The notes beneath the pieces are model-generated. The model saw only the letters and a program-made list of their open reading frames with translations, did no database searches and had not been told where the DNA came from. This document shows, piece after piece, positions 1 through 64,000 of a stretch of 64,000 nucleotides of DNA. The stretch is taken from NCBI GenBank assembly GCA_016932995.1, contig JAFGBU010000025.1:1-64000 (forward strand), in the 5' to 3' direction. Made by a program: the position numbers and the translations under genes. This DNA comes from Desulfovibrionaceae bacterium. Its GTDB lineage: Bacteria > Desulfobacterota > Desulfovibrionia > Desulfovibrionales > Desulfovibrionaceae. Position 1 is the stretch's first letter. Each line of letters starts with the position of its first letter.

Positions 1-1581
1 CACGAACTCGGGGATGACCGCGGCCCGGTCCCGGGAGCTGAAGCGCCACAGGCGCACCGGGACGCTGTCCCGGCCGTCCGGGTCCAGGTGGGTCAGGTAC
101 AGCTCGGTGTAGGGGGTGCCGACCTTGGAGGCGAACACCAGCCACCTGCCGTTGGGCGAAAAGCTGTGCCAGGAGTTGTACTCGGCCAGGTTGCAATTCA
201 TGCGCCGGGCCCGGCCGCCCTCGGCCGGGACGATCCACAGCTCGCTGCCGGGCTGGCCCACCAGGCCCGTGGGGGCCTGACAGAACACGATCCATTTGCC
301 GTCCGGGGAATAGCGGGGGAAATAGTTGCTCCTGCCGTTCGCCCCGGCCCCGGCAATGGGCTCGGGCGAGCCGCCCGCCCCGTTGTTGAAGGGCACCCGG
401 AAGAGCTCGAACCGAATCAGGTGGCGCTGGTTGAGCTCGAAGATGCGCGTGCCGGGCGCGGCCAGGACAAAGCGCCGCTGGCCCATGACCCCAAGCAGGT
501 CCTCCCGGACCTCGGCCCTGGCAAAGGCCAGGTAGCGGCCGTCCGGGCTCCAGGCCGGGCTGGTCTGGACCAGGTCCTCGAAGTCCGCGCCGGGCAGGGA
601 AAAGAACCGGCCCTGGTCCGCGTCGTACACGGCCAGGACGCCCGTGGCCGGGAAAAAGAGCTGGGTGTACCAGGGGTCGTCCAAAACGAACATGAACGGC
701 CTCTCCCGGATCGTGGCCGCGACATAACGGCCGTCCGGGGATATCTTGGCGAACAGGCCCATGCTGGGCACGCCGGGCAGGGGCTTGAAGTCGTTCCAGG
801 AGATGAACTCATCCGGCCCGAGCACGACCTTGGGCCCGACCTCGGCCAGGCCGTAGCCGCCCTTGTCGCCCTTAAAGTCCAGGTCCAGGCCCACAACCCG
901 GCCGTCGGCCGAAAAGGCGTGGCAGTTGGCGCAGGTCTTGAGCCCCTGCATGACCACCCGGGGCGCGGAGTACGACGCGGGGTCGCCCAACACCCAGCTG
1001 GACAGGCCGGGGTTCTTCTTGGCCTCGGCGAACGGCAGGGGGATGCGCTGGAAAAAGACCTGCGCGGCCACCGGGTCCGGCGAGACCTCGATGTCCACGA
1101 CCCCGACGCTGAACACCCGGCTCAGGTCCCGGTCCAGGCCAAAGACCGCGACCTCGGCCCGCCGGCCCAGACAGCGGGCCTTGATCAGCTCCCAGGCCTT
1201 GCGGTCCGGGACCCAGGAGGGCCCGCCGACCAGGGCGTAGACCGGGAGCCGGTCGGCAAAGGCGACCCTGATCAGCCAGGCCTCGGACCCCTGGCCCCGG
1301 TCCTGCCAGGAAAAGACCGGCGAGGCCAGGTCCCTGGGGAACACCGCCCGGTCCAGGGGCTCGCTCATCTCCAGCCGGGAGAGATACTGGCGGCTGTCCA
1401 GGGCGGCGTAGACCACGGCCGCGGCCCGCACGACCTCCGCGACCGGGCCGCGCTCCGGGCTTGTGCCGTCCCACCACGCGCCGCGAGTCGAGGCGCATGA
1501 GGCCAGGGCAAGGGTCAGGGCAAGGATCAGGGCCAGGGTCCGGCCAAGGTCCAGGGCCATGGGTGTGGCGGGGCCTCTCAT
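1..1581 (-). CDS. PD40/TolB-like beta-propeller lipoprotein with one CxxCH motif (C-terminus outside window)
   Basis: The frame runs leftward off the window edge; 527 codons are visible. The ATG at 1581 is preceded by AGGAGG. The N-terminus has a hydrophobic stretch ending in LALASC, so Cys29 is a likely lipoprotein cysteine and the protein probably sits in the periplasm or outer membrane. Residues 217-221 are CANCH, a covalent haem c attachment motif. After it come at least four PD40/TolB-type blades (SPDGRY near 281 and 345, SPDGKW near 425, SPNGRW near 475). I read it as a beta-propeller with a haem-binding insertion, similar to uncharacterised TolB-like proteins of anaerobes; no enzyme activity can be assigned. 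A good terminator lies between it and the upstream OmpA-domain gene, so it may have its own expression. The haem is inferred from the motif alone. Confidence 0.8.
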   Translation of the reverse strand, partial: MRGPATPMALDLGRTLALILALTLALASCASTRGAWWDGTSPERGPVAEVVRAAAVVYAALDSRQYLSRLEMSEPLDRAVFPRDLASPVFSWQDRGQGSEAWLIRVAFADRLPVYALVGGPSWVPDRKAWELIKARCLGRRAEVAVFGLDRDLSRVFSVGVVDIEVSPDPVAAQVFFQRIPLPFAEAKKNPGLSSWVLGDPASYSAPRVVMQGLKTCANCHAFSADGRVVGLDLDFKGDKGGYGLAEVGPKVVLGPDEFISWNDFKPLPGVPSMGLFAKISPDGRYVAATIRERPFMFVLDDPWYTQLFFPATGVLAVYDADQGRFFSLPGADFEDLVQTSPAWSPDGRYLAFARAEVREDLLGVMGQRRFVLAAPGTRIFELNQRHLIRFELFRVPFNNGAGGSPEPIAGAGANGRSNYFPRYSPDGKWIVFCQAPTGLVGQPGSELWIVPAEGGRARRMNCNLAEYNSWHSFSPNGRWLVFASKVGTPYTELYLTHLDPDGRDSVPVRLWRFSSRDRAAVIPEFV

Positions 1582-1618
1582 CTCAAGTCCTCCTTGCATG
1601 ACAACGGGCCTGGGCCCG

Positions 1619-1653
1619 AAAAAAAAAGGGGAAGACCCTACAAGGCCCTCCCC
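1619..1653 (-). terminator. Intrinsic terminator after the OmpA-domain gene
   Basis: On the minus strand GGGGAGGGCC can pair with GGTCTTCCCC (two G-U pairs) around a TTGTA(G) loop, followed directly by nine T residues. It lies just downstream of the stop of the OmpA-domain gene and upstream of the ribosome-binding site of the PD40 lipoprotein. Confidence 0.85.
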
Positions 1654-1680
1654 CGTGAATCAGCGCGTCCGCGAAAAACG

Positions 1681-2265
1681 CTAGTCCAGTCTCTTGATGA
1701 CCACGCGCCTGTTCTTGGCCCGGCCGGACTCGGACTGGTTCTCGGCCACGGGCTGGGACTCGCCGTAGCCCTTGACCTTGAGCCTGGCCGGATCGACCCG
1801 GTAGTTGGATACCAGGTAGCGCTTGATGGCCGAGGCCCTCTGATAGGAGAGGTCCATGTTGTAGGCGTCGGTGCCCATGTCGTCGGTGTGGCCGCCGACC
1901 TCCAAGAGCGCCGAGGACAGGGCCGGGGAGGACAGGGCCTTGCCGATCTCCTCCAGCTGGCGGCGGGACTGCTCGTCGGCCAGATCCGTGGACCCGTACT
2001 TGAAGTTCAGGCAAAAGGACACCGCCGGCCTCTCGGCCACCGGGCCCTGGGTCTGGGGCGCGAGCTGCTGGGCGGTCGGCTGGGCCCCCTTGGACTCGAT
2101 CTTGATGCCCCTGGTCACGAAGCCGCGCGTTGGCGCGGGCTTCTCCAGCCTGCGCACGATGTCGTCGCCGCGCATCAAGTCCTGGCCCTGGGCCGGGGCC
2201 GCAGCCGGGGCGCCCAGGCCCACGAGCAGGGCCGCCAGGCAGAGGCCTGTGATTTTAGCGTTCAT
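1681..2265 (-). CDS. OmpA-family peptidoglycan-binding protein
   Basis: This 194-residue protein has an N-terminal signal peptide (hydrophobic core followed by APAAAPAQG) and a C-terminal OmpA/MotB domain covering about residues 85-194. Diagnostic segments are GHTDDMGTDAYN with DLSYQRA, GYGES and SGRAKNRRV, which form the peptidoglycan-binding site in this family. It should anchor an envelope structure to the cell wall. The start ATG at 2265 has AAGGAG upstream; a TTG nine bases earlier is a worse choice. It is the third gene of a leftward group that begins with the small secreted repeat gene and the CsgG/HfaB-like gene, so a role in that export locus is likely but inferred. Translation is followed by a strong terminator. 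Confidence 0.88.
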   Translation of the reverse strand: MNAKITGLCLAALLVGLGAPAAAPAQGQDLMRGDDIVRRLEKPAPTRGFVTRGIKIESKGAQPTAQQLAPQTQGPVAERPAVSFCLNFKYGSTDLADEQSRRQLEEIGKALSSPALSSALLEVGGHTDDMGTDAYNMDLSYQRASAIKRYLVSNYRVDPARLKVKGYGESQPVAENQSESGRAKNRRVVIKRLD

Positions 2266-2301
2266 ATCCTGCAAACTCCTTGAAGGGCTCGGCCCGCCCG
2301 C

Positions 2302-3921
2302 TCAGGGCGTGGTCCTGAGCGTGCAGCTGGTTTCAAAGACCTCTACGCCCGGGGCCGGGGCCGTGGCCTTGGCGTCCTGGGGGGCCACCGAACCGCCCGA
2401 GGGCGCCGCGATCTTGATGCCCCTGACCCTCTGGCCGTACTCGTTCTTCGAGCCCTCGAACATGGTCAGGCCCTGGCCGATGGACCGGGTCCTGACCTTG
2501 GCCAGGGGGCTTTCACTGGCGTAGACCACGATCTGCTCGGAGCCGAAGGGCGGGGTGACCTCCAGGTTGAAGGCGTCGCCGGTGTCCGGGATCCTGTACA
2601 CCCGGCCGGACTTGAAGAAGTTGAGCGTCCTCAGGTCGTTGGGCAGAAGCTGGATGACCTCGCCGCTGGCCGTGAGGTAGACGATCTTGCCGTAGAAGTC
2701 GCGGTTGCCCTGGAGGCTGATGAATATCTTCTCGCCCTGGCGGTACTCCTTCTTGTCGGTCCAGACCTTGACCGACAGCGGCCCGGCCGCCGGGGCCGCC
2801 GGGGCCTGGTACGGGGCCGCGCCGACCTGGGGCATGCTCAGGCCGCCGGCCGAGGCCGGGGCCGCGGCCAGGCTGACGCGGCTCTGCTCGCCCAGGACCG
2901 GCACGTTCAGGAACAGCTGCTCGTAGAAGTTCTCGTCCAGGTTCTGGGCCGAGACCCCGTAGGAGCTCTCAAAGGAGCGGATGGCCTGGACCGTGTCCCC
3001 GTCGAGCTCGCCGCTCGGCCTGACGTTCCTGAACCCGTAGACCGCGAGCAGGTTCTGGATCATGCGCACCTTCTGGTCCGGTCCGGCCTCGAAGTACTGG
3101 TCCTTGATGTTCTCCAGGACCACGGGGTCGGGCCTGGCGTCGCCCTCGGGCAGGCACTTCCAGTAGGGCAGGTTCAGGTACTTGCCCAGTATCTCGAGGA
3201 TGCTCATCTCCACCAGGACGCGCACGGCCGCGTGCCGGCCCTGGATCTTCTTGACGCTGCCCTTGAACCCGAAGGTCGCGCCGAACAGGGAGAAGCCGAT
3301 CTCCATGTCGCTGGCGGCCTTGAAGACCTTTATGGAGTTGACCGCCTGCATGCGCGGGACCATGGCCATGGTCTCGAAGTCGACCATGTTCAGGTCCAGG
3401 GTGATGCTCGAGGTCGAGTCGCGGTCCTGGGTCCCGAACTCGGCGCTCGGGGCGTTGCTGCCCCCGCCGAACGACCCGCCGGCGTCAAAGCCCTGGCTGC
3501 CGGACTCCAGGGCCCGGTCGAACTCGGTGATCCCGCCCTGGACGAGCACGTCCGGCTTGGCCTTGCCCTCCAGGGTGGTGAACTGCAGCGAGGCCTGGTT
3601 CTTGAGGTACACCGGATCGTAGGGGATGAAGACGATGCTGCCGCCGATGCGGTTCACCGAGCTCTTGATCATCTCGGTGATGTCGAAGGGGATCTCGCCG
3701 CCCGTGGCCTGGGCCGTGCCCGTGTCGTCCATGACCCCGGTGGTCTGGACGTTGACCTTGCCGACCCTGAAGAGCTTGGTCAGCCGCCCGAACTTGGTCA
3801 GGGCGTCGGTGTAGCTCGTGCTCTTGGCCTTGGGCGCCTCCACGGGCAGCTCCACGTCGACCATCTTCTTGCAGGAGACAAGGAACAGCGGGATTGCAAG
3901 CAATACGATGTACTTTTTCAT
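2302..3921 (-). CDS. CsgG/HfaB-like lipoprotein with a C-terminal DUF4384 domain
   Basis: The ATG at 3921 gives 539 residues with a lipoprotein signal (MKKYIVLLAIPLFLVSC, Cys17). Residues about 40-290 resemble the CsgG/HfaB outer-membrane secretion-channel fold: a segment like VQGGITEFDRA, a glycine-rich membrane-hairpin-like stretch, SSITLDLNMVD, and a helix-rich end (RHAAVRVLVEMSILEILGKY). A short region near 300-360 (MIQNLLAVYGFRN) looks like a peptidoglycan-binding-type helical repeat. The C-terminus (about 400-500) is a DUF4384 domain containing GEKIFISLQGNRDFYGK and GEVIQLLPND. The same domain recurs in the divergent gene at 4733. CsgG homology is a pattern judgement, not a search result. 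In curli and holdfast systems such channels export amyloid-like subunits, which fits the small secreted repeat gene immediately upstream. Confidence 0.7.
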   Translation of the reverse strand: MKKYIVLLAIPLFLVSCKKMVDVELPVEAPKAKSTSYTDALTKFGRLTKLFRVGKVNVQTTGVMDDTGTAQATGGEIPFDITEMIKSSVNRIGGSIVFIPYDPVYLKNQASLQFTTLEGKAKPDVLVQGGITEFDRALESGSQGFDAGGSFGGGSNAPSAEFGTQDRDSTSSITLDLNMVDFETMAMVPRMQAVNSIKVFKAASDMEIGFSLFGATFGFKGSVKKIQGRHAAVRVLVEMSILEILGKYLNLPYWKCLPEGDARPDPVVLENIKDQYFEAGPDQKVRMIQNLLAVYGFRNVRPSGELDGDTVQAIRSFESSYGVSAQNLDENFYEQLFLNVPVLGEQSRVSLAAAPASAGGLSMPQVGAAPYQAPAAPAAGPLSVKVWTDKKEYRQGEKIFISLQGNRDFYGKIVYLTASGEVIQLLPNDLRTLNFFKSGRVYRIPDTGDAFNLEVTPPFGSEQIVVYASESPLAKVRTRSIGQGLTMFEGSKNEYGQRVRGIKIAAPSGGSVAPQDAKATAPAPGVEVFETSCTLRTTP

Positions 3922-4025
3922 GATCCACCCTGTGCCGGAGATGAAAAGTTTTGCCGGAAAACGTCTCTTTCCGCCGCCAAGCGAGGCCTTGCGCCGGGCC
4001 TGTCCAATAGGCAAACGCCCCGCGA

Positions 4026-4343
4026 TCAGTGAACGACGGTCCTGTCGCCCTTGCCCTCGTCGATTATTATTATGTCGCCGTAAACGCTGCCGCCGACCAC
4101 GGCGCTGTTGATGTTCGTGGTCCCGCCGTCGGCGCCGAACTCGCCGCTGCCCCCCTTTCGGGCCGCGGCCTTGGCCTTTTCCTTTATGTACTTGATGTTG
4201 GTCTGCTTTCTGAGGGTGTTGTCGAAGTCAAAGCCGTCCTCGTAGCCGATGCCGTCTTCGATGTCCTTGGCCCCGGCCGGGCCCGAAAGAGCGAACCCGA
4301 GGACCAGGGCCAGACAGATGAACAGGAACACGATGCGCGTCAT
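4026..4343 (-). CDS. Small secreted protein with a TN[IV]xS...GDI repeat-type motif
   Basis: The ATG at 4343 gives 105 residues: a signal peptide ending near SGPAGA, a charged middle part, and a C-terminal segment TTNINSAVVGGSVYGDI. That segment matches the repeat of the 97-residue secreted protein at 20948 (ETNVHSVDVKDGSKTGDI) in the pattern T-N-[IV]-x-S, then G-D-I-x-I. I do not recognise a named family. It is the first gene of the leftward group and has a perfect sigma-54 promoter 60 bases upstream, like the gene at 20948. A longer frame reaches a GTG at 4373 but would spoil the signal peptide. A role as a secreted, possibly fibre-forming subunit exported by the adjacent CsgG/HfaB-like protein is inference. 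Confidence 0.72.
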   Translation of the reverse strand: MTRIVFLFICLALVLGFALSGPAGAKDIEDGIGYEDGFDFDNTLRKQTNIKYIKEKAKAAARKGGSGEFGADGGTTNINSAVVGGSVYGDIIIIDEGKGDRTVVH

Positions 4344-4403
4344 TTCAATACCCCGTTTGGCTGAGGCGGACACCCGCGGAACCGGAGCCCGCGCCCAGGG
4401 AAA

Positions 4404-4418
4404 GCAATCGACGTGCCA
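4404..4418 (-). promoter_or_regulatory. Sigma-54 promoter (-24/-12) for the leftward envelope group
   Basis: On the minus strand the sequence is TGGCACGTCGATTGC, an exact match to TGGCAC-N5-TTGC. Transcription would start near 4393, about 50 bases before the ATG at 4343. It lies in the 389-base gap 4344-4732 between divergent genes, which otherwise holds only the sites listed here. Confidence 0.85.
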
Positions 4419-4481
4419 TCAGGGCCTTGCCCCGGATTCAGGGGCTCGGCCCATGACCAAACCCTTGAAGCGTGTGAAATA

Positions 4482-4500
4482 TTTGCGCAGCCGCTGCAAA
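4482..4500. promoter_or_regulatory. Candidate enhancer-binding site upstream of the sigma-54 promoter
   Basis: This is an inverted repeat TTTGC-N9-GCAAA centred about 98 bases upstream of the predicted start site. Read towards the gene, positions 4489 to 4476 give TGCGCAAATATTTC, which matches TGCGCAATTTTTAC at 20804-20817 in 11 of 14 positions. That second site is also a 5-N9-5 inverted repeat about 97 bases upstream of a sigma-54 start. Confidence 0.45.
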
Positions 4501-4527
4501 AAATGTCCTCCCCCGGTCCGGATTTCA

Positions 4528-4557
4528 AACATACTAGAGGGCCCTGGCCGATGTCAA
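4528..4557 (-). promoter_or_regulatory. Possible sigma-70 promoter, leftward
   Basis: On the minus strand TTGACA (4557-4552) is followed after 18 bases by TATGTT (4533-4528). It could give basal expression of the same group; the sigma-54 site is the better match. Confidence 0.3.
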
Positions 4558-4633
4558 ACACGCGGGTTGATTTCAAGGAAATTCGGCCCGCTCGCGGCCG
4601 GGCGGCCGACCTGCCCGGACAGGGGCCGGCCGG

Positions 4634-4660
4634 TTGTGTTTTCAAGGCGTTTTTTATAAT
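4634..4660 (+). promoter_or_regulatory. Possible -10 element for the DUF4384/cyclase pair
   Basis: A perfect TATAAT at 4655-4660 lies in a T-rich patch 73 bases before the ATG at 4733. The best -35 is TTGTGT at 4634 with a short 15-base spacer, so only the -10 is convincing. Confidence 0.3.
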
Positions 4661-4732
4661 GATTGATACATTGGCTGGTCTGGCCGCGTGACGCGGCCCG
4701 CCCGTTTCGCCTGTCGCCAAGGAGCACGGACA

Positions 4733-5602
4733 ATGCGCCTGTCAAGGATCATTGCGGCCCTTTTCCTCTTTCTGTGCCTGATCGCGGCCCTGGTCCCGGC
4801 CGGACCGGCCCGGGCCGGGGACCAGGACCAGAGCTCGCTTCTGGTCTTCGTGCGCGCCGCGGACCAAAAAGCGGCCCTTGAGCAGGCCAGGGTCCTGGCC
4901 CGGTCCTTCCTGACCCAGGGCGGCTACGCCGCGGCCCTGGCCGCTGAGCAAGGGGCCGAACTGCTCTCGGCCACGGACCTCGGACCGGCCGGGGGCGGCA
5001 AAAGCGCAATCGAGGCCCTTGTCGAACTGCCCATCGACCCGCGCAAGGCCGAGGGGTCCGAGGCCAGGGAGCCCCTGTCGGTCAGGGTCGGGACCGACAA
5101 GACCGCCTACGCCAAGGGCGAGACGATCAGCGCCCGGTTCTCCGGCAACAGGGACTTCTTCGGCCGGGTCTTCTACCTCACGCCCGAGGGCGACGTGATC
5201 CAACTGCTCCCCAACCGCAACAGATCCGTGAGCCTGTTCCGGGCCGGCCGGATATACTCGCTGCCCGGCCAGGGCGACGCCTTCTGCCTGGAGGCCACCC
5301 CGCCCTACGGCCTCGAAAAGATCGTGCTCCTGGCCGCGGACGCCCCCCTGGGCGTTCTGGACACCCGGCCCATAGGCGGCGGGTTGTCCGTGTTCAAGGG
5401 CCCCCTGGCCGAGGCCGGCAAGGGGTCCAAAAGGCTCGAACCGGCCAAGGGCTGCCACGAGTTCTGCGAGGCGGTCTGCGTGTTCAAGACCAGGGACAAG
5501 GCCGCTGAGCGGGGCTTTCGCTCCGAGGAGGACGCCGGGCCCATAAACATGACCGGCGCGGCCGGCCGCAACGCCGACGTGAACGCCCAGGGGCTCAAGT
5601 AG
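4733..5602 (+). CDS. Secreted DUF4384 domain protein
   Basis: The ATG at 4733 follows AAGGAG and gives 289 residues with a signal peptide ending near PAGPARAG. Residues about 120-230 form a DUF4384 domain with GETISARFSGNRDFFGR and GDVIQLLPNRN, closely similar to the C-terminal domain of the CsgG/HfaB-like lipoprotein on the other side of the divergent promoter. Four cysteines follow in a short stretch near CHEFCEAVC, which could form disulfides. The gene is followed after 17 bases by the CHASE2 cyclase, so both are probably one transcript. DUF4384 proteins are often found next to FlgO/CsgG-type and signalling genes; the exact job is unknown. Confidence 0.75.
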   Translation: MRLSRIIAALFLFLCLIAALVPAGPARAGDQDQSSLLVFVRAADQKAALEQARVLARSFLTQGGYAAALAAEQGAELLSATDLGPAGGGKSAIEALVELPIDPRKAEGSEAREPLSVRVGTDKTAYAKGETISARFSGNRDFFGRVFYLTPEGDVIQLLPNRNRSVSLFRAGRIYSLPGQGDAFCLEATPPYGLEKIVLLAADAPLGVLDTRPIGGGLSVFKGPLAEAGKGSKRLEPAKGCHEFCEAVCVFKTRDKAAERGFRSEEDAGPINMTGAAGRNADVNAQGLK

Positions 5603-5619
5603 TCCGCGGCCAAGGGCCC

Positions 5620-7581
5620 ATGAAGACCAGCCCCCTCAAGGACCCCCGCATCCAGGGACCGGCCGCGGCCCTGGCCTGCCTGGCGCTCTTCGGCCTGGTC
5701 CTGATCCTGTTTCCGGGCCTGCCCGCGCGCATGGAGCTCGCGGCCCTGGACCTCAAGGCCAACCTCTGCCCCAGGCCCGAGCCCCGGCCCGAGATCGTGC
5801 ACCTGGACATAGACGACGCCAGCCTCCGCCGCCTGGGCAAGTGGCCGCTCAAAAGGGCCGCGCACGCCAGGGTCCTGGAGGTCCTGAACCGATGCGCCCC
5901 GGCCCTGGTGGTCTACGACCTGGTCTTCCACGGCCCGGGCGAGGACAAGGACGACGCGGCCCTGGAACAGGCCATCAGGGACTCGGGCCGGGTCATCCTG
6001 CCCGCGGCCTTCGGGACCACCATCAGGGACAAGGTCATCCGCCTGGCCTCGCTGGACGAGGACGAGGCCCCGGTGGTCCGCGGCCTGCTCAAGACCAGGG
6101 TCCCGGAGTTCAAGGACCTCCACCAGGCCAAGGGCTCGTTCCTGCCCCTGGCCCGGTTCTCGTCCCAGGCCCTGGGCGTGGGGCAGATAACCGCCCTGCC
6201 GGACCCGGACGGCGTGTTCCGCAGGGTGCCCCTGGTCATCGGTTTCGACGGGCTCCTGGAGCCGAGCATCGACCTTTTGGCGGCCATGAAGTTTCTGGGC
6301 GCCGCGGGCCTCGCCTGGCCCGAAAAGGATACGGCGCTGATCGAGCTGCCCCAAGGCCGGGACATCGCCATCCCCCTGGGGCCCCACGCGGCCATGGCCG
6401 TCAACTTCGCCGGGCCCTGGGCCGAGACCTTCGAGCACATCTCCTATGACCGCGTCCATGACGCGGCCCAAAAACCGAACGATCTCGAATATCTGCAAAA
6501 AAAATTGGAGGGCAGGATCGTGCTCGTGGGCCTGGCCGCCTCGGGCAGCACGGACATCGCGGCCACCCCGGTCAGCCCGGCCGAGCCCCTGGCCACGGTC
6601 CACGCCAACGCCCTGAACACCATCCTCGGCCGGGCCTTCATCCGCAGTCTGGGCCCGGGCTGGGCCCTGCTCGCGGCCCTGGGGCTGTCCTCGGGCATGT
6701 GGCTCGCGTGGCGCAGGCTGGGGCCCGGGGCGTTCCTGGCCGCCGGGCTGGGCCTGGTCGCGGCCTATGTCCTGCTCAACCTCGGGCTGTACGGCTGGCT
6801 GGGCCTTGACCTGAACCTGGCCGGGGTCGCCCTGGCCGGGACCGTGGCCTGGCTGGCCCTGCTCGGCCAGGGCTTTGTCCGGACCGCGGGCGAGAACCTC
6901 AGGCAGCGCCGCATGCTCGAAACCTACTTCTCGCCCCAGATAGCGCGCCAGCTCATAACCACGGGCGGCGCGCTCAAGAGCGCGAGCAAGGACCTGACCG
7001 TGCTCTTCTCGGACATCGCCGGGTTCACCACCCTGTCCGACAGCCTGCACCCGGACGCGGTCCAGAAGCTGCTCATGGAGTACTTCGAGGCCATGACCGA
7101 GATCATCTTCCAGCACCAGGGCGCGGTGGACAAGTTCATGGGCGACGGGATCATGGCCTTTTGGGGCTATCCCGAGGACCCGGCCGCCGGGCCCGAGCAG
7201 AACGCCCGGCTCTCGGCCCAAAACGCGGTGCGCGCGGCCTGCGCCATGCAGGCCAAGATGGCCGAGCTCAACGCCAAGTGGGAGGCCGAGGGCTGGAAGC
7301 CCCTGGCCGTGCGCATGGGCCTGAACACCGGCTACGTGACCGTGGGCAACCTCGGGTCCAGGTCGCGGCTGGAGTTCACGCTCATCGGCAAGAACGTGAA
7401 CCTGGCCCAGCGCCTGGAGTCCAGCGCGCCCGAGGGCGGGATACTGCTCAGCTCCAGGACCTACGGCCTGGTCAAGGACCGGATCGCGGCCCGGGCCATG
7501 GGCCGGATCAAGGTCAAGGGCATCGAGAGGCCGGTGGAGGTCTTCCTGGTCGGGAGCGCGGAAATGCCCGGCCGGGCCTAG
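5620..7581 (+). CDS. CHASE2-domain class III adenylate/guanylate cyclase
   Basis: This 653-residue protein starts with a membrane segment, followed by a large extracytoplasmic CHASE2 sensor (about 30-325), further membrane helices (about 340-425) and a cytoplasmic class III cyclase domain (about 455-640). Metal-binding aspartates are Asp465 in LFSDIAGFT and Asp509 in FMGDGIMAFWG; the nucleotide-binding part contains GNLGS and LIGKNVNLAQRLES. It should make cAMP or cGMP in response to an envelope signal. A likely target in the window is the cyclic-nucleotide-binding domain of the protein at 10578. The stop codon shares CTAG with the stop of the convergent gene at 7578. Function of the cyclase domain is secure; nucleotide specificity is not. 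Confidence 0.9.
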   Translation: MKTSPLKDPRIQGPAAALACLALFGLVLILFPGLPARMELAALDLKANLCPRPEPRPEIVHLDIDDASLRRLGKWPLKRAAHARVLEVLNRCAPALVVYDLVFHGPGEDKDDAALEQAIRDSGRVILPAAFGTTIRDKVIRLASLDEDEAPVVRGLLKTRVPEFKDLHQAKGSFLPLARFSSQALGVGQITALPDPDGVFRRVPLVIGFDGLLEPSIDLLAAMKFLGAAGLAWPEKDTALIELPQGRDIAIPLGPHAAMAVNFAGPWAETFEHISYDRVHDAAQKPNDLEYLQKKLEGRIVLVGLAASGSTDIAATPVSPAEPLATVHANALNTILGRAFIRSLGPGWALLAALGLSSGMWLAWRRLGPGAFLAAGLGLVAAYVLLNLGLYGWLGLDLNLAGVALAGTVAWLALLGQGFVRTAGENLRQRRMLETYFSPQIARQLITTGGALKSASKDLTVLFSDIAGFTTLSDSLHPDAVQKLLMEYFEAMTEIIFQHQGAVDKFMGDGIMAFWGYPEDPAAGPEQNARLSAQNAVRAACAMQAKMAELNAKWEAEGWKPLAVRMGLNTGYVTVGNLGSRSRLEFTLIGKNVNLAQRLESSAPEGGILLSSRTYGLVKDRIAARAMGRIKVKGIERPVEVFLVGSAEMPGRA

Positions 7582-7970
7582 TCCCCGTCCCGGCGCAGCC
7601 GCCTCTCGTAGAGCACCGCGGGCGCGGCGAACAGGACGTAGGGCAGAAAGATCAGGCCCATGCGCATCAGGCTCGGCCGGCCCTGGGGCGTGGGCACCCC
7701 GAATATCTCGCCGTAGCCCAGGAGCATGACCGTGAACGCGCCGAGGATCAGGGTCGCGTTCTTGACCGCCCCCCAGACCCCGGCCGAAAATATCCTCCTG
7801 TCAAAGGCCAGGCCGAAGCAGCCGACCAGGCACAGGGCGAACAGGACCACATCGCCGACGCTCTTTGCGACCTTCAGGTAGTGCACCGAGAAGGCGTGGG
7901 CCAGGACCGCGCCGCTCGGCAGCAGGGTGGACAGAAACAAGAAGGCCAGAAGCACGAAGTACACTTTCAT
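7578..7970 (-). CDS. Small membrane protein, four predicted helices
   Basis: The ATG at 7970 gives 130 residues with an N-terminal helix (MKVYFVLLAFLFL) and three further hydrophobic segments (VVLFALCLVGCFGLAF, ATLILGAFTVMLLGYG, FLPYVLFAAPAVLY), ending in a basic tail. A purine-rich AAGGG stands almost against the ATG. I do not recognise the family. It converges on the cyclase gene with a four-base overlap (shared CTAG). Because its promoter would lie in the gap before the symporter genes, it may be regulated divergently from them. Confidence 0.6.
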   Translation of the reverse strand: MKVYFVLLAFLFLSTLLPSGAVLAHAFSVHYLKVAKSVGDVVLFALCLVGCFGLAFDRRIFSAGVWGAVKNATLILGAFTVMLLGYGEIFGVPTPQGRPSLMRMGLIFLPYVLFAAPAVLYERRLRRDGD

Positions 7971-8297
7971 CCCTTCCCCCACATATCGGCCGCTCCGGCG
8001 GCGGCAGTCGCCGCGCACAGGCCGTGGACCGAACCATAGACGCCCTCCCCGGGCCTGGCAACGCCCAAGCGGCCGAGGCCCCGATCCGGGCCGGTGGGCG
8101 GTCATTTTGTCCGGTTAAAGGGCCCGACGCCCGGCCGAGCGCAAGGCCGAGGTCCCGGAAAGGGGCCTTTTCCACGCCGTTTGCCGTTCACCAAAAAAAG
8201 AGTGCCCCCTCGGTTTCACTCCCCTATGAGACGTACATGGCCAAGGGGCGCAGGCAAGCGCCGCACCGGCCAGGCAACTCAACGCAAGGGGGAAGCT
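7971..8297. other. Gene-free stretch between divergent genes
   Basis: This 327-base stretch separates the small membrane protein from the DUF4212 gene. Frames in it look like base-composition noise. I see no tRNA, no clear -35/-10 pair and no sigma-54 element; promoters for both flanking genes must lie here. Confidence 0.4.
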
Positions 8298-8555
<258 letters not shown>

Positions 8556-8591
8556 CGTCCCATCGGGGACCATCATTTAAGGAGACTTGAA

Positions 8592-10370
8592 ATGTCCATT
8601 CAGATCTGGACCTTCATACTGGTCGGGATAACCTTCGCCATATACCTGAGCATCGCCTGGATGTCGCGGGTGCGCGACACCAGGGGCTTCTATGTGGCCG
8701 GCGGAGGGGTCCCGGCCCTGGCCAACGGCATGGCCACGGCGGCCGACTGGATGTCCGCGGCCTCGTTCATATCCATGGCCGGGCTCATATCCTTCATGGG
8801 CTACACCGGCTGCGTCTACCTCATGGGCTGGACCGGGGGCTACGTGCTCCTGGCCCTGCTCCTGGCGCCCTACCTGCGCAAGTTCGGCAAGTTCACGGTC
8901 CCGGACTTCGTGGGCGACCGCTACTACTCGGACGGGGCCAGGGTCGTGGCCCTGGTCTGCGCCATATTCGCCTCCCTGACCTACGTGGCCGGGCAGATGC
9001 GCGGCGTGGGCATCGTGTTCAGCCGCTTCCTGGAGGTCGATGTCAACACCGGGGTCATCATCGGCATGATCATCGTGTTCATCTACGCCGGGCTGGGCGG
9101 CATGAAGGGCATCACCTGGACCCAGGTCGCCCAGTACTGCGTGCTCATCCTGGCCTTCCTGATCCCGGCCGTGGCCATATCGATCAAGATAACCGGCCAC
9201 TTCATCCCCCAGATCGGGTTCGGCGGGGTCATCTCCGAGGGCGCCAACGCCGGACGATACCTCCTGGACACCCTGAACGCGATCAGCGCGGACCTGGGCT
9301 TTGACCAGTACACCCAGGCCTTCGGCCCGAACAGCAAGTCCATGCTCGACGTGGCCGCCATCACCCTGGCGCTCATGGTCGGCACGGCCGGGCTGCCCCA
9401 CGTCATCATCCGCTTCTACACCGTGCCCTCGGTCAAGGCGGCCAGGCTGTCCGCGGGCTACGCCCTGCTGTTCATAGCCATCCTGTACACCACCGCGCCG
9501 TCCGTGGCCGTGTTCGCGCGCTACAACATGATCGACACGCTCAACAACGTGGCCTACGAACAGGCCCCGAGCTGGTTCAAGAACTGGGAAAAGACCGGGC
9601 TCATCGCCTGGGTGGACAAGAACGGCGACGGCAAGATGGAGTACCGGGCGGGCAAGGCCATCGAGGGCAAGCCCAAGCTCACGGGCCAGACCGGGATATA
9701 CGGCCAGGCCCTGGTCTCCAACAAGGTCGTGGACTCCAACGCCAACGAGCTCTACGTGGACCGGGACATCATGGTCCTGGCCAACCCGGAGATCGCCGAC
9801 CTGCCGGCCTGGGTCATCGCCCTGGTCGCGGCCGGCGGCCTGGCCGCGGCCCTGTCCACGGCCTCTGGCCTGCTCCTGGTCATCGCCTCGAGCATCTCGC
9901 ACGACCTGTACTACAGGATCATCAACCGCAGCGCCTCGGAAAAGCAGCGCCTGCTCCTGGGCCGGATAATGATCGGCGTGGCCGTGTGCGCGGCCGGGTA
10001 CTTCGGCATCAACCCGCCCGGGTTCGTGGCCCAGGTGGTGGCCTTTGCCTTCGGCCTGGCCGCGTCCAGCTTCTTCCCCATCTTGGTGCTGGGCATCTTC
10101 TGGAAGCGCGCCAGCAAGGAGGGGGCCATCACGGGCATGGTCCTGGGCATCGGCTTCACCATGCTCTACATCATCCAGACCAAGTTCCTGGGCGTGGGCA
10201 ACTGGTTCTTCGGGATCAGCCCCGAGGGCATAGGCACCGTGGGCATGATCCTGAACTTCGCGGCCACGGTCCTGGTCAGCCTGGTGACCAAGGCCCCGCC
10301 CCAGGACATCCAGGACATGGTCGAGAGCATCCGCACCCCCAGGGGCGCGGGCCTGGCCACTGACCACTAA
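8592..10370 (+). CDS. actP: Sodium/solute symporter, cation-acetate (ActP/VC2705) type
   Basis: This 592-residue protein has about 13 membrane helices of the SSF superfamily. Typical segments are TRGFYVAGGGVPALANGMATAADWMSAASF (read here in two parts: GFYVAGG and DWMSAASFISMAGL), AYLRKFGKFTVPDF-like text, YTVPSVKAARLS and a late GLAAALSTASGLLLVI. It should import acetate or another short monocarboxylate with sodium. A large hydrophilic loop contains DKNGDGKMEY (from about residue 341), which looks like a calcium-binding EF-hand loop. AAGGAG precedes the ATG. It is followed by a perfect hairpin and then the cNMP-CBS-DUF294 gene, a common neighbour of this symporter in proteobacteria. Substrate is inferred from the subfamily. 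Confidence 0.85.
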   Translation: MSIQIWTFILVGITFAIYLSIAWMSRVRDTRGFYVAGGGVPALANGMATAADWMSAASFISMAGLISFMGYTGCVYLMGWTGGYVLLALLLAPYLRKFGKFTVPDFVGDRYYSDGARVVALVCAIFASLTYVAGQMRGVGIVFSRFLEVDVNTGVIIGMIIVFIYAGLGGMKGITWTQVAQYCVLILAFLIPAVAISIKITGHFIPQIGFGGVISEGANAGRYLLDTLNAISADLGFDQYTQAFGPNSKSMLDVAAITLALMVGTAGLPHVIIRFYTVPSVKAARLSAGYALLFIAILYTTAPSVAVFARYNMIDTLNNVAYEQAPSWFKNWEKTGLIAWVDKNGDGKMEYRAGKAIEGKPKLTGQTGIYGQALVSNKVVDSNANELYVDRDIMVLANPEIADLPAWVIALVAAGGLAAALSTASGLLLVIASSISHDLYYRIINRSASEKQRLLLGRIMIGVAVCAAGYFGINPPGFVAQVVAFAFGLAASSFFPILVLGIFWKRASKEGAITGMVLGIGFTMLYIIQTKFLGVGNWFFGISPEGIGTVGMILNFAATVLVSLVTKAPPQDIQDMVESIRTPRGAGLATDH

Positions 10371-10378
10371 CCCCCATC

Positions 10379-10415
10379 CCGCCGGGGAGGACGCCCCTTG
10401 CGTCCTCCCCGGCGG
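10379..10415 (+). terminator. Perfect hairpin after the symporter
   Basis: CCGCCGGGGAGGACG pairs perfectly with CGTCCTCCCCGGCGG around a seven-base loop (15 base pairs). No T tract follows, so it may act as an attenuator or mRNA-stabilising element between the symporter and the regulator genes rather than a full terminator. Confidence 0.55.
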
Positions 10416-10577
10416 ACCCTTCAATGGCCGCAATGAAGGGGCCGCACTGAAGGGCAAGACCCCTTCCGCTGCGGGCAAGGCCTCAACGAGGGACGCGGCC
10501 GGGGCTTGCCCGCGAACGTGGTTTGCGCTTAGGAAGAGGCCTCAAGCCCCTCTGCAACCAGCGCAACCGGAGGTCCC

Positions 10578-12494
10578 ATGCCCGACAAGCGCGACGCGCA
10601 AAAGGTCCCCTGGCAGACGGCCGGGGATTTCCTGCGCCGGACACTGCCCTTCTCCGACCTGGACCAGGAGTCCGTCAACCGGCTGGCCATGGACGTCAGC
10701 GAGGAATACTTCCCCAAGGGCTCCCTGGTCCTGATCCAGGGCTCGACCGAGGTCCGGCACCTGTATCTGATCCGCAAGGGCGGGGTCAGGGCGTACATCA
10801 AGGACCAGGACGGCTCCGAGAGCCTGGTCGACTTCCGGGGCGAGGGCAGCGCCGTGGGCGCCCTGGCGCTCATCAGGGGCAGCAGGGCCAACCTCAACGT
10901 CGAGACCCTGGAGGACACCCTGTTCTACCGCCTGCCCAGGCAGGCCTTCCTGGACCTCTTGGAGCGCGAGCCGGGCATCGCCGGGTACTACCTGAAGCTG
11001 TTGTCCGAGGGCTACGTGTCCAAGGCCTTCGAGGAGATAAGGCGCCAGAAGCTCGCCCCGCGCCAGGACTCGGGGCTGTCGCTCTTCTCGACCAGGGTCG
11101 GCGGGGTGCTGGCCAGGCCGGCGGTGACCATCGGCGTCGGGGCCAGCCTGCGCCGGGCCGCCGAGCTCATGGTCCGGGAAAAGGTCGGCTCGCTTTTGAT
11201 CCTGGGCCAGGACGGCCGCCTGGCCGGCATAGTCACGGACACCGACTTCCGGCGCAAGGTGGTGGCCATGGGCCGGAACGCGGACGAGCCGGTCTCGGGG
11301 ATCATGTCCTCCCCGGTCTTGTCCATCGGCTCCGAGGCCACCTGCTTCGACGCCCTGCTGACCATGATGCGCCGCCAGATACACCACCTGGCGGTCAAGG
11401 GCCCGTCCGGGACCGAGGGCATGGTCACCTCGCACGACATCATGGTCCTGCAGGGCAGCTCGCCCTACTCCCTGTTCCGGGAGATAGCGGCCGAGGGCTC
11501 GTACCAGGGCCTGTACGCGCTCTCGGCGCGCATCCCCCTGGCCGTGCGCTCGCTCATGGAGCAGGGGGCCAAGGCGGACAACATCACCCGGCTCATGGCC
11601 GCGCTCAACGACCTGGTCCTGGAGCGGCTGCTGCGGCTCATGCAGCGCGAGCTCGGGCCCCCGCCCGCGCCGTTCTGCTGGCTGCTCATGGGCAGCGAGG
11701 GCCGCAGGGAGCAGACCTTCCGCACGGACCAGGACAACGCCCTGGTCTACAGGGACGCCGAGGACCCCGGGGTCCGGGAGTACTTCCTGCGCTTCGGGGA
11801 GCAGGCCATCGAGCACCTGGTGGCCTGCGGGTTCCCGCGCTGCAAGGGCGATATCATGGCCTCCAACCCCAAGTGGTGCCAGCCGTGGTCGGTCTGGCGC
11901 GAGTACTTCGACTCCTGGATCAGCCAGCCCGAGCCCTCGGAGGTCATGCACTCGACCATATTCTTCGACTTCAGGCCCGGGTTCGGGGACGCGGACCTGG
12001 CCGAGACCCTCAAGGCCGGAGTGCTCAAGCGCACCGCGCGCGAGGACGTGTTTTTGCGCCACCTGGCCGCGGACTGCCTGAAGACCAGGCCGCCGCTGTC
12101 CTTTTTCCGGGGCTTCATCGTGGAAAAGGACGGCGAGCACAAGAACACCCTGGACATCAAGACCAGGGGCCTGGTGCCCTTCGTGGACTTCGCCAGGCTC
12201 ATGTGCCTCAAGCACGGCCTGGCCGAGACCAACACCCTGGCCCGCTACCGGCTCCTGGAGCAGGCCGGCCGCATCTCCGGCGAGCTCTGCCGGGAGATCA
12301 AGGACGCCTACGAGTTCCTCATGCAGATCCGCCTGGCCCACCAGCTCAGGCAGATGGAGGACGGCCTGGCCCCGGACAACCGCGTGGACCCGGCCCGGCT
12401 GACCGAGCTGGAGAAGAGGACCCTCAAGGACGCCTTCTCGGTCATGGTCAAGGTCCAGGCGTTCATCAAGGACTCCTTCAGGCTCAACGTCTGA
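10578..12494 (+). CDS. cNMP-binding / CBS-pair / DUF294 nucleotidyltransferase-like protein
   Basis: This 638-residue soluble protein has a cyclic-nucleotide-binding domain at about 20-130, a CBS pair at about 175-300 and a DUF294 nucleotidyltransferase-like domain with its helical partner from about 330 to the end. The nucleotidyltransferase signature MGSEGRREQTFRTDQDNAL is intact. GGAGG precedes the ATG. Such proteins regularly accompany actP-type symporters and are thought to couple cyclic or adenine nucleotide levels to transport or acetate use; the substrate that is modified is unknown. A class III cyclase is encoded 3 kb upstream. The next gene, a histidine kinase, begins 28 bases later, suggesting one operon. 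Confidence 0.88.
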   Translation: MPDKRDAQKVPWQTAGDFLRRTLPFSDLDQESVNRLAMDVSEEYFPKGSLVLIQGSTEVRHLYLIRKGGVRAYIKDQDGSESLVDFRGEGSAVGALALIRGSRANLNVETLEDTLFYRLPRQAFLDLLEREPGIAGYYLKLLSEGYVSKAFEEIRRQKLAPRQDSGLSLFSTRVGGVLARPAVTIGVGASLRRAAELMVREKVGSLLILGQDGRLAGIVTDTDFRRKVVAMGRNADEPVSGIMSSPVLSIGSEATCFDALLTMMRRQIHHLAVKGPSGTEGMVTSHDIMVLQGSSPYSLFREIAAEGSYQGLYALSARIPLAVRSLMEQGAKADNITRLMAALNDLVLERLLRLMQRELGPPPAPFCWLLMGSEGRREQTFRTDQDNALVYRDAEDPGVREYFLRFGEQAIEHLVACGFPRCKGDIMASNPKWCQPWSVWREYFDSWISQPEPSEVMHSTIFFDFRPGFGDADLAETLKAGVLKRTAREDVFLRHLAADCLKTRPPLSFFRGFIVEKDGEHKNTLDIKTRGLVPFVDFARLMCLKHGLAETNTLARYRLLEQAGRISGELCREIKDAYEFLMQIRLAHQLRQMEDGLAPDNRVDPARLTELEKRTLKDAFSVMVKVQAFIKDSFRLNV

Positions 12495-12522
12495 CCCGGC
12501 CGGTGGACAGACCGGGCGGGCC

Positions 12523-14024
12523 GTGGCAATTTGGCCCGACGTGACAGAGAACAAGCCTACCAAGCGCTCCAGCCTGAGGGCCAAGATACTTTTGCCCCTG
12601 CTGGGCCTGGCGCTCATAGCCATCCTGGGCGCGGCGGCCACCCTGTGGACCGCGCACGGCGCCCGGGGACTGCTCTCCGGCCTGGAGGACAGGCACCTGG
12701 CCCTGGTCCTGGCCGCCCAGGCCATGCAGTCCGAGCTGCTGCTCCAGAAGGACGCCCTGGCCGACTACCTGGTCAGCGGCCGGCAGGAGGCCCTGGACAG
12801 GCTAAACGAACACCGCGAGGCCTTCGAGAACCGGCTGGCCAGGGCCCTCAAGCTGGACGCCGGGGTCCAGGACCGCTACATCTTAAGGTCCATCCAGGCC
12901 GGATACCCGCAGATATCCCAGGGCATGGACCAGGCCGCGGACCTGGGCCGCCGGGGCCTCGCCGCCCAGGCCGAAGAGGCCCTGGAGCGGGCCGCCGCGG
13001 CCGGGTCCGATATCCGGGCCAAGTGCCGGGAGCTCAGGATCGCCCACGAGGGCATGATCGCCTCGGCCCGCCAGGCCCTGGAGCGCCGGACCTGGCTCTT
13101 GTCCGTGGCCTGCGCGGCCTCGTTCCCGGCCACCGCGGCCCTGGCCCTGTGGCTCTGGTACATCCTGATAATGCGCGTGCTCGAACCCATCCGCAGGCTG
13201 GCCCTGGGCCGGGAGTCCGACGGCCAGGGCCGGGAGCTGTCCGGCGAGGTCGGGGCCCTGAGCGAGAGGATGCTCAACCTCCTGGAGGACGTGGACCAGG
13301 CCCACATCAAGCTCGAGCAGAGCCGCAGGCACCTGGAGCAGGCCGAGAAGCTGGCCCTGGTGGGCAAGCTCGCGGCCAGCGCCGCGCACAGCATCCGCAA
13401 CCCCCTGACCTCGGTCAAGATGCGCCTGTTCTCCCTGGAGCGCGGCCTCAGGCTGGACCCGCTCCACAAGGAGGACTTCGAGGTCATCTCCGAGGAGATC
13501 CGGCACCTGGACACGATCATCAAGAACTTCCTGGAGTTCTCCAGGCCGCCCAAGCTGAACTTCCAGCGCATGCACATCTCCGAGGTCGTGGACAACACCC
13601 TGAGGCTGCTCAGGCACCGCCTGGAGTCCTGCGCGGTCGAGGTGCGCCTGAAGCGCGACAAGTCCCTGCCCCGGACGGACCTCGATCCCGAGCAGCTCAA
13701 GGAGGCCCTGGTCAACCTGATCCTCAACGCCTGCGAGGCCATGCCCGGGGGCGGGGTCATCGAGATCACCGAGGAGACCGGGCTGATCGGGCCCACGGGC
13801 CGGGTGGTCGTGGTCAGGGTCTCGGACACCGGCCCGGGCATCCCGGCCTCCATCCAGGACGACATCTTCCAGCCCTTCTTCAGCACCAAGGAGGAGGGCA
13901 CGGGCCTGGGCCTGGCCATAGTCAAGCGCATAGTCGAGGAGCACGGCGGCTGGGTCAACCTGCGCTCCGGAAAGGGCCGGGGCGCCTCGTTCGTCTTGGC
14001 CATACCCTGCAAGGAAAAGTCGAC

Positions 14025-14046
<22 letters not shown>
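12523..14046 (+). CDS. Membrane sensor histidine kinase
   Basis: The frame opens at a GTG (12523) after GGGCGGG; a GTG at 12541 is an alternative. The 507-residue protein has a first membrane helix near 22-45, a helical periplasmic sensor of about 150 residues, a second membrane helix near 190-215, a HAMP-like linker with a coiled coil, and a kinase core. The phosphoacceptor is His289 in AASAAHSIRNPLTS; the N box is NLILNACEAM and the G boxes are DTGPGIP and GTGLGLAIVKRI. This resembles NtrB/AtoS-type kinases that partner with sigma-54 activators, and the gene overlaps such a regulator by 22 bases. The signal may relate to the acetate-type substrate of the upstream symporter, which is inference. 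Confidence 0.9.
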
Positions 14047-15452
<1,406 letters not shown>

Positions 15453-15460
15453 GCCCGAAT

Positions 15461-15477
15461 CTTTACAACCTGTAAAG
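15461..15477. promoter_or_regulatory. Perfect inverted repeat, candidate activator binding site
   Basis: CTTTACAACCTGTAAAG has six-base arms and a five-base spacer. It lies about 140 bases upstream of the start site expected from the sigma-54 promoter at 15583, a normal place for an enhancer site, directly after the regulator gene. Confidence 0.6.
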
Positions 15478-15582
15478 AAACCTGACAGCCGAGCCCGGAC
15501 CGGGCCTTTGGCCGCCTGAAAGCCGTTCGTTCAACCCGCGGCAATAAATGAATTAAATCCCGTCCCTTCAGGGCCCCCGGCC

Positions 15583-15597
15583 TGGCACGGCATTTGC
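15583..15597 (+). promoter_or_regulatory. Sigma-54 promoter (-24/-12)
   Basis: TGGCACGGCATTTGC matches TGGCAC-N5-TTGC exactly. The ATG of the receiver gene is 25 bases downstream, and the next three genes follow without an obvious terminator. Confidence 0.88.
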
Positions 15598-15621
15598 CTT
15601 TCAGCCTGGCGGGAGAGGGCC

Positions 15622-16005
15622 ATGAATTTCTCGGCTTTTCGAATCCTGATCGTCGAACGCAACCGCCACGTCCGGGAGTTCCTGCGCCGCGAGTTCAGCG
15701 AGGACGGCTACCTGGTGACCACGGCCAAGGACGGCGACGAGGCCATGCGCGGCCTCTCAAACGGCGAGCCCCCGCACGCCGTGATCCTGGATTCGGACGT
15801 CCCGGATGGGGGCGAGCTGGCCAAAGGCCTGGCCGGGCGCGCCGACCGGCCCCCGGTGATCCTGCACTGCTTTCCGGAAGAGGACGGGTCCGGCCGCAAG
15901 GCGTTCGGAGAGACGGCGGCCACGGTCGAGAAGAGCGGCGACCCGGCCCCTCTCAAGGCGGCCACCCGCGAGGTCCTGAAAGGACGCTACCCGGACAAGG
16001 CCTGA
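15622..16005 (+). CDS. Single-domain response regulator receiver, partly degenerate
   Basis: This 127-residue protein is a stand-alone CheY-type receiver. The first strand (ILIVERN) has Glu12-Arg13 where an acidic pair is usual, the phosphoacceptor Asp57 is kept (AVILDSDVP), and Lys104 (ATVEKSGD) can fill the conserved lysine position. The strand-four Thr/Ser is not evident. Loss of one acidic residue may weaken metal-dependent phosphorylation. It is the first gene behind the sigma-54 promoter and precedes the TauE/SafE permease gene, so it may be a local feedback or phosphate-sink component. AGAGGG serves as ribosome-binding site. Confidence 0.75.
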   Translation: MNFSAFRILIVERNRHVREFLRREFSEDGYLVTTAKDGDEAMRGLSNGEPPHAVILDSDVPDGGELAKGLAGRADRPPVILHCFPEEDGSGRKAFGETAATVEKSGDPAPLKAATREVLKGRYPDKA

Positions 16006-16111
16006 AATAAGGAAATGACCGGCCGGACGCGGAGATTCGCGCGGCCGGAGCGCGGTTTGAAGAGGCGTCGGCAATGAACACAACCACACAACCTATGATT
16101 GGGGGAAAGAC

Positions 16112-17377
16112 ATGAATGCGGCAAGAAAGGTCTACGACATGCTGCTCATGGCCGCCCGGGCCCACGCCAGATGGGACTACGAGGCCTCCATGAGCATCCT
16201 CAAAAGCAAGAAAAAAATCCTCATCCTGCTCTTGCTGGCCGTGCCCGCCATCCTGGTCTCCATCGGCGTGGCGGCGGACCTGTCCCTTCCGGACATCCTG
16301 GGCGGGAAAAAGGCCTACAGCCCGGCCTTCTACACCCCGGGCATCTTCCTGGTGTCCATCCTGATCGGCCTGTGCGCCGGCCTGATCACCGGGTGCATCG
16401 GCGCGGGCGGCGGGTTCATCATCACCCCGGCGCTCATGAGCGCGGGCATCAAGGGCATCCTGGCCGTGGGCACGGACCTGTTCCACATCTTCGCCAAGGC
16501 GATCATGGGCACGGCCGTGCACAGGAAGCTGGGCAACGTGTCCGTGGGCCTGGCCGTGGCCTTTCTGGTCGGCTCCGGTTTGGGGGTGACCGGCGGCGGG
16601 GTGATCAACCGGGCCCTGTACGAGACCAACCCGGTGCTCTCCGACACCTTCATCAGCGTGATCTACGTGGTCCTGCTGGGCTTTCTGGGCATCTACGCCA
16701 TGACCGACTTTTTGCGCCTGCGCAAGAGCGACTCCGGCGGCGGCGCCCACGGCGGGCCGTCCCCCCACCATACGCCCGGCCTGCCGGCCAAGCTCCAGGC
16801 GGCCCACATCCCGCCGATGATCAGGTTCGACGAGGACCTGGTCCCGGGCGGCAAGAAGATATCCTTCCTGTTCGTGGCCATCTGCGGGGCCATAGTCGGC
16901 TTCGTGGCCGCGATCATGGGCGTGGGCGGCGGCTTCCTGACCTTCCCCATGTTCGTGTACATCCTGGGCGTGTCCTCGTTCACCACCGTGGGCACGGACA
17001 TCCTGCAGATCATCTTCACCGCGGGCTACGCCAGCATCAGCCAGTACGCCATCTACGGGTTCATCTTCTACACCCTGGCCATGGGCATGCTCCTGGGCTC
17101 GCTCATCGGCATCCAGCTCGGGGCCCTGACCACCAAGCTGGTCAAGGGCATATACATCCGCGGCTTCTACGCCACGGCCATCCTGGCCGGGTTCCTGAAC
17201 CGGCTCTTCGCCCTGCCCGGCAAGCTCGGAGAGATGAAGTACATCGCCCTGGACAAGGCCACCGGCAACATGCTGGCCAATGTCGGAAACTGGGTCTTCT
17301 TCATCGTGGTCGGGATATTCGCCGTCTGGGTGATAGGGACGTTCTTCAGTAAAATAGGTGAGTTGAGGGAGGGCTAA
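16112..17377 (+). CDS. TauE/SafE-family sulfite or organosulfonate exporter
   Basis: This 421-residue integral membrane protein has a cytoplasmic N-terminal part of about 35 residues and eight to nine membrane helices in two homologous halves. Each half carries the family's glycine-rich signature (GLITGCIGAGGGFIITPAL near 92-110 and VAAIMGVGGGFLTFP near 270-285), with a hydrophilic glycine/histidine-rich loop between. TauE/SafE proteins export sulfite, sulfoacetate or related anions, which would suit a sulfur-metabolising anaerobe. GGGGGAAAG precedes the ATG. The next gene begins four bases after its stop, so they are co-translated. The substrate is inferred from the family only. Confidence 0.85.
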   Translation: MNAARKVYDMLLMAARAHARWDYEASMSILKSKKKILILLLLAVPAILVSIGVAADLSLPDILGGKKAYSPAFYTPGIFLVSILIGLCAGLITGCIGAGGGFIITPALMSAGIKGILAVGTDLFHIFAKAIMGTAVHRKLGNVSVGLAVAFLVGSGLGVTGGGVINRALYETNPVLSDTFISVIYVVLLGFLGIYAMTDFLRLRKSDSGGGAHGGPSPHHTPGLPAKLQAAHIPPMIRFDEDLVPGGKKISFLFVAICGAIVGFVAAIMGVGGGFLTFPMFVYILGVSSFTTVGTDILQIIFTAGYASISQYAIYGFIFYTLAMGMLLGSLIGIQLGALTTKLVKGIYIRGFYATAILAGFLNRLFALPGKLGEMKYIALDKATGNMLANVGNWVFFIVVGIFAVWVIGTFFSKIGELREG

Positions 17378-17380
17378 GAG

Positions 17381-18103
17381 ATGATTATCACCGACAAGAA
17401 ACACTTCACCTGGGGCCTGGCGATGGCCATCGGCTTCGCCGTGGTGCTCGTCTACATGTTCACCCCGTCGTTCGACGGCATGAACGCCTTTCACGCCTCG
17501 GACAAGATGTTCAACACCATAGCCAAGGGCTCCACGGACTACATCCCCGGGGTCGTTGAAAAGGCCGCGGCCTTCAACGGCCAGGACTTCGAGGTCAACA
17601 TCCTGGCCGGAAAGCAGGACCTGGCCCCCCTGGCCGCGGACCTGCTCAAGGCCAACAACATAAGCGTCGAGACCTCGGCCGACGGCCTGCGCGTGTCCGG
17701 GGACCTCGGGGCCCTGCTCAAGGCCGCGCTCGACGACTCCCTGGCCATGTACGAGAGCAACGAGGCCAACAAGAACGGCGCGGCCGTGGCCGCCAAGTAC
17801 AACATGCCCGAGAAGCAGGCCCTGTACGTCTGGTGGAACATCCTCTCGTCCGCGGCCAAGGACCTGGATCAGCAGAAAAAATTCAAGCAATCAAAGATTG
17901 TTAAGACCGCGATAGCCAAGGGCGTGGAAGTCGGATACAACTTCTACGGCATCCAGAAGGAGAGCGCCGGCAGCAAGGCCGGGACCCTGACCTTCGCCCT
18001 GATTTTCTACGTCGTCTACACCATGTGGTGGGGCTACGCCATTTTCTTCATGTTCGAGGGCCTGGGCCTGGAGATGAAGAAGGGGGCGAAGAAGGAGATG
18101 TAA
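17381..18103 (+). CDS. Unknown two-helix membrane protein paired with the TauE/SafE permease
   Basis: This 240-residue protein has one membrane helix near the N-terminus (about 13-30), a soluble region of about 160 residues predicted outside the membrane, and a second helix near 205-228 (LTFALIFYVVYTMWWGYAIFFMFEG) followed by a lysine-rich tail. I do not recognise the family. GAGGGAGGGC precedes the ATG, and the gene lies four bases behind the permease and 21 bases before the PEP-synthase-like gene, so all share the sigma-54 promoter at 15583. A partner or sensor subunit of the permease is the simplest idea. Confidence 0.65.
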   Translation: MIITDKKHFTWGLAMAIGFAVVLVYMFTPSFDGMNAFHASDKMFNTIAKGSTDYIPGVVEKAAAFNGQDFEVNILAGKQDLAPLAADLLKANNISVETSADGLRVSGDLGALLKAALDDSLAMYESNEANKNGAAVAAKYNMPEKQALYVWWNILSSAAKDLDQQKKFKQSKIVKTAIAKGVEVGYNFYGIQKESAGSKAGTLTFALIFYVVYTMWWGYAIFFMFEGLGLEMKKGAKKEM

Positions 18104-18124
18104 CCCCAAACCCGAAGGCGGGCC

Positions 18125-20758
18125 GTGAAGGTGGCGGATTTTTTCAGTTGGCTGCCCTTTGGTGGACAAAGGAAAAAATCCAGGAGCAGTCTGGAGACCC
18201 TCCGAGCCGACTTCACGGCCCGCTATCATCATTTCAAGCTCCTGCTCAACGCCAACAACGAGACCCACGAACTCATGCTGGACATGGAGGAGGCCCTAAG
18301 GGGCCTGACTCCGTTCGGCATGCACTTCGTGCGCGCCGCCTGCACCAGGATGTCCACGGCCGTGTTCCAGATGGTCAAGCACCTGAACGAGCTGGCCCCG
18401 GGAAAATACCCGCGCCTCCAGGAGCGGTTCAAGGACATCCAGCAGGACATCAACCCCCTTGTCTGGCCCAGGCAGGCCCAGAGCCCGGGGCCCCTGGTCA
18501 TGGACCTGGCCGCGGTCACCCGGGCCGACCAGGACCTGGTCGGCCTGAAGATGGCCAACGCCGGGGAGATGAAGAACCGCCTGGAGCTGAACGTGCCCGA
18601 CGGCTTCGTGGTCACGGCCGCGGCCTACCGCCTGTTCATGGACCAGGGCCGGCTCCAGGAGGAGATCGACCGCCGCATCCAGGCCGCCGAGATCTTCGAC
18701 CCCGAGGAGGCGGCCGGCCAGGGGACCAGGGAGCTGGCCGGCCGGGCCGAGCTGCTGCGCCTGAGCGCCTCGATCCAGGACCTGATCAGGGAGACCCCCC
18801 TGCCCGCGGGGCTCGAGTCCGCGATCTTCGCGGCCTACGACGGCCTGGCCCGGGGCCGGGACCTGCGCCTGGCCATGCGCAGCAGCTGCCAGGGCGAGGA
18901 CCTGGAGTCCTACTCGTTCGCGGGCCAGTACCGCACGGCCCTGAACATCGACCGTGCGGGCCTGGCCCCGGCCTACAAGGACGTGATCGCCTCCAAGTAC
19001 AGCCCCCAGGCCACGGCCTACCGCCTGAGCCGGGGCGTGCCCGACGAGGACGTGGCCATGTGCGTGGGCTGCATGCCCATGGTCGAGGCCAGGTCCGGGG
19101 GCGTGGCCTACTCCAGGAGCCCGGTGGACATCGCGGACACCAGGGTCTTCATCCACTCGGTCTGGGGCCTGCCCCGGGCCGTGGTCGAGGGCTCGCTGGA
19201 GGCGGACGCGTTCATCTTCTCCAGGGAGCGCGGCCTGCCCCTCAAGCACATGTCCCTGGCGCGCAAGACGCGCAGGTTCGTGTGCGACAAGGACCGCGGG
19301 GTCTGCCTGGCCGAGAACACCGGCGAGCAGGCCGGGCTGCCGTCCATCGACGAGAAAACGGCCCGGGACCTGGCCGAGCTGGCCGTGGGCCTGGAGGCCT
19401 ACTACGGCTCGCCCCAGGACATGGAGTGGGCCCTTGACGGACAAAACAACCTGGTCATGCTCCAGTGCCGGCCCCTGAAGCAGGTCGGCGAGGCCCAGAA
19501 ACACGCCCTCCTGCCCCGGGGCCCGGCCCTGGGCCCGGTCCTGGTCCAGGGCGGCGAGACGGCCAGCCCGGGCGCGGGCGCGGGCCCGATCTATCCGATC
19601 CTCAAGGACTCCGACGCCCTGAGCTTTCCCCAGGGCGCGGTCCTGCTCGCGGAACAGGCCCTGCCGCGCTGGGCGGCCATGCTCAACTGGGCCTCGGCCG
19701 TGGTCACCGAGCAGGGCAACTCGGCCGGGCACCTGGCCAACGTGGCCAGGGAGTTCGGGGTCCCGGCCCTGTTCGGGGTCGGCAAGGCCATGGACAGGCT
19801 CGCGCCGGGCCAGACAGTGACCGTGGACGCCACGGGCAAGGCGGTCTACGACGGCCGGATCCGGGCCCTGCTGTCCACGGCCCCGGCGGCCAGGAACCTC
19901 ATGAAGGGCAGCCCGGTCTACGCCGCCCTGCAGGCCGCGGCCGAGCACATCCTGCCCCTCAACCTGCTGGACCCCGAGGCCGTGACCTTCCGGCCCCGCC
20001 ACTGCCGGACCTTTCACGACCTCACCCGGTTCTGTCACGAAAAGGCCGTGGAGGAGATGTTCTGCTTCGGCACCGAGCACGACTTCCCCGAGGCCGCGGC
20101 CAAGCAGCTCTACAGCGGAGGGGCCAAGCAGTTCTGGGTCGTCAACCTGGACGACGGGTTCAAGGTCCCGGTCAGGGAAAAGCTGGTCCGGCTCGAGGAG
20201 ATCGCCTCCATCCCCATGCTCGCCCTGTGGCTGGGCATGACCGCGGTGCCCTGGGCCGGGCCGCCGCCCGTAGACACCAAGGGGTTCATGTCCGTGCTCT
20301 TCGAGGCCTCGGTCAACCCGGCCCTGGTGCCGGACATGAAGTCCCGCTACGCCATGAAGAACTACTTCATGATCTCCAAGAACTTCTGCAGCCTGCAGTC
20401 GCGCTTCGGGTTCCACTTCTGCGACACCGAGGCCCTGGTCGGGGAGAGGACCCGGGAGAACTACATCAGCTTCCAGTTCAAGGGCGGCGCGGCCAACATG
20501 GACAGGCGGGTGACCAGGGCCAGGTTCGTGTCCGAGATGCTGGAGGCCTTCGACTTCAGGACCCAGGTCCGGGAGGACAGCGCCTCGGCCCGGATCGAGG
20601 GCCTGGACCAGGCGTTCATGGAGGACCGGCTCAAGATCCTGGGCTATCTGATAATGCACACAAGACAACTGGACATGGTCATGGCCGACGCCGCGTCCAT
20701 CAGCCAGCACCGCAACAAATTAATGAAGGATATAAAGGAGATAGTCCTCAAGGGCTAG
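18125..20758 (+). CDS. PEP-synthase/PPDK-like protein with unusual C-terminal half
   Basis: This 877-residue protein starts at a GTG. After an N-terminal helical region of about 130 residues comes a pyruvate/PEP ATP-binding domain (LAMRSSCQGEDLESYSFAGQ near 255-275, FIHSVWGLPRAVVEG near 340) and then a phosphohistidine mobile domain with the motif NSAGHLANVAREFGVPALFG, where His536 is the likely phosphorylated residue. The remaining 300 residues do not show the TIM-barrel PEP-binding domain of PpsA, so it cannot be a complete PEP synthase; it is more like the split phosphotransfer proteins of the rifampicin-phosphotransferase/PpsA family. It is the last gene behind the sigma-54 promoter. The small molecule it phosphorylates, if any, is unknown. 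Confidence 0.75.
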   Translation: MKVADFFSWLPFGGQRKKSRSSLETLRADFTARYHHFKLLLNANNETHELMLDMEEALRGLTPFGMHFVRAACTRMSTAVFQMVKHLNELAPGKYPRLQERFKDIQQDINPLVWPRQAQSPGPLVMDLAAVTRADQDLVGLKMANAGEMKNRLELNVPDGFVVTAAAYRLFMDQGRLQEEIDRRIQAAEIFDPEEAAGQGTRELAGRAELLRLSASIQDLIRETPLPAGLESAIFAAYDGLARGRDLRLAMRSSCQGEDLESYSFAGQYRTALNIDRAGLAPAYKDVIASKYSPQATAYRLSRGVPDEDVAMCVGCMPMVEARSGGVAYSRSPVDIADTRVFIHSVWGLPRAVVEGSLEADAFIFSRERGLPLKHMSLARKTRRFVCDKDRGVCLAENTGEQAGLPSIDEKTARDLAELAVGLEAYYGSPQDMEWALDGQNNLVMLQCRPLKQVGEAQKHALLPRGPALGPVLVQGGETASPGAGAGPIYPILKDSDALSFPQGAVLLAEQALPRWAAMLNWASAVVTEQGNSAGHLANVAREFGVPALFGVGKAMDRLAPGQTVTVDATGKAVYDGRIRALLSTAPAARNLMKGSPVYAALQAAAEHILPLNLLDPEAVTFRPRHCRTFHDLTRFCHEKAVEEMFCFGTEHDFPEAAAKQLYSGGAKQFWVVNLDDGFKVPVREKLVRLEEIASIPMLALWLGMTAVPWAGPPPVDTKGFMSVLFEASVNPALVPDMKSRYAMKNYFMISKNFCSLQSRFGFHFCDTEALVGERTRENYISFQFKGGAANMDRRVTRARFVSEMLEAFDFRTQVREDSASARIEGLDQAFMEDRLKILGYLIMHTRQLDMVMADAASISQHRNKLMKDIKEIVLKG

Positions 20759-20802
20759 GCCCGGCCCGGCCCTTGGGGAAGTGGGAAAAAATCGGTCCGG
20801 GA

Positions 20803-20821
20803 GTGCGCAATTTTTACGCAC
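20803..20821. promoter_or_regulatory. Candidate enhancer-binding site upstream of the secreted repeat gene
   Basis: GTGCG-N9-CGCAC is an inverted repeat centred about 97 bases upstream of the start site predicted from the sigma-54 promoter at 20884. Its TGCGCAATTTTTAC portion resembles the site at 4476-4489 and has the same 5-N9-5 geometry. Confidence 0.5.
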
Positions 20822-20883
20822 CGACGACCCCCGGCCCAGGGGCCGAGACAAAGAAATCCAATGACCTCACAGGGGCTCGGATT

Positions 20884-20898
20884 TGGCACATTGATTGC
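20884..20898 (+). promoter_or_regulatory. Sigma-54 promoter (-24/-12)
   Basis: TGGCACATTGATTGC matches TGGCAC-N5-TTGC exactly. The start site would be near 20909, about 39 bases before the ATG at 20948. Confidence 0.88.
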
Positions 20899-20947
20899 TC
20901 ATGGCCCAGTCAGTTGTTTTAATCCCAAACTCTCCGGAGGAATCGAG

Positions 20948-21241
20948 ATGAAAAAGCTTCTTTTCGCATTGGCCCTGGTCCTGTCCATGACCGCCCTGGC
21001 CTTTGCCGGCGCCAAGACCGGCGACATCACCGTTGACAGCAAGGTCGACAAGGTCACCAACGTGGGCATGGGCATGGGCGTCAAGGCCGAGACCAACGTG
21101 CATTCCGTTGACGTCAAGGACGGCTCCAAGACCGGCGACATCACCATCAAGGGCAAGGCCGGCCAGGTAACCAACGTGGGCATGGGCATGGGCGTCGAGT
21201 CCAAGACCAACGTGGGCAGCGTCAAGGTAGGCGGCAAGTAG
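20948..21241 (+). CDS. Secreted protein with two tandem repeats (GDI...TNVGMGMGV...TNVxSV)
   Basis: This 97-residue protein has a signal peptide (ending near ALAFAGA) and consists otherwise of two copies of a repeat of about 39 residues: TGDITVDSKVDKVTNVGMGM continuing to TNVHSVDV, and TGDITIKGKAGQVTNVGMGM continuing to TNVGSVKV. The DNA copies are nearly identical over the GMGMG part. Alternating polar and small residues with conserved Asn and Gly suggest a stacked beta structure, as in curlin-type repeats, but no curlin signature is present. CCGGAGG precedes the ATG. It is monocistronic: a sigma-54 promoter in front, a strong terminator behind. It shares its motif with the small protein at 4026. 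Confidence 0.75.
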   Translation: MKKLLFALALVLSMTALAFAGAKTGDITVDSKVDKVTNVGMGMGVKAETNVHSVDVKDGSKTGDITIKGKAGQVTNVGMGMGVESKTNVGSVKVGGK

Positions 21242-21273
21242 TCGCCGGACCGGACTCAACCCGACTGAAAAAA

Positions 21274-21304
21274 GGGCCCGCCGGAGAAATCCGGCGGGCC
21301 CTTT
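21274..21304. terminator. Bidirectional intrinsic terminator
   Basis: GGGCCCGCCGGA pairs perfectly with TCCGGCGGGCCC around GAAA. AAAAAA on the left and TTT on the right let it end both the repeat gene (rightward) and the gene at 21322 (leftward). Confidence 0.9.
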
Positions 21305-21321
21305 GCATTCACGGTCCCCGG

Positions 21322-21846
21322 CTAGCGGGCCGCGGACGGCTCCGGGCCAAGGACCTCGCGCCGGATGCCGTCCACGATGCCCCGGCAGGTGGCCTCGAGG
21401 TTCTTCGCGTCCAGGACATAGAGCTTCCAGTCCTTGATGATCTGGGCCCGGCAGGCGATGCCCTCCAGGCCCTTGCCGAAGCCCGCGGGCACGGCCTCCA
21501 GCGCGGCCTGGGCGGCCAGGGGGGTGAGCACTATGACGCTTAGGCTGTAGCCCAGGACCCTGTTTCCGGCGTCGCTCACCGGCAGGGCGATGACGCTTAT
21601 GAAGTAGTTGAAGTCCTCGTCGTCCAGGACCACGCCCGGGGCGGCCAGGAGCCGGTCCCTGAACTGCCCGGCCACGACGTCCTTGAGCCCGCCGTTGGCG
21701 GTCACCCGCAGGGCGACGCGGGCCTCGGGCCCGGCCGCGCGCGCGGCCAAGACCCAGGCCGACACGGCCAGAAGCGCGCAGCCGACGACCAGCCCGCTCA
21801 GGGCCGGGCCGCGGCCGCCGAACAATGACCCATTAGACCGGAGCAT
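21322..21846 (-). CDS. Hypothetical exported or membrane-anchored protein
   Basis: This 174-residue protein has one N-terminal hydrophobic helix (LSGLVVGCALLAVSAWVLAARA) and a soluble domain of about 130 residues, rich in alternating beta and alpha segments, with a conserved-looking DDEDFNYFISVIALPV stretch and two cysteines. No family is recognised. Its ATG has only a weak GAAG upstream. It reads away from the histidine kinase gene at 21971 and shares the short AT-rich gap 21847-21970 with it; the bidirectional terminator ends its transcript. Confidence 0.55.
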   Translation of the reverse strand: MLRSNGSLFGGRGPALSGLVVGCALLAVSAWVLAARAAGPEARVALRVTANGGLKDVVAGQFRDRLLAAPGVVLDDEDFNYFISVIALPVSDAGNRVLGYSLSVIVLTPLAAQAALEAVPAGFGKGLEGIACRAQIIKDWKLYVLDAKNLEATCRGIVDGIRREVLGPEPSAAR

Positions 21847-21970
21847 ACTTCATATCTGCCCTTTTTCAATTCCGTTTTCAAGCCTTTTGACCCCTCTGGA
21901 TTGTTGCCCTGTTCTGGATTAGGCTGGTTTGGGCCTCGCGCAATCGGACGCGGCCAAGGCCGGGAGGCGC

Positions 21971-23410
21971 ATGGATCAAGATCGCAGGACCTGGCGCATA
22001 AGCATCACCATCAAGCTGCTGGTCTGGTGCCTGACCCTGGTGGCCATCTTCTACGCCACCACCAGCTACCTGTTCGTGCGCATAAAGGACGTGGTCGCCG
22101 ACTCCGAGGCCCTGGTCGACGTCAACTACGAGATCGAGCTGGCCGCCCAGCGCCTGATCCAGACCCTGCTGTCCGTGGAGGAGAACCGCAAGCGCTACGA
22201 GATCCTCCAGAAAAACGTCTACATGGACTACGTGATCGAGGACCTGTCGCGCTTCGGCAGGCTGCTGAACCAGACCCTGGACAGCCACCCCGCGCTCAAG
22301 CCCGCCCTGAAGCCCCTGACCCAGGAGTTCAGCATCACCCTGTCCAAGGGCTCGTCCCCGGCCGCCCTGCTCATACCCGACGCCACGGTCAACTCCTGGC
22401 TGGAGAAACTCTCCGCGGTCAGGCGCGACAATCAGCGCCAGATGGAGGCCCGGCTGAACGAGCTCAACGCCAGGGGCCAGCAGGCCGCGCGCATCGGGTT
22501 CATCGGGCTCATCTTCTCCATCGGCCTGGGCCTGGCGGGCAGCCTGTTCATCGCCTACAGGCTCAACCTTTCGCTCGGCGACATCCGCAGGGGCATCAAG
22601 GAGATCGGCCGCGACGGCCGGATCGAGCCGGTCCGGGTGCGCTCCAACGACGAGCTCGGGGAGCTGGCCACGGCCTTCAACAACATGGCCGAACGGCTCA
22701 GGCTCGAGGAGCAGATGCGTTCGGACTTCATCTCCATGCTCAGCCACGAGGTGCGCACCCCGCTGACCAGCATCCGCGAATCCAACGTCCTGGTCCGGGA
22801 CGGGGTCTTCGGCGAGGTCAACGAACGCCAGAAGCGCTTTCTGGACATCTCCCTGCAGGAGATCGAGCGCCTGTCCGCCCTGCTGGAACGGCTCATGACC
22901 GTGTCCAGCCTGGAGGCCAGCCTGCCCGAGCTGAACATCGAGGCCCTGGACGCGTCCACGCTGATCACCTCGGCCCTGGACAGGATCAGGCCCGCGGCCG
23001 TGTCCAAGGACATCGCCCTCAGGGCCGAGACCCCGGAGCCGCCCTGCCCGGTCATGGCCGACCGGGACAACCTCCAGCAGGTGCTTCTCAACCTGTTGGG
23101 AAACGCGATCAAGTTCTCCTCTCCGGGCGGGCAGGTCACGGTGTCCGCGGCCCGCTCCCCGGACAAGGCCGAGGCGGTGTTCAGGGTCCGGGACCAGGGC
23201 CTGGGCATCCCCGAGGCCGAGCAGGCCTACGTGTTCCAGAAGTACTACCGCCACAGCTCGGTGCGCGGCAGCGTGGACGGGGTCGGCCTCGGCCTGTCCA
23301 TATCCAAGGCCATAGTCGAGGCCCACGGCGGCCGCATCTGGCTCGCGAGCGAGGAGGGCGCGGGCAGCGAGTTCTGCTTTTCCCTTCCCTTGGTCCAGGC
23401 GATGGTATAA
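21971..23410 (+). CDS. Sensor histidine kinase, GlrK/QseE type
   Basis: The ATG at 21971 follows GGGAGG and gives 479 residues; an upstream TTG is a poorer start. There is a membrane helix near 20-40, a helical periplasmic region of about 140 residues, a second helix near 176-200, a HAMP domain and a kinase core. His259 in MLSHEVRTPLTSIRE is the phosphoacceptor; the N box is NLLGNAIKFSSPGG and the G boxes include DQGLGIPEAE and GVGLGLSISKAIV. The gene order kinase, small lipoprotein, AAA+ response regulator matches the enterobacterial glrK-qseG-glrR system, an envelope-stress circuit. Orthology is inferred from architecture and order, not from a tree. Confidence 0.87.
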   Translation: MDQDRRTWRISITIKLLVWCLTLVAIFYATTSYLFVRIKDVVADSEALVDVNYEIELAAQRLIQTLLSVEENRKRYEILQKNVYMDYVIEDLSRFGRLLNQTLDSHPALKPALKPLTQEFSITLSKGSSPAALLIPDATVNSWLEKLSAVRRDNQRQMEARLNELNARGQQAARIGFIGLIFSIGLGLAGSLFIAYRLNLSLGDIRRGIKEIGRDGRIEPVRVRSNDELGELATAFNNMAERLRLEEQMRSDFISMLSHEVRTPLTSIRESNVLVRDGVFGEVNERQKRFLDISLQEIERLSALLERLMTVSSLEASLPELNIEALDASTLITSALDRIRPAAVSKDIALRAETPEPPCPVMADRDNLQQVLLNLLGNAIKFSSPGGQVTVSAARSPDKAEAVFRVRDQGLGIPEAEQAYVFQKYYRHSSVRGSVDGVGLGLSISKAIVEAHGGRIWLASEEGAGSEFCFSLPLVQAMV

Positions 23411-23419
23411 GAAAAGGCC

Positions 23420-24046
23420 ATGAAAACAAGGCCGGCGCTCGTTCCCATGCTCAAATCCCTGACCCTGGTCCTTGTTGCCTCCCTGTTCTGCGCCTGCGCG
23501 ACCAAGGGCCCCGGAAACCGCTCCGGCGGGGAGCAGCTGTACGCCCAGGCCAAGGCCGGTTACCTGGCCGGCGACTACGCCCGGGCCGCGGAGCTGTTCA
23601 GGCGCGCGGCCGGGGAGCCGGGCGGCCGGAACGCGGGGCCCAGGGCCCTGTTCGGGCTCGCCTGCGCCGGGCTGGCCAAGGCCCAAACCGAACAGGACCT
23701 GGCCGCGGCCCGGGCCGACTGGAGCGGGTATCTGGCACGCGACCCCAAGGGCCTGGCCTGGGATCCGGAGCTCATGACCCCGCTCCTGCTCCATCTGACC
23801 GGGGCCTGCGCCCCGGGCCCCCAGACCCTGGCCGGGCAGGAGCCAAAGGCCCTGGCCGGGCAGCTTCCGGACGCGGACCGGAGCGCCGAGCTGCTGCGCA
23901 ACAGGGTCAGCGCCATGGAGCAGATAGGCCTGCTCAAGAAGGCCCTGGACGACAAGGCCGAGGAGATAGAACGCCTGCGCCGGCAGATACTGGCCCTTGA
24001 AAGGCTGCACCTGGAGCTGTCCCACCGCAAGCAAGGATTCCAATAA
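23420..24046 (+). CDS. QseG/YfhG-like lipoprotein
   Basis: This 208-residue lipoprotein has a signal ending in LFCAC (lipid cysteine near 27), then a TPR-like helical part (GDYARAAELFRRAA, then a domain with many alanines) and a C-terminal coiled coil (LLKKALDDKAEEIERLRRQI). It sits nine bases after the kinase and six bases before the response regulator, the position of QseG in the Glr/Qse system, where the lipoprotein acts in the outer membrane or periplasm on the kinase. AAAAGG serves as ribosome-binding site. Confidence 0.7.
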   Translation: MKTRPALVPMLKSLTLVLVASLFCACATKGPGNRSGGEQLYAQAKAGYLAGDYARAAELFRRAAGEPGGRNAGPRALFGLACAGLAKAQTEQDLAAARADWSGYLARDPKGLAWDPELMTPLLLHLTGACAPGPQTLAGQEPKALAGQLPDADRSAELLRNRVSAMEQIGLLKKALDDKAEEIERLRRQILALERLHLELSHRKQGFQ

Positions 24047-24051
24047 GCCCG

Positions 24052-25431
24052 ATGCCCGGTAAAAGCAGCGACAACCCGCAGGCCGCCTGCGGGCCCGACG
24101 GCCGGACGATCCTGGTCGTTGACGACGACGCCGCGATCCTCGAGGTCCTGGAGGCGCGGCTGGCCTCGGCCGGGTACCGGACCCTGGTCTCGTCCAGCGC
24201 CGAGACAGCCCTCAAGACCCTGGGCCGGGAAGAGGTCGACCTGATCATCTCGGACGTCAAGATGCCGGGCATAGGCGGGGCCGGCCTGCTCAGGGAGGTC
24301 TCGAACGACTGGCCGGACATCCCGTTGATCCTGCTCACGGCCTACGGGACCATCCCCGACGCCGTGGACTTCATGCGCACCGGGGCCGCGGACTACCTGA
24401 CAAAGCCCTTTGACGGCAACGAGCTCCTGGAAAAGATCTCCGGCCTGCTCAAGGCCCGCAGGAGGCCGGGCGCCGGGGACGCGGCCATAAGCGAGGTCCT
24501 GTGGGGCGGCCGCAGCCCGGTCATGCGCAAGTTCTACGAGCTCCTGGCCCGGGTCTCCCACAGCGAGGTCAACGTGCTCATCGTGGGCGAGTCCGGCACG
24601 GGCAAGGAGATGATCGCCCGCATCCTGCACCGCCAGAGCCCCAGGGCCAAGGGCCCGTTCGTCACCGTGGACTGCGGCTCGACCCCGGCCAGCCTGCTGG
24701 AGAGCGAGCTCTTCGGCCACGTCAAGGGCTCGTTCACCCACGCCCTCAGGGACAAGAAGGGCCTCATCGAGGTCGCGGACAAGGGCACCCTGCTCCTGGA
24801 CGAGATCGGAAACATCTCCCCGGAGATGCAGACCAGGCTGCTCAGGTTCCTTCAGGAGCACACCATCCGAAGGGTCGGCGACACCAAGGAGATACCCGTG
24901 TCCTGCCGGGTCCTGGCCGCGACCAACGCGGACCTGACCGCCCTGGTCAGAAAGGGCGCCTTCAGGGAGGATCTGTACTTCAGGCTCAAGGTCGTGACCC
25001 TGAACGTGCCCCCGCTCAGGGAGCGCAGGGAGGACATCCCCCTGCTCGTCGAACGCTTCCTGGAGGAGTTCTGCAAGGAGCAGGGCCGGGCCCGGATCAC
25101 GCCCTCGCCCGAGACCATGAGGCTGCTCATGGCCCACCCCTGGCCGGGAAACGTCCGGGAGCTCAAGCACGCCCTGGAGGCCGGGGTGGTCTTCTGCAAG
25201 GGCGGCGCGCTCAGGCCCGAGGACCTGCAGATCGAGGCCGCGGGCGGCGCGAGCGGACCGGACGAGGCCTCGCTGTCCCTGGAGGACAACGAGCACCAGG
25301 CCATCCTCAGGGCCCTGGAGCGTTCGGGCTGGGTCAAGAAGGCGGCCGCGGACCTTCTGGGCATAAGCCGCAGGGCCATCCACTACAAGATCAAGAAGTA
25401 CGGCATCAAGGTCCCGGAAAGGGAGCGCTAG
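24052..25431 (+). CDS. AAA+ response regulator with altered sigma-54 contact loop (GlrR-like)
   Basis: This 459-residue protein has a receiver (Asp68 in LIISDVKMPG), an AAA+ domain with GESGTGKEM as Walker A, and a Fis-type helix-turn-helix (KKAAADLLGISRRAIHYKI). Where NtrC-family activators have GAFTGA, this one has GSFTHA (226-231): Phe and Thr are kept but the second Gly is His. Some regulators with altered loops act with sigma-70 or have lost activation, so sigma-54 dependence is uncertain. It is the third gene of the kinase-lipoprotein-regulator set. Its stop shares CTAG with the convergent HD-GYP gene. Confidence 0.88.
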   Translation: MPGKSSDNPQAACGPDGRTILVVDDDAAILEVLEARLASAGYRTLVSSSAETALKTLGREEVDLIISDVKMPGIGGAGLLREVSNDWPDIPLILLTAYGTIPDAVDFMRTGAADYLTKPFDGNELLEKISGLLKARRRPGAGDAAISEVLWGGRSPVMRKFYELLARVSHSEVNVLIVGESGTGKEMIARILHRQSPRAKGPFVTVDCGSTPASLLESELFGHVKGSFTHALRDKKGLIEVADKGTLLLDEIGNISPEMQTRLLRFLQEHTIRRVGDTKEIPVSCRVLAATNADLTALVRKGAFREDLYFRLKVVTLNVPPLRERREDIPLLVERFLEEFCKEQGRARITPSPETMRLLMAHPWPGNVRELKHALEAGVVFCKGGALRPEDLQIEAAGGASGPDEASLSLEDNEHQAILRALERSGWVKKAAADLLGISRRAIHYKIKKYGIKVPERER

Positions 25432-27188
25432 TCGGCCTCGCCCTGCGTCCGGGCATGGAGCTCGCTCAGGGTCTGAAGCTGCTCGATGCCCAGGGAATAG
25501 GCCCTGGCCTCTATCTCCTCGATGCGCCGGACAAAGGCCTGGACCAGCCTGTGGTCCAGCTTGCCCTCCCGGGCCTCGTCCTCGATGATCGACAGGGCCT
25601 GGTCCTTGCTCGAGGCGGACTTGTAGTGCCTCTCCTGGATGATGGCGTCGTAGATGTCCACGATGGACAGCATGCGGCTCTGCACGAGTATGTCCTCGCC
25701 CCTCAGGCCGTCGGGGTATCCCGAGCCGTCCAGGCGCTCGTGGTGCTGGCGGATGATGGTCAACAGGTCCTGGAAATCCTTGCGGAACGGGATGTGCTGG
25801 AGGATGCGCTGGCTCTCGGCCGGGTGCCTCTCGATCTCCTGGCGCTCCTCCAGGGTCAGGTTGCCCCGGTGGACCAGGAAGCTGTCCCTCTCGTCCCTGC
25901 TCAGGACGTGCAGGGTCCGGCCGTCCGTCTCCAGGTACCTTCGGCTGAGCTCCAGGATGAACTCCCTGTCCTCGGGGCTGGTGACCGTGGACGCGTTTAT
26001 CCCCTTCAGCCGCTCGTAGTCCTCGATCCACGACGAGCGGTTCTCGACCCCGAACAGCTCCAGGCGCAGCCTGATGATCTCCATGAGCTTCTCGGGCACC
26101 CGGCGGTGCTTGGTGAGCACGTCCTCGCGCACGCCTATCTTACCCACGTCGTGAAGGATCCCGGCGTAGTATATCTCCCGGACCTGGTCCTCGGAAAACT
26201 GGATATCGGGAAAGGACCGGTCCTCGTTCAGGAGTTGGGCAAAGGCCACGACCAGCAGGGCCACGCGCTCCGAATGGCCGGCCGTGTAGGGGTCCCGCGA
26301 GTCGATGGCCTCGGCCAGGGCCTGGAGCATGGCCGCCATGAGGGTCTGGATGCCTTCGAAGTTGGAGGCGTTGCCCAGGGCGATGCCGGCCACCGCGGCC
26401 AGCACCGAAAGGCTCTTCGGGTGCCCGGAGTCGAACGGCGAGCCGCCCTCGCTTGCCAGGACCAGGCAGCCCTGGCAGGCGTTGGGAGAGGTCAGGGGCA
26501 GGACCAGCAGGGCCCTGATCGAGGGCAGATCGCAGTCCCACCTCGGGTCCTGGTCGAGCTCGTTGACGATCTCGGCCTTGCCGCTCCGAACGACCTCCTT
26601 GAACAGGGAGCAGTCGACTATCCTGGACAGCTCCTGCTCGTCGGAAAACCCGAACCACTCCAAGGGACTGAACCTGTTTCCGGAGCGCGTGGGCGCAAAA
26701 AGCGCCGCCCTGTCCGCGGGCAGGGCGGCGCCGCGGCATTCGCGCAGCAGGGCCCGGGCCACGTCCTTGAACCTGAGGGTGGTGTTGAACTCGATCACCG
26801 CCCGGTGCAGCAGGGCCAGCTCCCGGTACTTGGCCAGGGCCTCCTCGCCCACGGCCCGGCGCGCCGACTCCAGCTCCATGAACCCGTGCAGGCAGAAGGA
26901 CAGAAACCCGAGCTGGGCCTCGGCCCGTTCCCTCTCCGGCCCGGGCCGGCCGGAAAGGCCCGGCACGCTCAAGACCAGGCGGCCCAGGCCGTCGCCGTTA
27001 AGCCCGATGTCCAGGGACAGGACGTCTCGGGACTCCAGGTCCACGGCCTCGGCCCCCGGGCCGAAAAATATCCCGGGCGCGTCCTCGAAAACGAGCCCCA
27101 GAGTGGCCTCGTCTCCGACAAACCTCGCGGCCTGGCGGAGAAAATGCCGAAGAAGCCCGAGCTTGAGATATCTTCTGGGCGTGGCCAT
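25428..27188 (-). CDS. GAF and HD-GYP domain protein, probable cyclic-di-GMP phosphodiesterase
   Basis: This 586-residue soluble protein has an N-terminal region of unknown fold, a GAF domain at about 120-290, and an HD-GYP domain from about 305 to 560. The metal ligands and signature are present: HSERVALL, ILHDVGKIGV and HHERLDGSGYPDGLRG. An insertion of about 70 residues separates the HD core from the GYP part (around the stretch LELFGVENRSSWIEDYERL). It should hydrolyse cyclic-di-GMP and thus affect attachment or motility. It follows the single-domain receiver gene by 44 bases on the minus strand, and the two are probably one transcript, with the receiver as its input. Confidence 0.85.
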   Translation of the reverse strand: MATPRRYLKLGLLRHFLRQAARFVGDEATLGLVFEDAPGIFFGPGAEAVDLESRDVLSLDIGLNGDGLGRLVLSVPGLSGRPGPERERAEAQLGFLSFCLHGFMELESARRAVGEEALAKYRELALLHRAVIEFNTTLRFKDVARALLRECRGAALPADRAALFAPTRSGNRFSPLEWFGFSDEQELSRIVDCSLFKEVVRSGKAEIVNELDQDPRWDCDLPSIRALLVLPLTSPNACQGCLVLASEGGSPFDSGHPKSLSVLAAVAGIALGNASNFEGIQTLMAAMLQALAEAIDSRDPYTAGHSERVALLVVAFAQLLNEDRSFPDIQFSEDQVREIYYAGILHDVGKIGVREDVLTKHRRVPEKLMEIIRLRLELFGVENRSSWIEDYERLKGINASTVTSPEDREFILELSRRYLETDGRTLHVLSRDERDSFLVHRGNLTLEERQEIERHPAESQRILQHIPFRKDFQDLLTIIRQHHERLDGSGYPDGLRGEDILVQSRMLSIVDIYDAIIQERHYKSASSKDQALSIIEDEAREGKLDHRLVQAFVRRIEEIEARAYSLGIEQLQTLSELHARTQGEAD

Positions 27189-27232
27189 GGGCCGCTGTCA
27201 CCGCCTTTGATCCCTGCCTGCGGTTCGACGGG

Positions 27233-27616
27233 TCAGGCCAGGCCCAACATGTCCTTGGCGACCTTGAGTATCTCGTCCGGGTCGAAGGGTTTGGTCAGAT
27301 ACATGGCCGCGCCCATGTCCAGGCCCTGCTTGCGGTCCACCTCCTGGCCCTTGGCGGTCAACAGGATGATCTTCAGGGAACTGAGCTCGGGATCGTTCAT
27401 CACCGTGCGGCAGACCTCGTAGCCGTTCATCTTGGGCATCATGATGTCCAAAAATATCAGGTCCGGACGCACCCGGCGTATCAGGTCCAGGCCCTCCTCC
27501 CCGTCCGAGGCGGTGAATATCTCCACCCCGTAGTCGTCCTCCAACTCCTCGAGGGTCTGCTCCAAAAGCATCTTGATATGAACCTCGTCGTCCACTATCA
27601 GAATCTTCCCCGCCAT
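27233..27616 (-). CDS. Single-domain response regulator (CheY-like receiver)
   Basis: This 127-residue receiver has the acidic pair in ILIVDDEVH, the phosphoacceptor Asp in LIFLDIMMPKMNG (about residue 58), the Thr in IILLTAKG and the Lys in YLTKPFDPDE, so it should be fully phosphorylatable. AGGAGG lies somewhat far (12 bases) upstream of the ATG. It stands between the Cache-type kinase gene and the HD-GYP gene on the same strand and likely carries the signal from the former to the latter. Confidence 0.9.
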   Translation of the reverse strand: MAGKILIVDDEVHIKMLLEQTLEELEDDYGVEIFTASDGEEGLDLIRRVRPDLIFLDIMMPKMNGYEVCRTVMNDPELSSLKIILLTAKGQEVDRKQGLDMGAAMYLTKPFDPDEILKVAKDMLGLA

Positions 27617-27793
27617 CTCGCTTGCGCCCCTCCTGTCTTGTCCGGCCCCGCCGCTGGCATATCGACTTGTCCCAATTTGAACCTTTTTTCATCTCAATAC
27701 AAGCCCTTTCGCCGCCAGGCCCCGGCCCCGGGCCCCCTGCCCCTATGGGCCGGCCGCCCGGCCCCGGGAACGAACACCCCGCGGCCCGCCATC

Positions 27794-29956
27794 TCAGCCC
27801 CCTGATTCCCCGATGGGAAGCTCCAAGGTGAACACGCTGCCCTTGCCCGGCTCGGAGCGGGCCCAGATCGCGCCGCCATAGTGCTCCACTATCTGCCGGC
27901 AGATGGCCAGGCCCAGGCCCGTGCCCCTGGGCTTGCCCTCGGTCGCGTCCCCGCCGTGGGCCTGGTGGAACTTGTCGAACACCCTGTCCAGGTCCTTTTC
28001 GGCTATGCCCACGCCGGTGTCCGAGACCCGGACCCGCAGGCGGCCGTTGTCCGCGACCCGCGCCTCGACCCGGACCCGGCCGGCCTTGGTGAACTTGACC
28101 GCGTTGCCCAGCAGGTTGGACAAGACCTGGCCGATGCGCTCGGGGTCGCCCTTGAACCGGGGCAGGTCCCCGGGCGCGTCGATCTCAAGGCCGAGGTCCG
28201 GCTTGTTGGCCAACTCCTCGCCTAGCCCGCGCGCGGCCTGCCGGATCACCTCGGCCAGGTCCAGATCCTGGACCCGCCACTCGGCCTGGCCGGACTCGAT
28301 CTTGTTCAGGTCCAGGACCTCGTTGATCAGCCTGGTCAGGCGCTCGCCCTCCTGCTCGATTATCCTCAGGTTGTAGCGGATGCGCAGGTCCATCTTCTCC
28401 AGGGACGGATCGCCCGAGGACAACGGGTTGAAGAAGCGCTGGAAGTCCCTGTAGATGAGCTTGGCGAAGCCCAAAATCGAGGTCAGCGGGGTGCGCAATT
28501 CGTGGGACACCGAGGACAGAAACTCGGACTTCATCCTGTCCAGGTCCATGAGCCTGCGGTTGGCCTCCTCCAGGCTCAGGGTCTTGTTCCTCAGGTCCTC
28601 GGTGCGGGCCTCGACCATGGCCTCCAGGTTCCGGTTCAGGGTCTCGAGCTCCTTCTTGCGTTGCTCGTCCTTGTCCCTGGCCTGCCCGAGCCTGTGGACC
28701 ATGATGTTGAAGTGGCGGGCCAAAAAGCCCATCTCGCCCCGAAAGTCCTCTTTGGCCCTGATCTCCAGGTCGCCTCCGCTGACCTCCCGGCAGACGCGCA
28801 CCAGGTCCTGGATGGGCCGCAAGAACCTCTGCAGCACCAAGGCCACGGCAAAGGCCAGGATGACGATGGCCCCCAGGGCCGGCAGGAAGATGCTCCAGAT
28901 GAAGCGCGGCAGGGCGGCCTCTATCTCCTGCTCAAAGGCCGTGGCCGCCACGTACCAGCCCGTGACCGGGTCCCGGGTGACCCAGGACACGGCCGGGCCG
29001 GCCAGGCCCCCGGAGTCGCCGGGCAACGCGGCCTCGTAGACGCACTTGTTCTCGCCCCACGGCCTCACGGCCGCGGCCTTGAGCATGGAGCACAGGGTCT
29101 CATCCGAGCCCGGCGGCCTGAGGTCCCGGAAGCTCTCTCCGGAGTTGACCGGGTGCCCGATGTAGGTGCAGTCCTCGTCAAAGCAGAACACGTAGCCGGT
29201 CTCCATTATGCCCATCTCGCCCAGCCTGGCGCGCAGGTCGTTGAGCCTGATCCGGCGCCTCTCGGCCATGGCCTCCTCTATGTCGCCCATGGGCATGGCC
29301 GCGCAGACCACCACGTCCCAGGGCCGGTAGTACCTGGCCGCGGCGAGCCTGAAGCCCCGGCCCTCGGACGGGTCCTCGGCCCAGGCGTACAGGGTGAAGA
29401 CCGTCTCGTTGCGCCCGGCCGCCCGGGCCCGATCGGACAGGTCCTTGAACACGGTCTCGCCCTCGCAGTTCCTGAAGCCCGCGACCGGCCGGTCCCTGAA
29501 CTCCGGCCGCGGGTGGATCACCAGCCTCAGGTCCGCGTCCAGGACAAAGACCGGCACCCTGGGCCCGACCACCCGGTTCAGACGCCGAAACGACGTGCTC
29601 CGGGCCTCGGCAAGGGGCCTGCCCCGCTCCCGCACCTCCTCCTCGTAGGAGTCAAGGAGGCTTATGACGTGAACGACCAGACCATTCAGGAGCTCCTTGC
29701 GCTGCTCGCGGAAAAACACGCGCAGCCTGTCCTCCCTGATCCTGTACCCGGCCACCAGCTCCACGGCGCTGCGCAGGACGGAGTAGGCCGAATCATCCTG
29801 AAGCCGGTAGACCATGCGCCTGCCGATGGACCTGGAGACCAGCATGGCCGCGACCGCGGTCGCGACCGCCAGCAGGATGGTGGCCAACAGAAAGCGCCAC
29901 AATGTGCTCTTGGGGATGATGGAGCCGCCGCTCCCCGGGGACGCGCTGAAGGACAC
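27794..29956 (-). CDS. Cache-domain sensor histidine kinase
   Basis: This 720-residue membrane kinase begins at a GTG with GGAGA upstream, four bases after the binding-protein gene. Two membrane helices (about 20-40 and 350-372) enclose a large periplasmic double-Cache-type sensor; the second part contains GYVFCFDEDCTYIGHP and a conserved GWYVAAT near its end. Then follow HAMP, a coiled coil and the kinase core with His485 in SSVSHELRTPLTS, N box NLLGNAVKFTKAG and GTGLGLAICRQIV. The tight pairing with a periplasmic binding protein suggests ligand sensing through or together with that protein. Confidence 0.9.
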   Translation of the reverse strand: MSFSASPGSGGSIIPKSTLWRFLLATILLAVATAVAAMLVSRSIGRRMVYRLQDDSAYSVLRSAVELVAGYRIREDRLRVFFREQRKELLNGLVVHVISLLDSYEEEVRERGRPLAEARSTSFRRLNRVVGPRVPVFVLDADLRLVIHPRPEFRDRPVAGFRNCEGETVFKDLSDRARAAGRNETVFTLYAWAEDPSEGRGFRLAAARYYRPWDVVVCAAMPMGDIEEAMAERRRIRLNDLRARLGEMGIMETGYVFCFDEDCTYIGHPVNSGESFRDLRPPGSDETLCSMLKAAAVRPWGENKCVYEAALPGDSGGLAGPAVSWVTRDPVTGWYVAATAFEQEIEAALPRFIWSIFLPALGAIVILAFAVALVLQRFLRPIQDLVRVCREVSGGDLEIRAKEDFRGEMGFLARHFNIMVHRLGQARDKDEQRKKELETLNRNLEAMVEARTEDLRNKTLSLEEANRRLMDLDRMKSEFLSSVSHELRTPLTSILGFAKLIYRDFQRFFNPLSSGDPSLEKMDLRIRYNLRIIEQEGERLTRLINEVLDLNKIESGQAEWRVQDLDLAEVIRQAARGLGEELANKPDLGLEIDAPGDLPRFKGDPERIGQVLSNLLGNAVKFTKAGRVRVEARVADNGRLRVRVSDTGVGIAEKDLDRVFDKFHQAHGGDATEGKPRGTGLGLAICRQIVEHYGGAIWARSEPGKGSVFTLELPIGESGG

Positions 29957-29959
29957 GGC

Positions 29960-31237
29960 CTATCTCTCCAAGGGCTCCAGCCGGGGCAAGAGCCCGGCCC
30001 TTTTGCGCTGGGCGATCCACTCCTGCTCGCTGCGCGCGATCTCCCGCCCCGGCCGGCTCAGGATTATCTCGAAGCACTCGGGCCAGCGCGGATTTTGGAG
30101 CACCTGGCCGGCGGGCTTGCCCCTGACCAGGTACATGGTCTGGATCGACTGGTGGTCAAAGGCCCGCCAGGTCTGCTCGTCCTTGAGCAGCCTGTAGGAA
30201 TGGCCCTCCAGGGCCCTGACCACGCCCGGGGCCTCGAACCCCCCGGCCCTGTCCACCGCGGACTTGTACTCGTAGACGATGGTGTAGGCGCTGGCCCCGG
30301 CCGTGCTCGGGCAGCGCCGGAAACGCTGGAAAAAATCGCTCACGAACCTGCGGCCCCGGGGATAGTCGTAGATGTAGGGCAGCTTCCAGTACCAGGGCAG
30401 GGTGCCGACCACGCCCTGCATGGCCCTGGGACCGGCCCTCTCGGCGATGCCCAGGGTCAGGTTGGGAACGACTATCTGGCAGCTGCGGCCCAGGCCCATG
30501 GCCTCGGCCTGGGCCAGGGCCAGGGCCAGGTCCTTTCCGAACAGGACCAGGACCAGGACGTCCGGCGCCTCCCTGGCCGCCCGCTCCAGGGTCAGGTGGA
30601 AGTCCACGCTGCCCAGGGGCGCGAGCAGGCCGGGGTGGACGTTCTGGTCCCGGCTCCCGGTGACCTGCCTGAGGCTGGCCTCGGTGGTCCAGCCCCAGGT
30701 GTAGTCCGCGGTGATGTAGAAGTACCTGCGGCCCGCGAAGCGCTCGTTGAGCCAGTCGGCCATGACCTTGGCCGCCATCCAGGAGTTGCTGCACTCCCTG
30801 AAGGCCAGGCGGTGGGCCTTTTCCAGGGTCGTGGACGTGGAGTAGGCCAGGGTGGCGAAAAAGAGCACCCCGCGCCTCTGGCAGATGTCCGAGGCCTCTT
30901 CGGCCACCGCGCTGGACGATCCGCCGAAGATCATCACGCAGCCCAGGTCCGCCAGCTCGCTGACGTTGAACCTGGTCTGGAGGACGTCCGAGGACGAATC
31001 CCTGACCACGATGTCCACCTCCCGGCCCAGGATGCCCCCGGCGGCGTTGATCTCGTCCACGGCCATGCGCGCCGCCCGGACCTGGTCCAGGCCCTCGGCC
31101 GAGTAGGAGCCGGTCAGCGGGCAGTTCATGCCCAGCCTGACCCGCTCCTGGGCCTCGGCCCAAAGCGGCGGGAGGCATGCGCCCAGAACCACGGCTGCGA
31201 TCAGGCAGCGCAGGGAGATGTTCAACTTCGGCCTCAA
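29960..31237 (-). CDS. Periplasmic ligand-binding protein of the Leu/Ile/Val-amide type
   Basis: This 425-residue protein starts at a TTG with GGAGG seven bases upstream and has a signal peptide (LPPLWAEAQ). The body is a type I periplasmic binding fold of the branched-chain amino acid/urea/amide class: VRLGMNCPLTGSYSAEG at the start, MAVDEINAAGG, YFYITADYTWGW, and VGTLPWYWKLPY later. No ABC permease or ATPase gene is nearby; instead the next gene is a Cache histidine kinase, so the protein probably serves signalling rather than uptake. A good promoter (31295-31323) lies in front. Confidence 0.83.
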   Translation of the reverse strand: MRPKLNISLRCLIAAVVLGACLPPLWAEAQERVRLGMNCPLTGSYSAEGLDQVRAARMAVDEINAAGGILGREVDIVVRDSSSDVLQTRFNVSELADLGCVMIFGGSSSAVAEEASDICQRRGVLFFATLAYSTSTTLEKAHRLAFRECSNSWMAAKVMADWLNERFAGRRYFYITADYTWGWTTEASLRQVTGSRDQNVHPGLLAPLGSVDFHLTLERAAREAPDVLVLVLFGKDLALALAQAEAMGLGRSCQIVVPNLTLGIAERAGPRAMQGVVGTLPWYWKLPYIYDYPRGRRFVSDFFQRFRRCPSTAGASAYTIVYEYKSAVDRAGGFEAPGVVRALEGHSYRLLKDEQTWRAFDHQSIQTMYLVRGKPAGQVLQNPRWPECFEIILSRPGREIARSEQEWIAQRKRAGLLPRLEPLER

Positions 31238-31294
31238 CTCACGGCCTCCGCTCAGGCGCGCCGGGACAGCGCGGCGACAGTACCCACCATTTTA

Positions 31295-31323
31295 AATATA
31301 AATGAAAGCGGGAAGCTGCTCAA
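31295..31323 (-). promoter_or_regulatory. Sigma-70-type promoter for the binding-protein/kinase pair
   Basis: On the minus strand TTGAGC and TATATT are 17 bases apart in an AT-rich patch, about 60 bases before the TTG start at 31237. Confidence 0.55.
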
Positions 31324-31338
31324 TGTCTTTTTATTGAT

Positions 31339-32745
31339 TTAGGTTCTGGATACGCCGTGACGCTTCATGAGCGCATACAGCCTGGCCCTGGACAGGCCGG
31401 ACATGGCGCAGGCCTCCCCGACCCTGCCCGAGGCCCTGGACATGAGCTCGCGCAGATAGCGCTCCTCCACGCGGGCCAGGACCTCGGTCCTGTAGTCCTT
31501 GAGCATGGGGAACCCGTTGCCGCCGAAGTCCGGGGCCGGGTCCTCGGGGTTGTGCCCGGGGCCCTCCTGAAGGGCCGAGCGCGCCAGCTTTATCCTGATG
31601 TCCATGGGCAGATGCTTCTGAAAGAGGATCATGTCCCTGCCCGCGGTGGACAGGGAGCTCTCCACGCAGTTGATGAGCTCGCGCACGTTGCCCGGCCAGT
31701 CGTAGGCCATGAGGCCGTCCAGATACTCGGATGAGACCCTCTTCATGGGCAGGTCCATGAGCCGGCAGTACTTGCCCAGGAAGTGCTGGAACAGCTTCCT
31801 GACGTCCCTGCCCCGGTCCCTGAGGCTGGGCAGGCTGACGGTCACGGTCCTCAGGCGGAAGAGCAGGTCCCGGCGGAACCCGCCGGCCTCGACCATGTCC
31901 TCCAGGTCCTTGTTGGTCGCGGCCACGAGCCTGAAGTCGCTGCCGACCTCGTGGGCCCCGCCCACGGGCCGGAAGGCGCGGGTCTGCAGGACCCGCAAAA
32001 AGGTCTTCTGCACGGACAGGGGCAGTTCTCCGACCTCGTCCAGGAACAGGGTGCCGTTGTCCGCGAGCTTGATCAGGCCCTCGAACTTGCGGTCCGCGCT
32101 GGTGAACGAGCCCTTCTCGTGGCCGAAGAGGATGCTCTCGGCCAGGTTCTCGGGCAGGGCGGCGCAGTCCACGACCACAAAGGCCTTGTCCCTCCTGTCG
32201 CTGTTGTCGTGGATGGCCCGGGCAAAGAGCTCCTTGCCCGTGCCGGTCTCGCCGGTGATGAGCACGCTGGACTGGGTCTGCGAGGCCTGGCCGATCCGCT
32301 CCAGGCATTCGAGCATCAATCTGCACTCGCCAACGATCCCGCTGCGCTTCAGGGTCATGGGCGGCAGCTCCGGCCGCTTGGTGCGGTGGTACTCCAGGGC
32401 CCGCTGGACCGGGAGCCGGATCTTGCTCAGGGTCGGCGGCTTGGTGATGTAGCTCCAGGCCCCGCAGCGCACGGCCAGCTCGGCCCCGTCCGGGTCGCCG
32501 CTCCCGGTCAGGATGATGACCTCGGGCGCGGAAAAGCCCTCCTTTATCCTGGGCAGGATGTCCAGACCGTTGCCGTCGGGCAGCCAGACGTCCAGGATGA
32601 CCACGGCGTAGTCCCCGGCCCGGGACATCTCCAGACCGGTCTTCAGGCTGTGCGCGGCCTCGGCCGTAAAGCCCATGCCCTGGATGGCCTCGCACAGGGC
32701 CCGGCACATCATCTTGTCGTCGTCCACGATCAAAATCTTCGACAT
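31339..32745 (-). CDS. AAA+ response regulator with altered sigma-54 contact loop
   Basis: This 468-residue protein has a receiver (Asp52 in VVILDVWLPDG, Lys in YITKPP), an AAA+ domain with GETGTGKELFA and a Fis-like helix-turn-helix (VGEACAMSGLSRARLYALM). The loop normally GAFTGA reads GSFTSA (212-217). The ATG at 32745 overlaps the stop of the upstream hybrid kinase by one base (TGATG), so the pair is translationally coupled. Because the loop keeps Phe and Thr, sigma-54 contact may survive, but it is not the consensus. A GTG just before the ATG is an alternative start. Confidence 0.88.
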   Translation of the reverse strand: MSKILIVDDDKMMCRALCEAIQGMGFTAEAAHSLKTGLEMSRAGDYAVVILDVWLPDGNGLDILPRIKEGFSAPEVIILTGSGDPDGAELAVRCGAWSYITKPPTLSKIRLPVQRALEYHRTKRPELPPMTLKRSGIVGECRLMLECLERIGQASQTQSSVLITGETGTGKELFARAIHDNSDRRDKAFVVVDCAALPENLAESILFGHEKGSFTSADRKFEGLIKLADNGTLFLDEVGELPLSVQKTFLRVLQTRAFRPVGGAHEVGSDFRLVAATNKDLEDMVEAGGFRRDLLFRLRTVTVSLPSLRDRGRDVRKLFQHFLGKYCRLMDLPMKRVSSEYLDGLMAYDWPGNVRELINCVESSLSTAGRDMILFQKHLPMDIRIKLARSALQEGPGHNPEDPAPDFGGNGFPMLKDYRTEVLARVEERYLRELMSRASGRVGEACAMSGLSRARLYALMKRHGVSRT

Positions 32746-34706
32746 CACCGCGCCCCCGCCCGCTCGGCCCGTTGCGAGGCCCTGGCCGTGTCCAGAAGCC
32801 TTCTGATGTTGCCGGCCAGGACGTTCACGGAATAGGGCTTCTTGAGAAACTCGGCCACGCCCATGGCCTTGCCCCGTTCAATGGTCTCGGCCTCGTACCA
32901 GCCCGAGCAGATCATGATCGGCACCCCGGGCCGCAGGGAAAGAAGCCTCTCGGAGAGCTCCAGCCCGGTCATGCCGGGCATGGTCTGGTCCGTGAGCACC
33001 AGGTCGAAGGCCTTGGGGTCGCGGCCGAAGGACTCAAGGGCCGCGGCCCCGCCGGCCCGGGCCTCGACCTCGTAGCCCATGCGCTCCAAGGCCAGCCTGT
33101 TTGCCTCGAGCACTATGAAATCGTCGTCCACCAGGAGGATGCGCTCCAGGCCCTTGGCCAGCAGATCGCCCCTGGCGAACTCCTCGGGCACCTCCATGGG
33201 GTCGGCGGACTTGGGGATGAGCACGTAAAAGGCCGCGCCCTTGCCCTCCTCGCTCTCGACCCTGACCGCGCCCTTGAGGTGCTTGGTGACGATGCTGTGG
33301 ACCACGGTCAGGCCCAGGCCCGTGCCTATGCCCGCCCGCTTGGTGGTGAAGAACGGATCGAATATCTTGCCCATGTCCCTGCCGGCGATGCCGTGGCCGG
33401 TGTCCCTGACCGTGAGCAGGACATACGGCCCCAGGGCGGCCGAGGGAAAGCCGTGACGGCCGCCCTCCCGGATCTCGACCTCCCTGAGGGCGATGGTCAG
33501 GACGCCCCCGTCCGGGCGCATGGCGTGGGCCGCGTTGGTGCACAAGTTCATGATCACCTGGTGGGTCCGGGTCGGGTCGGCCATGATCAGATCGTCCTCG
33601 GCCTCGAACCTCTGCTCGATGCGGATGGTCGCGGGCAGCGAGGGCCGCAGCAGCTTGAGACATTCCCTGACAATGCTCGAAAGCCTGAACGCGACCGGCT
33701 CGTCGTCCTCGCGGCGGTGGCCCAGGTTCAGTATCTGGTTCACCAATGACTTGGCCCTGTTGGCGGCCTCCAGGATGTGCCCGAAGGAGCGCCTGACCGG
33801 CTCGGCCTCGGGCAGGAGGTTCAGGCCGAGCTCGGAGTAGATGATTATCGGGCCCAGGATGTTGTTGAAGTCGTGGGCGATGCCGCTGGACAGGGTGGCG
33901 ATGGCCTCCATCTTCTGGGCCTGGCGCACCTCGCGCTCCAGTATCTCCACGTTGGTCACGTCCCTCCAGATGCCTACGTAGCCCAGGGGCACGCCGTAGC
34001 GCCCCCGGATGGGCGAAACCGTGGCCTGGCAGAGGATGTCCGCGCCGTCCTTCTTGGCGCAGGTCACCCTCCCGGACCAGACCTCGCCCTGGACCATGGC
34101 CTCGGCCATCTCTTGATAACACCTGTTGGCCGCGCCGCCCTTGTACAGGCCGTCCACGCCCTGGCCCTTGATCTCCTCCTGGCTGTAGCCCATGGAGGTC
34201 TCGAAGGCCTGGTTGACATAGCTGATGGTGAACTCGGAATCAAAGATCACGAACGCCTCGCCGGCCTGCTCAATGGCCGAGGCCAGACGCATGCGCTCCT
34301 CCTCGTCCCTCTTGGCGGCGGTGATGTCCCGAATGAACACCGCCACGGCAAAGACCTCCCCGTCCCGGTCCAGCACGGGATTGGCCCGGGCCTCGAGCAC
34401 GTTGCCCGATCCGGTCCGGTCCTCGAACCTGTGGGGCGCCCGGGTCCGGGCGATCTTCTCGATCACCGCCCTGCTCTTCTTGAGCAGGTTGATGCGCAGG
34501 TGGTCGTACAGGCAGGAGCCGACCAGCCCGTCCAGGGGCATGCCCAGACTCTTGGCCATGGCCGTGTTCGCGGCCAGGACCGTTCCGGACAGGTCCATGA
34601 GCAGGGCGTAGTCCGAGGTCGCGTCGAGCAGGGTGCGCAAGCTCCCGTCGCCGGCCCCGGAAACGCCTTTCTGACCAGGCGCGGCATGCTTCTTTACCCC
34701 GGCCAT
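32745..34706 (-). CDS. Soluble PAS-PAS hybrid histidine kinase with C-terminal receiver
   Basis: The ATG at 34706 has AGGAGG six bases upstream and gives 653 residues; the longer frame beyond it has no coding character. There is no membrane segment. Two PAS domains (about 25-135 and 140-255) precede a kinase core with His278 in TLSSGIAHDFNNILGP, N box NLCTNAAHAM and GTGLGLTVVHSI, and a receiver with Asp573 (VLTDQTMPG). It should sense an internal cue (redox, oxygen or a small ligand are common for PAS) and pass phosphate to the coupled AAA+ regulator. Confidence 0.9.
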   Translation of the reverse strand: MAGVKKHAAPGQKGVSGAGDGSLRTLLDATSDYALLMDLSGTVLAANTAMAKSLGMPLDGLVGSCLYDHLRINLLKKSRAVIEKIARTRAPHRFEDRTGSGNVLEARANPVLDRDGEVFAVAVFIRDITAAKRDEEERMRLASAIEQAGEAFVIFDSEFTISYVNQAFETSMGYSQEEIKGQGVDGLYKGGAANRCYQEMAEAMVQGEVWSGRVTCAKKDGADILCQATVSPIRGRYGVPLGYVGIWRDVTNVEILEREVRQAQKMEAIATLSSGIAHDFNNILGPIIIYSELGLNLLPEAEPVRRSFGHILEAANRAKSLVNQILNLGHRREDDEPVAFRLSSIVRECLKLLRPSLPATIRIEQRFEAEDDLIMADPTRTHQVIMNLCTNAAHAMRPDGGVLTIALREVEIREGGRHGFPSAALGPYVLLTVRDTGHGIAGRDMGKIFDPFFTTKRAGIGTGLGLTVVHSIVTKHLKGAVRVESEEGKGAAFYVLIPKSADPMEVPEEFARGDLLAKGLERILLVDDDFIVLEANRLALERMGYEVEARAGGAAALESFGRDPKAFDLVLTDQTMPGMTGLELSERLLSLRPGVPIMICSGWYEAETIERGKAMGVAEFLKKPYSVNVLAGNIRRLLDTARASQRAERAGAR

Positions 34707-34803
34707 TGATTCCTCCTCGCGCAACAGTCGCGGCCCGCAGCGGGTCAAGACGCGGAAGACACGCCCCGATGCCCGCGCGGACCCTGACAAGGCCAGGCGC
34801 AAT

Positions 34804-34820
34804 ATCCTGTTGAACAGGAT
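34804..34820. promoter_or_regulatory. Perfect 17-base palindrome, candidate operator
   Basis: ATCCTGTTGAACAGGAT has eight-base arms around a central G. It lies about 100 bases before the start of the hybrid kinase gene. The binding protein is unknown. Confidence 0.45.
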
Positions 34821-34847
34821 GACGGACAAGCCACAAGAGAAGGATTG

Positions 34848-34866
34848 CGAATGAGAATCATCCCCG
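34848..34866. promoter_or_regulatory. Possible Fur-like box
   Basis: GCGAATGAGAATCATCCCC contains AATGAGAATCAT, close to the core of classical Fur boxes. It stands upstream of the hybrid kinase gene. This is a resemblance only. Confidence 0.25.
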
Positions 34867-35341
34867 ACCCCAATCAACTCCGTCCGTCTTGGAACGCGAG
34901 ACAAAAACCCGTTTTTGATAGCCCTGGTCCACTGGAGCGCCTTTTGTCTATAGTATATTAAATTAAAAAATTTTTTCAAGCCCGTTTAGGAAAAAAAGAA
35001 TAGTTTTTTCTTGCCGGACAAGACAAAATCTTTCGGGACAAAACATTTTCAGGGCTTTTCAGGGCCCGCCTTTCGGCCCAAGTCCCGGGCTTGGGTCGGC
35101 TTGTTCTCATAATAATTGAATTTATTATTTTCGGTACGCTTATTGGTTTAAGAACATTAGAACACGCCCAAGGGCTTGCGCCGGATCACGGGATTGGCAG
35201 GGAATGCTCTTTAACTTCAAGCCCTTAACCGAAACAAGGAGTCTGGGCCGTGGTCACCCTGGGAAAGACCTTTTTTTTCACTTCACCTGATCGGTTCAGG
35301 GGAAAAAGGGTACAGGAGGCCGGGCAAAGGGAGTTTCGGCC

Positions 35342-35614
35342 TTGAAAAGAAGAAAGTGGAGCCCGGAACTCAAGGCTCAAATCGTCTTCGAGGGGCTGAC
35401 CGGCAAGCCGATTTCGGCCTTGTGCAAGGAGCACCGGATATGCCCGGGCCAGTACTACAAGTGGAGGGACCACTTGCTGGCCAATTCGTCCAAGGTCTTC
35501 GAGGCCCGGAAAAGGGGCGGGAACGACGCCAACCTGCAGATGGAGAACGAGAAACTCAAAAAGCTCGTCGGCGAGCTCACCCTGGCCCTGCAAAAGGACG
35601 TCCAGGGGAGATGA
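35342..35614 (+). CDS. IS3-family OrfA-like helix-turn-helix protein, no OrfB
   Basis: This 90-residue protein starts at a TTG with AAAGGGAG upstream. It matches the IS3 OrfA/transposase-8 family: RRKWSPELKAQIVFEGLTG, a helix-turn-helix around ALCKEHRICPGQYYKWRD, and a C-terminal leucine-zipper-like coiled coil (QMENEKLKKLVGELTLAL). No OrfB or terminal inverted repeats follow; the hdrA gene begins 39 bases later with the same G+C-rich style. It is either a remnant of an insertion sequence or a DNA-binding protein domesticated to regulate the Hdr genes. The coding frame looks intact. Confidence 0.78.
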   Translation: MKRRKWSPELKAQIVFEGLTGKPISALCKEHRICPGQYYKWRDHLLANSSKVFEARKRGGNDANLQMENEKLKKLVGELTLALQKDVQGR

Positions 35615-35653
35615 CGCCAGGGCCTCGCGCCCTGGCCCAAGGGGGAAAAAGAC

Positions 35654-37693
35654 ATGGCCAACAGGATAGGGGTTTACGTCTGCCACTGCGGGACCAACAT
35701 CGCGGGCAAGGTGGACAGCGTGGGCGTGGCCAAGTTCGCCTCGACGCTCAAAAACGTCGTGGTCGGCCGGGACTACAAGTTCATGTGCTCGGACCCGGGC
35801 CAGGAGATGATCATCCGGGACATCAAGGACCTGGGCCTGAACCGGGTGGTCGTGGCCTCGTGCTCGCCCAGGCTGCACGAGAAGACCTTTCAGGGCGCCT
35901 GCCAGCGGGGCGGCCTCAACCCGTTCCTGTTCCAGATGACCTGCATACGCGAGCACTGTTCCTGGGTGACCAAGGACTTTGACGAGGCCACTGAAAAGGC
36001 CAAGCACCTGGTGGCCGCTGCCGTGAGCCGGGTCAACTACCACGCGAAGCTCTATCACCGCGAGGAGAACGTCCACCCCGACGTGCTCGTGGTCGGCGGC
36101 GGCATCGCCGGGATCCAGGCCTCCCTGGACGTGGCCAAGTCCGGGCACAGGGTCCACCTGGTGGAGCGGGACGCGTCCATAGGCGGACACATGGCCCAGT
36201 TCGACAAGACCTTCCCGACCCTGGACTGCGCGGCCTGCATCTCGACCCCGAAGATGGTCGCGGTCTCCCAGGAGCCGAACATCAACCTCATGACCTACAG
36301 CGAGGTCACCGAGGTCAGCGGGTTCGTGGGCAACTACCAGGTCAAGATCAAGCGCAAGCCGCGGTACATCGACGAGACCAAGTGCACGGGCTGCGGCCTG
36401 TGCATGGAGAAGTGCCCCAAGAAGGTGCTCAGCGAGTTCGAGGAAGGCATCAGCATGCGCCGGGCCGTTCACCGCAACTCCCCCCAGGCCGTGCCCAACA
36501 TCCCGGTCATCGACGCCGCGAACTGCCTCAAGCTGACCAAGGACAAGTGCGGCAACTGCGAGAAGTTCTGTCCCTCCGGGGCCATCGACTACACCCAGAC
36601 CGAGACCGAGCTGGAGCTCGATGTCGGGACCATCGTCCTGGCCACGGGCTACGACATCCTCGACCCCACCCCGCTCAAGCAGTACGGCTTCGGCCGCTAT
36701 CCCGAGGTCTACACCGGGCTGCAGTTCGAGCGCCTGAACAACGCCGTGGGCCCCACCGGCGGCAAGATCGTCATGAAGAACGGCCAGCCCCCGGAGAGCG
36801 TGGCCATCATCCACTGCGTGGGCTCCAGGGACAAGAACTACCACGAGTACTGCTCCCGGACCTGCTGCATGTACGCCCTCAAGTACGACCACCTGATCAA
36901 GGACAAGGTCGGGCATCACGTAAAAATCTTCAATTTCTACATTGACATGCGCTGCTTCGGCAAGGGCTACGAGGAGTTCTACCGCCGGGTCCAGGAAGAG
37001 GGCGTGTCCTTCATCCGCGGCCGGCCCGGGGAGATCACCGACCAGGCCCAGACCCCGGAGGAGGAGGGCAAGCTCATCGTGGTCAGCGAGGACACCCTCC
37101 TGGGCCGCCGGATCCGGGTGCCCGTGGACATGGTCATCCTGTGCACGGCCATGGAGCCGCGCAAGGACACTGCCGAGGTGGCCAGGATATTCGGCATCAG
37201 CCAGGGCATGGACGGCTTCTTCCTGGAGGAGCACCCCAAGCTGGGCCCGGTGTCCACGGCCACGGACGGAATCTTCCTGGCCGGCGCCTGCCAGGGGCCC
37301 AAGGACATCCCGGACGCCGTGGCCCACGCCTCGGGCGGGGCGGCCCAGGCCATGGCCCTGGCGGCCAGGGGCAAGGTGAGCATCTCCCCGACCACGTCCT
37401 GGATCAACCCGGACATCTGCATCGGGTGCAAGATGTGCATCGGCCTGTGCGCCTACTCGGCCATCGAGTTCGACGAGCGCAGGGGGGTGTCGGTGATCAA
37501 CGAGGCCATGTGCAAGGGCTGCGGGAGCTGCGCCGGGCACTGCCCGAGCGGGGCGGCCCAGATCAAGCACTTCACGGAAAAGCAGATATTCAACGAGCTT
37601 GACGGCCTGTTGATGGCCGTGCCGCCCGCGCCCCGGGCCAAGGAAGAAGAGGAACCGGTCAAGGCCGAGGACACGGCCGAGGCCGCGGCCTGA
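35654..37693 (+). CDS. hdrA: HdrA-like flavin and iron-sulfur subunit
   Basis: This 679-residue protein is a canonical HdrA: an N-terminal domain with CHCGTNI and ASCSPRLHEKTF, an FAD-binding Rossmann motif VVGGGIAGIQ (147-156), the HdrA-specific cysteines in LDCAACISTPKM (Cys192, Cys195), two inserted ferredoxin clusters (Cys244-247-250-254 and Cys291-299-302-306), and two more [4Fe-4S] motifs near the end (CIGCKMCIGLC, CKGCGSCAGHC). In bifurcating complexes HdrA holds the FAD that splits electron pairs. It begins the cluster and is followed by an MvhD/FlpD gene, so electrons may enter from a partner dehydrogenase or hydrogenase. Confidence 0.93.
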   Translation: MANRIGVYVCHCGTNIAGKVDSVGVAKFASTLKNVVVGRDYKFMCSDPGQEMIIRDIKDLGLNRVVVASCSPRLHEKTFQGACQRGGLNPFLFQMTCIREHCSWVTKDFDEATEKAKHLVAAAVSRVNYHAKLYHREENVHPDVLVVGGGIAGIQASLDVAKSGHRVHLVERDASIGGHMAQFDKTFPTLDCAACISTPKMVAVSQEPNINLMTYSEVTEVSGFVGNYQVKIKRKPRYIDETKCTGCGLCMEKCPKKVLSEFEEGISMRRAVHRNSPQAVPNIPVIDAANCLKLTKDKCGNCEKFCPSGAIDYTQTETELELDVGTIVLATGYDILDPTPLKQYGFGRYPEVYTGLQFERLNNAVGPTGGKIVMKNGQPPESVAIIHCVGSRDKNYHEYCSRTCCMYALKYDHLIKDKVGHHVKIFNFYIDMRCFGKGYEEFYRRVQEEGVSFIRGRPGEITDQAQTPEEEGKLIVVSEDTLLGRRIRVPVDMVILCTAMEPRKDTAEVARIFGISQGMDGFFLEEHPKLGPVSTATDGIFLAGACQGPKDIPDAVAHASGGAAQAMALAARGKVSISPTTSWINPDICIGCKMCIGLCAYSAIEFDERRGVSVINEAMCKGCGSCAGHCPSGAAQIKHFTEKQIFNELDGLLMAVPPAPRAKEEEEPVKAEDTAEAAA

Positions 37694-37718
37694 TCGGACG
37701 CTGATTCAGGAGGATCAC

Positions 37719-38141
37719 ATGGAAGAATTCGAGCCCACCATCGTCGCCTTTGTCTGCAACTGGTGCACCTACACGGCCGCGGACCTGGCCGGCACGGCCA
37801 GGATGACCCAGTTCCCGAACGTCAGGCTCATCCGCATGATGTGCACCGGCATGGTCGATCCCAAATACGTGATCAAGGCCCTTTTGGCCGGGGCCGACGC
37901 CGTGCTCATCAGCGGCTGCCACCCCGGGGACTGCCACTACATCAACGGCAACTACAAGGCCAGGCGCAGGGTCAAGCTGCTCCAGGAGATACTGACCGGC
38001 TTCGGCATCGACACCCGGCGGGTGAAGCTGACCTGGGTCGGCGCGAGCGAGGGCAACGAGTTTGCCGAGACCGTGAATCATCTGGTGAACGAGATCAGGG
38101 AACTGGGCCCCATCGAGACCAGGGAATTGATGGTCGTCTAA
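37719..38141 (+). CDS. MvhD/FlpD-type [2Fe-2S] electron-transfer subunit
   Basis: This 140-residue protein has the MvhD/FlpD pattern: CNWCTYTAADLAG (Cys13, Cys16), Cys42 in MMCTGMV and SGCHPGDCHY (Cys67, Cys72), which bind a [2Fe-2S] cluster. In Hdr complexes this subunit passes electrons between a hydrogenase or formate dehydrogenase and HdrA. CAGGAGG precedes the ATG 25 bases behind hdrA. It is complete for the family and carries Cys, not selenocysteine, at the motif positions. Confidence 0.92.
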   Translation: MEEFEPTIVAFVCNWCTYTAADLAGTARMTQFPNVRLIRMMCTGMVDPKYVIKALLAGADAVLISGCHPGDCHYINGNYKARRRVKLLQEILTGFGIDTRRVKLTWVGASEGNEFAETVNHLVNEIRELGPIETRELMVV

Positions 38142-38177
38142 GCGCGCCGGCGGGCACATCCGCCGGGGAGGATAAAC

Positions 38178-39323
38178 ATGGCAACCACAGCGAAAATCGA
38201 GGTCCGGGACAAGAACCCCGTGGCCGCGTTGCAGACCTTTTTGGCCCAGGTCCTGGAGGACGAGTACGTGGCCGGCGTGCTGGCCCCCAGGCACCTGAAC
38301 GACAACGGGGCGCTCATGCCCACACTGGTCACCGACCCGGCCATGCTCGACCGGGTCGATCCCCTGGCCCCGGCCTTTCCGTTCAACGCGGCCAAGACCC
38401 TGGTCAAGCTGACCAACGGCGAGATGGTCAACAAGGTCGCCGCGGTGCTCAAGCCGTGCGAGATCAGGGCCTTCGTGGAGCTGGTCAAGCTCAACCAGGG
38501 CAACATGGACAACGCCCTGCTCATAGGCGTCGACTGCCTCGGGTCCTTCGGCAACACCGAGTACCTGAACTACGTCAAGGACGCTGACCCCATCGCCTCG
38601 AGCCAGGAGTTCGCCAGGGCCGCCCTGGCCGGGGAAGAGTCCCCGGGCGGGACCCCGATAGCCAAGGCCTGCATGGCCTGCGAGCATCCCTCCGCGGTCC
38701 AGGCGGACCTGAGCATCGGACTGGTGGGCCTGGACATCGACGACCACCTGGTGGTCTCGGCCCACACCGCCAGGGGCGAGGGCCTGCTCTCCAGGCTGGG
38801 CCTGCCGGACGTGGCCGAGGCCCCGTCCAGGGCCAAGGCCATGGCCGAACTGGTGAAAAAGCGCACGGCCTTCCGGGACAAGATGTTCGAGGAGACAAAC
38901 GAGGCCACGGCGAGCGTGGAAAAGCTCGCCCGGTACCTGTCCGGGTGCGTGAACTGCTACAACTGCAGGGTGGCCTGTCCGGTCTGCTACTGCAAGGAAT
39001 GCGTCTTCGTCACCGACGTCTTCGACCACAAGCCCTGGCAGTACCTGGATTGGGCCGGGAACAAGGGCATGCTCAAGATGCCCACGGACACGGTCTTCTA
39101 CCACCTGACCAGGCTGGCGCACATGAGCACGGCCTGCGTGGGCTGCGGCCAGTGCTCCAACGCCTGCCCCAACGACATCCCGGTCATGGAGCTGTTCAGG
39201 ACCGTGGCCGCGCGCACCCAGGCGGCCTTCGGATACGAGGCCGGCAAGAGCACGGACGACGCGCCGCCCCTGTCGGTCTTCCAGGAGAAGGAGTTCTCCG
39301 AGGTCACCGGGGGCGTGGACTAG
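38178..39323 (+). CDS. FrhB/FdhB-type iron-sulfur oxidoreductase subunit
   Basis: This 381-residue protein resembles the beta subunit of F420-hydrogenases and formate dehydrogenases: VLKPCEIRAFVELVKLNQ and GVDCLGSFG in the N-terminal half. A cysteine-dense stretch SGCVNCYNCRVACPVCYC (Cys257 onward) and a CVGCGQCSNACP motif (Cys320-323-326-330) can hold two [4Fe-4S] clusters. It may connect the Hdr complex to NAD(P)H, ferredoxin or a formate-type donor. GGGGAGG precedes the ATG. The electron donor cannot be decided from the sequence; the catalytic molybdenum/tungsten subunit of a formate dehydrogenase is not in the window. Confidence 0.8.
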   Translation: MATTAKIEVRDKNPVAALQTFLAQVLEDEYVAGVLAPRHLNDNGALMPTLVTDPAMLDRVDPLAPAFPFNAAKTLVKLTNGEMVNKVAAVLKPCEIRAFVELVKLNQGNMDNALLIGVDCLGSFGNTEYLNYVKDADPIASSQEFARAALAGEESPGGTPIAKACMACEHPSAVQADLSIGLVGLDIDDHLVVSAHTARGEGLLSRLGLPDVAEAPSRAKAMAELVKKRTAFRDKMFEETNEATASVEKLARYLSGCVNCYNCRVACPVCYCKECVFVTDVFDHKPWQYLDWAGNKGMLKMPTDTVFYHLTRLAHMSTACVGCGQCSNACPNDIPVMELFRTVAARTQAAFGYEAGKSTDDAPPLSVFQEKEFSEVTGGVD

Positions 39324-39380
39324 GGACCGTTATGGGGCCCGGCCCTCGGGCCGCGGGCCGGACACAAGCCGGAGGATGGC

Positions 39381-42300
39381 ATGAAAAAGACATACGGAGC
39401 CCTGGTGGTCGGGGCCGGAGTCGGCGGGATCAGGGCCGCCCTGGACCTGGCCGAGACCGGACAGAGCGTGGCGCTCATAGACAAGAAGCCGAACATCGGC
39501 GGCATCCTGACCCAACTGGACTACCAGTTCCCGAACGACCACTGCGGCATGTGCAAGATGCTGCCCCTGACCGAGAGGGACGGCTCCTCGCAGTTCTGCA
39601 TGCGCAAGGGCCTGTTCCACCGGAACATCGACATAATGCTCTCGACCGAGGTCACGGCCCTGGAAGGCGAGCCCGGCAAGTTCATGGTCACCCTGCGCAA
39701 GCGCTCGGCCTTTGTGGACCCGAACAAGTGCATCGGCTGCGGCAAGTGCTCCGAGGTCTGCCCGGTCAAGGTGAAGAGCGACTTCAACGCCGGGCTGACC
39801 AAGCGCTCCGCGATCTATCTGCCCGTGCCCCACAACATCCCCAACCACTACGTGGTGGACCTGGACAACTGCCTGCGCTGCTGGCAGTGCTACAACGCCT
39901 GCCCCACCGGGGCCATAGACTTCAAGTTCGAGGAGCGCCAGGGCTTCCACATCCTGGTCGCCGATTCCGACCCCAAGACCTTCGAGGACATGAAGGACTG
40001 GCTCCAGGACCAGAACTTCCCCCTGCGCCACGTGTTCGACGGCGACGCGGCCGTGGACGCGCTCGCGGACCAGTCCCGGCAGGTCCGCATCCTGTTCCTG
40101 GACATGGGCCTGCCCGGCTCGGACCCGGAAAAGGTCCTGCGCCGCGGCCTGGAGCTGAACCCGGACCTGCACGTGGTGCTCATGGCCCAGCCCGACCAGG
40201 AGCAGGCCGCCAGGGAGCTGGCCGGCCAGGGGGCCAAGGACGTGCTCCTCAAGCCCTTTGAGCCCAAGCGCTTCGTGCCCTGGCTGGACAAGCTCTACAT
40301 GCGCATGATGTCCGACGAGACCCTGGACCTCGACGTGGGCGCGGTGATCCTGGCCGGGGGCTTCGAGTGCTACGACCCCGGCGAGGTCGGGGACGTCCTG
40401 GGCTACGGCCGCGAGCCGGCCGTGGTCACCTCGGTGGAGTTCGAGCGCATGTGCAGCGGCACCGGCCCGAGCAACGCCAAGCTGATCAGGCCCGGGGACA
40501 ACAAGCCGATCAAGAAGATCGCCTGGCTCCAGTGCGTCGGCTCCCGGGACCTCAAGAAGAAGGCCGACTACTGCTCGTCGGTCTGCTGCATGATCTCGAT
40601 CAAGGAGGCCCTGCTGGCCAAGAAGCTGACCAAGGGCGAGGCCGAGACGACCATCTTCTACATGGACATGCGCACCTTCGGCAAGGAGTACGAGCGCTAC
40701 CGCCAGAACGCCGAGGCAAATGACGGGGTCAAGTTCGTGAACGCCAGGATCCACTCCGTGGTCCCCGCGGACCAGACCTCGGGCAGCAAGGACATCAAGG
40801 TCCTGTACCTGGACGAGGCCGGCCGGCTCCAGGAGGAGGTCTTCGACCTCCTGGTCCTGGCCGTGGGCGCCAGGCCGCCCGTCGGGACCAAGGAGCTGGC
40901 CGAGGCCCTGGGCATAGAGACCAACGAGTGGGGCTACTGCAAGACCCGCTACTTCACCCCGTCCAGGACCAGCGCCTACGGCATATTCGCGGCCGGCTCC
41001 TACAACGGGCCCAAGGACATCGCCGAGACCCTGATCCAGTCCGGGGCCGCGGCCCTGGAGGCCTCGCGGATCATCACCATCTACGCCCCGCTCACCGAGC
41101 GCACGCCCGAGCCCCAGCCCGAGTACCGCAACGTGTCCCGGGAGACGCCCAAGATACTCATCGCCCTGTGCACCTCCTGCCCCATACTGGAGCAGACCGT
41201 GGACATGGACTCCCTGGTCGCCAGGCTCGGCGGCCTGGCCTCGGTGGCCCAGGTGGCCAAGATCGGCAGCGCCTGCACCAAGCCCGGCTGGGAGGAGATC
41301 GAGGCCCTGGCCGACAAGCATTCGCCCAACCGGATACTGATCGGGGCCTGCCAGCCCTACGCCTACATCCCCAAGCTCAGGGAGCTGGGCCAGACCATCG
41401 GCCTGAACCCGGCGCTCATGGACGTGGTGGACATCTTCACGCCCACGGCCGCCCGCCAGGGCGAGGACAAGGGGGCCGTGGAGCGCGAGGTCTTCTCGGC
41501 CCTGTCCATGGCCTCGGTCCGGCTCCTGGGCGCGGACCCGACTCCCCTGCCCCCGGCCACCCAGGTCACCCGCAAGGCCCTGGTGGTCGGCGGCGGCCTG
41601 GCCGGCATGACCGCGGCCATGGGCATCGCGGACCACGGCTACGCCGTGAGCCTGGTCGAGGAGCAGGAGACCCTGGGCGGCCAGGCCATGAACATCCGCT
41701 ACACCCTGAACGACGAGGACCCGGTCAAGTTCATGGAGGACCTGATAGATTCGGTCCAAAAGCACCCCAACATCACGGTCTACAAGGACGCCCGGGTGGT
41801 CTTGTCCTCGGGCCGGGCCGGCCGGTTCACCAGCGTCATCGCCACGGACCAGGGCGCGGTGTCCTTTGACCACGGCGCCACCGTGCTGGCCACGGGCGGC
41901 CGCGAGGCCAACGTCTACGACTACGGGTTCAGGGTCCACAAGTGCGTGATGACCCAGCGCGAGCTGGAGGACCAGCTGGCCAGCGGCGCCCTGGACACCT
42001 CGGCCCTGTCCGGGGTGGCCATGATCCAGTGCTGGCGGTCCAGGGACGAGGGACGCAGCTACTGCAGCCGGGTGTGCTGCGGCCAGGCCCTGAAGAACCT
42101 GCTCATGCTCAAGAAGCGCAACCCCGAGCTGCCCGTGTACGTGTTCTACCGGGACATCATGACCTACGGCTTCGCCGAGACGTACTACACCCAGGCCCGC
42201 AAGGCCGGGGCCGTGTTCATCCGCTACGACCTGAAGGACAAGCCCAAGGTCGAGTTCGAGGACAAGGTCCCGGTGATCACGGCCAGGGACCCGATCCTGC

Positions 42301-42881
42301 AGCGGGAGATCCAGGTCCGGCCGAGCCTGCTGGTCCTGTCCGGGGGCATAGAGCCCAACGAGGTGAGCGATCTCCAGGAGATGTTCGGGGTCGAGGTCAA
42401 CGCGGACGGCTTCTTCCAGGAGGCGGAGTACAAGTGGCGGCCCGTGGACTTCCTCAAGCAGAGGCTGTTCATGTGCGGGCTGGCCAGGGCCCCGGGAAAC
42501 ATGAGCGAGACCATCGCCAGCGCCAAGGCCGCGGCCCAGCGGGCGGTGCGCATCTTAAGCGAGATGAGACTGACCAGCGGCAGCGTCATCGCCGAGGTCA
42601 GGCACAGCCTGTGCTCGCTGTGCGGCAAGTGCATAAGCGTCTGCCCCTACGGGGCCAGGAGCCTGGACCTGGAACAGGACATGATCCTGGTCGACGAGCT
42701 GCTCTGCCAGGGCTGCGGGGCCTGCGCCGCGGTCTGCCCCAACAGCGCCAGCCTGCTCAGGGGCTTCCGGGACCAGCAGGTCCTCTCGGTCATCGACGCC
42801 GCCCTGAACGGGCTGAACTACGGCCGGGCCCGGGCGGCGGAACCCGAAACAGCGACCCAAACCGAGGGCGGTGAGTCATGA
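39381..42881 (+). CDS. Double HdrA-like protein with an inserted response-regulator receiver domain
   Basis: This 1166-residue protein holds two HdrA-like modules. Module one begins with FAD motif VVGAGVGGIRAA, has the cysteines in HCGMCKM, ferredoxin motifs CIGCGKCSEVC (Cys117-127) and CLRCWQCYNAC (Cys164-174), and continues at about 308-570. Between the ferredoxin part and that continuation, residues about 189-305 form a CheY-type receiver: ILVADSDPKT, phosphoacceptor Asp241 in ILFLDMGLPG, and Lys291 in VLLKPFEP; the second acidic residue is Ser196 and the strand-four Thr is missing. Module two has an HdrA N-terminal domain (590-690), FAD motif VVGGGLAGMTAA and two ferredoxin motifs near 1078-1119. 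GGAGG precedes the ATG; hdrC overlaps the stop (ATGA). Confidence 0.9.
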   Translation: MKKTYGALVVGAGVGGIRAALDLAETGQSVALIDKKPNIGGILTQLDYQFPNDHCGMCKMLPLTERDGSSQFCMRKGLFHRNIDIMLSTEVTALEGEPGKFMVTLRKRSAFVDPNKCIGCGKCSEVCPVKVKSDFNAGLTKRSAIYLPVPHNIPNHYVVDLDNCLRCWQCYNACPTGAIDFKFEERQGFHILVADSDPKTFEDMKDWLQDQNFPLRHVFDGDAAVDALADQSRQVRILFLDMGLPGSDPEKVLRRGLELNPDLHVVLMAQPDQEQAARELAGQGAKDVLLKPFEPKRFVPWLDKLYMRMMSDETLDLDVGAVILAGGFECYDPGEVGDVLGYGREPAVVTSVEFERMCSGTGPSNAKLIRPGDNKPIKKIAWLQCVGSRDLKKKADYCSSVCCMISIKEALLAKKLTKGEAETTIFYMDMRTFGKEYERYRQNAEANDGVKFVNARIHSVVPADQTSGSKDIKVLYLDEAGRLQEEVFDLLVLAVGARPPVGTKELAEALGIETNEWGYCKTRYFTPSRTSAYGIFAAGSYNGPKDIAETLIQSGAAALEASRIITIYAPLTERTPEPQPEYRNVSRETPKILIALCTSCPILEQTVDMDSLVARLGGLASVAQVAKIGSACTKPGWEEIEALADKHSPNRILIGACQPYAYIPKLRELGQTIGLNPALMDVVDIFTPTAARQGEDKGAVEREVFSALSMASVRLLGADPTPLPPATQVTRKALVVGGGLAGMTAAMGIADHGYAVSLVEEQETLGGQAMNIRYTLNDEDPVKFMEDLIDSVQKHPNITVYKDARVVLSSGRAGRFTSVIATDQGAVSFDHGATVLATGGREANVYDYGFRVHKCVMTQRELEDQLASGALDTSALSGVAMIQCWRSRDEGRSYCSRVCCGQALKNLLMLKKRNPELPVYVFYRDIMTYGFAETYYTQARKAGAVFIRYDLKDKPKVEFEDKVPVITARDPILQREIQVRPSLLVLSGGIEPNEVSDLQEMFGVEVNADGFFQEAEYKWRPVDFLKQRLFMCGLARAPGNMSETIASAKAAAQRAVRILSEMRLTSGSVIAEVRHSLCSLCGKCISVCPYGARSLDLEQDMILVDELLCQGCGACAAVCPNSASLLRGFRDQQVLSVIDAALNGLNYGRARAAEPETATQTEGGES

Positions 42882-43447
42882 GCCAGACAGAGGTCAAGGA
42901 CACCAAGACCAAGAAGGCCGACCTGGAGGCCAGGGCCCTGGCGGATATCCAGGACATGGTCGCCGCGTGCATGCAGTGCGGCACCTGCACCGCGTCCTGC
43001 CCCAACTCGTTCGCCATGGACTACACGCCCAGGCAGATGTGGCGGATGATCATCTTCGGGATGCTCGACGAGGTCCTGAAGAGCAAGACCTTCTGGCTCT
43101 GCTCGGCCTGCTACACGTGCACCCTGCGCTGTCCGCGCGGTCTGCCCCTGACCAGGGCCATGGCCGCGCTCAAGCGCCTGGCCGCGCTCAGGGGCGGGGA
43201 GCAACGCAAGAAGGCCGCCTTTTACAAGGAGTTCATCAACAACGTCCACAAGTACGGCCGGGTCCAGGAAACGGGCCTGATGTTCAGCTACTTCACGACC
43301 ATGATGGACCCGTTTTTGCCCCTGAGCTACGCCCCGCTGGGGCTGAAGATGCTCGGCAAGGGCAAGCTCCACCCGCCCTCCGGGGCGCACAAGGGCAAGC
43401 TCGACGCCATTTTCGACAAGGTAAAGCAAATGGAAGGCACGACATGA
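42878..43447 (+). CDS. hdrC: HdrC-like iron-sulfur subunit
   Basis: This 189-residue protein has the two [4Fe-4S] motifs of HdrC, CMQCGTCTASC (Cys31-34-37-41) and CSACYTCTLRC (Cys75-78-81-85), followed by a helical C-terminal region without membrane helices. HdrC relays electrons from HdrA to HdrB. Its ATG overlaps the stop of the double HdrA gene (ATGA), and its own stop overlaps the hdrB start in the same way, so the three are translated as a unit. The lack of membrane segments points to a soluble HdrABC-type rather than a Qmo-type complex. Confidence 0.92.
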   Translation: MSQTEVKDTKTKKADLEARALADIQDMVAACMQCGTCTASCPNSFAMDYTPRQMWRMIIFGMLDEVLKSKTFWLCSACYTCTLRCPRGLPLTRAMAALKRLAALRGGEQRKKAAFYKEFINNVHKYGRVQETGLMFSYFTTMMDPFLPLSYAPLGLKMLGKGKLHPPSGAHKGKLDAIFDKVKQMEGTT

Positions 43448-44421
43448 GATACGCCTACTACCCCGGGTGTTCGCTGACCGAAAGCGCAGTCGAGTTCGAC
43501 GTCTCCACCAGGGCGCTCATGACCGCCCTGGGGGCCGAGCTGGAGGAGGTCCCGGACTGGACCTGCTGCGGCGCAAGCGCGGTGGAGGCGGTCAGCAGGC
43601 TTCTGACCTACGCCCTGCCGGCCAGGAACCTGGCCCTGTCCGAACGGGACCTGCCGGGCCTGGACATGCTCATCCCGTGCAGCGCCTGCTACCTGAACCA
43701 CCTGCGGGTGGAGCGGGAGGTCCTCGGGGAGAAGGGGCTGCGGGGCGAGATGGACGAGATTCTGGCCGCGGACGGCCTCAAGTACGAAGGCACGGTCAAG
43801 GTCAGGCACCTTCTGGACGTGCTGACCAACGACATCGAGCTCAAGGCGGTAAAGGAAAAGGTCGGCCATGCCCTGCGCGGCATGGTCCTGGCCCCCTACT
43901 ACGGCTGCCAGATACTCAGGCCGTACAAGGTCTTCGACGATCCGGAGCGGCCCAAGACCATGGACCCGCTGATCAAGGCCACGGGCGCCGAGCCCCTGGA
44001 CTGGAGCATGGGCTCCAAGTGCTGCGGCGCCTCGCTCATGGCGACCAAGAAGGAGGTCGCCCTGGAGTCGGTGGCCGCGATCCTGGCCGCGGCCAAGGAC
44101 GCGGACGCCATCGTAACCGTCTGTCCCATGTGCCAGATGAACCTGGAGGCCTACCAAAAGCAGGCCCTGCGGGTAAACGGCCGGGCCAGGCCCATCTCCA
44201 TCGTCTACCTGCCGCAGGTCCTGGGCCTGGCCTTCGGGCTCTCGGAAAAGGACGTGCTTCTTGACAAAAACATGACCGTGACCGAAAGGTTCCTAAACAG
44301 GCTCAGGAATCCTGAGCCTCCGGAAGAGCCGGAGGCCAAGGACGCGCCCGCTGCCGAAAAACCGGCCAAATCCCAAGGCAAAACCGAACCGGCCAGGGAA
44401 CAAGGCACCCCGGCGCAGTGA
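43444..44421 (+). CDS. hdrB: HdrB-like CCG-domain subunit
   Basis: This 325-residue protein has two CCG motifs that bind the noncubane [4Fe-4S] clusters of the HdrB active site: Cys9, Cys41-Cys42-Gly, Cys79 and Cys82 in the first; Cys155, Cys193-Cys194-Gly, Cys227 and Cys230 in the second (CPMCQMN). In methanogens this subunit reduces the CoM-CoB heterodisulfide; in sulfate reducers the disulfide substrate is not settled. The last 45 residues are a low-complexity tail rich in Pro, Glu, Lys and Ala, beyond the normal family end. The frame begins at ATG 43444, overlapping hdrC. Confidence 0.93.
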   Translation: MRYAYYPGCSLTESAVEFDVSTRALMTALGAELEEVPDWTCCGASAVEAVSRLLTYALPARNLALSERDLPGLDMLIPCSACYLNHLRVEREVLGEKGLRGEMDEILAADGLKYEGTVKVRHLLDVLTNDIELKAVKEKVGHALRGMVLAPYYGCQILRPYKVFDDPERPKTMDPLIKATGAEPLDWSMGSKCCGASLMATKKEVALESVAAILAAAKDADAIVTVCPMCQMNLEAYQKQALRVNGRARPISIVYLPQVLGLAFGLSEKDVLLDKNMTVTERFLNRLRNPEPPEEPEAKDAPAAEKPAKSQGKTEPAREQGTPAQ

Positions 44422-44455
44422 CTGAGTGGAGAACCCTTCACAGGAGGATGCGCAT

Positions 44456-45382
44456 ATGTTCAAGGACATCGTTTTAGCGGTCACCCCATCGGAGATCTGT
44501 GAATGCGCTGCCGACGCGGCCTTCTCCTTCGCCCAGAGGTTCGAGGCCAAGCTGTACATCGTGCATGTGGCCGGCATCCAGCAGGGCTGGGGGGCCATCG
44601 AGCACCTGGCCGCCTCCGGCGAAACCGAACGCATCAGGCAACAGATCGAGGAGCACTACGCCGAGAAGCTCAAGGGCGTCCCCGACTACAAGGTCATCGT
44701 GGTCCCGGGCATGCCCCACGCCGAGATTCTCAGGCTGGCCAGGAAGTTCAACTCGGACCTGATCATCATGGGCCCGCACACCAAGGAATACGCGGAAAAG
44801 CGCTCCAAGATGTGGGGCATGACCGGCAGCACCCTGGAGCGCGTGAGCCAGAAGTCGCGCTGCCCGGTGATGATCGTCACCAGGGCCACGCCCTACGGCG
44901 AACAGTCCTTCGCCAACATCGTCGTGGCCACGGACTTCTCCGAGGCCGCCGAATGCGCCGTGAGCTACGGCAGCCAGCTGGCCAGACAGTACAAGGCCAA
45001 CCTGAACGTCTTCCACGTCCTGGACATCGAGGGCCTGGCCGGGCAGATGGCTCAAACCGAGATCGACCGGCGGGTGAACGAGACCAAGCAGAGGATGGAG
45101 AACGAGTTCGGCGAAAGGCTCAGCGGGGTCAAGAACTGCACCTACGACTGCTGGGAGGGCAAGCCGGCCATGGAGATCCTCAAGATCGCCAGGATGAAGG
45201 AGGCCGACCTCATCCTCATGGCCCACCACTCCAAGGAGACCGACCCGGAAAAGGCCTTCCTCGGGTCCACGGTCACCCAGGTGGCCCTGAACGCCGCCTG
45301 CCCGACCATGAGCATCAACCGGTACTTCGACCTGCGCTGCGGGCTGATGTACGACCAGACCGGCGAGGCCAAGGCGGTCTAG
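44456..45382 (+). CDS. Tandem universal stress protein
   Basis: This 308-residue protein has two Usp domains (about 1-150 and 155-290). Each ends with the family's nucleotide-binding type pattern (GMTGSTLERVSQKSRCPVMIV and FLGSTVTQVALNAACPTMSI). AGGAGG precedes the ATG at 44456; a GTG 30 bases earlier is not supported by a ribosome-binding site. It sits inside the Hdr cluster between hdrB and the HdrD-like gene, so it may bind ATP or AMP and tune the complex, or protect it during starvation. The role is inferred from position only. Confidence 0.88.
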   Translation: MFKDIVLAVTPSEICECAADAAFSFAQRFEAKLYIVHVAGIQQGWGAIEHLAASGETERIRQQIEEHYAEKLKGVPDYKVIVVPGMPHAEILRLARKFNSDLIIMGPHTKEYAEKRSKMWGMTGSTLERVSQKSRCPVMIVTRATPYGEQSFANIVVATDFSEAAECAVSYGSQLARQYKANLNVFHVLDIEGLAGQMAQTEIDRRVNETKQRMENEFGERLSGVKNCTYDCWEGKPAMEILKIARMKEADLILMAHHSKETDPEKAFLGSTVTQVALNAACPTMSINRYFDLRCGLMYDQTGEAKAV

Positions 45383-45399
45383 CCGGAACCGCGGAACAA

Positions 45400-45424
45400 G
45401 GGCCCGGGGCTTCTCCCCGGGCCC
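45400..45424 (+). terminator. Perfect hairpin between the Usp and HdrD-like genes
   Basis: GGGCCCGGGG pairs with CCCCGGGCCC around CTTCT. No T tract follows, so it is more likely a partial attenuator or stabiliser within the cluster. Confidence 0.45.
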
Positions 45425-45472
45425 GCAAGGCCGAGGGCGGGCCGCCGCCCCGGCGCAAACCAGGAGGCCCAA

Positions 45473-46777
45473 ATGTCCGAAGCAGCCGTTGCAGTCAAGA
45501 CGGTCGACCTCAAGGGGGGGACCTTCAAGCATCAAATCATGGACCTTCTGCCCGACGGCGGCAACCTGAACCTGTGCCTGACCTGCGGCCTGTGCTCCTC
45601 GGGCTGCCCGGCCACGGGACTGGAGGACATGGACCCCAGGAAGTTCCTGCGCATGCTGGTCCTGGGCCTGGACGAGGAGGCGGCCAAGTTGCCCTGGGTC
45701 TGGATGTGCACCATGTGCCAGCGCTGCATCTACGTCTGCCCCATGCAGATCAACATCCCGGAGATCGTCTACCGGGCGCGCGAGACCTGGCCCAGGGAGG
45801 AGCGGCCCAAGGGCATCCGCGGCTCCTGCGACCAGGCCCTGAACACGCCGACCAACAGCGCCATGGGCGCAAAGCCGGACGATTTCAAGTTCGTGGTCGA
45901 GGACGTGGTCGAGGAAATCAGGGAGGCCCAGGAGTGCTGCAAGGACCTGGTCGTGCCCATGAACAAGAAGGGCGCGCACTTCTTCCTGAACCAGAACTCC
46001 CGCGAGCCGGTGACCGAGCCGGACGAGATGGTCCCGCTGTGGAAGATACTGAACCTGGTGGGCGCGGACTGGACCTACTCCGACGTGGGCTGGGGGGCGG
46101 AGAACTACTGCATGTTCCTGGCCGACTCCGAGGCCTGGGAAAAAATCGTCCGCAACAAGATGGAGACGGTCGAAAGCCTGAAATGCAAGGTCTGGCTGAA
46201 TACGGAGTGAGGCCACGAGTTCTACGCAGTCCGGGCCGGACTGCAAAGGTTCGACATCAAGACCAGCTTCAAGCTGGACAGCATCATAAGGTATTACGCC
46301 CAGTGGATCAGGGAGGGCAAGCTGCCGGTCAACTCGGACTGGAACAAGGACCTGAAGATCACCTTCACGGTCCAGGACCCCTGCCAGCTGGTGCGCAAGT
46401 CCTTGGGCGACCCGGTCGCCGAGGACCTGAGGTTCGTGGTCAAGTCCGTGGTCGGGGAGGAGAACTTCATCGACATGTACCCGAACAGGTCCAACAACTA
46501 CTGCTGCGGGGGCGGGGGCGGATTCCTCCAGTCCGGGTACACCGAGGCCAGGAGGGCCTACGGCAAGCGCAAGTTCGACCAGATCATGGCCACCGGCGCA
46601 AAGTACTGCATCGCGCCTTGCCATAACTGCCACTCCCAGATACATGATCTGTCAGAACACTTCGAGGGGGGCTTCCCCGTGGTCCACCTGTGGACGCTGA
46701 TCTGCCTGTCCCTGGGCATCCTCGGGGAGAACGAAAGAGAGTATCTCGGCCCTGACCTGGCCGAGGTCGGACTTTAA
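45473..46777 (+). CDS. HdrD-like iron-sulfur protein, probable selenoprotein (in-frame UGA)
   Basis: Reading through a TGA at 46208-46210 gives one 434-residue protein. The first part has two [4Fe-4S] motifs (Cys35-38-41-45 and Cys79-82-85-89). Residue 246 is encoded by UGA within NTE-U-GHEFY, where HdrD/CCG relatives commonly have Cys (ECGH). The frame then stays open for 188 codons and contains a full second CCG motif: Cys304, Cys344-Cys345-Gly, Cys383 and Cys386. The separate piece after the UGA has no ribosome-binding site or early start. A stem-loop at 46226-46244 fits a bacterial SECIS element. HdrD-type subunits reduce disulfides or pass electrons from lactate-type dehydrogenases. AGGAGG precedes the ATG. 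Confidence 0.82.
46226..46244 (+). promoter_or_regulatory. Candidate bacterial SECIS stem-loop
   Basis: GCAGTCCG pairs with CGGACTGC around GGC (or seven pairs with a GGGCC loop). The stem begins 16 bases after the UGA and the loop about 23 bases after it, with a G at the start of the loop, as bacterial SECIS elements require. Confidence 0.6.
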
Positions 46778-46791
46778 ACAAAGGAAAGGCC

Positions 46792-46974
46792 ATGGCCATA
46801 GTCATCGACGAGGAAGCGTGTGTCGGTTGTGAGTCCTGTGTGGAGACCTGCCCCGAGGTCTTTCGCATGAAGGACGGCGAGGAAAAGGCCCAGGTCATCG
46901 ACCCCGAGTCCACGGCGGACTGTGTGGACGAGGCCATTGACCTGTGCCCCAACGAGGCCATCTCCAGGACCTGA
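46792..46974 (+). CDS. Small single-cluster ferredoxin
   Basis: This 60-residue ferredoxin resembles the Desulfovibrio ferredoxin I/II type. Cysteines 10, 13, 16 and 52 (CVGCESC and LCPNEAI) would bind one [4Fe-4S] cluster, and Cys20 and Cys44 could form the disulfide known from such proteins. The rest is acidic. AAGGAAAGG precedes the ATG 14 bases after the HdrD-like gene. As the last gene of the Hdr cluster it is a natural electron acceptor or donor of the complex. Confidence 0.92.
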
Positions 46975-46997
46975 CCGCGGATCAAGGCGCCGAATGA

Positions 46998-47025
46998 CAG
47001 GGGCCGGGCAATCGCCCGGCCCCTG
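46998..47025. terminator. Hairpin between the convergent Hdr cluster and groEL
   Basis: CAGGGGCCGGGC pairs perfectly with GCCCGGCCCCTG around AATC. It lies between two convergent units and likely stops both, although T tracts are short. Confidence 0.7.
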
Positions 47026-47042
47026 CTGATATTGCTTGAGGC

Positions 47043-48644
47043 CTAGGCCTTGGGCGTCTTGGCGGGCTTGACCCTTTCGGCCACCGCGCATTCGGTGGTC
47101 AAAAGCAGCCCGGCCACCGAGGCCGCGTTCTGCAGGGCGATGCGGCTGACCTTCTTGGGATCGATGATCCCGGCCTCGATCAGGTCGCCGAACACCCCGG
47201 TCTCGGCGTTGAAACCAAAGGCGTCCTTGCCGGCCTTGACCTTCTCGACCACTGTCCCGCCCTCGAATCCGGCGTTGGCCGCGATCCGGAACAGGGGCTC
47301 CGAAAGGGCCCTGCGCACGACCTCCACGCCCGCGGCCTCGTCCGGGTCCGCGGTCTTGATCCGCTCAAGGGCCGCTGCCGAACGCAGAAGACCCACCCCG
47401 CCGCCGGGCACGATGCCCTCCTCGGCCGCCGCGCGGGTGGAGTTCAGGGCGTCCTCGACCCTGGACCGGCGCTCCTTGAGCTCGACCTCGGTGGGCGCGC
47501 CGACCTTGATGACCGCGACCCCGCCCACGATCTTGGCCAGCCGCTCCTGGAGCTTCTCCCGGTCGTAGTCCGAGGTGCTCGCGGCGATCTCGGACTCCAG
47601 CTCGCGGACCCGGGCCTCGATGGCCGCGTCCTGGCCCCGGCCGTCCACGAACACGGTCCGGTCCTTGGCCACCGTGACCTTGCGGGCCGAGCCGAGGCAG
47701 TCCAGGCCGACCCGATCAAGGCTCGTGCCCATGTCCTCGGACACCAGCCTGCCGCCGGTGACCACGGCCAGGTCCTCGAGCATGGCCTTGCGCCGCTCGC
47801 CGAACGCCGGGGCCTTGATCGCGCAGACCTTGAGCGTGCCGCGCAGCTTGTTGACCACCAGGGCGGCCAGGGCCTCGCCGTCCACGTCCTCGGCCACGAT
47901 CAAAAGCGGCCTGGACATCTTGGCCACCTTCTCGAGCAGGGGCAGCAGGTCCTTGAGGCTGGAAATCTTCTTTTCGTGGACCAGGATCAGGGGCTCCTCC
48001 AGCTCGCAGGTCATCTTCTCCGGGTTGGTCACGAAATAGGGCGAGAGGTAGCCGCGGTCGATCTGCATGCCCTCGACGACCTCCAGAAAGGTCTCCATGC
48101 CCTTGGCGTCCTCCACGGTGATGACCCCGGCCCGGCCGATCTTTTCCATGGCCTCGGCCAGGATGGCCCCTATGGTCTCGTCGTTGTTGGCCGAGATGGT
48201 CCCGACCCGGACTATGTCCCGCCTGCCGCGCACGGGCCTGGCCATGGCGGCCAGCTCGGCCACCGCGGCCTCAACGGCCTTGTCGATGCCGCGCTTGATG
48301 GACATGGGATTGTGGTCCGAGGCCACGAGCTTGAGGCCCCGGTTGAATATCGCCCGGGCCAGGACGGTCGCCGTGGTCGTGCCGTCGCCGGCGATGTCGT
48401 TGGTCTTCTGGGCGACCTCCTTGACCATCAGGGCGCCCATGTTCTCGAACTTGTCCTTGAGCTCGATGTCCTTGGCCACTGTGACCCCGTCCTTGGTCAC
48501 CTTGGGCGCGCCCCAGGACTTCTCCAAAAGCACGTTGCGGCCCCTGGGGCCGAAGGTGACCATGACCACATCGGCCAGGGTGTCGACGCCCTTCTTGATG
48601 CCCTTGCGGGCCGAATCCTCGAACTTGATCCTCTTGGCTGACAT
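47043..48644 (-). CDS. groL: GroEL chaperonin without the GGM tail
   Basis: This 533-residue Hsp60 has the family hallmarks: [31 protein letters not shown], and [21 protein letters not shown] with the catalytic Asp of ATP hydrolysis. It folds proteins with GroES, whose gene is directly upstream. The C-terminus ends in VKPAKTPKA rather than the flexible Gly-Gly-Met tail, and several stretches ([16 protein letters not shown]) are divergent, so it may be a secondary paralogue. AAGGAAGGGGG precedes a double ATG; the second (48644) fits the usual N-terminus [10 protein letters not shown]. Confidence 0.93.
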
Positions 48645-48679
48645 CATCCCCCTTCCTTTCCTTATCGCCTTGCGGCCGG

Positions 48680-48955
48680 CTAACTCTGAACCAGGGCCAA
48701 AATCTCGTCCTCGGCCAGGACCACGTGGTCCTCGCCGTCGAGCCTGAAATCGGTCCCGGCGTAGACCGCGAACACGACCTCGTCCCCGGGCTTGACGCCC
48801 AGGGCCTTGCCGTCCCTGCGCCGGCCAGCGGCCAGGACCAGGCCGCGCATGGGCCTCTCCCTGGCCGTGTCCGGGATGTACAGGCCCGAGGCGGTGCGGC
48901 CCCGATCCTCGATGCGTTTGACTATCACCCTGTCGTGAAGCGGTTTCAGGCCCAT
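48680..48955 (-). CDS. groS: GroES co-chaperonin
   Basis: This 91-residue protein has the GroES start [14 protein letters not shown] and a mobile loop [16 protein letters not shown], which docks on GroEL. It ends [22 protein letters not shown] precedes the ATG and groEL follows after 35 bases. A sigma-70-type promoter and a leader inverted repeat stand upstream; no CIRCE element is present. Confidence 0.95.
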
Positions 48956-49000
48956 GATTCTCTCCTTGTCCGCGACTGCCGGGATTAATTCTTAAAGACC

Positions 49001-49020
49001 CGGGCCTCAAATGAGGCCCG
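49001..49020. promoter_or_regulatory. Inverted repeat in the groES leader
   Basis: CGGGCCTCA and TGAGGCCCG form a near-perfect inverted repeat between the predicted -10 and the groES ribosome-binding site. It could be an operator or an RNA hairpin for heat or stress control; it is unrelated to CIRCE. Confidence 0.4.
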
Positions 49021-49024
49021 CTGG

Positions 49025-49052
49025 AAATTAAACAGCCGGCCGGAATTGTCAA
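49025..49052 (-). promoter_or_regulatory. Sigma-70-type promoter for groES-groEL
   Basis: On the minus strand TTGACA (49052-49047) is followed after 16 bases by TAATTT (49030-49025), about 70 bases before the groES start. Confidence 0.55.
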
Positions 49053-49139
49053 GGCCGCGGGGCCCTGTTCCGGGGCCAAAGGCAGGGCCGCTGCCGTTGC
49101 CGCGGCCTTGCCTTTGGCCGGGTTAGCGGCTAGAAATCT

Positions 49140-50636
<1,497 letters not shown>

Positions 50637-50645
50637 GCCCGGGCC

Positions 50646-51134
50646 TCAGGGCAGGCGCCTGGCCCCGATGTAGCGCTCGCGCCAATAGGGGTTGTCCAGG
50701 GGGTCCTCGCGCACCCGGCCGCCGCTCTTGGGGCTGTGCACGAACAGGCCCGGGCCGCTCACGATCCCGGCGTGCAGGCCCTTGATCCCGGACTCGATGC
50801 GGAAGAAGACCACGTCGCCCAAGGCCAGACGGCCTTCGGACACCGCCCGGCCGGCCCGCTGCTGCTCCCAGCTCGGCCTGGGGACGGCCAGGCCGTTCTG
50901 CCTGAAGGCCCACCAGACCAGGCCCGAGCAGTCGAAGCCCTCGGCCGGGGACTGGCCGCCCCATCTGTAGGGGCTGCCGATCTGGGTCCTGGCGCTTCGG
51001 GCCACTGACCGGCCGAGGTCGTCGGGCCGGGCCCCGGGCGGGGCGACCGAGAGCCCGGCGCAGCCCGGGACAAGGACCAGGGCCGCGAGCAGGGCCCAGG
51101 CAAGGGGCCCGGGCCGCAGGGCCGCGCCGCGCAA
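50646..51134 (-). CDS. NlpC/P60 family lipoprotein, cell-wall endopeptidase
   Basis: This protein of about 162 residues has a lipoprotein signal ending in LVPGC (Cys25) and an NlpC/P60 cysteine peptidase domain: catalytic Cys69 in GFDCSGLV, His121 in LHAGIV and a third polar residue in the FVHSPKSGG region (His133). Enzymes of this family cleave peptide stems of peptidoglycan. No ATG exists at the front of the frame; the TTG at 51134 is the best start. It lies 15 bases behind the BON-domain gene on the same strand and converges with otsA. Confidence 0.85.
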   Translation of the reverse strand: MRGAALRPGPLAWALLAALVLVPGCAGLSVAPPGARPDDLGRSVARSARTQIGSPYRWGGQSPAEGFDCSGLVWWAFRQNGLAVPRPSWEQQRAGRAVSEGRLALGDVVFFRIESGIKGLHAGIVSGPGLFVHSPKSGGRVREDPLDNPYWRERYIGARRLP

Positions 51135-51149
51135 GGGCCTGTCCAGGGC

Positions 51150-51701
51150 CTACCTCTTGACCCGCAGGAAGGACTTGACCCCGCGCGAGCCGGGCACGCT
51201 CCTGGCGTGGGCCTCGGCCCGGGCGAGCTCGTTCTGCGAGCCGACTATGCCCATGAGGATGATGTGGCACTGGACGACCTTGACGTCCACGTTGGTGGAC
51301 CAGATCTGGTCGTCGTTGATCAACAGCTTCTTGGTCTTGGCCAGCAGGGTCAGGTTGTCCGTGGTCCCGCAGATGTCGCCCTGGATCTTGGGCAGAAAGT
51401 AGTCGGTCACCGTGCGCACGCCGGGCACGCTCCTGGCCAGAGACACGGCCCGGTCGATCTGGACCCTGCTCTCGTACTCGCCGACCAGGATCACCCGGCC
51501 CTCGTAGCAGGCCGCGTCGAAGTCCAGGTACTTGATCTTGTCGTCCTCCAGAAAGCGCTTCTTGATGATGAAGGTGATCTTCTCGTCGTTGTAGACCGTG
51601 CCGACGTTGCGCTCGTCCACGGCCGTGCCGTAGGTGGCCCCGCAGCCCGCGGCGGCCGCGCAACCGACAAGGCAAAGGACCAGGATCAGGGCTCTCATCA
51701 T
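51150..51701 (-). CDS. BON-domain lipoprotein (two BON domains)
   Basis: The ATG at 51701 has AAGGAG upstream and gives 183 residues; a second ATG follows at once. The lipoprotein signal offers two candidate cysteines (LVGC and AAAGC). Two BON domains follow (about 45-110 and 115-183), with the typical DYFLPKIQGD and GIVGSQNELARAEAHARSVPG segments. Proteins of this DolP/OsmY kind sit in the outer membrane or periplasm and support envelope integrity under stress. It is probably co-transcribed with the NlpC/P60 gene. Confidence 0.88.
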   Translation of the reverse strand: MMRALILVLCLVGCAAAAGCGATYGTAVDERNVGTVYNDEKITFIIKKRFLEDDKIKYLDFDAACYEGRVILVGEYESRVQIDRAVSLARSVPGVRTVTDYFLPKIQGDICGTTDNLTLLAKTKKLLINDDQIWSTNVDVKVVQCHIILMGIVGSQNELARAEAHARSVPGSRGVKSFLRVKR

Positions 51702-51813
51702 GTCCGCTCCTTGGCTTGTTTTGTGGCCCGGGCAGGAGGCCCGGACAGGTCTACGGGCTCGATAATCCACGAAACCGGCCGAAGAGGCAAGCCCGGCCGG
51801 GCCTTCGCGGACC

Positions 51814-52704
51814 TCAAAACCACGACCCCGGGTCAAGCCCCTCGGGCACGGCGAACGGCCCGCTCCAGGGCACAGGGGCCTGGATCTCGACATCCTCGAA
51901 CCTGACGCCCAGGGCGTGCAGGAGCATGCCCCGGCCGCTCTTTTGGCCGCCGTACTTGAGGTCTCCGAGCACCGGGAAGCCGCGCTCCGAGACCTGGGCC
52001 CTTATCTGGTGGGTGCGGCCGGTGAGCAGGCGCACGGCCACCAGGCTCGCTCCCGGCCCGGAGGCCAGAAACCGGATCAGGGCCCTGGCCGGCCGGCCCG
52101 AACCCGCCCGGACCCTCTCGCCCCGGCCGGCCGGGACCTTGGCCAGCAGGTCCTCCATGAGGCCCTGCCCGCGCTGCGGCCAGTCCCCGGAGACCCAGGC
52201 CAGATAGGTCTTCTCGACCTTTCCCGCCCGAAACAGGGCCGAGAGCCTGGCAAGCCCGGCATAGGTCCTGGCCGCCAGGAGCAGGCCCGAGGTGTCCCGG
52301 TCCAGGCGGTGGGCCAGGACCGGGCCGAACTCGTGGTCCGGGTACATGGCCGAGAGCCTGAGCGCGGCGCTGTCGGTCCGGCCCGTGCCGCCGTGGCTGC
52401 ACAGGCCGCCGGGCTTGTTCACGGCCACCAGCCAGTCGTTCTCAAAGACCACGTCCAGGGGTTCGAGGTCCCGGGCCACGGCCTCGGGCCCGGCCGCGTG
52501 GTGCGGGGGCAGCCGGACCTCTTGCCCGGCCGCCAGGCGGTCAAAGGGCCTCTTGCGGCCGCGGTCCACGCGCACCTGGCCGGTGCGGATCCAGCGCAGG
52601 ACCGCGGACTCGGGCACGGCCCTCTTTAGGCGGCGCAGGATGAACTGCAAGAGCTTCTGGCCGGCCTCGGCCTCGGCCACGACGAGCTTGGCGACCCCGG
52701 GCAC
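51814..52704 (-). CDS. RluA/RluC-family 23S rRNA pseudouridine synthase
   Basis: The GTG at 52704 has GGAGG seven bases upstream and gives 296 residues. An N-terminal S4 RNA-binding domain (ESAVLRWIRTGQVRVD) is followed by the pseudouridine synthase domain with catalytic Asp135 in AHRLDRDTSGLLL, plus VNKPGGLCSHGG and LLTGRTHQIRAQV. Domain order and length match RluC. It should isomerise uridines in the large ribosomal RNA. It lies 14 bases after the TRAP permease gene, probably as part of a longer transcript. Confidence 0.9.
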   Translation of the reverse strand: MPGVAKLVVAEAEAGQKLLQFILRRLKRAVPESAVLRWIRTGQVRVDRGRKRPFDRLAAGQEVRLPPHHAAGPEAVARDLEPLDVVFENDWLVAVNKPGGLCSHGGTGRTDSAALRLSAMYPDHEFGPVLAHRLDRDTSGLLLAARTYAGLARLSALFRAGKVEKTYLAWVSGDWPQRGQGLMEDLLAKVPAGRGERVRAGSGRPARALIRFLASGPGASLVAVRLLTGRTHQIRAQVSERGFPVLGDLKYGGQKSGRGMLLHALGVRFEDVEIQAPVPWSGPFAVPEGLDPGSWF

Positions 52705-52718
52705 GGCCAGGCCTCCGG

Positions 52719-54020
52719 CTACATGAGCCTGGGCAGAAAGGTGACCAGCCCGGGGAAGAGCATCATCAGGGCCACGCACACGGCGTAGGCGGCCATGAAG
52801 TAGCCGACCCCGGAGAAGACCCGGTGCATGGGCACCTCCGGGACCATGGACGCGACGATGAACGTGTTCACGCCCACAGGCGGGGTGATGGCGCCCATGG
52901 TCGTGACCACGGTGATGAGCACCCCGAACCACAGCGGGTCGTAGCCCATGGCCGTGACCAGGGGAAAGAAGATCGGGATGGTCACCAGAAGCAGGGCCAG
53001 GGCGTCCATGACCATGCCGCCCAGGGCGTAGATGGCGCAGACCAGGACCACGATGATCCAGGACGGCACAGGCAGCCCGGCCACCGCGTCCGCGGCCTTG
53101 AAGGGCAGCCTGGTCACGGCCAGGAAGCGGCCGAAGATGACCGCGCCGGTCACGATGACCATGATCATGCTCGATATCCTCAGGGTGTCGGCCACGGCCA
53201 GGCAAAAGGCCTTGAACGACAGCCTGCGGGAGACGCAGCTTATGGCCAGGGCCAGGGCCGCGCCCGCGGCGCCGGCCTCGGTGGGCGTGAACAGCCCGGC
53301 GAACAGCCCGCCCATGACCAGCCCGAACAGGACCAGCATCTCGATGGACCCGGGCAGGGAGCGTATCTTCTCGGACAGGGTCGTGGCCGGTCCGGCCGGG
53401 CCCCAGTCCGGGCGCCTGCGGCAGAGGGCGTAGACCGTGGCCAGGAACAGCCCGGTGAGCAGCAGGCCCGGGACCATGCCCCCCCAGAACAGGCGGCCTA
53501 TGGACTGGCCGGTCTGCAGGCCGATGACGATGAGCACCACGCTGGGCGGGATGACCACGCCGAGCGTCGAGCCCGCGGCCACCGAGCCGGTGCTCAGGAT
53601 GTCGTTGTACTTGTACTTCTTCATCTCCGGCAGGGCCACGGTGGCCATGGTCGCGGCCGTGGCCGTGTTCGAGCCGCAGATGGCCGCGAACCCGGCGCAG
53701 GCCAGGACCGTGGCCATGGCCACGCCGCCCCTGATCTGGCCCATCCAGGCGTAGGCCGAGCGGTAGAGCCTCCTGTTCACGCCGGAATGAAAGCAGATCT
53801 GGCCCATGAGGATGAACAGGGGGATGACCGTCAGCCCGTAGGACGAGAACACGTTCCAGATCTCGGTGCCGAGCATGGCCCTGGCCGCGTCCGGGCCGAT
53901 GACCCAGGCGAACCCAACAAGCCCGATGACGCCCATGGCAAAGCCCACGGGCATGCGGGTCACGAATATCACGACCAGAAGCAGGCCGATGCCCAAAAGG
54001 CCGATGAGCACCGGGTCCAT
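52719..54020 (-). CDS. dctM: TRAP transporter large permease (DctM)
   Basis: This 433-residue protein has about 12 membrane helices. Typical DctM segments are VTRMPVGFAMGVIG, GLTVIPLFILMGQI, GSNTATAATMATVALPEM, VIPPSVVLIVIG and AITPPVGVNTFI. It forms the ion-driven channel of the transporter. GGGAGG precedes the ATG, which overlaps the dctQ stop by one base (TGATG), so translation is coupled. The substrate is probably a carboxylate, given the binding protein. Confidence 0.93.
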   Translation of the reverse strand: MDPVLIGLLGIGLLLVVIFVTRMPVGFAMGVIGLVGFAWVIGPDAARAMLGTEIWNVFSSYGLTVIPLFILMGQICFHSGVNRRLYRSAYAWMGQIRGGVAMATVLACAGFAAICGSNTATAATMATVALPEMKKYKYNDILSTGSVAAGSTLGVVIPPSVVLIVIGLQTGQSIGRLFWGGMVPGLLLTGLFLATVYALCRRRPDWGPAGPATTLSEKIRSLPGSIEMLVLFGLVMGGLFAGLFTPTEAGAAGAALALAISCVSRRLSFKAFCLAVADTLRISSMIMVIVTGAVIFGRFLAVTRLPFKAADAVAGLPVPSWIIVVLVCAIYALGGMVMDALALLLVTIPIFFPLVTAMGYDPLWFGVLITVVTTMGAITPPVGVNTFIVASMVPEVPMHRVFSGVGYFMAAYAVCVALMMLFPGLVTFLPRLM

Positions 54021-54508
54021 CAGCAGGCCTCCCGGCCCGAGACGGCCCTTAAGAAGTCCGCGAACAGGGCCAGGGCGATGACCAGGCAGCCCAGGGCCGT
54101 GGCGAATACGAACGGGTGGTAGACGAACCTCAGGGTCTCGGACAGCTCGCCGGTGCGGACCAGAAAGGCCGCCCACTTGAAGGCCTCGATCCCGGCCAGG
54201 CCGAAGAAGGCGCAGGACAACAGGCTGGACGCGGCATCCAGGGCCCGGCGCACGGGCCGATGGAAATGGCGGACCAGGAGCCCGACCGCGATGTGGCTCT
54301 TGCTGATCTGGGCGTAGCCCAGGGAAAAGGCCGCGGCCACGGCGCCGAAAAAGCCCATGAGCTCGAAGGCCCCGGGCACCGGCGACCAGACGGCCCGCAA
54401 CAACATGTTGGCGCAGGCCAAGACCATCATGGCGACCATGAGAATCCCGGCCACAAAGGCCAAAATCCTGCATGCGCCCTTGGCTGCGGCGTCCAGTGCG
54501 TCCATCAT
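54020..54508 (-). CDS. dctQ: TRAP transporter small permease (DctQ)
   Basis: This 162-residue protein has four membrane helices with the DctQ pattern, including a conserved GFFGAVAAAFSLGYAQISKSHIAV region. It pairs with DctM. A double ATG stands at 54508/54505 with a weak CAGGCAGG upstream. A perfect 14-base-pair hairpin separates it from the dctP gene upstream. Confidence 0.9.
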   Translation of the reverse strand: MMDALDAAAKGACRILAFVAGILMVAMMVLACANMLLRAVWSPVPGAFELMGFFGAVAAAFSLGYAQISKSHIAVGLLVRHFHRPVRRALDAASSLLSCAFFGLAGIEAFKWAAFLVRTGELSETLRFVYHPFVFATALGCLVIALALFADFLRAVSGREAC

Positions 54509-54526
54509 GCCTGCCTGAGGATGAGC

Positions 54527-54558
54527 GCGGCCGCGCCCGGGTCTCCGGGCGCGGCCGC
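54527..54558 (-). terminator. Strong hairpin between dctP and dctQ
   Basis: GCGGCCGCGCCCGG pairs perfectly with CCGGGCGCGGCCGC around a four-base loop. It lacks a T tract and probably lowers dctQM expression relative to dctP. Confidence 0.55.
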
Positions 54559-54562
54559 GGCC

Positions 54563-55633
54563 CTATTTGGCGTATTGGGCCTCGTACTTGGCCTTGAGCT
54601 CCGCGAGGTCCTTGAGCACGGCCTCGGCGGGCAGCCCGCCGGCCTGGGCCTGGGCGGTCCACTCGTCCACCAGGCCCTTGGTCTTGGCCTCGGCCTCGGC
54701 CCGGTCCGCCGCGCTCAGTTCAAAGACCTCGATGCCGTACTTCTCCTTGGACCAGTCCAGGGACTCCCTGACATGGGCGTCCATGTACCTGCCGGTCCAC
54801 TCGGCCTGCTCCCGTCCGAGGTCGTCCATGACCTTCTTGACCTCCTCGGGCAGGGAGTTCCACTTGTCCAGGTTCATGACCACGGCGAACGGGTAGACCG
54901 GGAAGTCGGTCACGGTCTCAAAGCGGCAGATCTCGGCGAAGTTGAAGTCCTTGAGCACCTCCAGGGAGGACAAAAGCCCCTGGACCACGCCCTTTTGCAG
55001 GGCCTCGGGGCACTGGGACATGGGCATGGACACCGGCGTGGCCCCGAGCAGGCCCAGGACCTTGCTCGGCGTTCCCGAGGCCCTGAGCTCCAGGCCCGCA
55101 AGCTCGGCCAGGGTGCGCACCGGCTGCTTGCTCATGATGTTGCTCGGCGCGGAGGTGAACATGGTCAGGACCTTGACCCCGGCGAACTCCTTGGGCTGGT
55201 ACTTCAGGTACAGGTCCCAGAGGGTCAGGCTGGCCACCGTGGACGAGGTGAAGCCCACGGGCAGGTCGGTGACGATGGACAGGGGAAAGACCCCGGGCTG
55301 GTAGGACATGCACAGGCAGCCTATGTCCGCCTGGCCCTCCTGCACGCCCCGGAACATGTTCTTGGCCTCGAGCAGGGTCCCGCCCGGGTAGGTGTCCACC
55401 TTTACCCCGCCGTTGGTGCGGGCCTCCACCTCGGCCTTCCAGCGCTCCATCTGGACGCAGGGAAAGGTCGGCGCGGGCGGGAAGTTGGCGTAGCTGAGCT
55501 TGATCGTTGCCGCCGGGGCCTTTTCCTGGCCCTCGGCCGACTTGGCCTCTTTCTTCTGCTCCCCGCCGCAGGCGGCGAACAGCAGGGCGGCGGCCGAAAG
55601 GACCGCCAGCCAAACAAGCGCTCTGGTCTTCAT
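54563..55633 (-). CDS. dctP: TRAP transporter substrate-binding lipoprotein (DctP)
   Basis: This 356-residue protein has a lipoprotein signal (LLFAACGG, Cys22) and the DctP fold: ATIKLSYANFPPAPTFPC at the start, LLEAKNMFRGVQEGQADIG, and GLELRASGTPSKVLGLLGATP, where the Arg is the usual carboxylate ligand. It should capture an organic acid in the periplasm. GGGGGAGAG precedes the ATG. A terminator separates it from the FG-GAP gene upstream. Several cysteines in the mature part are unusual for the family. Confidence 0.92.
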   Translation of the reverse strand: MKTRALVWLAVLSAAALLFAACGGEQKKEAKSAEGQEKAPAATIKLSYANFPPAPTFPCVQMERWKAEVEARTNGGVKVDTYPGGTLLEAKNMFRGVQEGQADIGCLCMSYQPGVFPLSIVTDLPVGFTSSTVASLTLWDLYLKYQPKEFAGVKVLTMFTSAPSNIMSKQPVRTLAELAGLELRASGTPSKVLGLLGATPVSMPMSQCPEALQKGVVQGLLSSLEVLKDFNFAEICRFETVTDFPVYPFAVVMNLDKWNSLPEEVKKVMDDLGREQAEWTGRYMDAHVRESLDWSKEKYGIEVFELSAADRAEAEAKTKGLVDEWTAQAQAGGLPAEAVLKDLAELKAKYEAQYAK

Positions 55634-55649
55634 GCTCTCCCCCTGATGT

Positions 55650-55687
55650 AAAAAAACTCGGCCCGCGGTCTTGCCCCGGCCGGGCCG
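55650..55687 (-). terminator. Intrinsic terminator after the FG-GAP gene
   Basis: On the minus strand CGGCCCG pairs with CGGGCCG around a 15-base loop, followed by AGTTTTTTT, between the FG-GAP gene stop and the dctP start. Confidence 0.7.
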
Positions 55688-55697
55688 TCCAAGGCGA

Positions 55698-57356
55698 TCA
55701 GTTGTCCAGATTCAGGTCATAGGTCAGGACAACGGTCTTGCGGTGCGCGAACCCGACGACCCCGGGAAAGGTGTTCAGGCACACGCAGAGGTCCTTTTTG
55801 CCGTCGTTGTTCAGGTCCGCGAGGCAGAAGTCGACCACCGTGCCCTTGATGCGCCGGGTCTTCCAGGCCAGGTTGAGGCCCACCCCGTCCCAGAACATGG
55901 AGTGTATCTCGCCCTGGGAAAAGGTCTTGTAGCGGTCGAATATCTCGGCGGCCACGGAGATGTCCTTGTTGAGCAGCAGCTCGTACTGGGACCTGTCGAA
56001 GCTGACCGGGACCATGCGCATGGGCACGTTGTAGGTGTCCATGTAGTCGTCCACCTTGCCCGGGCCCATGCCGTACTGCCGCCTGCTGACCTCCAGGATG
56101 ATCATGGACGAGTTGTAGGTCTCCTCGGAGGCGTACTGGATCTCGCAGTTGGGCGAGTAGACCTTGAGCCGGTTGAAGTCGTCCACGACCACGATCTTGA
56201 ACCCGCCGGCCTTGTCCGGAAGATAGGCGATGTTGAACACGTTTCCAAACGGCGGGACCTTGATCTTCTTGCCGCCGACAAGCTCCCCGCCGGAAAAGTG
56301 CATCTCCTGGACCGCGTCGGTGTCGAACAGGCCGCGCCTGCCCCTTTTCTGGCCGATGAGCGTGGAGGAGAAGGTCGGGGGCATGCCGATGACGTTCAGA
56401 TACATCCTCAGGTTGTCGGCGATGGTCTTGAACCCGCCGCCCTTGAAGGAGAATATCGTCGAGTGCGGCCCCTGGTCCCTGTAGGCCGAGACCAATATCT
56501 CCATGGCCCCGTCCCTGTCCAGGTCCACCAGGGACATCCTCAGATAGGTCGCCTTGCTGGACAGCTCGACCTCGCCCAGGGGTTTGAGCTTGCTGTCGTC
56601 GAACTTCCAGACCGAGAGCTTGTCGTCGCCCAGGAGCACGACCTCGTTCTGGCCGTCGCCGGTAACGTCGCCGATGCCCATGCCCCGGGAGGGAAAGCGC
56701 AGGGTCTGGCTGCGCCAGCGGCCCGTGGTCTCGGTGCCGCCCTCGTAGCGGAACTGGGGGTTGAGCGTGGTCGGCTGAAACCCGGCCTTGTCCTGGGCCA
56801 TGACGATGTCCGGGTTCTGGGGGCCGATCTGGGCGACCGGGGCCTGCTCGATCTCCGCCTTGTTGTCCTCGGCCGGCCGGCCGAAGACCTTGGCCCGGAT
56901 GTCCACGGCCGTCTGCTGGAAGCTCTGGATGATCTGGTCCATGGGCACCTGGCTGGAGCCGCTCCAGGCGGTTCCGTCCCGGCCCTTGAGCTTGACCCCG
57001 ATGTCCGCCTGCTTCTCGACTATGGTCACCGCGCCCCAGACCAGGTAGTCGACGCCCAATTTGTCTATGGCCGCCAGGGCCTGGGACTCGGTCCCGGGCG
57101 CATTGGCCAGCCCGGCCTGGGCGATGCTGGCCTTCTCAGCCGGCTCGAAGTGGCCGGGCCAGGCCAGACGCGAGCTGAGCATGGACGGGATGGCCTGCTC
57201 CAGATACCTGTAGGCCTCGGGCCCGCTGTAGGAGAAGGGCGTCACGGCGAAGGTCTTGAGCTCCTGGGCCCGGGCCGGAGAGGCCTGGAGCAGAAGGCCG
57301 AGCAGGGCCAGGCAGAGCAGGGCCCGGAGGGCCGAACGCGGTTTTGCGATGGTCAT
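55698..57356 (-). CDS. Secreted FlgO/TolB-N-like and FG-GAP repeat protein
   Basis: The ATG at 57356 has GGAGGG upstream and gives 552 residues with a signal peptide (ending near ASPARAQ). Residues about 30-170 resemble the FlgO/TolB N-terminal fold (YRYLEQAIPSMLSSRLA and DYLVWGAVTIVEKQADIGV). The rest is a beta-propeller with FG-GAP/VCBS-type calcium-binding loops: GDVTGDGQNEVVLLG, VDLDRDGAMEILVSA and ADLNNDGKKDLCVCL. No enzyme motif is visible. It is a periplasmic or surface protein of unknown role, common in Deltaproteobacteria. A leader hairpin with a T tract stands upstream. Confidence 0.78.
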   Translation of the reverse strand: MTIAKPRSALRALLCLALLGLLLQASPARAQELKTFAVTPFSYSGPEAYRYLEQAIPSMLSSRLAWPGHFEPAEKASIAQAGLANAPGTESQALAAIDKLGVDYLVWGAVTIVEKQADIGVKLKGRDGTAWSGSSQVPMDQIIQSFQQTAVDIRAKVFGRPAEDNKAEIEQAPVAQIGPQNPDIVMAQDKAGFQPTTLNPQFRYEGGTETTGRWRSQTLRFPSRGMGIGDVTGDGQNEVVLLGDDKLSVWKFDDSKLKPLGEVELSSKATYLRMSLVDLDRDGAMEILVSAYRDQGPHSTIFSFKGGGFKTIADNLRMYLNVIGMPPTFSSTLIGQKRGRRGLFDTDAVQEMHFSGGELVGGKKIKVPPFGNVFNIAYLPDKAGGFKIVVVDDFNRLKVYSPNCEIQYASEETYNSSMIILEVSRRQYGMGPGKVDDYMDTYNVPMRMVPVSFDRSQYELLLNKDISVAAEIFDRYKTFSQGEIHSMFWDGVGLNLAWKTRRIKGTVVDFCLADLNNDGKKDLCVCLNTFPGVVGFAHRKTVVLTYDLNLDN

Positions 57357-57488
57357 GACGATATCCCTCCGCATCCGGGCGTCCGGCCCGGACATGCTGG
57401 CGTTGCGCGCGGGCGGCGGCGCGGGCGGTCTCGCCCGCGTCCGGTCCCGGCCGCGTAGGAAGTCATGTATCAAGTTCTTTTGCGCTAT

Positions 57489-57516
57489 GCAAAAAAAACT
57501 CCCCTTGCCCGGAGTT
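57489..57516 (-). terminator. Terminator-like hairpin in the leader of the FG-GAP gene
   Basis: On the minus strand AACTCC pairs with GGAGTT around an eight-base loop, followed by TTTTTTTT. No gene ends here on that strand, so it may be a leader attenuator about 130 bases before the ATG at 57356. Confidence 0.4.
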
Positions 57517-57590
57517 GATTAAACCCGGGCCCGGCATTATGCCTTGGACGCGGCTTCCGTCCCCAAAAAACACAGGCCGAGGCCCAGGTC

Positions 57591-58919
57591 ATGAGAGATC
57601 GCCAGCGCTCGTTCAGGATCGCCCGGCCCGGCCGCGAGGCGGCCGTGCTCGGCCTGTTGTCCGCCCAGGGCTTTGAGTCCGAGGCCGAGCCCTTCCTTCC
57701 CCTGGCCCGGCGCCTGGTCCGGGAGCCCTTTGCCCTGGGCTCGTCTCTGGCCGCGCGCTTCGGGCTGATCTACATCCAGGACCGCTCGTCCATGCTCCCG
57801 CCGCTCGCGCTCGACCCCGGGCCCGGGGCCGCGGTCCTGGACATGTGCGCCGCGCCCGGCGGCAAGACCGGGCTGCTGGCCTGCCTGGTCGGACCCAGGG
57901 GCTTCGTGCTCGGCCTGGAACCGTCAATGGACAGGCTGGAGACCCTGCGCCGGAACCTGAGGCGCACGGGCGCGGCCAACGCGGCCACGGCCAGGGCCAG
58001 GGCCGAGCGCCTGGAATACGGGCTCGGGTCCTGGGAATTTGCGCTCCTGGACCCGCCGTGCAGCGGCTGGGGCACCGCGGACAAGAACCCCAGGGTCCTG
58101 GACCTGTGGACCGGGGACAAGATCGCGCCGCTCGCCGAGCTGCAGCGCGTGCTCCTGCGCCGGGCCGCGGACCTGCTGGCCCCGGGCGGCAGGCTGGTGT
58201 ACTCGACCTGCACCACCAACAAGGCCGAGAACGAGGACCAGGTCATCTGGGCCGCGTCCGAGCTGGGCCTGGACCTGGAGCGCCTGGCGGCCCCGCCCGG
58301 GTTCGAGACCAGCGAGCCCCTGGGCCTTGACGGGGTCCTGCGCGTGGGCCGCGGGCCCGGCGCGGGCTGCGGGCCCGGCGCGGGCTGCGGGCCCGGCGCG
58401 GGCTGCGGGCCCGGCGCGGGCGGGGAGGCCGGAGCGGGCCAGGGCTTTTTCGTGGCCAGGCTGAAAAAGCCCGGCCGGCCGGTTCAGGTCTCTGAGGCCG
58501 GGCCCGAACAAATTCCGGGCCGGGACCTGGACGGCCAAGAGTCGGCCTCAAAGGCGGAGTTGACCTTTGATCGGCTGCCCCCGGGCCGGGTGCGCGGCTT
58601 TGAGGGCCGGGCCTTTTTCCTGCACCAAAAGGCCCTGGCGATCATGCCCGAGGACGCGTCCTGGCAGGGCTTTTTCCTTGGCCGGTACACCAAAAACGGC
58701 TTCCGGCCGGACCCCATGGCCGAGATTCTGCTGCCTGAAAGCCCGGTCCCGGGCCAGAGCCTGGACCTTGACCGGGCCCTGGACCTGGAGCGGCTCTTGT
58801 CCGGCCAGAGCCTGGACGCGCCGCGCGGCAAGGGGCCGCTCGGGCTCTACTTCCAGGGCCTCGGCCTGGGCTGGCTGACGCGCAAGGGCGCGCGGGCCGT
58901 GTGGTCCGGCCGGGTCTAG
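57591..58919 (+). CDS. RsmB/RsmF-type (NOL1/NOP2/Sun) RNA cytosine methyltransferase
   Basis: This 442-residue protein has the SAM-binding motif VLDMCAAPGGKTG, the catalytic cysteines in LLDPPCSGWG and VYSTCTTNKAENE, and a C-terminal region of about 150 residues similar to the RsmF extension that binds substrate RNA. It should make 5-methylcytosine in ribosomal RNA. The N-terminal RNA-binding part is short. An in-frame 18-base tandem repeat (58353-58424) adds a GPGAGC-type linker between catalytic and C-terminal parts. The ATG has only a weak ribosome-binding site. Two tRNA genes follow. Confidence 0.88.
   Translation: MRDRQRSFRIARPGREAAVLGLLSAQGFESEAEPFLPLARRLVREPFALGSSLAARFGLIYIQDRSSMLPPLALDPGPGAAVLDMCAAPGGKTGLLACLVGPRGFVLGLEPSMDRLETLRRNLRRTGAANAATARARAERLEYGLGSWEFALLDPPCSGWGTADKNPRVLDLWTGDKIAPLAELQRVLLRRAADLLAPGGRLVYSTCTTNKAENEDQVIWAASELGLDLERLAAPPGFETSEPLGLDGVLRVGRGPGAGCGPGAGCGPGAGCGPGAGGEAGAGQGFFVARLKKPGRPVQVSEAGPEQIPGRDLDGQESASKAELTFDRLPPGRVRGFEGRAFFLHQKALAIMPEDASWQGFFLGRYTKNGFRPDPMAEILLPESPVPGQSLDLDRALDLERLLSGQSLDAPRGKGPLGLYFQGLGLGWLTRKGARAVWSGRV
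58353..58424 (+). repeat. Tandem 18-base repeat inside the methyltransferase gene
   Basis: Four units of GGGCCCGGCGCGGGCTGC (the last diverging at its end) encode Gly-Pro-Gly-Ala-Gly-Cys. The repeat keeps the frame and codes for a flexible linker; the unit number may vary between strains. Confidence 0.9.
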
Positions 58920-58996
58920 GCAAAGGCTTTGACAAAGGCGGCCGGAGCGGGGATAAAATGGGGGTGCGCGGCCGGGAAGGGACGGCCTGAAAGTCG

Positions 58997-59025
58997 TTGA
59001 CAATTGGTTTTGGCCAAGCTACAAG
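58997..59025 (+). promoter_or_regulatory. Promoter for the tRNA pair
   Basis: TTGACA (58997) and TACAAG (59020) are 17 bases apart, ending 12 bases before the tRNA-Val gene. Another TTGACA at 58929 with TAAAAT further on could be a second start. Confidence 0.55.
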
Positions 59026-59037
59026 CGGCTTTCTCGC

Positions 59038-59113
59038 GGGCGGGTAGCTCAGTTGGGAGAGCATCGGCCTTACAAGCCGGGGGTCACAGGTTCGAGCCCT
59101 GTTCCGCCCACCA
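59038..59113 (+). tRNA. tRNA-Val (anticodon TAC)
   Basis: The sequence folds into a complete cloverleaf: acceptor GGGCGGG with TCCGCCC, D arm with AGCTCAGTTGGGAGAGC, anticodon loop TTACAAG, and a TTCGAGC T loop. The 3' CCA is encoded. Confidence 0.95.
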
Positions 59114-59128
59114 GCGACATTGAATTTC

Positions 59129-59205
<77 letters not shown>

Positions 59206-59241
59206 ACAACATCAACAGCCCCTTCGGGGGATTAAGCTATA

Positions 59242-59302
59242 GGGCCAGCTGATTCTGTCAGTTGGCCCTTCGCCTTTTCTGGGCCCGGCCTTGGGCCTTT
59301 TT
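59242..59302 (+). terminator. Two consecutive terminators after the tRNA genes
   Basis: GGGCCAGCTGA pairs with TCAGTTGGCCC (one G-U pair) and is followed by a T-rich stretch; a second short stem GGCCC/GGGCC is followed by TTTTT at 59298-59302. Confidence 0.75.
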
Positions 59303-59373
59303 GCATACAGAGTGGGTGGTCGCAAGGAATACGCCCGTGAATGCATGTCCAACGGCCTTTTAGTTTGCCCATT

Positions 59374-59832
59374 TTATTTTGAGTCGGAGTACTCCCAAAA
59401 TCCGTCGCCAATCACCTTGTACGGGACCAGGGCCGGGCAGATCATTCGCGCCGCTGCAAAGGCGTCTTGTTCCCGGACGATGATGATTGAGATTACCCCG
59501 TTCGCAACACCGTCCATTTCCGGGACGTCATTCTGTAGAGGTTCACCGTTTGCCGTGATGAAAATACGTGTCCCATACCAAACTCGCCCTCCATAAGGCT
59601 GTCGTATTGTGCATTTTTCCTTGCGTAGCTTTGCAAGGGCTTTTGCCGCATCCTCTTTCAGCTCCAAATAAAGAACATGGAAATTGCCCTGGTAGGAATC
59701 GATATTCCAATGTCTGGCATCGACACGGACAATCCTGATCTTCGCAACATTCCGGCAGGAAACGTCAAACACTTCTTGGGAGAACGCTGTCGATGGGATG
59801 AGCAGAAAAACAAGGACAAGGAGTTTTTTCAT
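59374..59832 (-). CDS. Small secreted protein of unknown function
   Basis: The ATG at 59832 gives 152 residues with a clear signal peptide (MKKLLVLVFLLIPSTAFSQ). The mature part is mixed alpha/beta with four cysteines and ends VIGDGFWEYSDSK. No family is recognised. Base and codon use are clearly less G+C-rich than the neighbours to the left of the tRNAs, so the gene is probably acquired. It follows the frameshifted gene at 59840 by seven bases and may form a pair with it, for example as an immunity or accessory protein; that is speculation. Confidence 0.6.
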   Translation of the reverse strand: MKKLLVLVFLLIPSTAFSQEVFDVSCRNVAKIRIVRVDARHWNIDSYQGNFHVLYLELKEDAAKALAKLRKEKCTIRQPYGGRVWYGTRIFITANGEPLQNDVPEMDGVANGVISIIIVREQDAFAAARMICPALVPYKVIGDGFWEYSDSK

Positions 59833-59839
59833 CGGTCTG

Positions 59840-60348
59840 TTATCCCCGGATGAGGTACTGGATGGTCGAGTTGTCGCCGCCGAGATAGATAATAAATACT
59901 TCCCAAGGAACGGGAAGTTCACCGAACTTAGTGAAATCAAATGCCTCGACCTTACCTGGCCACATAAGAGACGTTGCCTCCCAGTTCGTTTGGTCAACAC
60001 ATATTCTCGCACCAGCCCAAAAAGGTCCTAAGCTCCTGATCTCAACAGTGATTTTTTGCCCTGCTTCAAACTTTTTGGTGACGTGGTCTTCAAATCCCTG
60101 CAACTGTTTTATTATGCTAACGCTTGGTATGGATTCCTGTCTAATCTCGCATTTGCAGTTCGGATGGACAGGCCGGGATTTTCCGTGAACCACAAGCCTT
60201 TCATGGCCTGGCACTTCTCGCACGCATCGGGTTTCGGCGCGTATTTCCAATAGGTGTTTTTTTCTCCTCCGGCAACACCGACCATATGTTTGGGCATACC
60301 GTATACGAGCTGATCGTCTCCGGTGTGTTTAATCCGCTTTTCACTCAT
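59840..60348 (-). pseudogene. Frameshifted gene with a CxxC...HPNCKC zinc-type motif (MuF/toxin-linker-like)
   Basis: The first 58 codons (ATG at 60348, AAGGA upstream) encode YAPKPDACEKCQAMKGLWF. The frame must then shift by -1 near 60175, at a run of three C, to continue with RPVHPNCKCEIRQES and about 100 more residues to the stop at 59840. Joined, the motif CEKCQAMKG...HPNCKC matches the cysteine/histidine signature seen at the end of phage Mu gpF-like domains and in some polymorphic toxins. Either the gene is mutated, the sequence has one missing C, or frameshifting is used; the site is not a standard slippery heptamer. The C-terminal part has no known match. Confidence 0.6.
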
Positions 60349-60845
60349 GATTCGATTTTCCTTGTTCTTGGTTTTCAAAGTGCGCCTGAAGCGCTCCGGA
60401 TTTTGCGGAGAATCATAACACCGGTTTTTGAAAACCAATTGATAATGGATGATAACGGACAGGATCGGGCGAAAGAGGATATAAAAGGACAACCGTAAAA
60501 CACTTGACAGGGTTTTGAAAAAGCCGTTGCCAGCTGGGTAATGCAGAATGGTCGAGGTCCCCGCGCCCCGTCCTGGGGCCCGGCCCTGCGGGCGCTCTCG
60601 CCTGCGCGCCGCCTCCCTCCACCGGGGAGGCACCTTGGTGCCTTCCTCCGTCCTTTGTCATCGAACACCTCCTGGGGATCATTCCCTACCCCTCAATTGG
60701 GTGTTCCAAAAAAACCGTACCCCGCCCCAGATTGATGCTGGCTAGGGCGAGAGGCAGGATGGGTCAAGGGGGAAAGAAAGGAAAAAGCATTGGCCGAGTT
60801 CCCATGGTGGGAACTCGGCCAAACGTTCTCACGAGAAACCTGAGG
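60349..60845. other. Gene-free stretch in the island
   Basis: About 500 bases without a credible gene. The left part is AT-rich and may hold the promoter of the frameshifted gene; the middle is a G+C-rich patch with short repeats of CCTCC; the right end contains the terminator listed next. No RNA gene or insertion-sequence end is recognised. Confidence 0.4.
60790..60822 (-). terminator. Intrinsic terminator of the YwgA/HD operon
   Basis: TTGGCCGAGTTCCCA pairs perfectly with TGGGAACTCGGCCAA around a three-base loop. On the minus strand it is followed by TGCTTTTTCC, shortly after the stop at 60846. Confidence 0.85.
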
Positions 60846-61367
60846 CTATGAATGCATCGTCTTCACGGTCGAAAGCGCCTGGAGCGCGTCCTCCACCGAG
60901 ATGTGCGGCTTGAGTTCGTGCACCCTCCGAGCCTGGACCGGTTCGTCCTCCTCGGGGGATTCGATGCGCACCCAGAGCGCGGTGGCCAGTTTTTCCAGGT
61001 CGGCGACGCCCTTCGCCCCGAACCACTCCGCCACTGTGCGCAGGGAGGGCTCCGCGGAGCCGATCTTGCAGGAGTGCTTCCTCAAAAAATCCTCGCCGAC
61101 CTTCGTGAGCCGGAAGCGCGGCCCATAAGGGGGAGTGATTTCATGGTCCAGCAGGCCGATGGCCAGAAGCATATTCAGGGAGTCGTGCAGGTCAAAGGAA
61201 TAGGGCCCGTGCTTGTACAAAATAAAATCGAAACCCGTCTGGATTTCGCATTCCTTGTCCAGGAAGTACATGGCCTTCTGGACATGGGTTTCCCCCGCCC
61301 AACTGCCTTGCCCCCTGAGATTGTCCACCATCGCCAAAACCGTAACCGCGCTGGTGATGTCAATCAT
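60846..61367 (-). CDS. YwgA-like protein
   Basis: This 173-residue protein resembles the YwgA family and, more loosely, the Panacea/GepA group: a helix-rich start (VLAMVDNLRGQGSWAGETHVQKAMYFL, read as two parts), then KHGPYSFDLHDSL and LLDHEITPPYGPRFRLTKVGEDF. It overlaps the HD phosphohydrolase gene by eight bases. The same pairing (ywfO-ywgA type) occurs in Bacillus and others, where the molecular role of YwgA is not known. Both genes lie in the island and could form a nucleotide-based defence or regulation module. Family assignment is by resemblance only. Confidence 0.6.
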   Translation of the reverse strand: MIDITSAVTVLAMVDNLRGQGSWAGETHVQKAMYFLDKECEIQTGFDFILYKHGPYSFDLHDSLNMLLAIGLLDHEITPPYGPRFRLTKVGEDFLRKHSCKIGSAEPSLRTVAEWFGAKGVADLEKLATALWVRIESPEEDEPVQARRVHELKPHISVEDALQALSTVKTMHS

Positions 61368-62727
61368 GGCATTCCGTCCTCGGTTTGAGGTAACTGTCTA
61401 CGTTGTTCTTGACCCAAGCGCAAGCCTTATCCCTGAGTTCAGGGGCGACGAACAGGTACCAGGCCGTGGCCTCGTGCAGAGAGAACAAGACCTTGGATTG
61501 GCTGCGCGCGGAAATAATCCGGTCGTTGCTGTTTCGGATCGGGAAATCGTCCCTGCTGGCCATGGGCTTGGCCGTCTTGTCCACCAGGACGTTCTCCGCC
61601 CCGAATTCCTCCTCAAGCCCTCTGGTGATGTCCTCCAGCACCTTTGAGTTCTGCGCCAAATCTTGGGCCATGGTCTCGTAAGCTTTTTTGAAGTGCGTGC
61701 GCCGATAAATCCGCTCGGCGTGGGCATGTCCCGGCAGCGAGGGATCGCAGGCGGCTTTTCGAATAAGAACGAGGATCTCGTTGTCCGTTATTGCCAGAAA
61801 ATCCTTCAGCTCCGTGGGATAAACCCCGCACGGCAGGCTCTCCCGGAGAAACGCCGCCAAATGCAGGTCGTAGATGCGCCGGATCGCATGAAAATAAACC
61901 TGGGAGAACATGAGGTAGCGGGCCACGAGAAGCGATTCCGCCACCTGCATGCCGCCCAGTTCGATGCCGAGTTCCGGTTCTGGGCTGTACTCCTGAGTTT
62001 TGTCTTGGGCGACCCCCGGCAGGATGCGCATGGTGTCGATGAGCCGGTGGTGGTCGAAATGCCCGTAGGTCACACCAGCGTGCAGCGAGTCCCGCAAGAG
62101 ATAGTCCATGCGGTCCGCGCCGAACACCTCGCCGGTGATGATCTCCGACAGAATCCTCTCCCAGGTGGTAAACGGCTCCAGCTCCGGGGCCTCTTTCCGT
62201 CCCACAGCGATCTTGGCGATAAGCTCCGCTTCCGGTTGCGGCTTATGGGCATTATCCCAAATGTCCTGCATCTCCTCCAAGATAAAACGCTTGGTCATGG
62301 TCTCATGGCTGATCCCATTCGGCAGGAGGCCTTCGGCCGCGTGAGAGAAAGGCAGGTGCCCCAGATCATGACACAACGCAGCCATGCGAAGAATCTTTCT
62401 CCAGTAGGACAGGCGGCCTTCCTCTTGAATCTCCGGCAGCCTGTAGCACACGTCATTCGGGAGCTTTCGGATGTTGTCTCGCCTCGTGATGGTGTCGAAG
62501 ATGCGCGAGGCCAGCTCCATGCAGCCGAGGGAATGCTCGAAGCGGCGATGGGTCGCTCCTGGATAGACCTGATAGGTCATGGCCAACTGGTGAATGTGGC
62601 GGAGCCTCTGAAAGGGCTCGGAGTCAACGACCTTCCGTTCCTCGGGGTCGAGGCGGATGAAGACGTGGAGAGGGTCCCGGAATTCGTGGCTGGATTTGAG
62701 CATGGCGCTTTTCGCTCCCTCTCTCAT
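61360..62727 (-). CDS. HD-domain phosphohydrolase, YwfO/SAMHD1-like dNTPase family
   Basis: This 455-residue protein has the HD motifs of dGTPase/SAMHD1/YwfO enzymes: FQRLRHIHQLAMTYQVYPGATHRRFEHSLG at the start (given here in parts: FQRLRHIHQLAMTYQVYPG, HRRFEHSLG), the metal-binding HD in CHDLGHLPFSHAAEG and the Asp in FGADRMDYLLRDS. It should hydrolyse deoxynucleoside triphosphates or related nucleotides. The ATG at 62727 is used here; the ATG at 62703 is an alternative. The YwgA-like gene overlaps its end. Enzymes of this kind can act in phage defence by depleting dNTPs, but also in housekeeping. Confidence 0.85.
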   Translation of the reverse strand: MREGAKSAMLKSSHEFRDPLHVFIRLDPEERKVVDSEPFQRLRHIHQLAMTYQVYPGATHRRFEHSLGCMELASRIFDTITRRDNIRKLPNDVCYRLPEIQEEGRLSYWRKILRMAALCHDLGHLPFSHAAEGLLPNGISHETMTKRFILEEMQDIWDNAHKPQPEAELIAKIAVGRKEAPELEPFTTWERILSEIITGEVFGADRMDYLLRDSLHAGVTYGHFDHHRLIDTMRILPGVAQDKTQEYSPEPELGIELGGMQVAESLLVARYLMFSQVYFHAIRRIYDLHLAAFLRESLPCGVYPTELKDFLAITDNEILVLIRKAACDPSLPGHAHAERIYRRTHFKKAYETMAQDLAQNSKVLEDITRGLEEEFGAENVLVDKTAKPMASRDDFPIRNSNDRIISARSQSKVLFSLHEATAWYLFVAPELRDKACAWVKNNVDSYLKPRTECHD

Positions 62728-62748
62728 ACCTCAAACACCTTCAGCACC

Positions 62749-62985
62749 TCATCCCTGTAAGCGGTCCACAGTTTTTTGGACACTCATTTGTCCTAACCAG
62801 GCCACCCCTGGCATGGAATTGGCCTGTGCTTTCCTGACCTGGGTCGGGGTCTTGTAGCCGTGCCGACCGACAATCCACTTCCGGTTGTAGGTATCCTTGA
62901 ATTCCAGCAAGGCCAGCCTCAGTTACTCGACGGTATCGAACTGCCTGACCCAGAGCAAGTTTTCCTTGAGGGTGCATACAAACCG
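62749..62985 (-). pseudogene. IS3-family transposase OrfB remnant (C-terminal part)
   Basis: On the minus strand the frame reads RFVCTLKENLLWVRQFDTVE, then a TAA at 62925-62923, then LRLALLEFKDTYNRKWIVG, RHGYKTPTQVRKAQA and GQMSVQKTVDRLQG before a TGA. This is the conserved end of the IS3-group integrase core. Only the last 80 codons remain and one stop interrupts them, so it is inactive. It lies exactly between the island genes and the truncated-looking end of the biotin carboxylase gene. Confidence 0.85.
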
Positions 62986-63000
62986 CGCCCCCAACCCCCC

Positions 63001-64000
63001 TCAGCAGACCGTGCTCGACCTGAACGCGTCCTCATCGATGAGCCGGCGCTGGGCCTGGACATTGGTCGCCACGCCGCTGACCACGGTCTCGGCCAGGGCC
63101 CGGCGCATGCGCTGCACGGCCTGGTCCCGGTCCCGGCCAAGGGTGATGATCTTGGCCACCAGCGAGTCGTACCAGACCGGGACCTCGGCCCCGGGGAAAA
63201 GGGCCGTGTCCACGCGCACGCCCGGACCGCCCGGCAGGGACAGACCGCTCACGGTCCCCGGGCAGGGGGCCTGGGTCGCCGGGTCCTCGGCGTTTATCCG
63301 ACACTCGACGGCGTGCCCGCACAAAACCACGTCCTCCTGGGCCAGGCCCAAATCGTTGCCCGAGGCCAGCAAAAGCTGCTCCCGGACGATGTCCACGTTG
63401 GCGACCATCTCGGTGACCGTGTGCTCGACCTGCAGGCGGGTGTTCATCTCCATGAAGTAGAAGGCCCGGCCGTCGGTCAGAAACTCCACCGTGCCCGCGC
63501 CCGAGTAGCCTATGTCCCGGGCCAGGCGCACCGCGGCCAGGCGCATGTCTCGGCCAAGATCCGGGTCGATGAGCGCGGCAGGGGCCTCCTCGACCAGCTT
63601 CTGGCGGCGGCGCTGCAGGGAGCAGTCGCGCTCATAAAGGTGCACGGCCCGGCCCCGGCCGTCGCCCAGAATCTGCACCTCCACGTGGCGCATGCCGCTC
63701 AACAGGGCCTCCACATAGACCCGGTCGTCGCCGAAGCAGGCCTTGGCCTCGGCCCTGGCCTCGGCCAGCTCGCGCTCCATGTCCGAGGCCCGATCGACCC
63801 GGCGGATGCCCCGGCCGCCCCCGCCAGAGGCCGCCTTGAGCAGCACCGGGTAGCCCAGATCGCCCGCCGTCTCCAGGGCCTGGGCCGTTCCGGCAACCGC
63901 CCCGTCGCTGCCCGGGATCACCGGAGACCCGGCCCGGGCCGCGGTGCGCCGGGCCTCGATCTTGTCGCCCATGAGCCGCAGGCAGTCCACCGAGGGCCCG
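63001..64000 (-). CDS. accC: Biotin carboxylase (N-terminus outside window, 3' end shortened)
   Basis: The visible 332 residues are the middle and C-terminal parts of a biotin carboxylase: VLLKAASGGGGRGIR (ATP-grasp loop), LYERDCSLQRRRQKLVEEAP, FYFMEMNTRLQVEHTVTE with active-site Glu, Asn and Arg, and CRINAEDP. It would carboxylate biotin for acetyl-, propionyl- or pyruvate-type carboxylation. The protein ends AFRSSTVC, whereas the family usually continues with about 10-20 residues (a G.x.T.F-L-E type end). The stop lies beside the IS3 remnant, so the true end may have been lost. A pyruvate-carboxylase subunit is an alternative identity. Confidence 0.88.
   Translation of the reverse strand, partial: GPSVDCLRLMGDKIEARRTAARAGSPVIPGSDGAVAGTAQALETAGDLGYPVLLKAASGGGGRGIRRVDRASDMERELAEARAEAKACFGDDRVYVEALLSGMRHVEVQILGDGRGRAVHLYERDCSLQRRRQKLVEEAPAALIDPDLGRDMRLAAVRLARDIGYSGAGTVEFLTDGRAFYFMEMNTRLQVEHTVTEMVANVDIVREQLLLASGNDLGLAQEDVVLCGHAVECRINAEDPATQAPCPGTVSGLSLPGGPGVRVDTALFPGAEVPVWYDSLVAKIITLGRDRDQAVQRMRRALAETVVSGVATNVQAQRRLIDEDAFRSSTVC

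Follow-up and report, generated by a model that had tools for sequence, protein, structure and literature searches.

Methanogen HdrA (5ODC, 7BKB, 8RVU) combines an N-terminal Fe-S domain, an FAD module marked by the residues E356 and K409, an inserted ferredoxin domain and a C-terminal ferredoxin. A Glu/Lys pair of the E356/K409 type has been proposed as the mark of a bifurcating HdrA (PMC12054007), and cryo-EM work on HdrA complexes has described the inserted ferredoxin-like domain as a partner-binding site and anticipated electron exit, as well as a mobile arm that provides conformational gating (PMC12350162). Chains with two thioredoxin-reductase-like FAD units are known from the type II (double) HdrA of methane-metabolizing archaea, the clusters of which also contain HdrBC, MvhD and FdhB (PMC12054007), and from the fused ANME HdrA3/4 (PMC9012536), and complementary patterns of Cys197 and the N-terminal domain in fused HdrAs have been interpreted as intramolecular heterodimers (PMC9012536). 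The insertion of a foreign domain into HdrA likewise has a precedent, the GltD domain of HdrL/type III HdrA (PMC2702500, PMC12054007).

The window analysed here, a stretch of 64,000 nucleotides from a Desulfovibrionaceae bacterium (contig JAFGBU010000025.1, positions 1 to 64,000), encodes a double HdrA of 1166 residues (39381-42881, + strand) that contains a response-regulator receiver (REC) domain. This REC-HdrA shares with methanogen HdrA all the parts named above, at 23-27% identity over ~650 columns of a fold comparison, and differs from it in consisting of two fused units over which those parts are distributed and in carrying a 127-residue receiver at the position between HdrA residues 313 and 314. 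With type II and fused ANME HdrA it shares the two FAD units per chain, and its locus shares with the type II clusters the genes for HdrBC, MvhD and FdhB; the order of the units, however, is reversed, the Cys197 unit coming first and the N-terminal Fe-S domain standing in the second unit. As in HdrL/type III HdrA a foreign domain is inserted, a receiver in place of GltD. Like receivers of the NtrC/AtoC/ZraR type, the intact HdrA receivers of related genomes keep the full active site, but the HdrA receiver lies mid-chain in a flavoprotein, comes without a DNA-binding or known output domain and is degenerate in the window. The statement of an initial annotation that no described Hdr subunit is known to carry such an insert agrees with the open-licence papers searched, in which no description of an HdrA with a receiver domain was found; in PMC12054007, a word search located neither receivers nor response regulators.

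Architecture of the receiver-containing HdrA

The assignment of the host protein rests on Pfam and NCBIfam matches, on alignment to 5ODC and on full-length homologues that are 57-64% identical to it. The chain opens with the first part of an FAD module (residues 1-103; 39381-39689, all features of the protein being on the + strand), in which phmmer against 5ODC places Cys58 at the position of HdrA Cys197, followed by the inserted ferredoxin domain with two [4Fe-4S] motifs (residues 104-186; 39690-39938), identified by Fer4 matches and aligned to 5ODC 236-313. The receiver (residues 189-311; 39945-40313), supported by Pfam, AlphaFold2 and the 5ODC alignment, separates these from the second part of the first FAD module (residues 313-570; 40317-41090). 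A second HdrA unit (41142-42560) comprises the N-terminal Fe-S domain (C597, C600, C632, C657) and another FAD module, and a C-terminal [4Fe-4S] dicluster ferredoxin domain (residues 1071-1128; 42591-42764; Pfam and 5ODC alignment) closes the protein. Both FAD sites hold residues at the HdrA E356/K409 positions, E355/K408 in the first and E863/K905 in the second, and these are invariant in 28 homologues. According to the 5ODC alignment, unit 1 is devoid of the N-terminal Fe-S domain and unit 2 of the inserted ferredoxin and of a Cys197 equivalent; the inserted ferredoxin, N-terminal Fe-S domain and C-terminal ferredoxin are all present, spread over the two units. Because the Cys197 equivalent in unit 1 and the N-terminal-domain cysteines in unit 2 form a complementary pattern, the chain may be its own heterodimer. 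Since the protein scores 659 bits against the curated NCBIfam HdrA2/HdrA cut-off of 1100, it is regarded as HdrA-like and as no equivalog of methanogen HdrA; the GltD-type domain that characterises type III HdrA/HdrL does not occur among its best Pfam and NCBIfam matches.

The receiver matches PF00072 (Response_reg) over residues 191-298 (39951-40274) with 42.9 bits and E=6.4e-11 when the whole protein is searched against Pfam, above the curated cut-off of 30.2 bits, and with 48.6 bits and E=1e-12 when the segment is searched alone. From an alignment of 28 homologues AlphaFold2 predicts a complete (beta-alpha)5 receiver fold with a pLDDT of ~83-90, in which strands 190-194, 215-218, 235-241, 264-269 and 287-290 alternate with helices 198-209, 221-229, 249-259, 271-281 and 295-311. 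The last of these, the alpha-5/linker (residues 295-311), runs straight into the FAD-module strand 313-324 in the model. In the phmmer comparison with 5ODC chain A (Methanothermococcus HdrA), query residues 4-184 align to 143-313 and residues 312-512 to 314-510; because the two blocks abut in 5ODC, 127 residues are intercalated between adjacent HdrA residues, immediately C-terminal to the inserted ferredoxin domain. The active site is incomplete, the acidic pair (D12/D13) being represented by D195 and S196 (followed by D197) and the strand-four Thr/Ser by A269; the phosphoacceptor D241 and the conserved Lys, K291, are present. Elsewhere in the domain, R255, E258 and F189 are invariant and F213/P214 near-invariant in the first 15 Desulfovibrionales sequences. 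The initial annotation had proposed a complete receiver at residues ~189-305, set between the ferredoxin clusters and the remainder of the first FAD module of a double HdrA, with Asp241 and Lys291 present, Ser196 in place of the second acid and the strand-four Thr lost. Each of these points is borne out by the Pfam match, the predicted fold, the insertion at 5ODC 313/314 and the two FAD modules, with the domain now extending over 189-311.

Distribution and origin of the inserted receiver

A search for the same architecture in other genomes, suggested in the initial annotation, retrieved ~87 distinct relatives from many genomes with a receiver at the identical insertion point. Among a set of 59 relatives, 13 full-length homologues and one truncated one, 57-64% identical, carry the insert, while a second set of double HdrAs (35-39% identical) aligns only beyond residue 310 and has no receiver. 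In a scan of GTDB genomes, 79 of the best 80 of 178 loci yielded a relative with an open frame that runs across the insert, a list that is biased by this choice of the best matches and in which several relatives are cut by contig ends. Of 395 genomes drawn evenly from the phylum, 15 have a REC-HdrA at E<=1e-40, so the family is widespread but patchy. D. autotrophicum hdrA4, which PMC2702500 places beside hdrBC and hdrL, is a candidate further member.

In a tree calculated without the receiver columns, all 76 receiver-bearing rows form one clade (SH-aLRT 100), with the receiver-less double HdrAs outside. This clade splits into a degenerate group of 27 rows (support 100), consisting of Desulfovibrionales and including the window, and an intact group of 49 rows (support 93), made up of Desulfobacterales, Syntrophobacteraceae, other 'Deltaproteobacteria' and one Latescibacterota MAG. 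Cultured species with a receiver of the intact type include Desulfospira joergensenii (L098) and Desulfonema magnum (L091). Scored with an HMM of the degenerate receivers, the HdrA receivers of the intact group reach a median of 79 and a maximum of 90 bits, against a median of 32 for other receivers in the loci; the one overlapping score, 78 bits, belongs to a receiver in a universal stress protein (Usp) that is a close paralogue of the HdrA receiver. These scores are consistent with a common origin of the degenerate and intact HdrA receivers. An intact homologue (L066) shows the same receiver fold as the protein in the window, and its receiver is matched best among response regulators by the AtoC model (E=6e-30). 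Taken together, sequence, fold prediction and tree show that the receiver was inserted once into a double HdrA. Independent insertions in the two groups find no support, given the shared insertion point, the single clade and the preference of the degenerate-receiver HMM for HdrA receivers. That the segment might be a normal part of HdrA, the outcome that would have undone the idea of an insert, is refuted for HdrA in general by its absence from 5ODC and from the receiver-less double HdrAs; within the REC clade it is nonetheless fixed.

Intact and degenerate forms of the receiver

All five catalytic residues (DD, D, T, K) are kept in 57 of 58 distinct intact-group sequences, and the acidic pair in 58 of 58, whereas a full phosphorylation site occurs in 0 of 29 distinct Desulfovibrionales sequences, 12 of which have the phosphoacceptor replaced by Gly or Ser. 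Within the intact group the receivers have a mean pairwise identity of 0.74, nearly that of the first FAD segment (0.77), compared with 0.40 among the degenerate receivers. The alpha-5/linker follows the opposite trend, with 0.38 in the intact and 0.65 in the degenerate group, and the motif WLDKLYMRxxSD is fixed in Desulfovibrionales. Simple Nei-Gojobori pairwise estimates of omega for the receiver lie at 0.04-0.14 in the intact group and at 0.18-0.43, with one pair at 0.85, in the degenerate group. By these sequence measures the receiver is under strong purifying selection in the intact group, and in the degenerate group it is relaxed but mostly still constrained.

Operon context in the window

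The gene for the double HdrA lies in a conserved operon on the + strand, and the order HdrA1 - MvhD - FrhB/FdhB-like - REC-HdrA - HdrC - HdrB recurs in both groups. In the window the operon is headed by a single HdrA (35654-37693; NCBIfam HdrA2, 799 bits; synteny), a plain protein of 679 aa; in the intact-group operon examined this partner contains a GltD-type insert and is of the HdrL/type III kind, and it is comparably long (~1130 aa) in most of the intact group. MvhD/FlpD (37719-38141; PF02662, E=6e-52) and an FrhB/FdhB-like electron-input subunit with Fer4 (38178-39323; PF04432, E=3e-9; synteny) precede the double HdrA, and an HdrC-like protein (42878-43447; Fer4_8, synteny) and an HdrB-like protein with two CCG domains (43444-44421; PF02754, E=4e-21; synteny) follow it. 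HdrB is adjoined by a tandem universal stress protein (44456-45382, +; PF00582, synteny) that is conserved in Desulfovibrionales. Further downstream lies an HdrD-like gene (45473-46777, +; Fer4 and CCG by Pfam) with an in-frame TGA at 46208-46210 in the context NTE(TGA). As the same TGA stands at the identical position in 17 related loci, a conserved selenocysteine is likely in this protein; D. autotrophicum has a known HdrD with selenocysteine (PMC2702500). Since dsrA is present in the genome, the sulfite-reduction machinery may take part on the electron acceptor side. DsrC is represented by just two 28-residue ends in short frames (C2:5-88 and C12:15062-15145), the gene probably having been cut by assembly breaks.

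Divergent from the hdr operon, on the - strand, are an NtrC-type sigma-54 regulator (31339-32748) and a hybrid sensor kinase of PAS-PAS-HisKA-HATPase-REC architecture partnered with it (32745-34709), both identified by Pfam and synteny. In 17 Desulfovibrionales loci a homologue of this regulator is encoded upstream in the opposite orientation, often with a hybrid kinase alongside. The stretch between the divergent regulators and hdrA1 gave one weak and unconvincing minus-strand match to a sigma-54 site, at 35604, and also contains a transposase fragment (PF01527; 35342-35611). Beside the next kinase (27797-29956, -) lie a lone receiver and a periplasmic binding protein. The 'orphan kinases just upstream' of the initial annotation therefore do not hold up, neither of the two being a clear orphan, and control of the window receiver by these upstream kinases is weakened as an idea because they have other regulators beside them. 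Single-domain receivers are found at 15622-16005 and at 27233-27616, the second with genes for a Cache-HAMP kinase and a periplasmic binding protein nearby. The open reading frame at 18125-20758, considered as a further kinase, encodes a PPDK_N/PEP-utilising protein instead.

Sensor kinases and receiver copies beside the operon

Kinases were detected with a home-made HMM over all open frames, in loci with enough flanking sequence. Of the intact loci, 21 of 37 have a co-directional sensor kinase that begins no more than 3.5 kb downstream of REC-HdrA, against 0 of 16 degenerate ones (Fisher p=4e-5, a figure that counts related loci as independent, kinase linkage being shared within subclades). 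Within 5 kb the counts are 21 of 33 and 1 of 15, the one distal kinase of the degenerate group lying 4.2 kb downstream (L045). The density of kinases in the intact-group flanks, 0.085 per kb, is about fivefold that of HATPases genome-wide (0.018 per kb in 14 of these genomes). Typically, a HAMP-PAS-PAS-HisKA-HATPase kinase (~760 aa) is followed by a REC-HATPase protein (~400 aa), and in one locus (L092) the kinase starts 4 bp past the end of the REC-HdrA coding sequence. A kinase in this 3.5-kb interval is absent from more than 40% of the intact loci with sufficient flank, and in several loci (L083, L089, L101) an NtrC-type regulator is an obvious alternative partner for the kinase.

Sister copies of the receiver occur in Usp genes. 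Two loci encode Usp-REC-Usp proteins adjoining the operon (L122, 10836-12149; L123, 14177-15493), in which the receiver between the two Usp domains is 70% and 77% identical, respectively, to the HdrA receiver of its own locus, compared with ~53-56% for the nearest receivers outside HdrA and Usp. This closeness in sequence suggests that the receiver module was copied within the operon and would respond to the same signal in Usp and HdrA. An uncontrolled search at E<=1e-60 recovered Usp-REC fusions elsewhere in 0 of 198 genomes of the phylum. In one further genome a 441-aa frame ~5 kb from REC-HdrA gives a second partial match (G390 contig C57, 86141-86611, profile positions 69-224), possibly another receiver copy of the REC-HdrA kind. 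In Desulfovibrionales, a stand-alone canonical receiver of 130 aa follows the Usp gene in L052 (15729-16118) and L058 (15824-16213), and similar open frames are present in L053, L055, L056 and L060; such a receiver might have taken over the switch in this subclade with a degenerate HdrA receiver.

Proposed mechanism and alternative explanations

A CheY/NtrC-type receiver was inserted into a double HdrA between the ferredoxin domain, the anticipated electron exit, and part b of the first FAD module (residues 313-570). Placed there, with alpha-5 as a lever, it could move the exit relative to the FAD. In its intact, ancestral form it would be phosphorylated by a sensor kinase, often encoded beside the operon; the alpha-5 helix, continuous into the first FAD-module strand, would transmit the change, and the ferredoxin exit would shift relative to the FAD such that bifurcation by the HdrA-MvhD-FdhB-HdrBC complex may be switched or redirected. 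In Desulfovibrionales the active site is gone or damaged and the fold and fixed linker are kept, from which we infer a structural or docking pseudo-receiver; this would not be phosphorylated, its rigidified alpha-5 linker holding the ferredoxin domain or a partner, and the operon would probably be controlled transcriptionally via the divergently encoded HK-NtrC pair. We regard it as likely that kinase-controlled HdrA is the ancestral state and that it decayed in this manner in Desulfovibrionales. The evidence also leans, if only slightly, towards a fuller version, a response regulator with a bifurcating flavoprotein as its output, in which the kinase phosphorylates HdrA directly and gates ferredoxin exit in many sulfate reducers, the module was copied into the neighbouring Usp, and Desulfovibrionales lost the switch and kept the fold as a rigid element. 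The comparative evidence assigns the two readings offered in the initial annotation to different branches of the clade. Gating by a histidine kinase is, from the 57/58 complete sites, the selection on the domain and the linked kinases, well supported if not proven for relatives of the Desulfobacterales/Syntrophobacteraceae type, and poorly supported for the window's own lineage, with 0/29 complete sites, the phosphoacceptor lost in 12/29 and no kinase within 3.5 kb downstream in 16 loci; a docking or structural pseudo-receiver fits the window lineage better.

The receiver could instead be a docking or spacer module in every member, never a phospho-switch, that positions the ferredoxin exit or binds a partner subunit. 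The retention of the fold without the active site in the window lineage is in keeping with this, as is the resemblance of R255, E258, F189 and F213/P214 to a contact surface, but 57 of 58 intact sites and an omega of 0.04-0.14 exceed what docking alone requires, and kinases adjoin the operon, so that we consider it unlikely. It is less probable still that the window receiver continues to act as a switch, its active site relaxed and S196 standing in for the second acid: D195, D241, K291 and the fold are kept, compatible with weak phosphorylation, yet the second acid and Thr/Ser are lost, D241 is missing in 12 of 29 relatives, and no linked kinase lies within 3.5 kb downstream in the lineage. 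The pairing of a HAMP-PAS-PAS-HisKA-HATPase kinase with a REC-HATPase protein downstream, the NtrC-type regulators in several loci and upstream in Desulfovibrionales and the sister receiver in Usp would also suit a phosphate sink or relay partner of these proteins, the complex acting as sensor or scaffold and the output lying elsewhere, such as in NtrC-type transcription. Insertion in the middle of a flavoprotein, with alpha-5 continuous into the FAD module, would be an odd site for a mere sink, and this role appears very improbable. An artefact of annotation or assembly, or a chance fusion in a single genome, is scarcely credible for an insert found in an open frame and under purifying selection in ~87 distinct sequences.

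Implications for sulfate reducers

Control of electron bifurcation is usually ascribed to redox conditions, to the supply of partners and to gene expression. If the proposed kinase control is correct, a phosphorylatable receiver between ferredoxin exit and FAD would place a central energy-conserving reaction of sulfate reducers under direct and fast two-component control, and the gating of bifurcation would gain a simple testable handle in phosphorylation or in a change of the Asp. The REC-HdrA clade, one branch of which has kept the switch intact and the other has let it decay, would then amount to a natural experiment on the role of the receiver. The intact receivers encoded beside sensor kinases in many relatives suggest direct switching of an energy-conserving enzyme by signalling.
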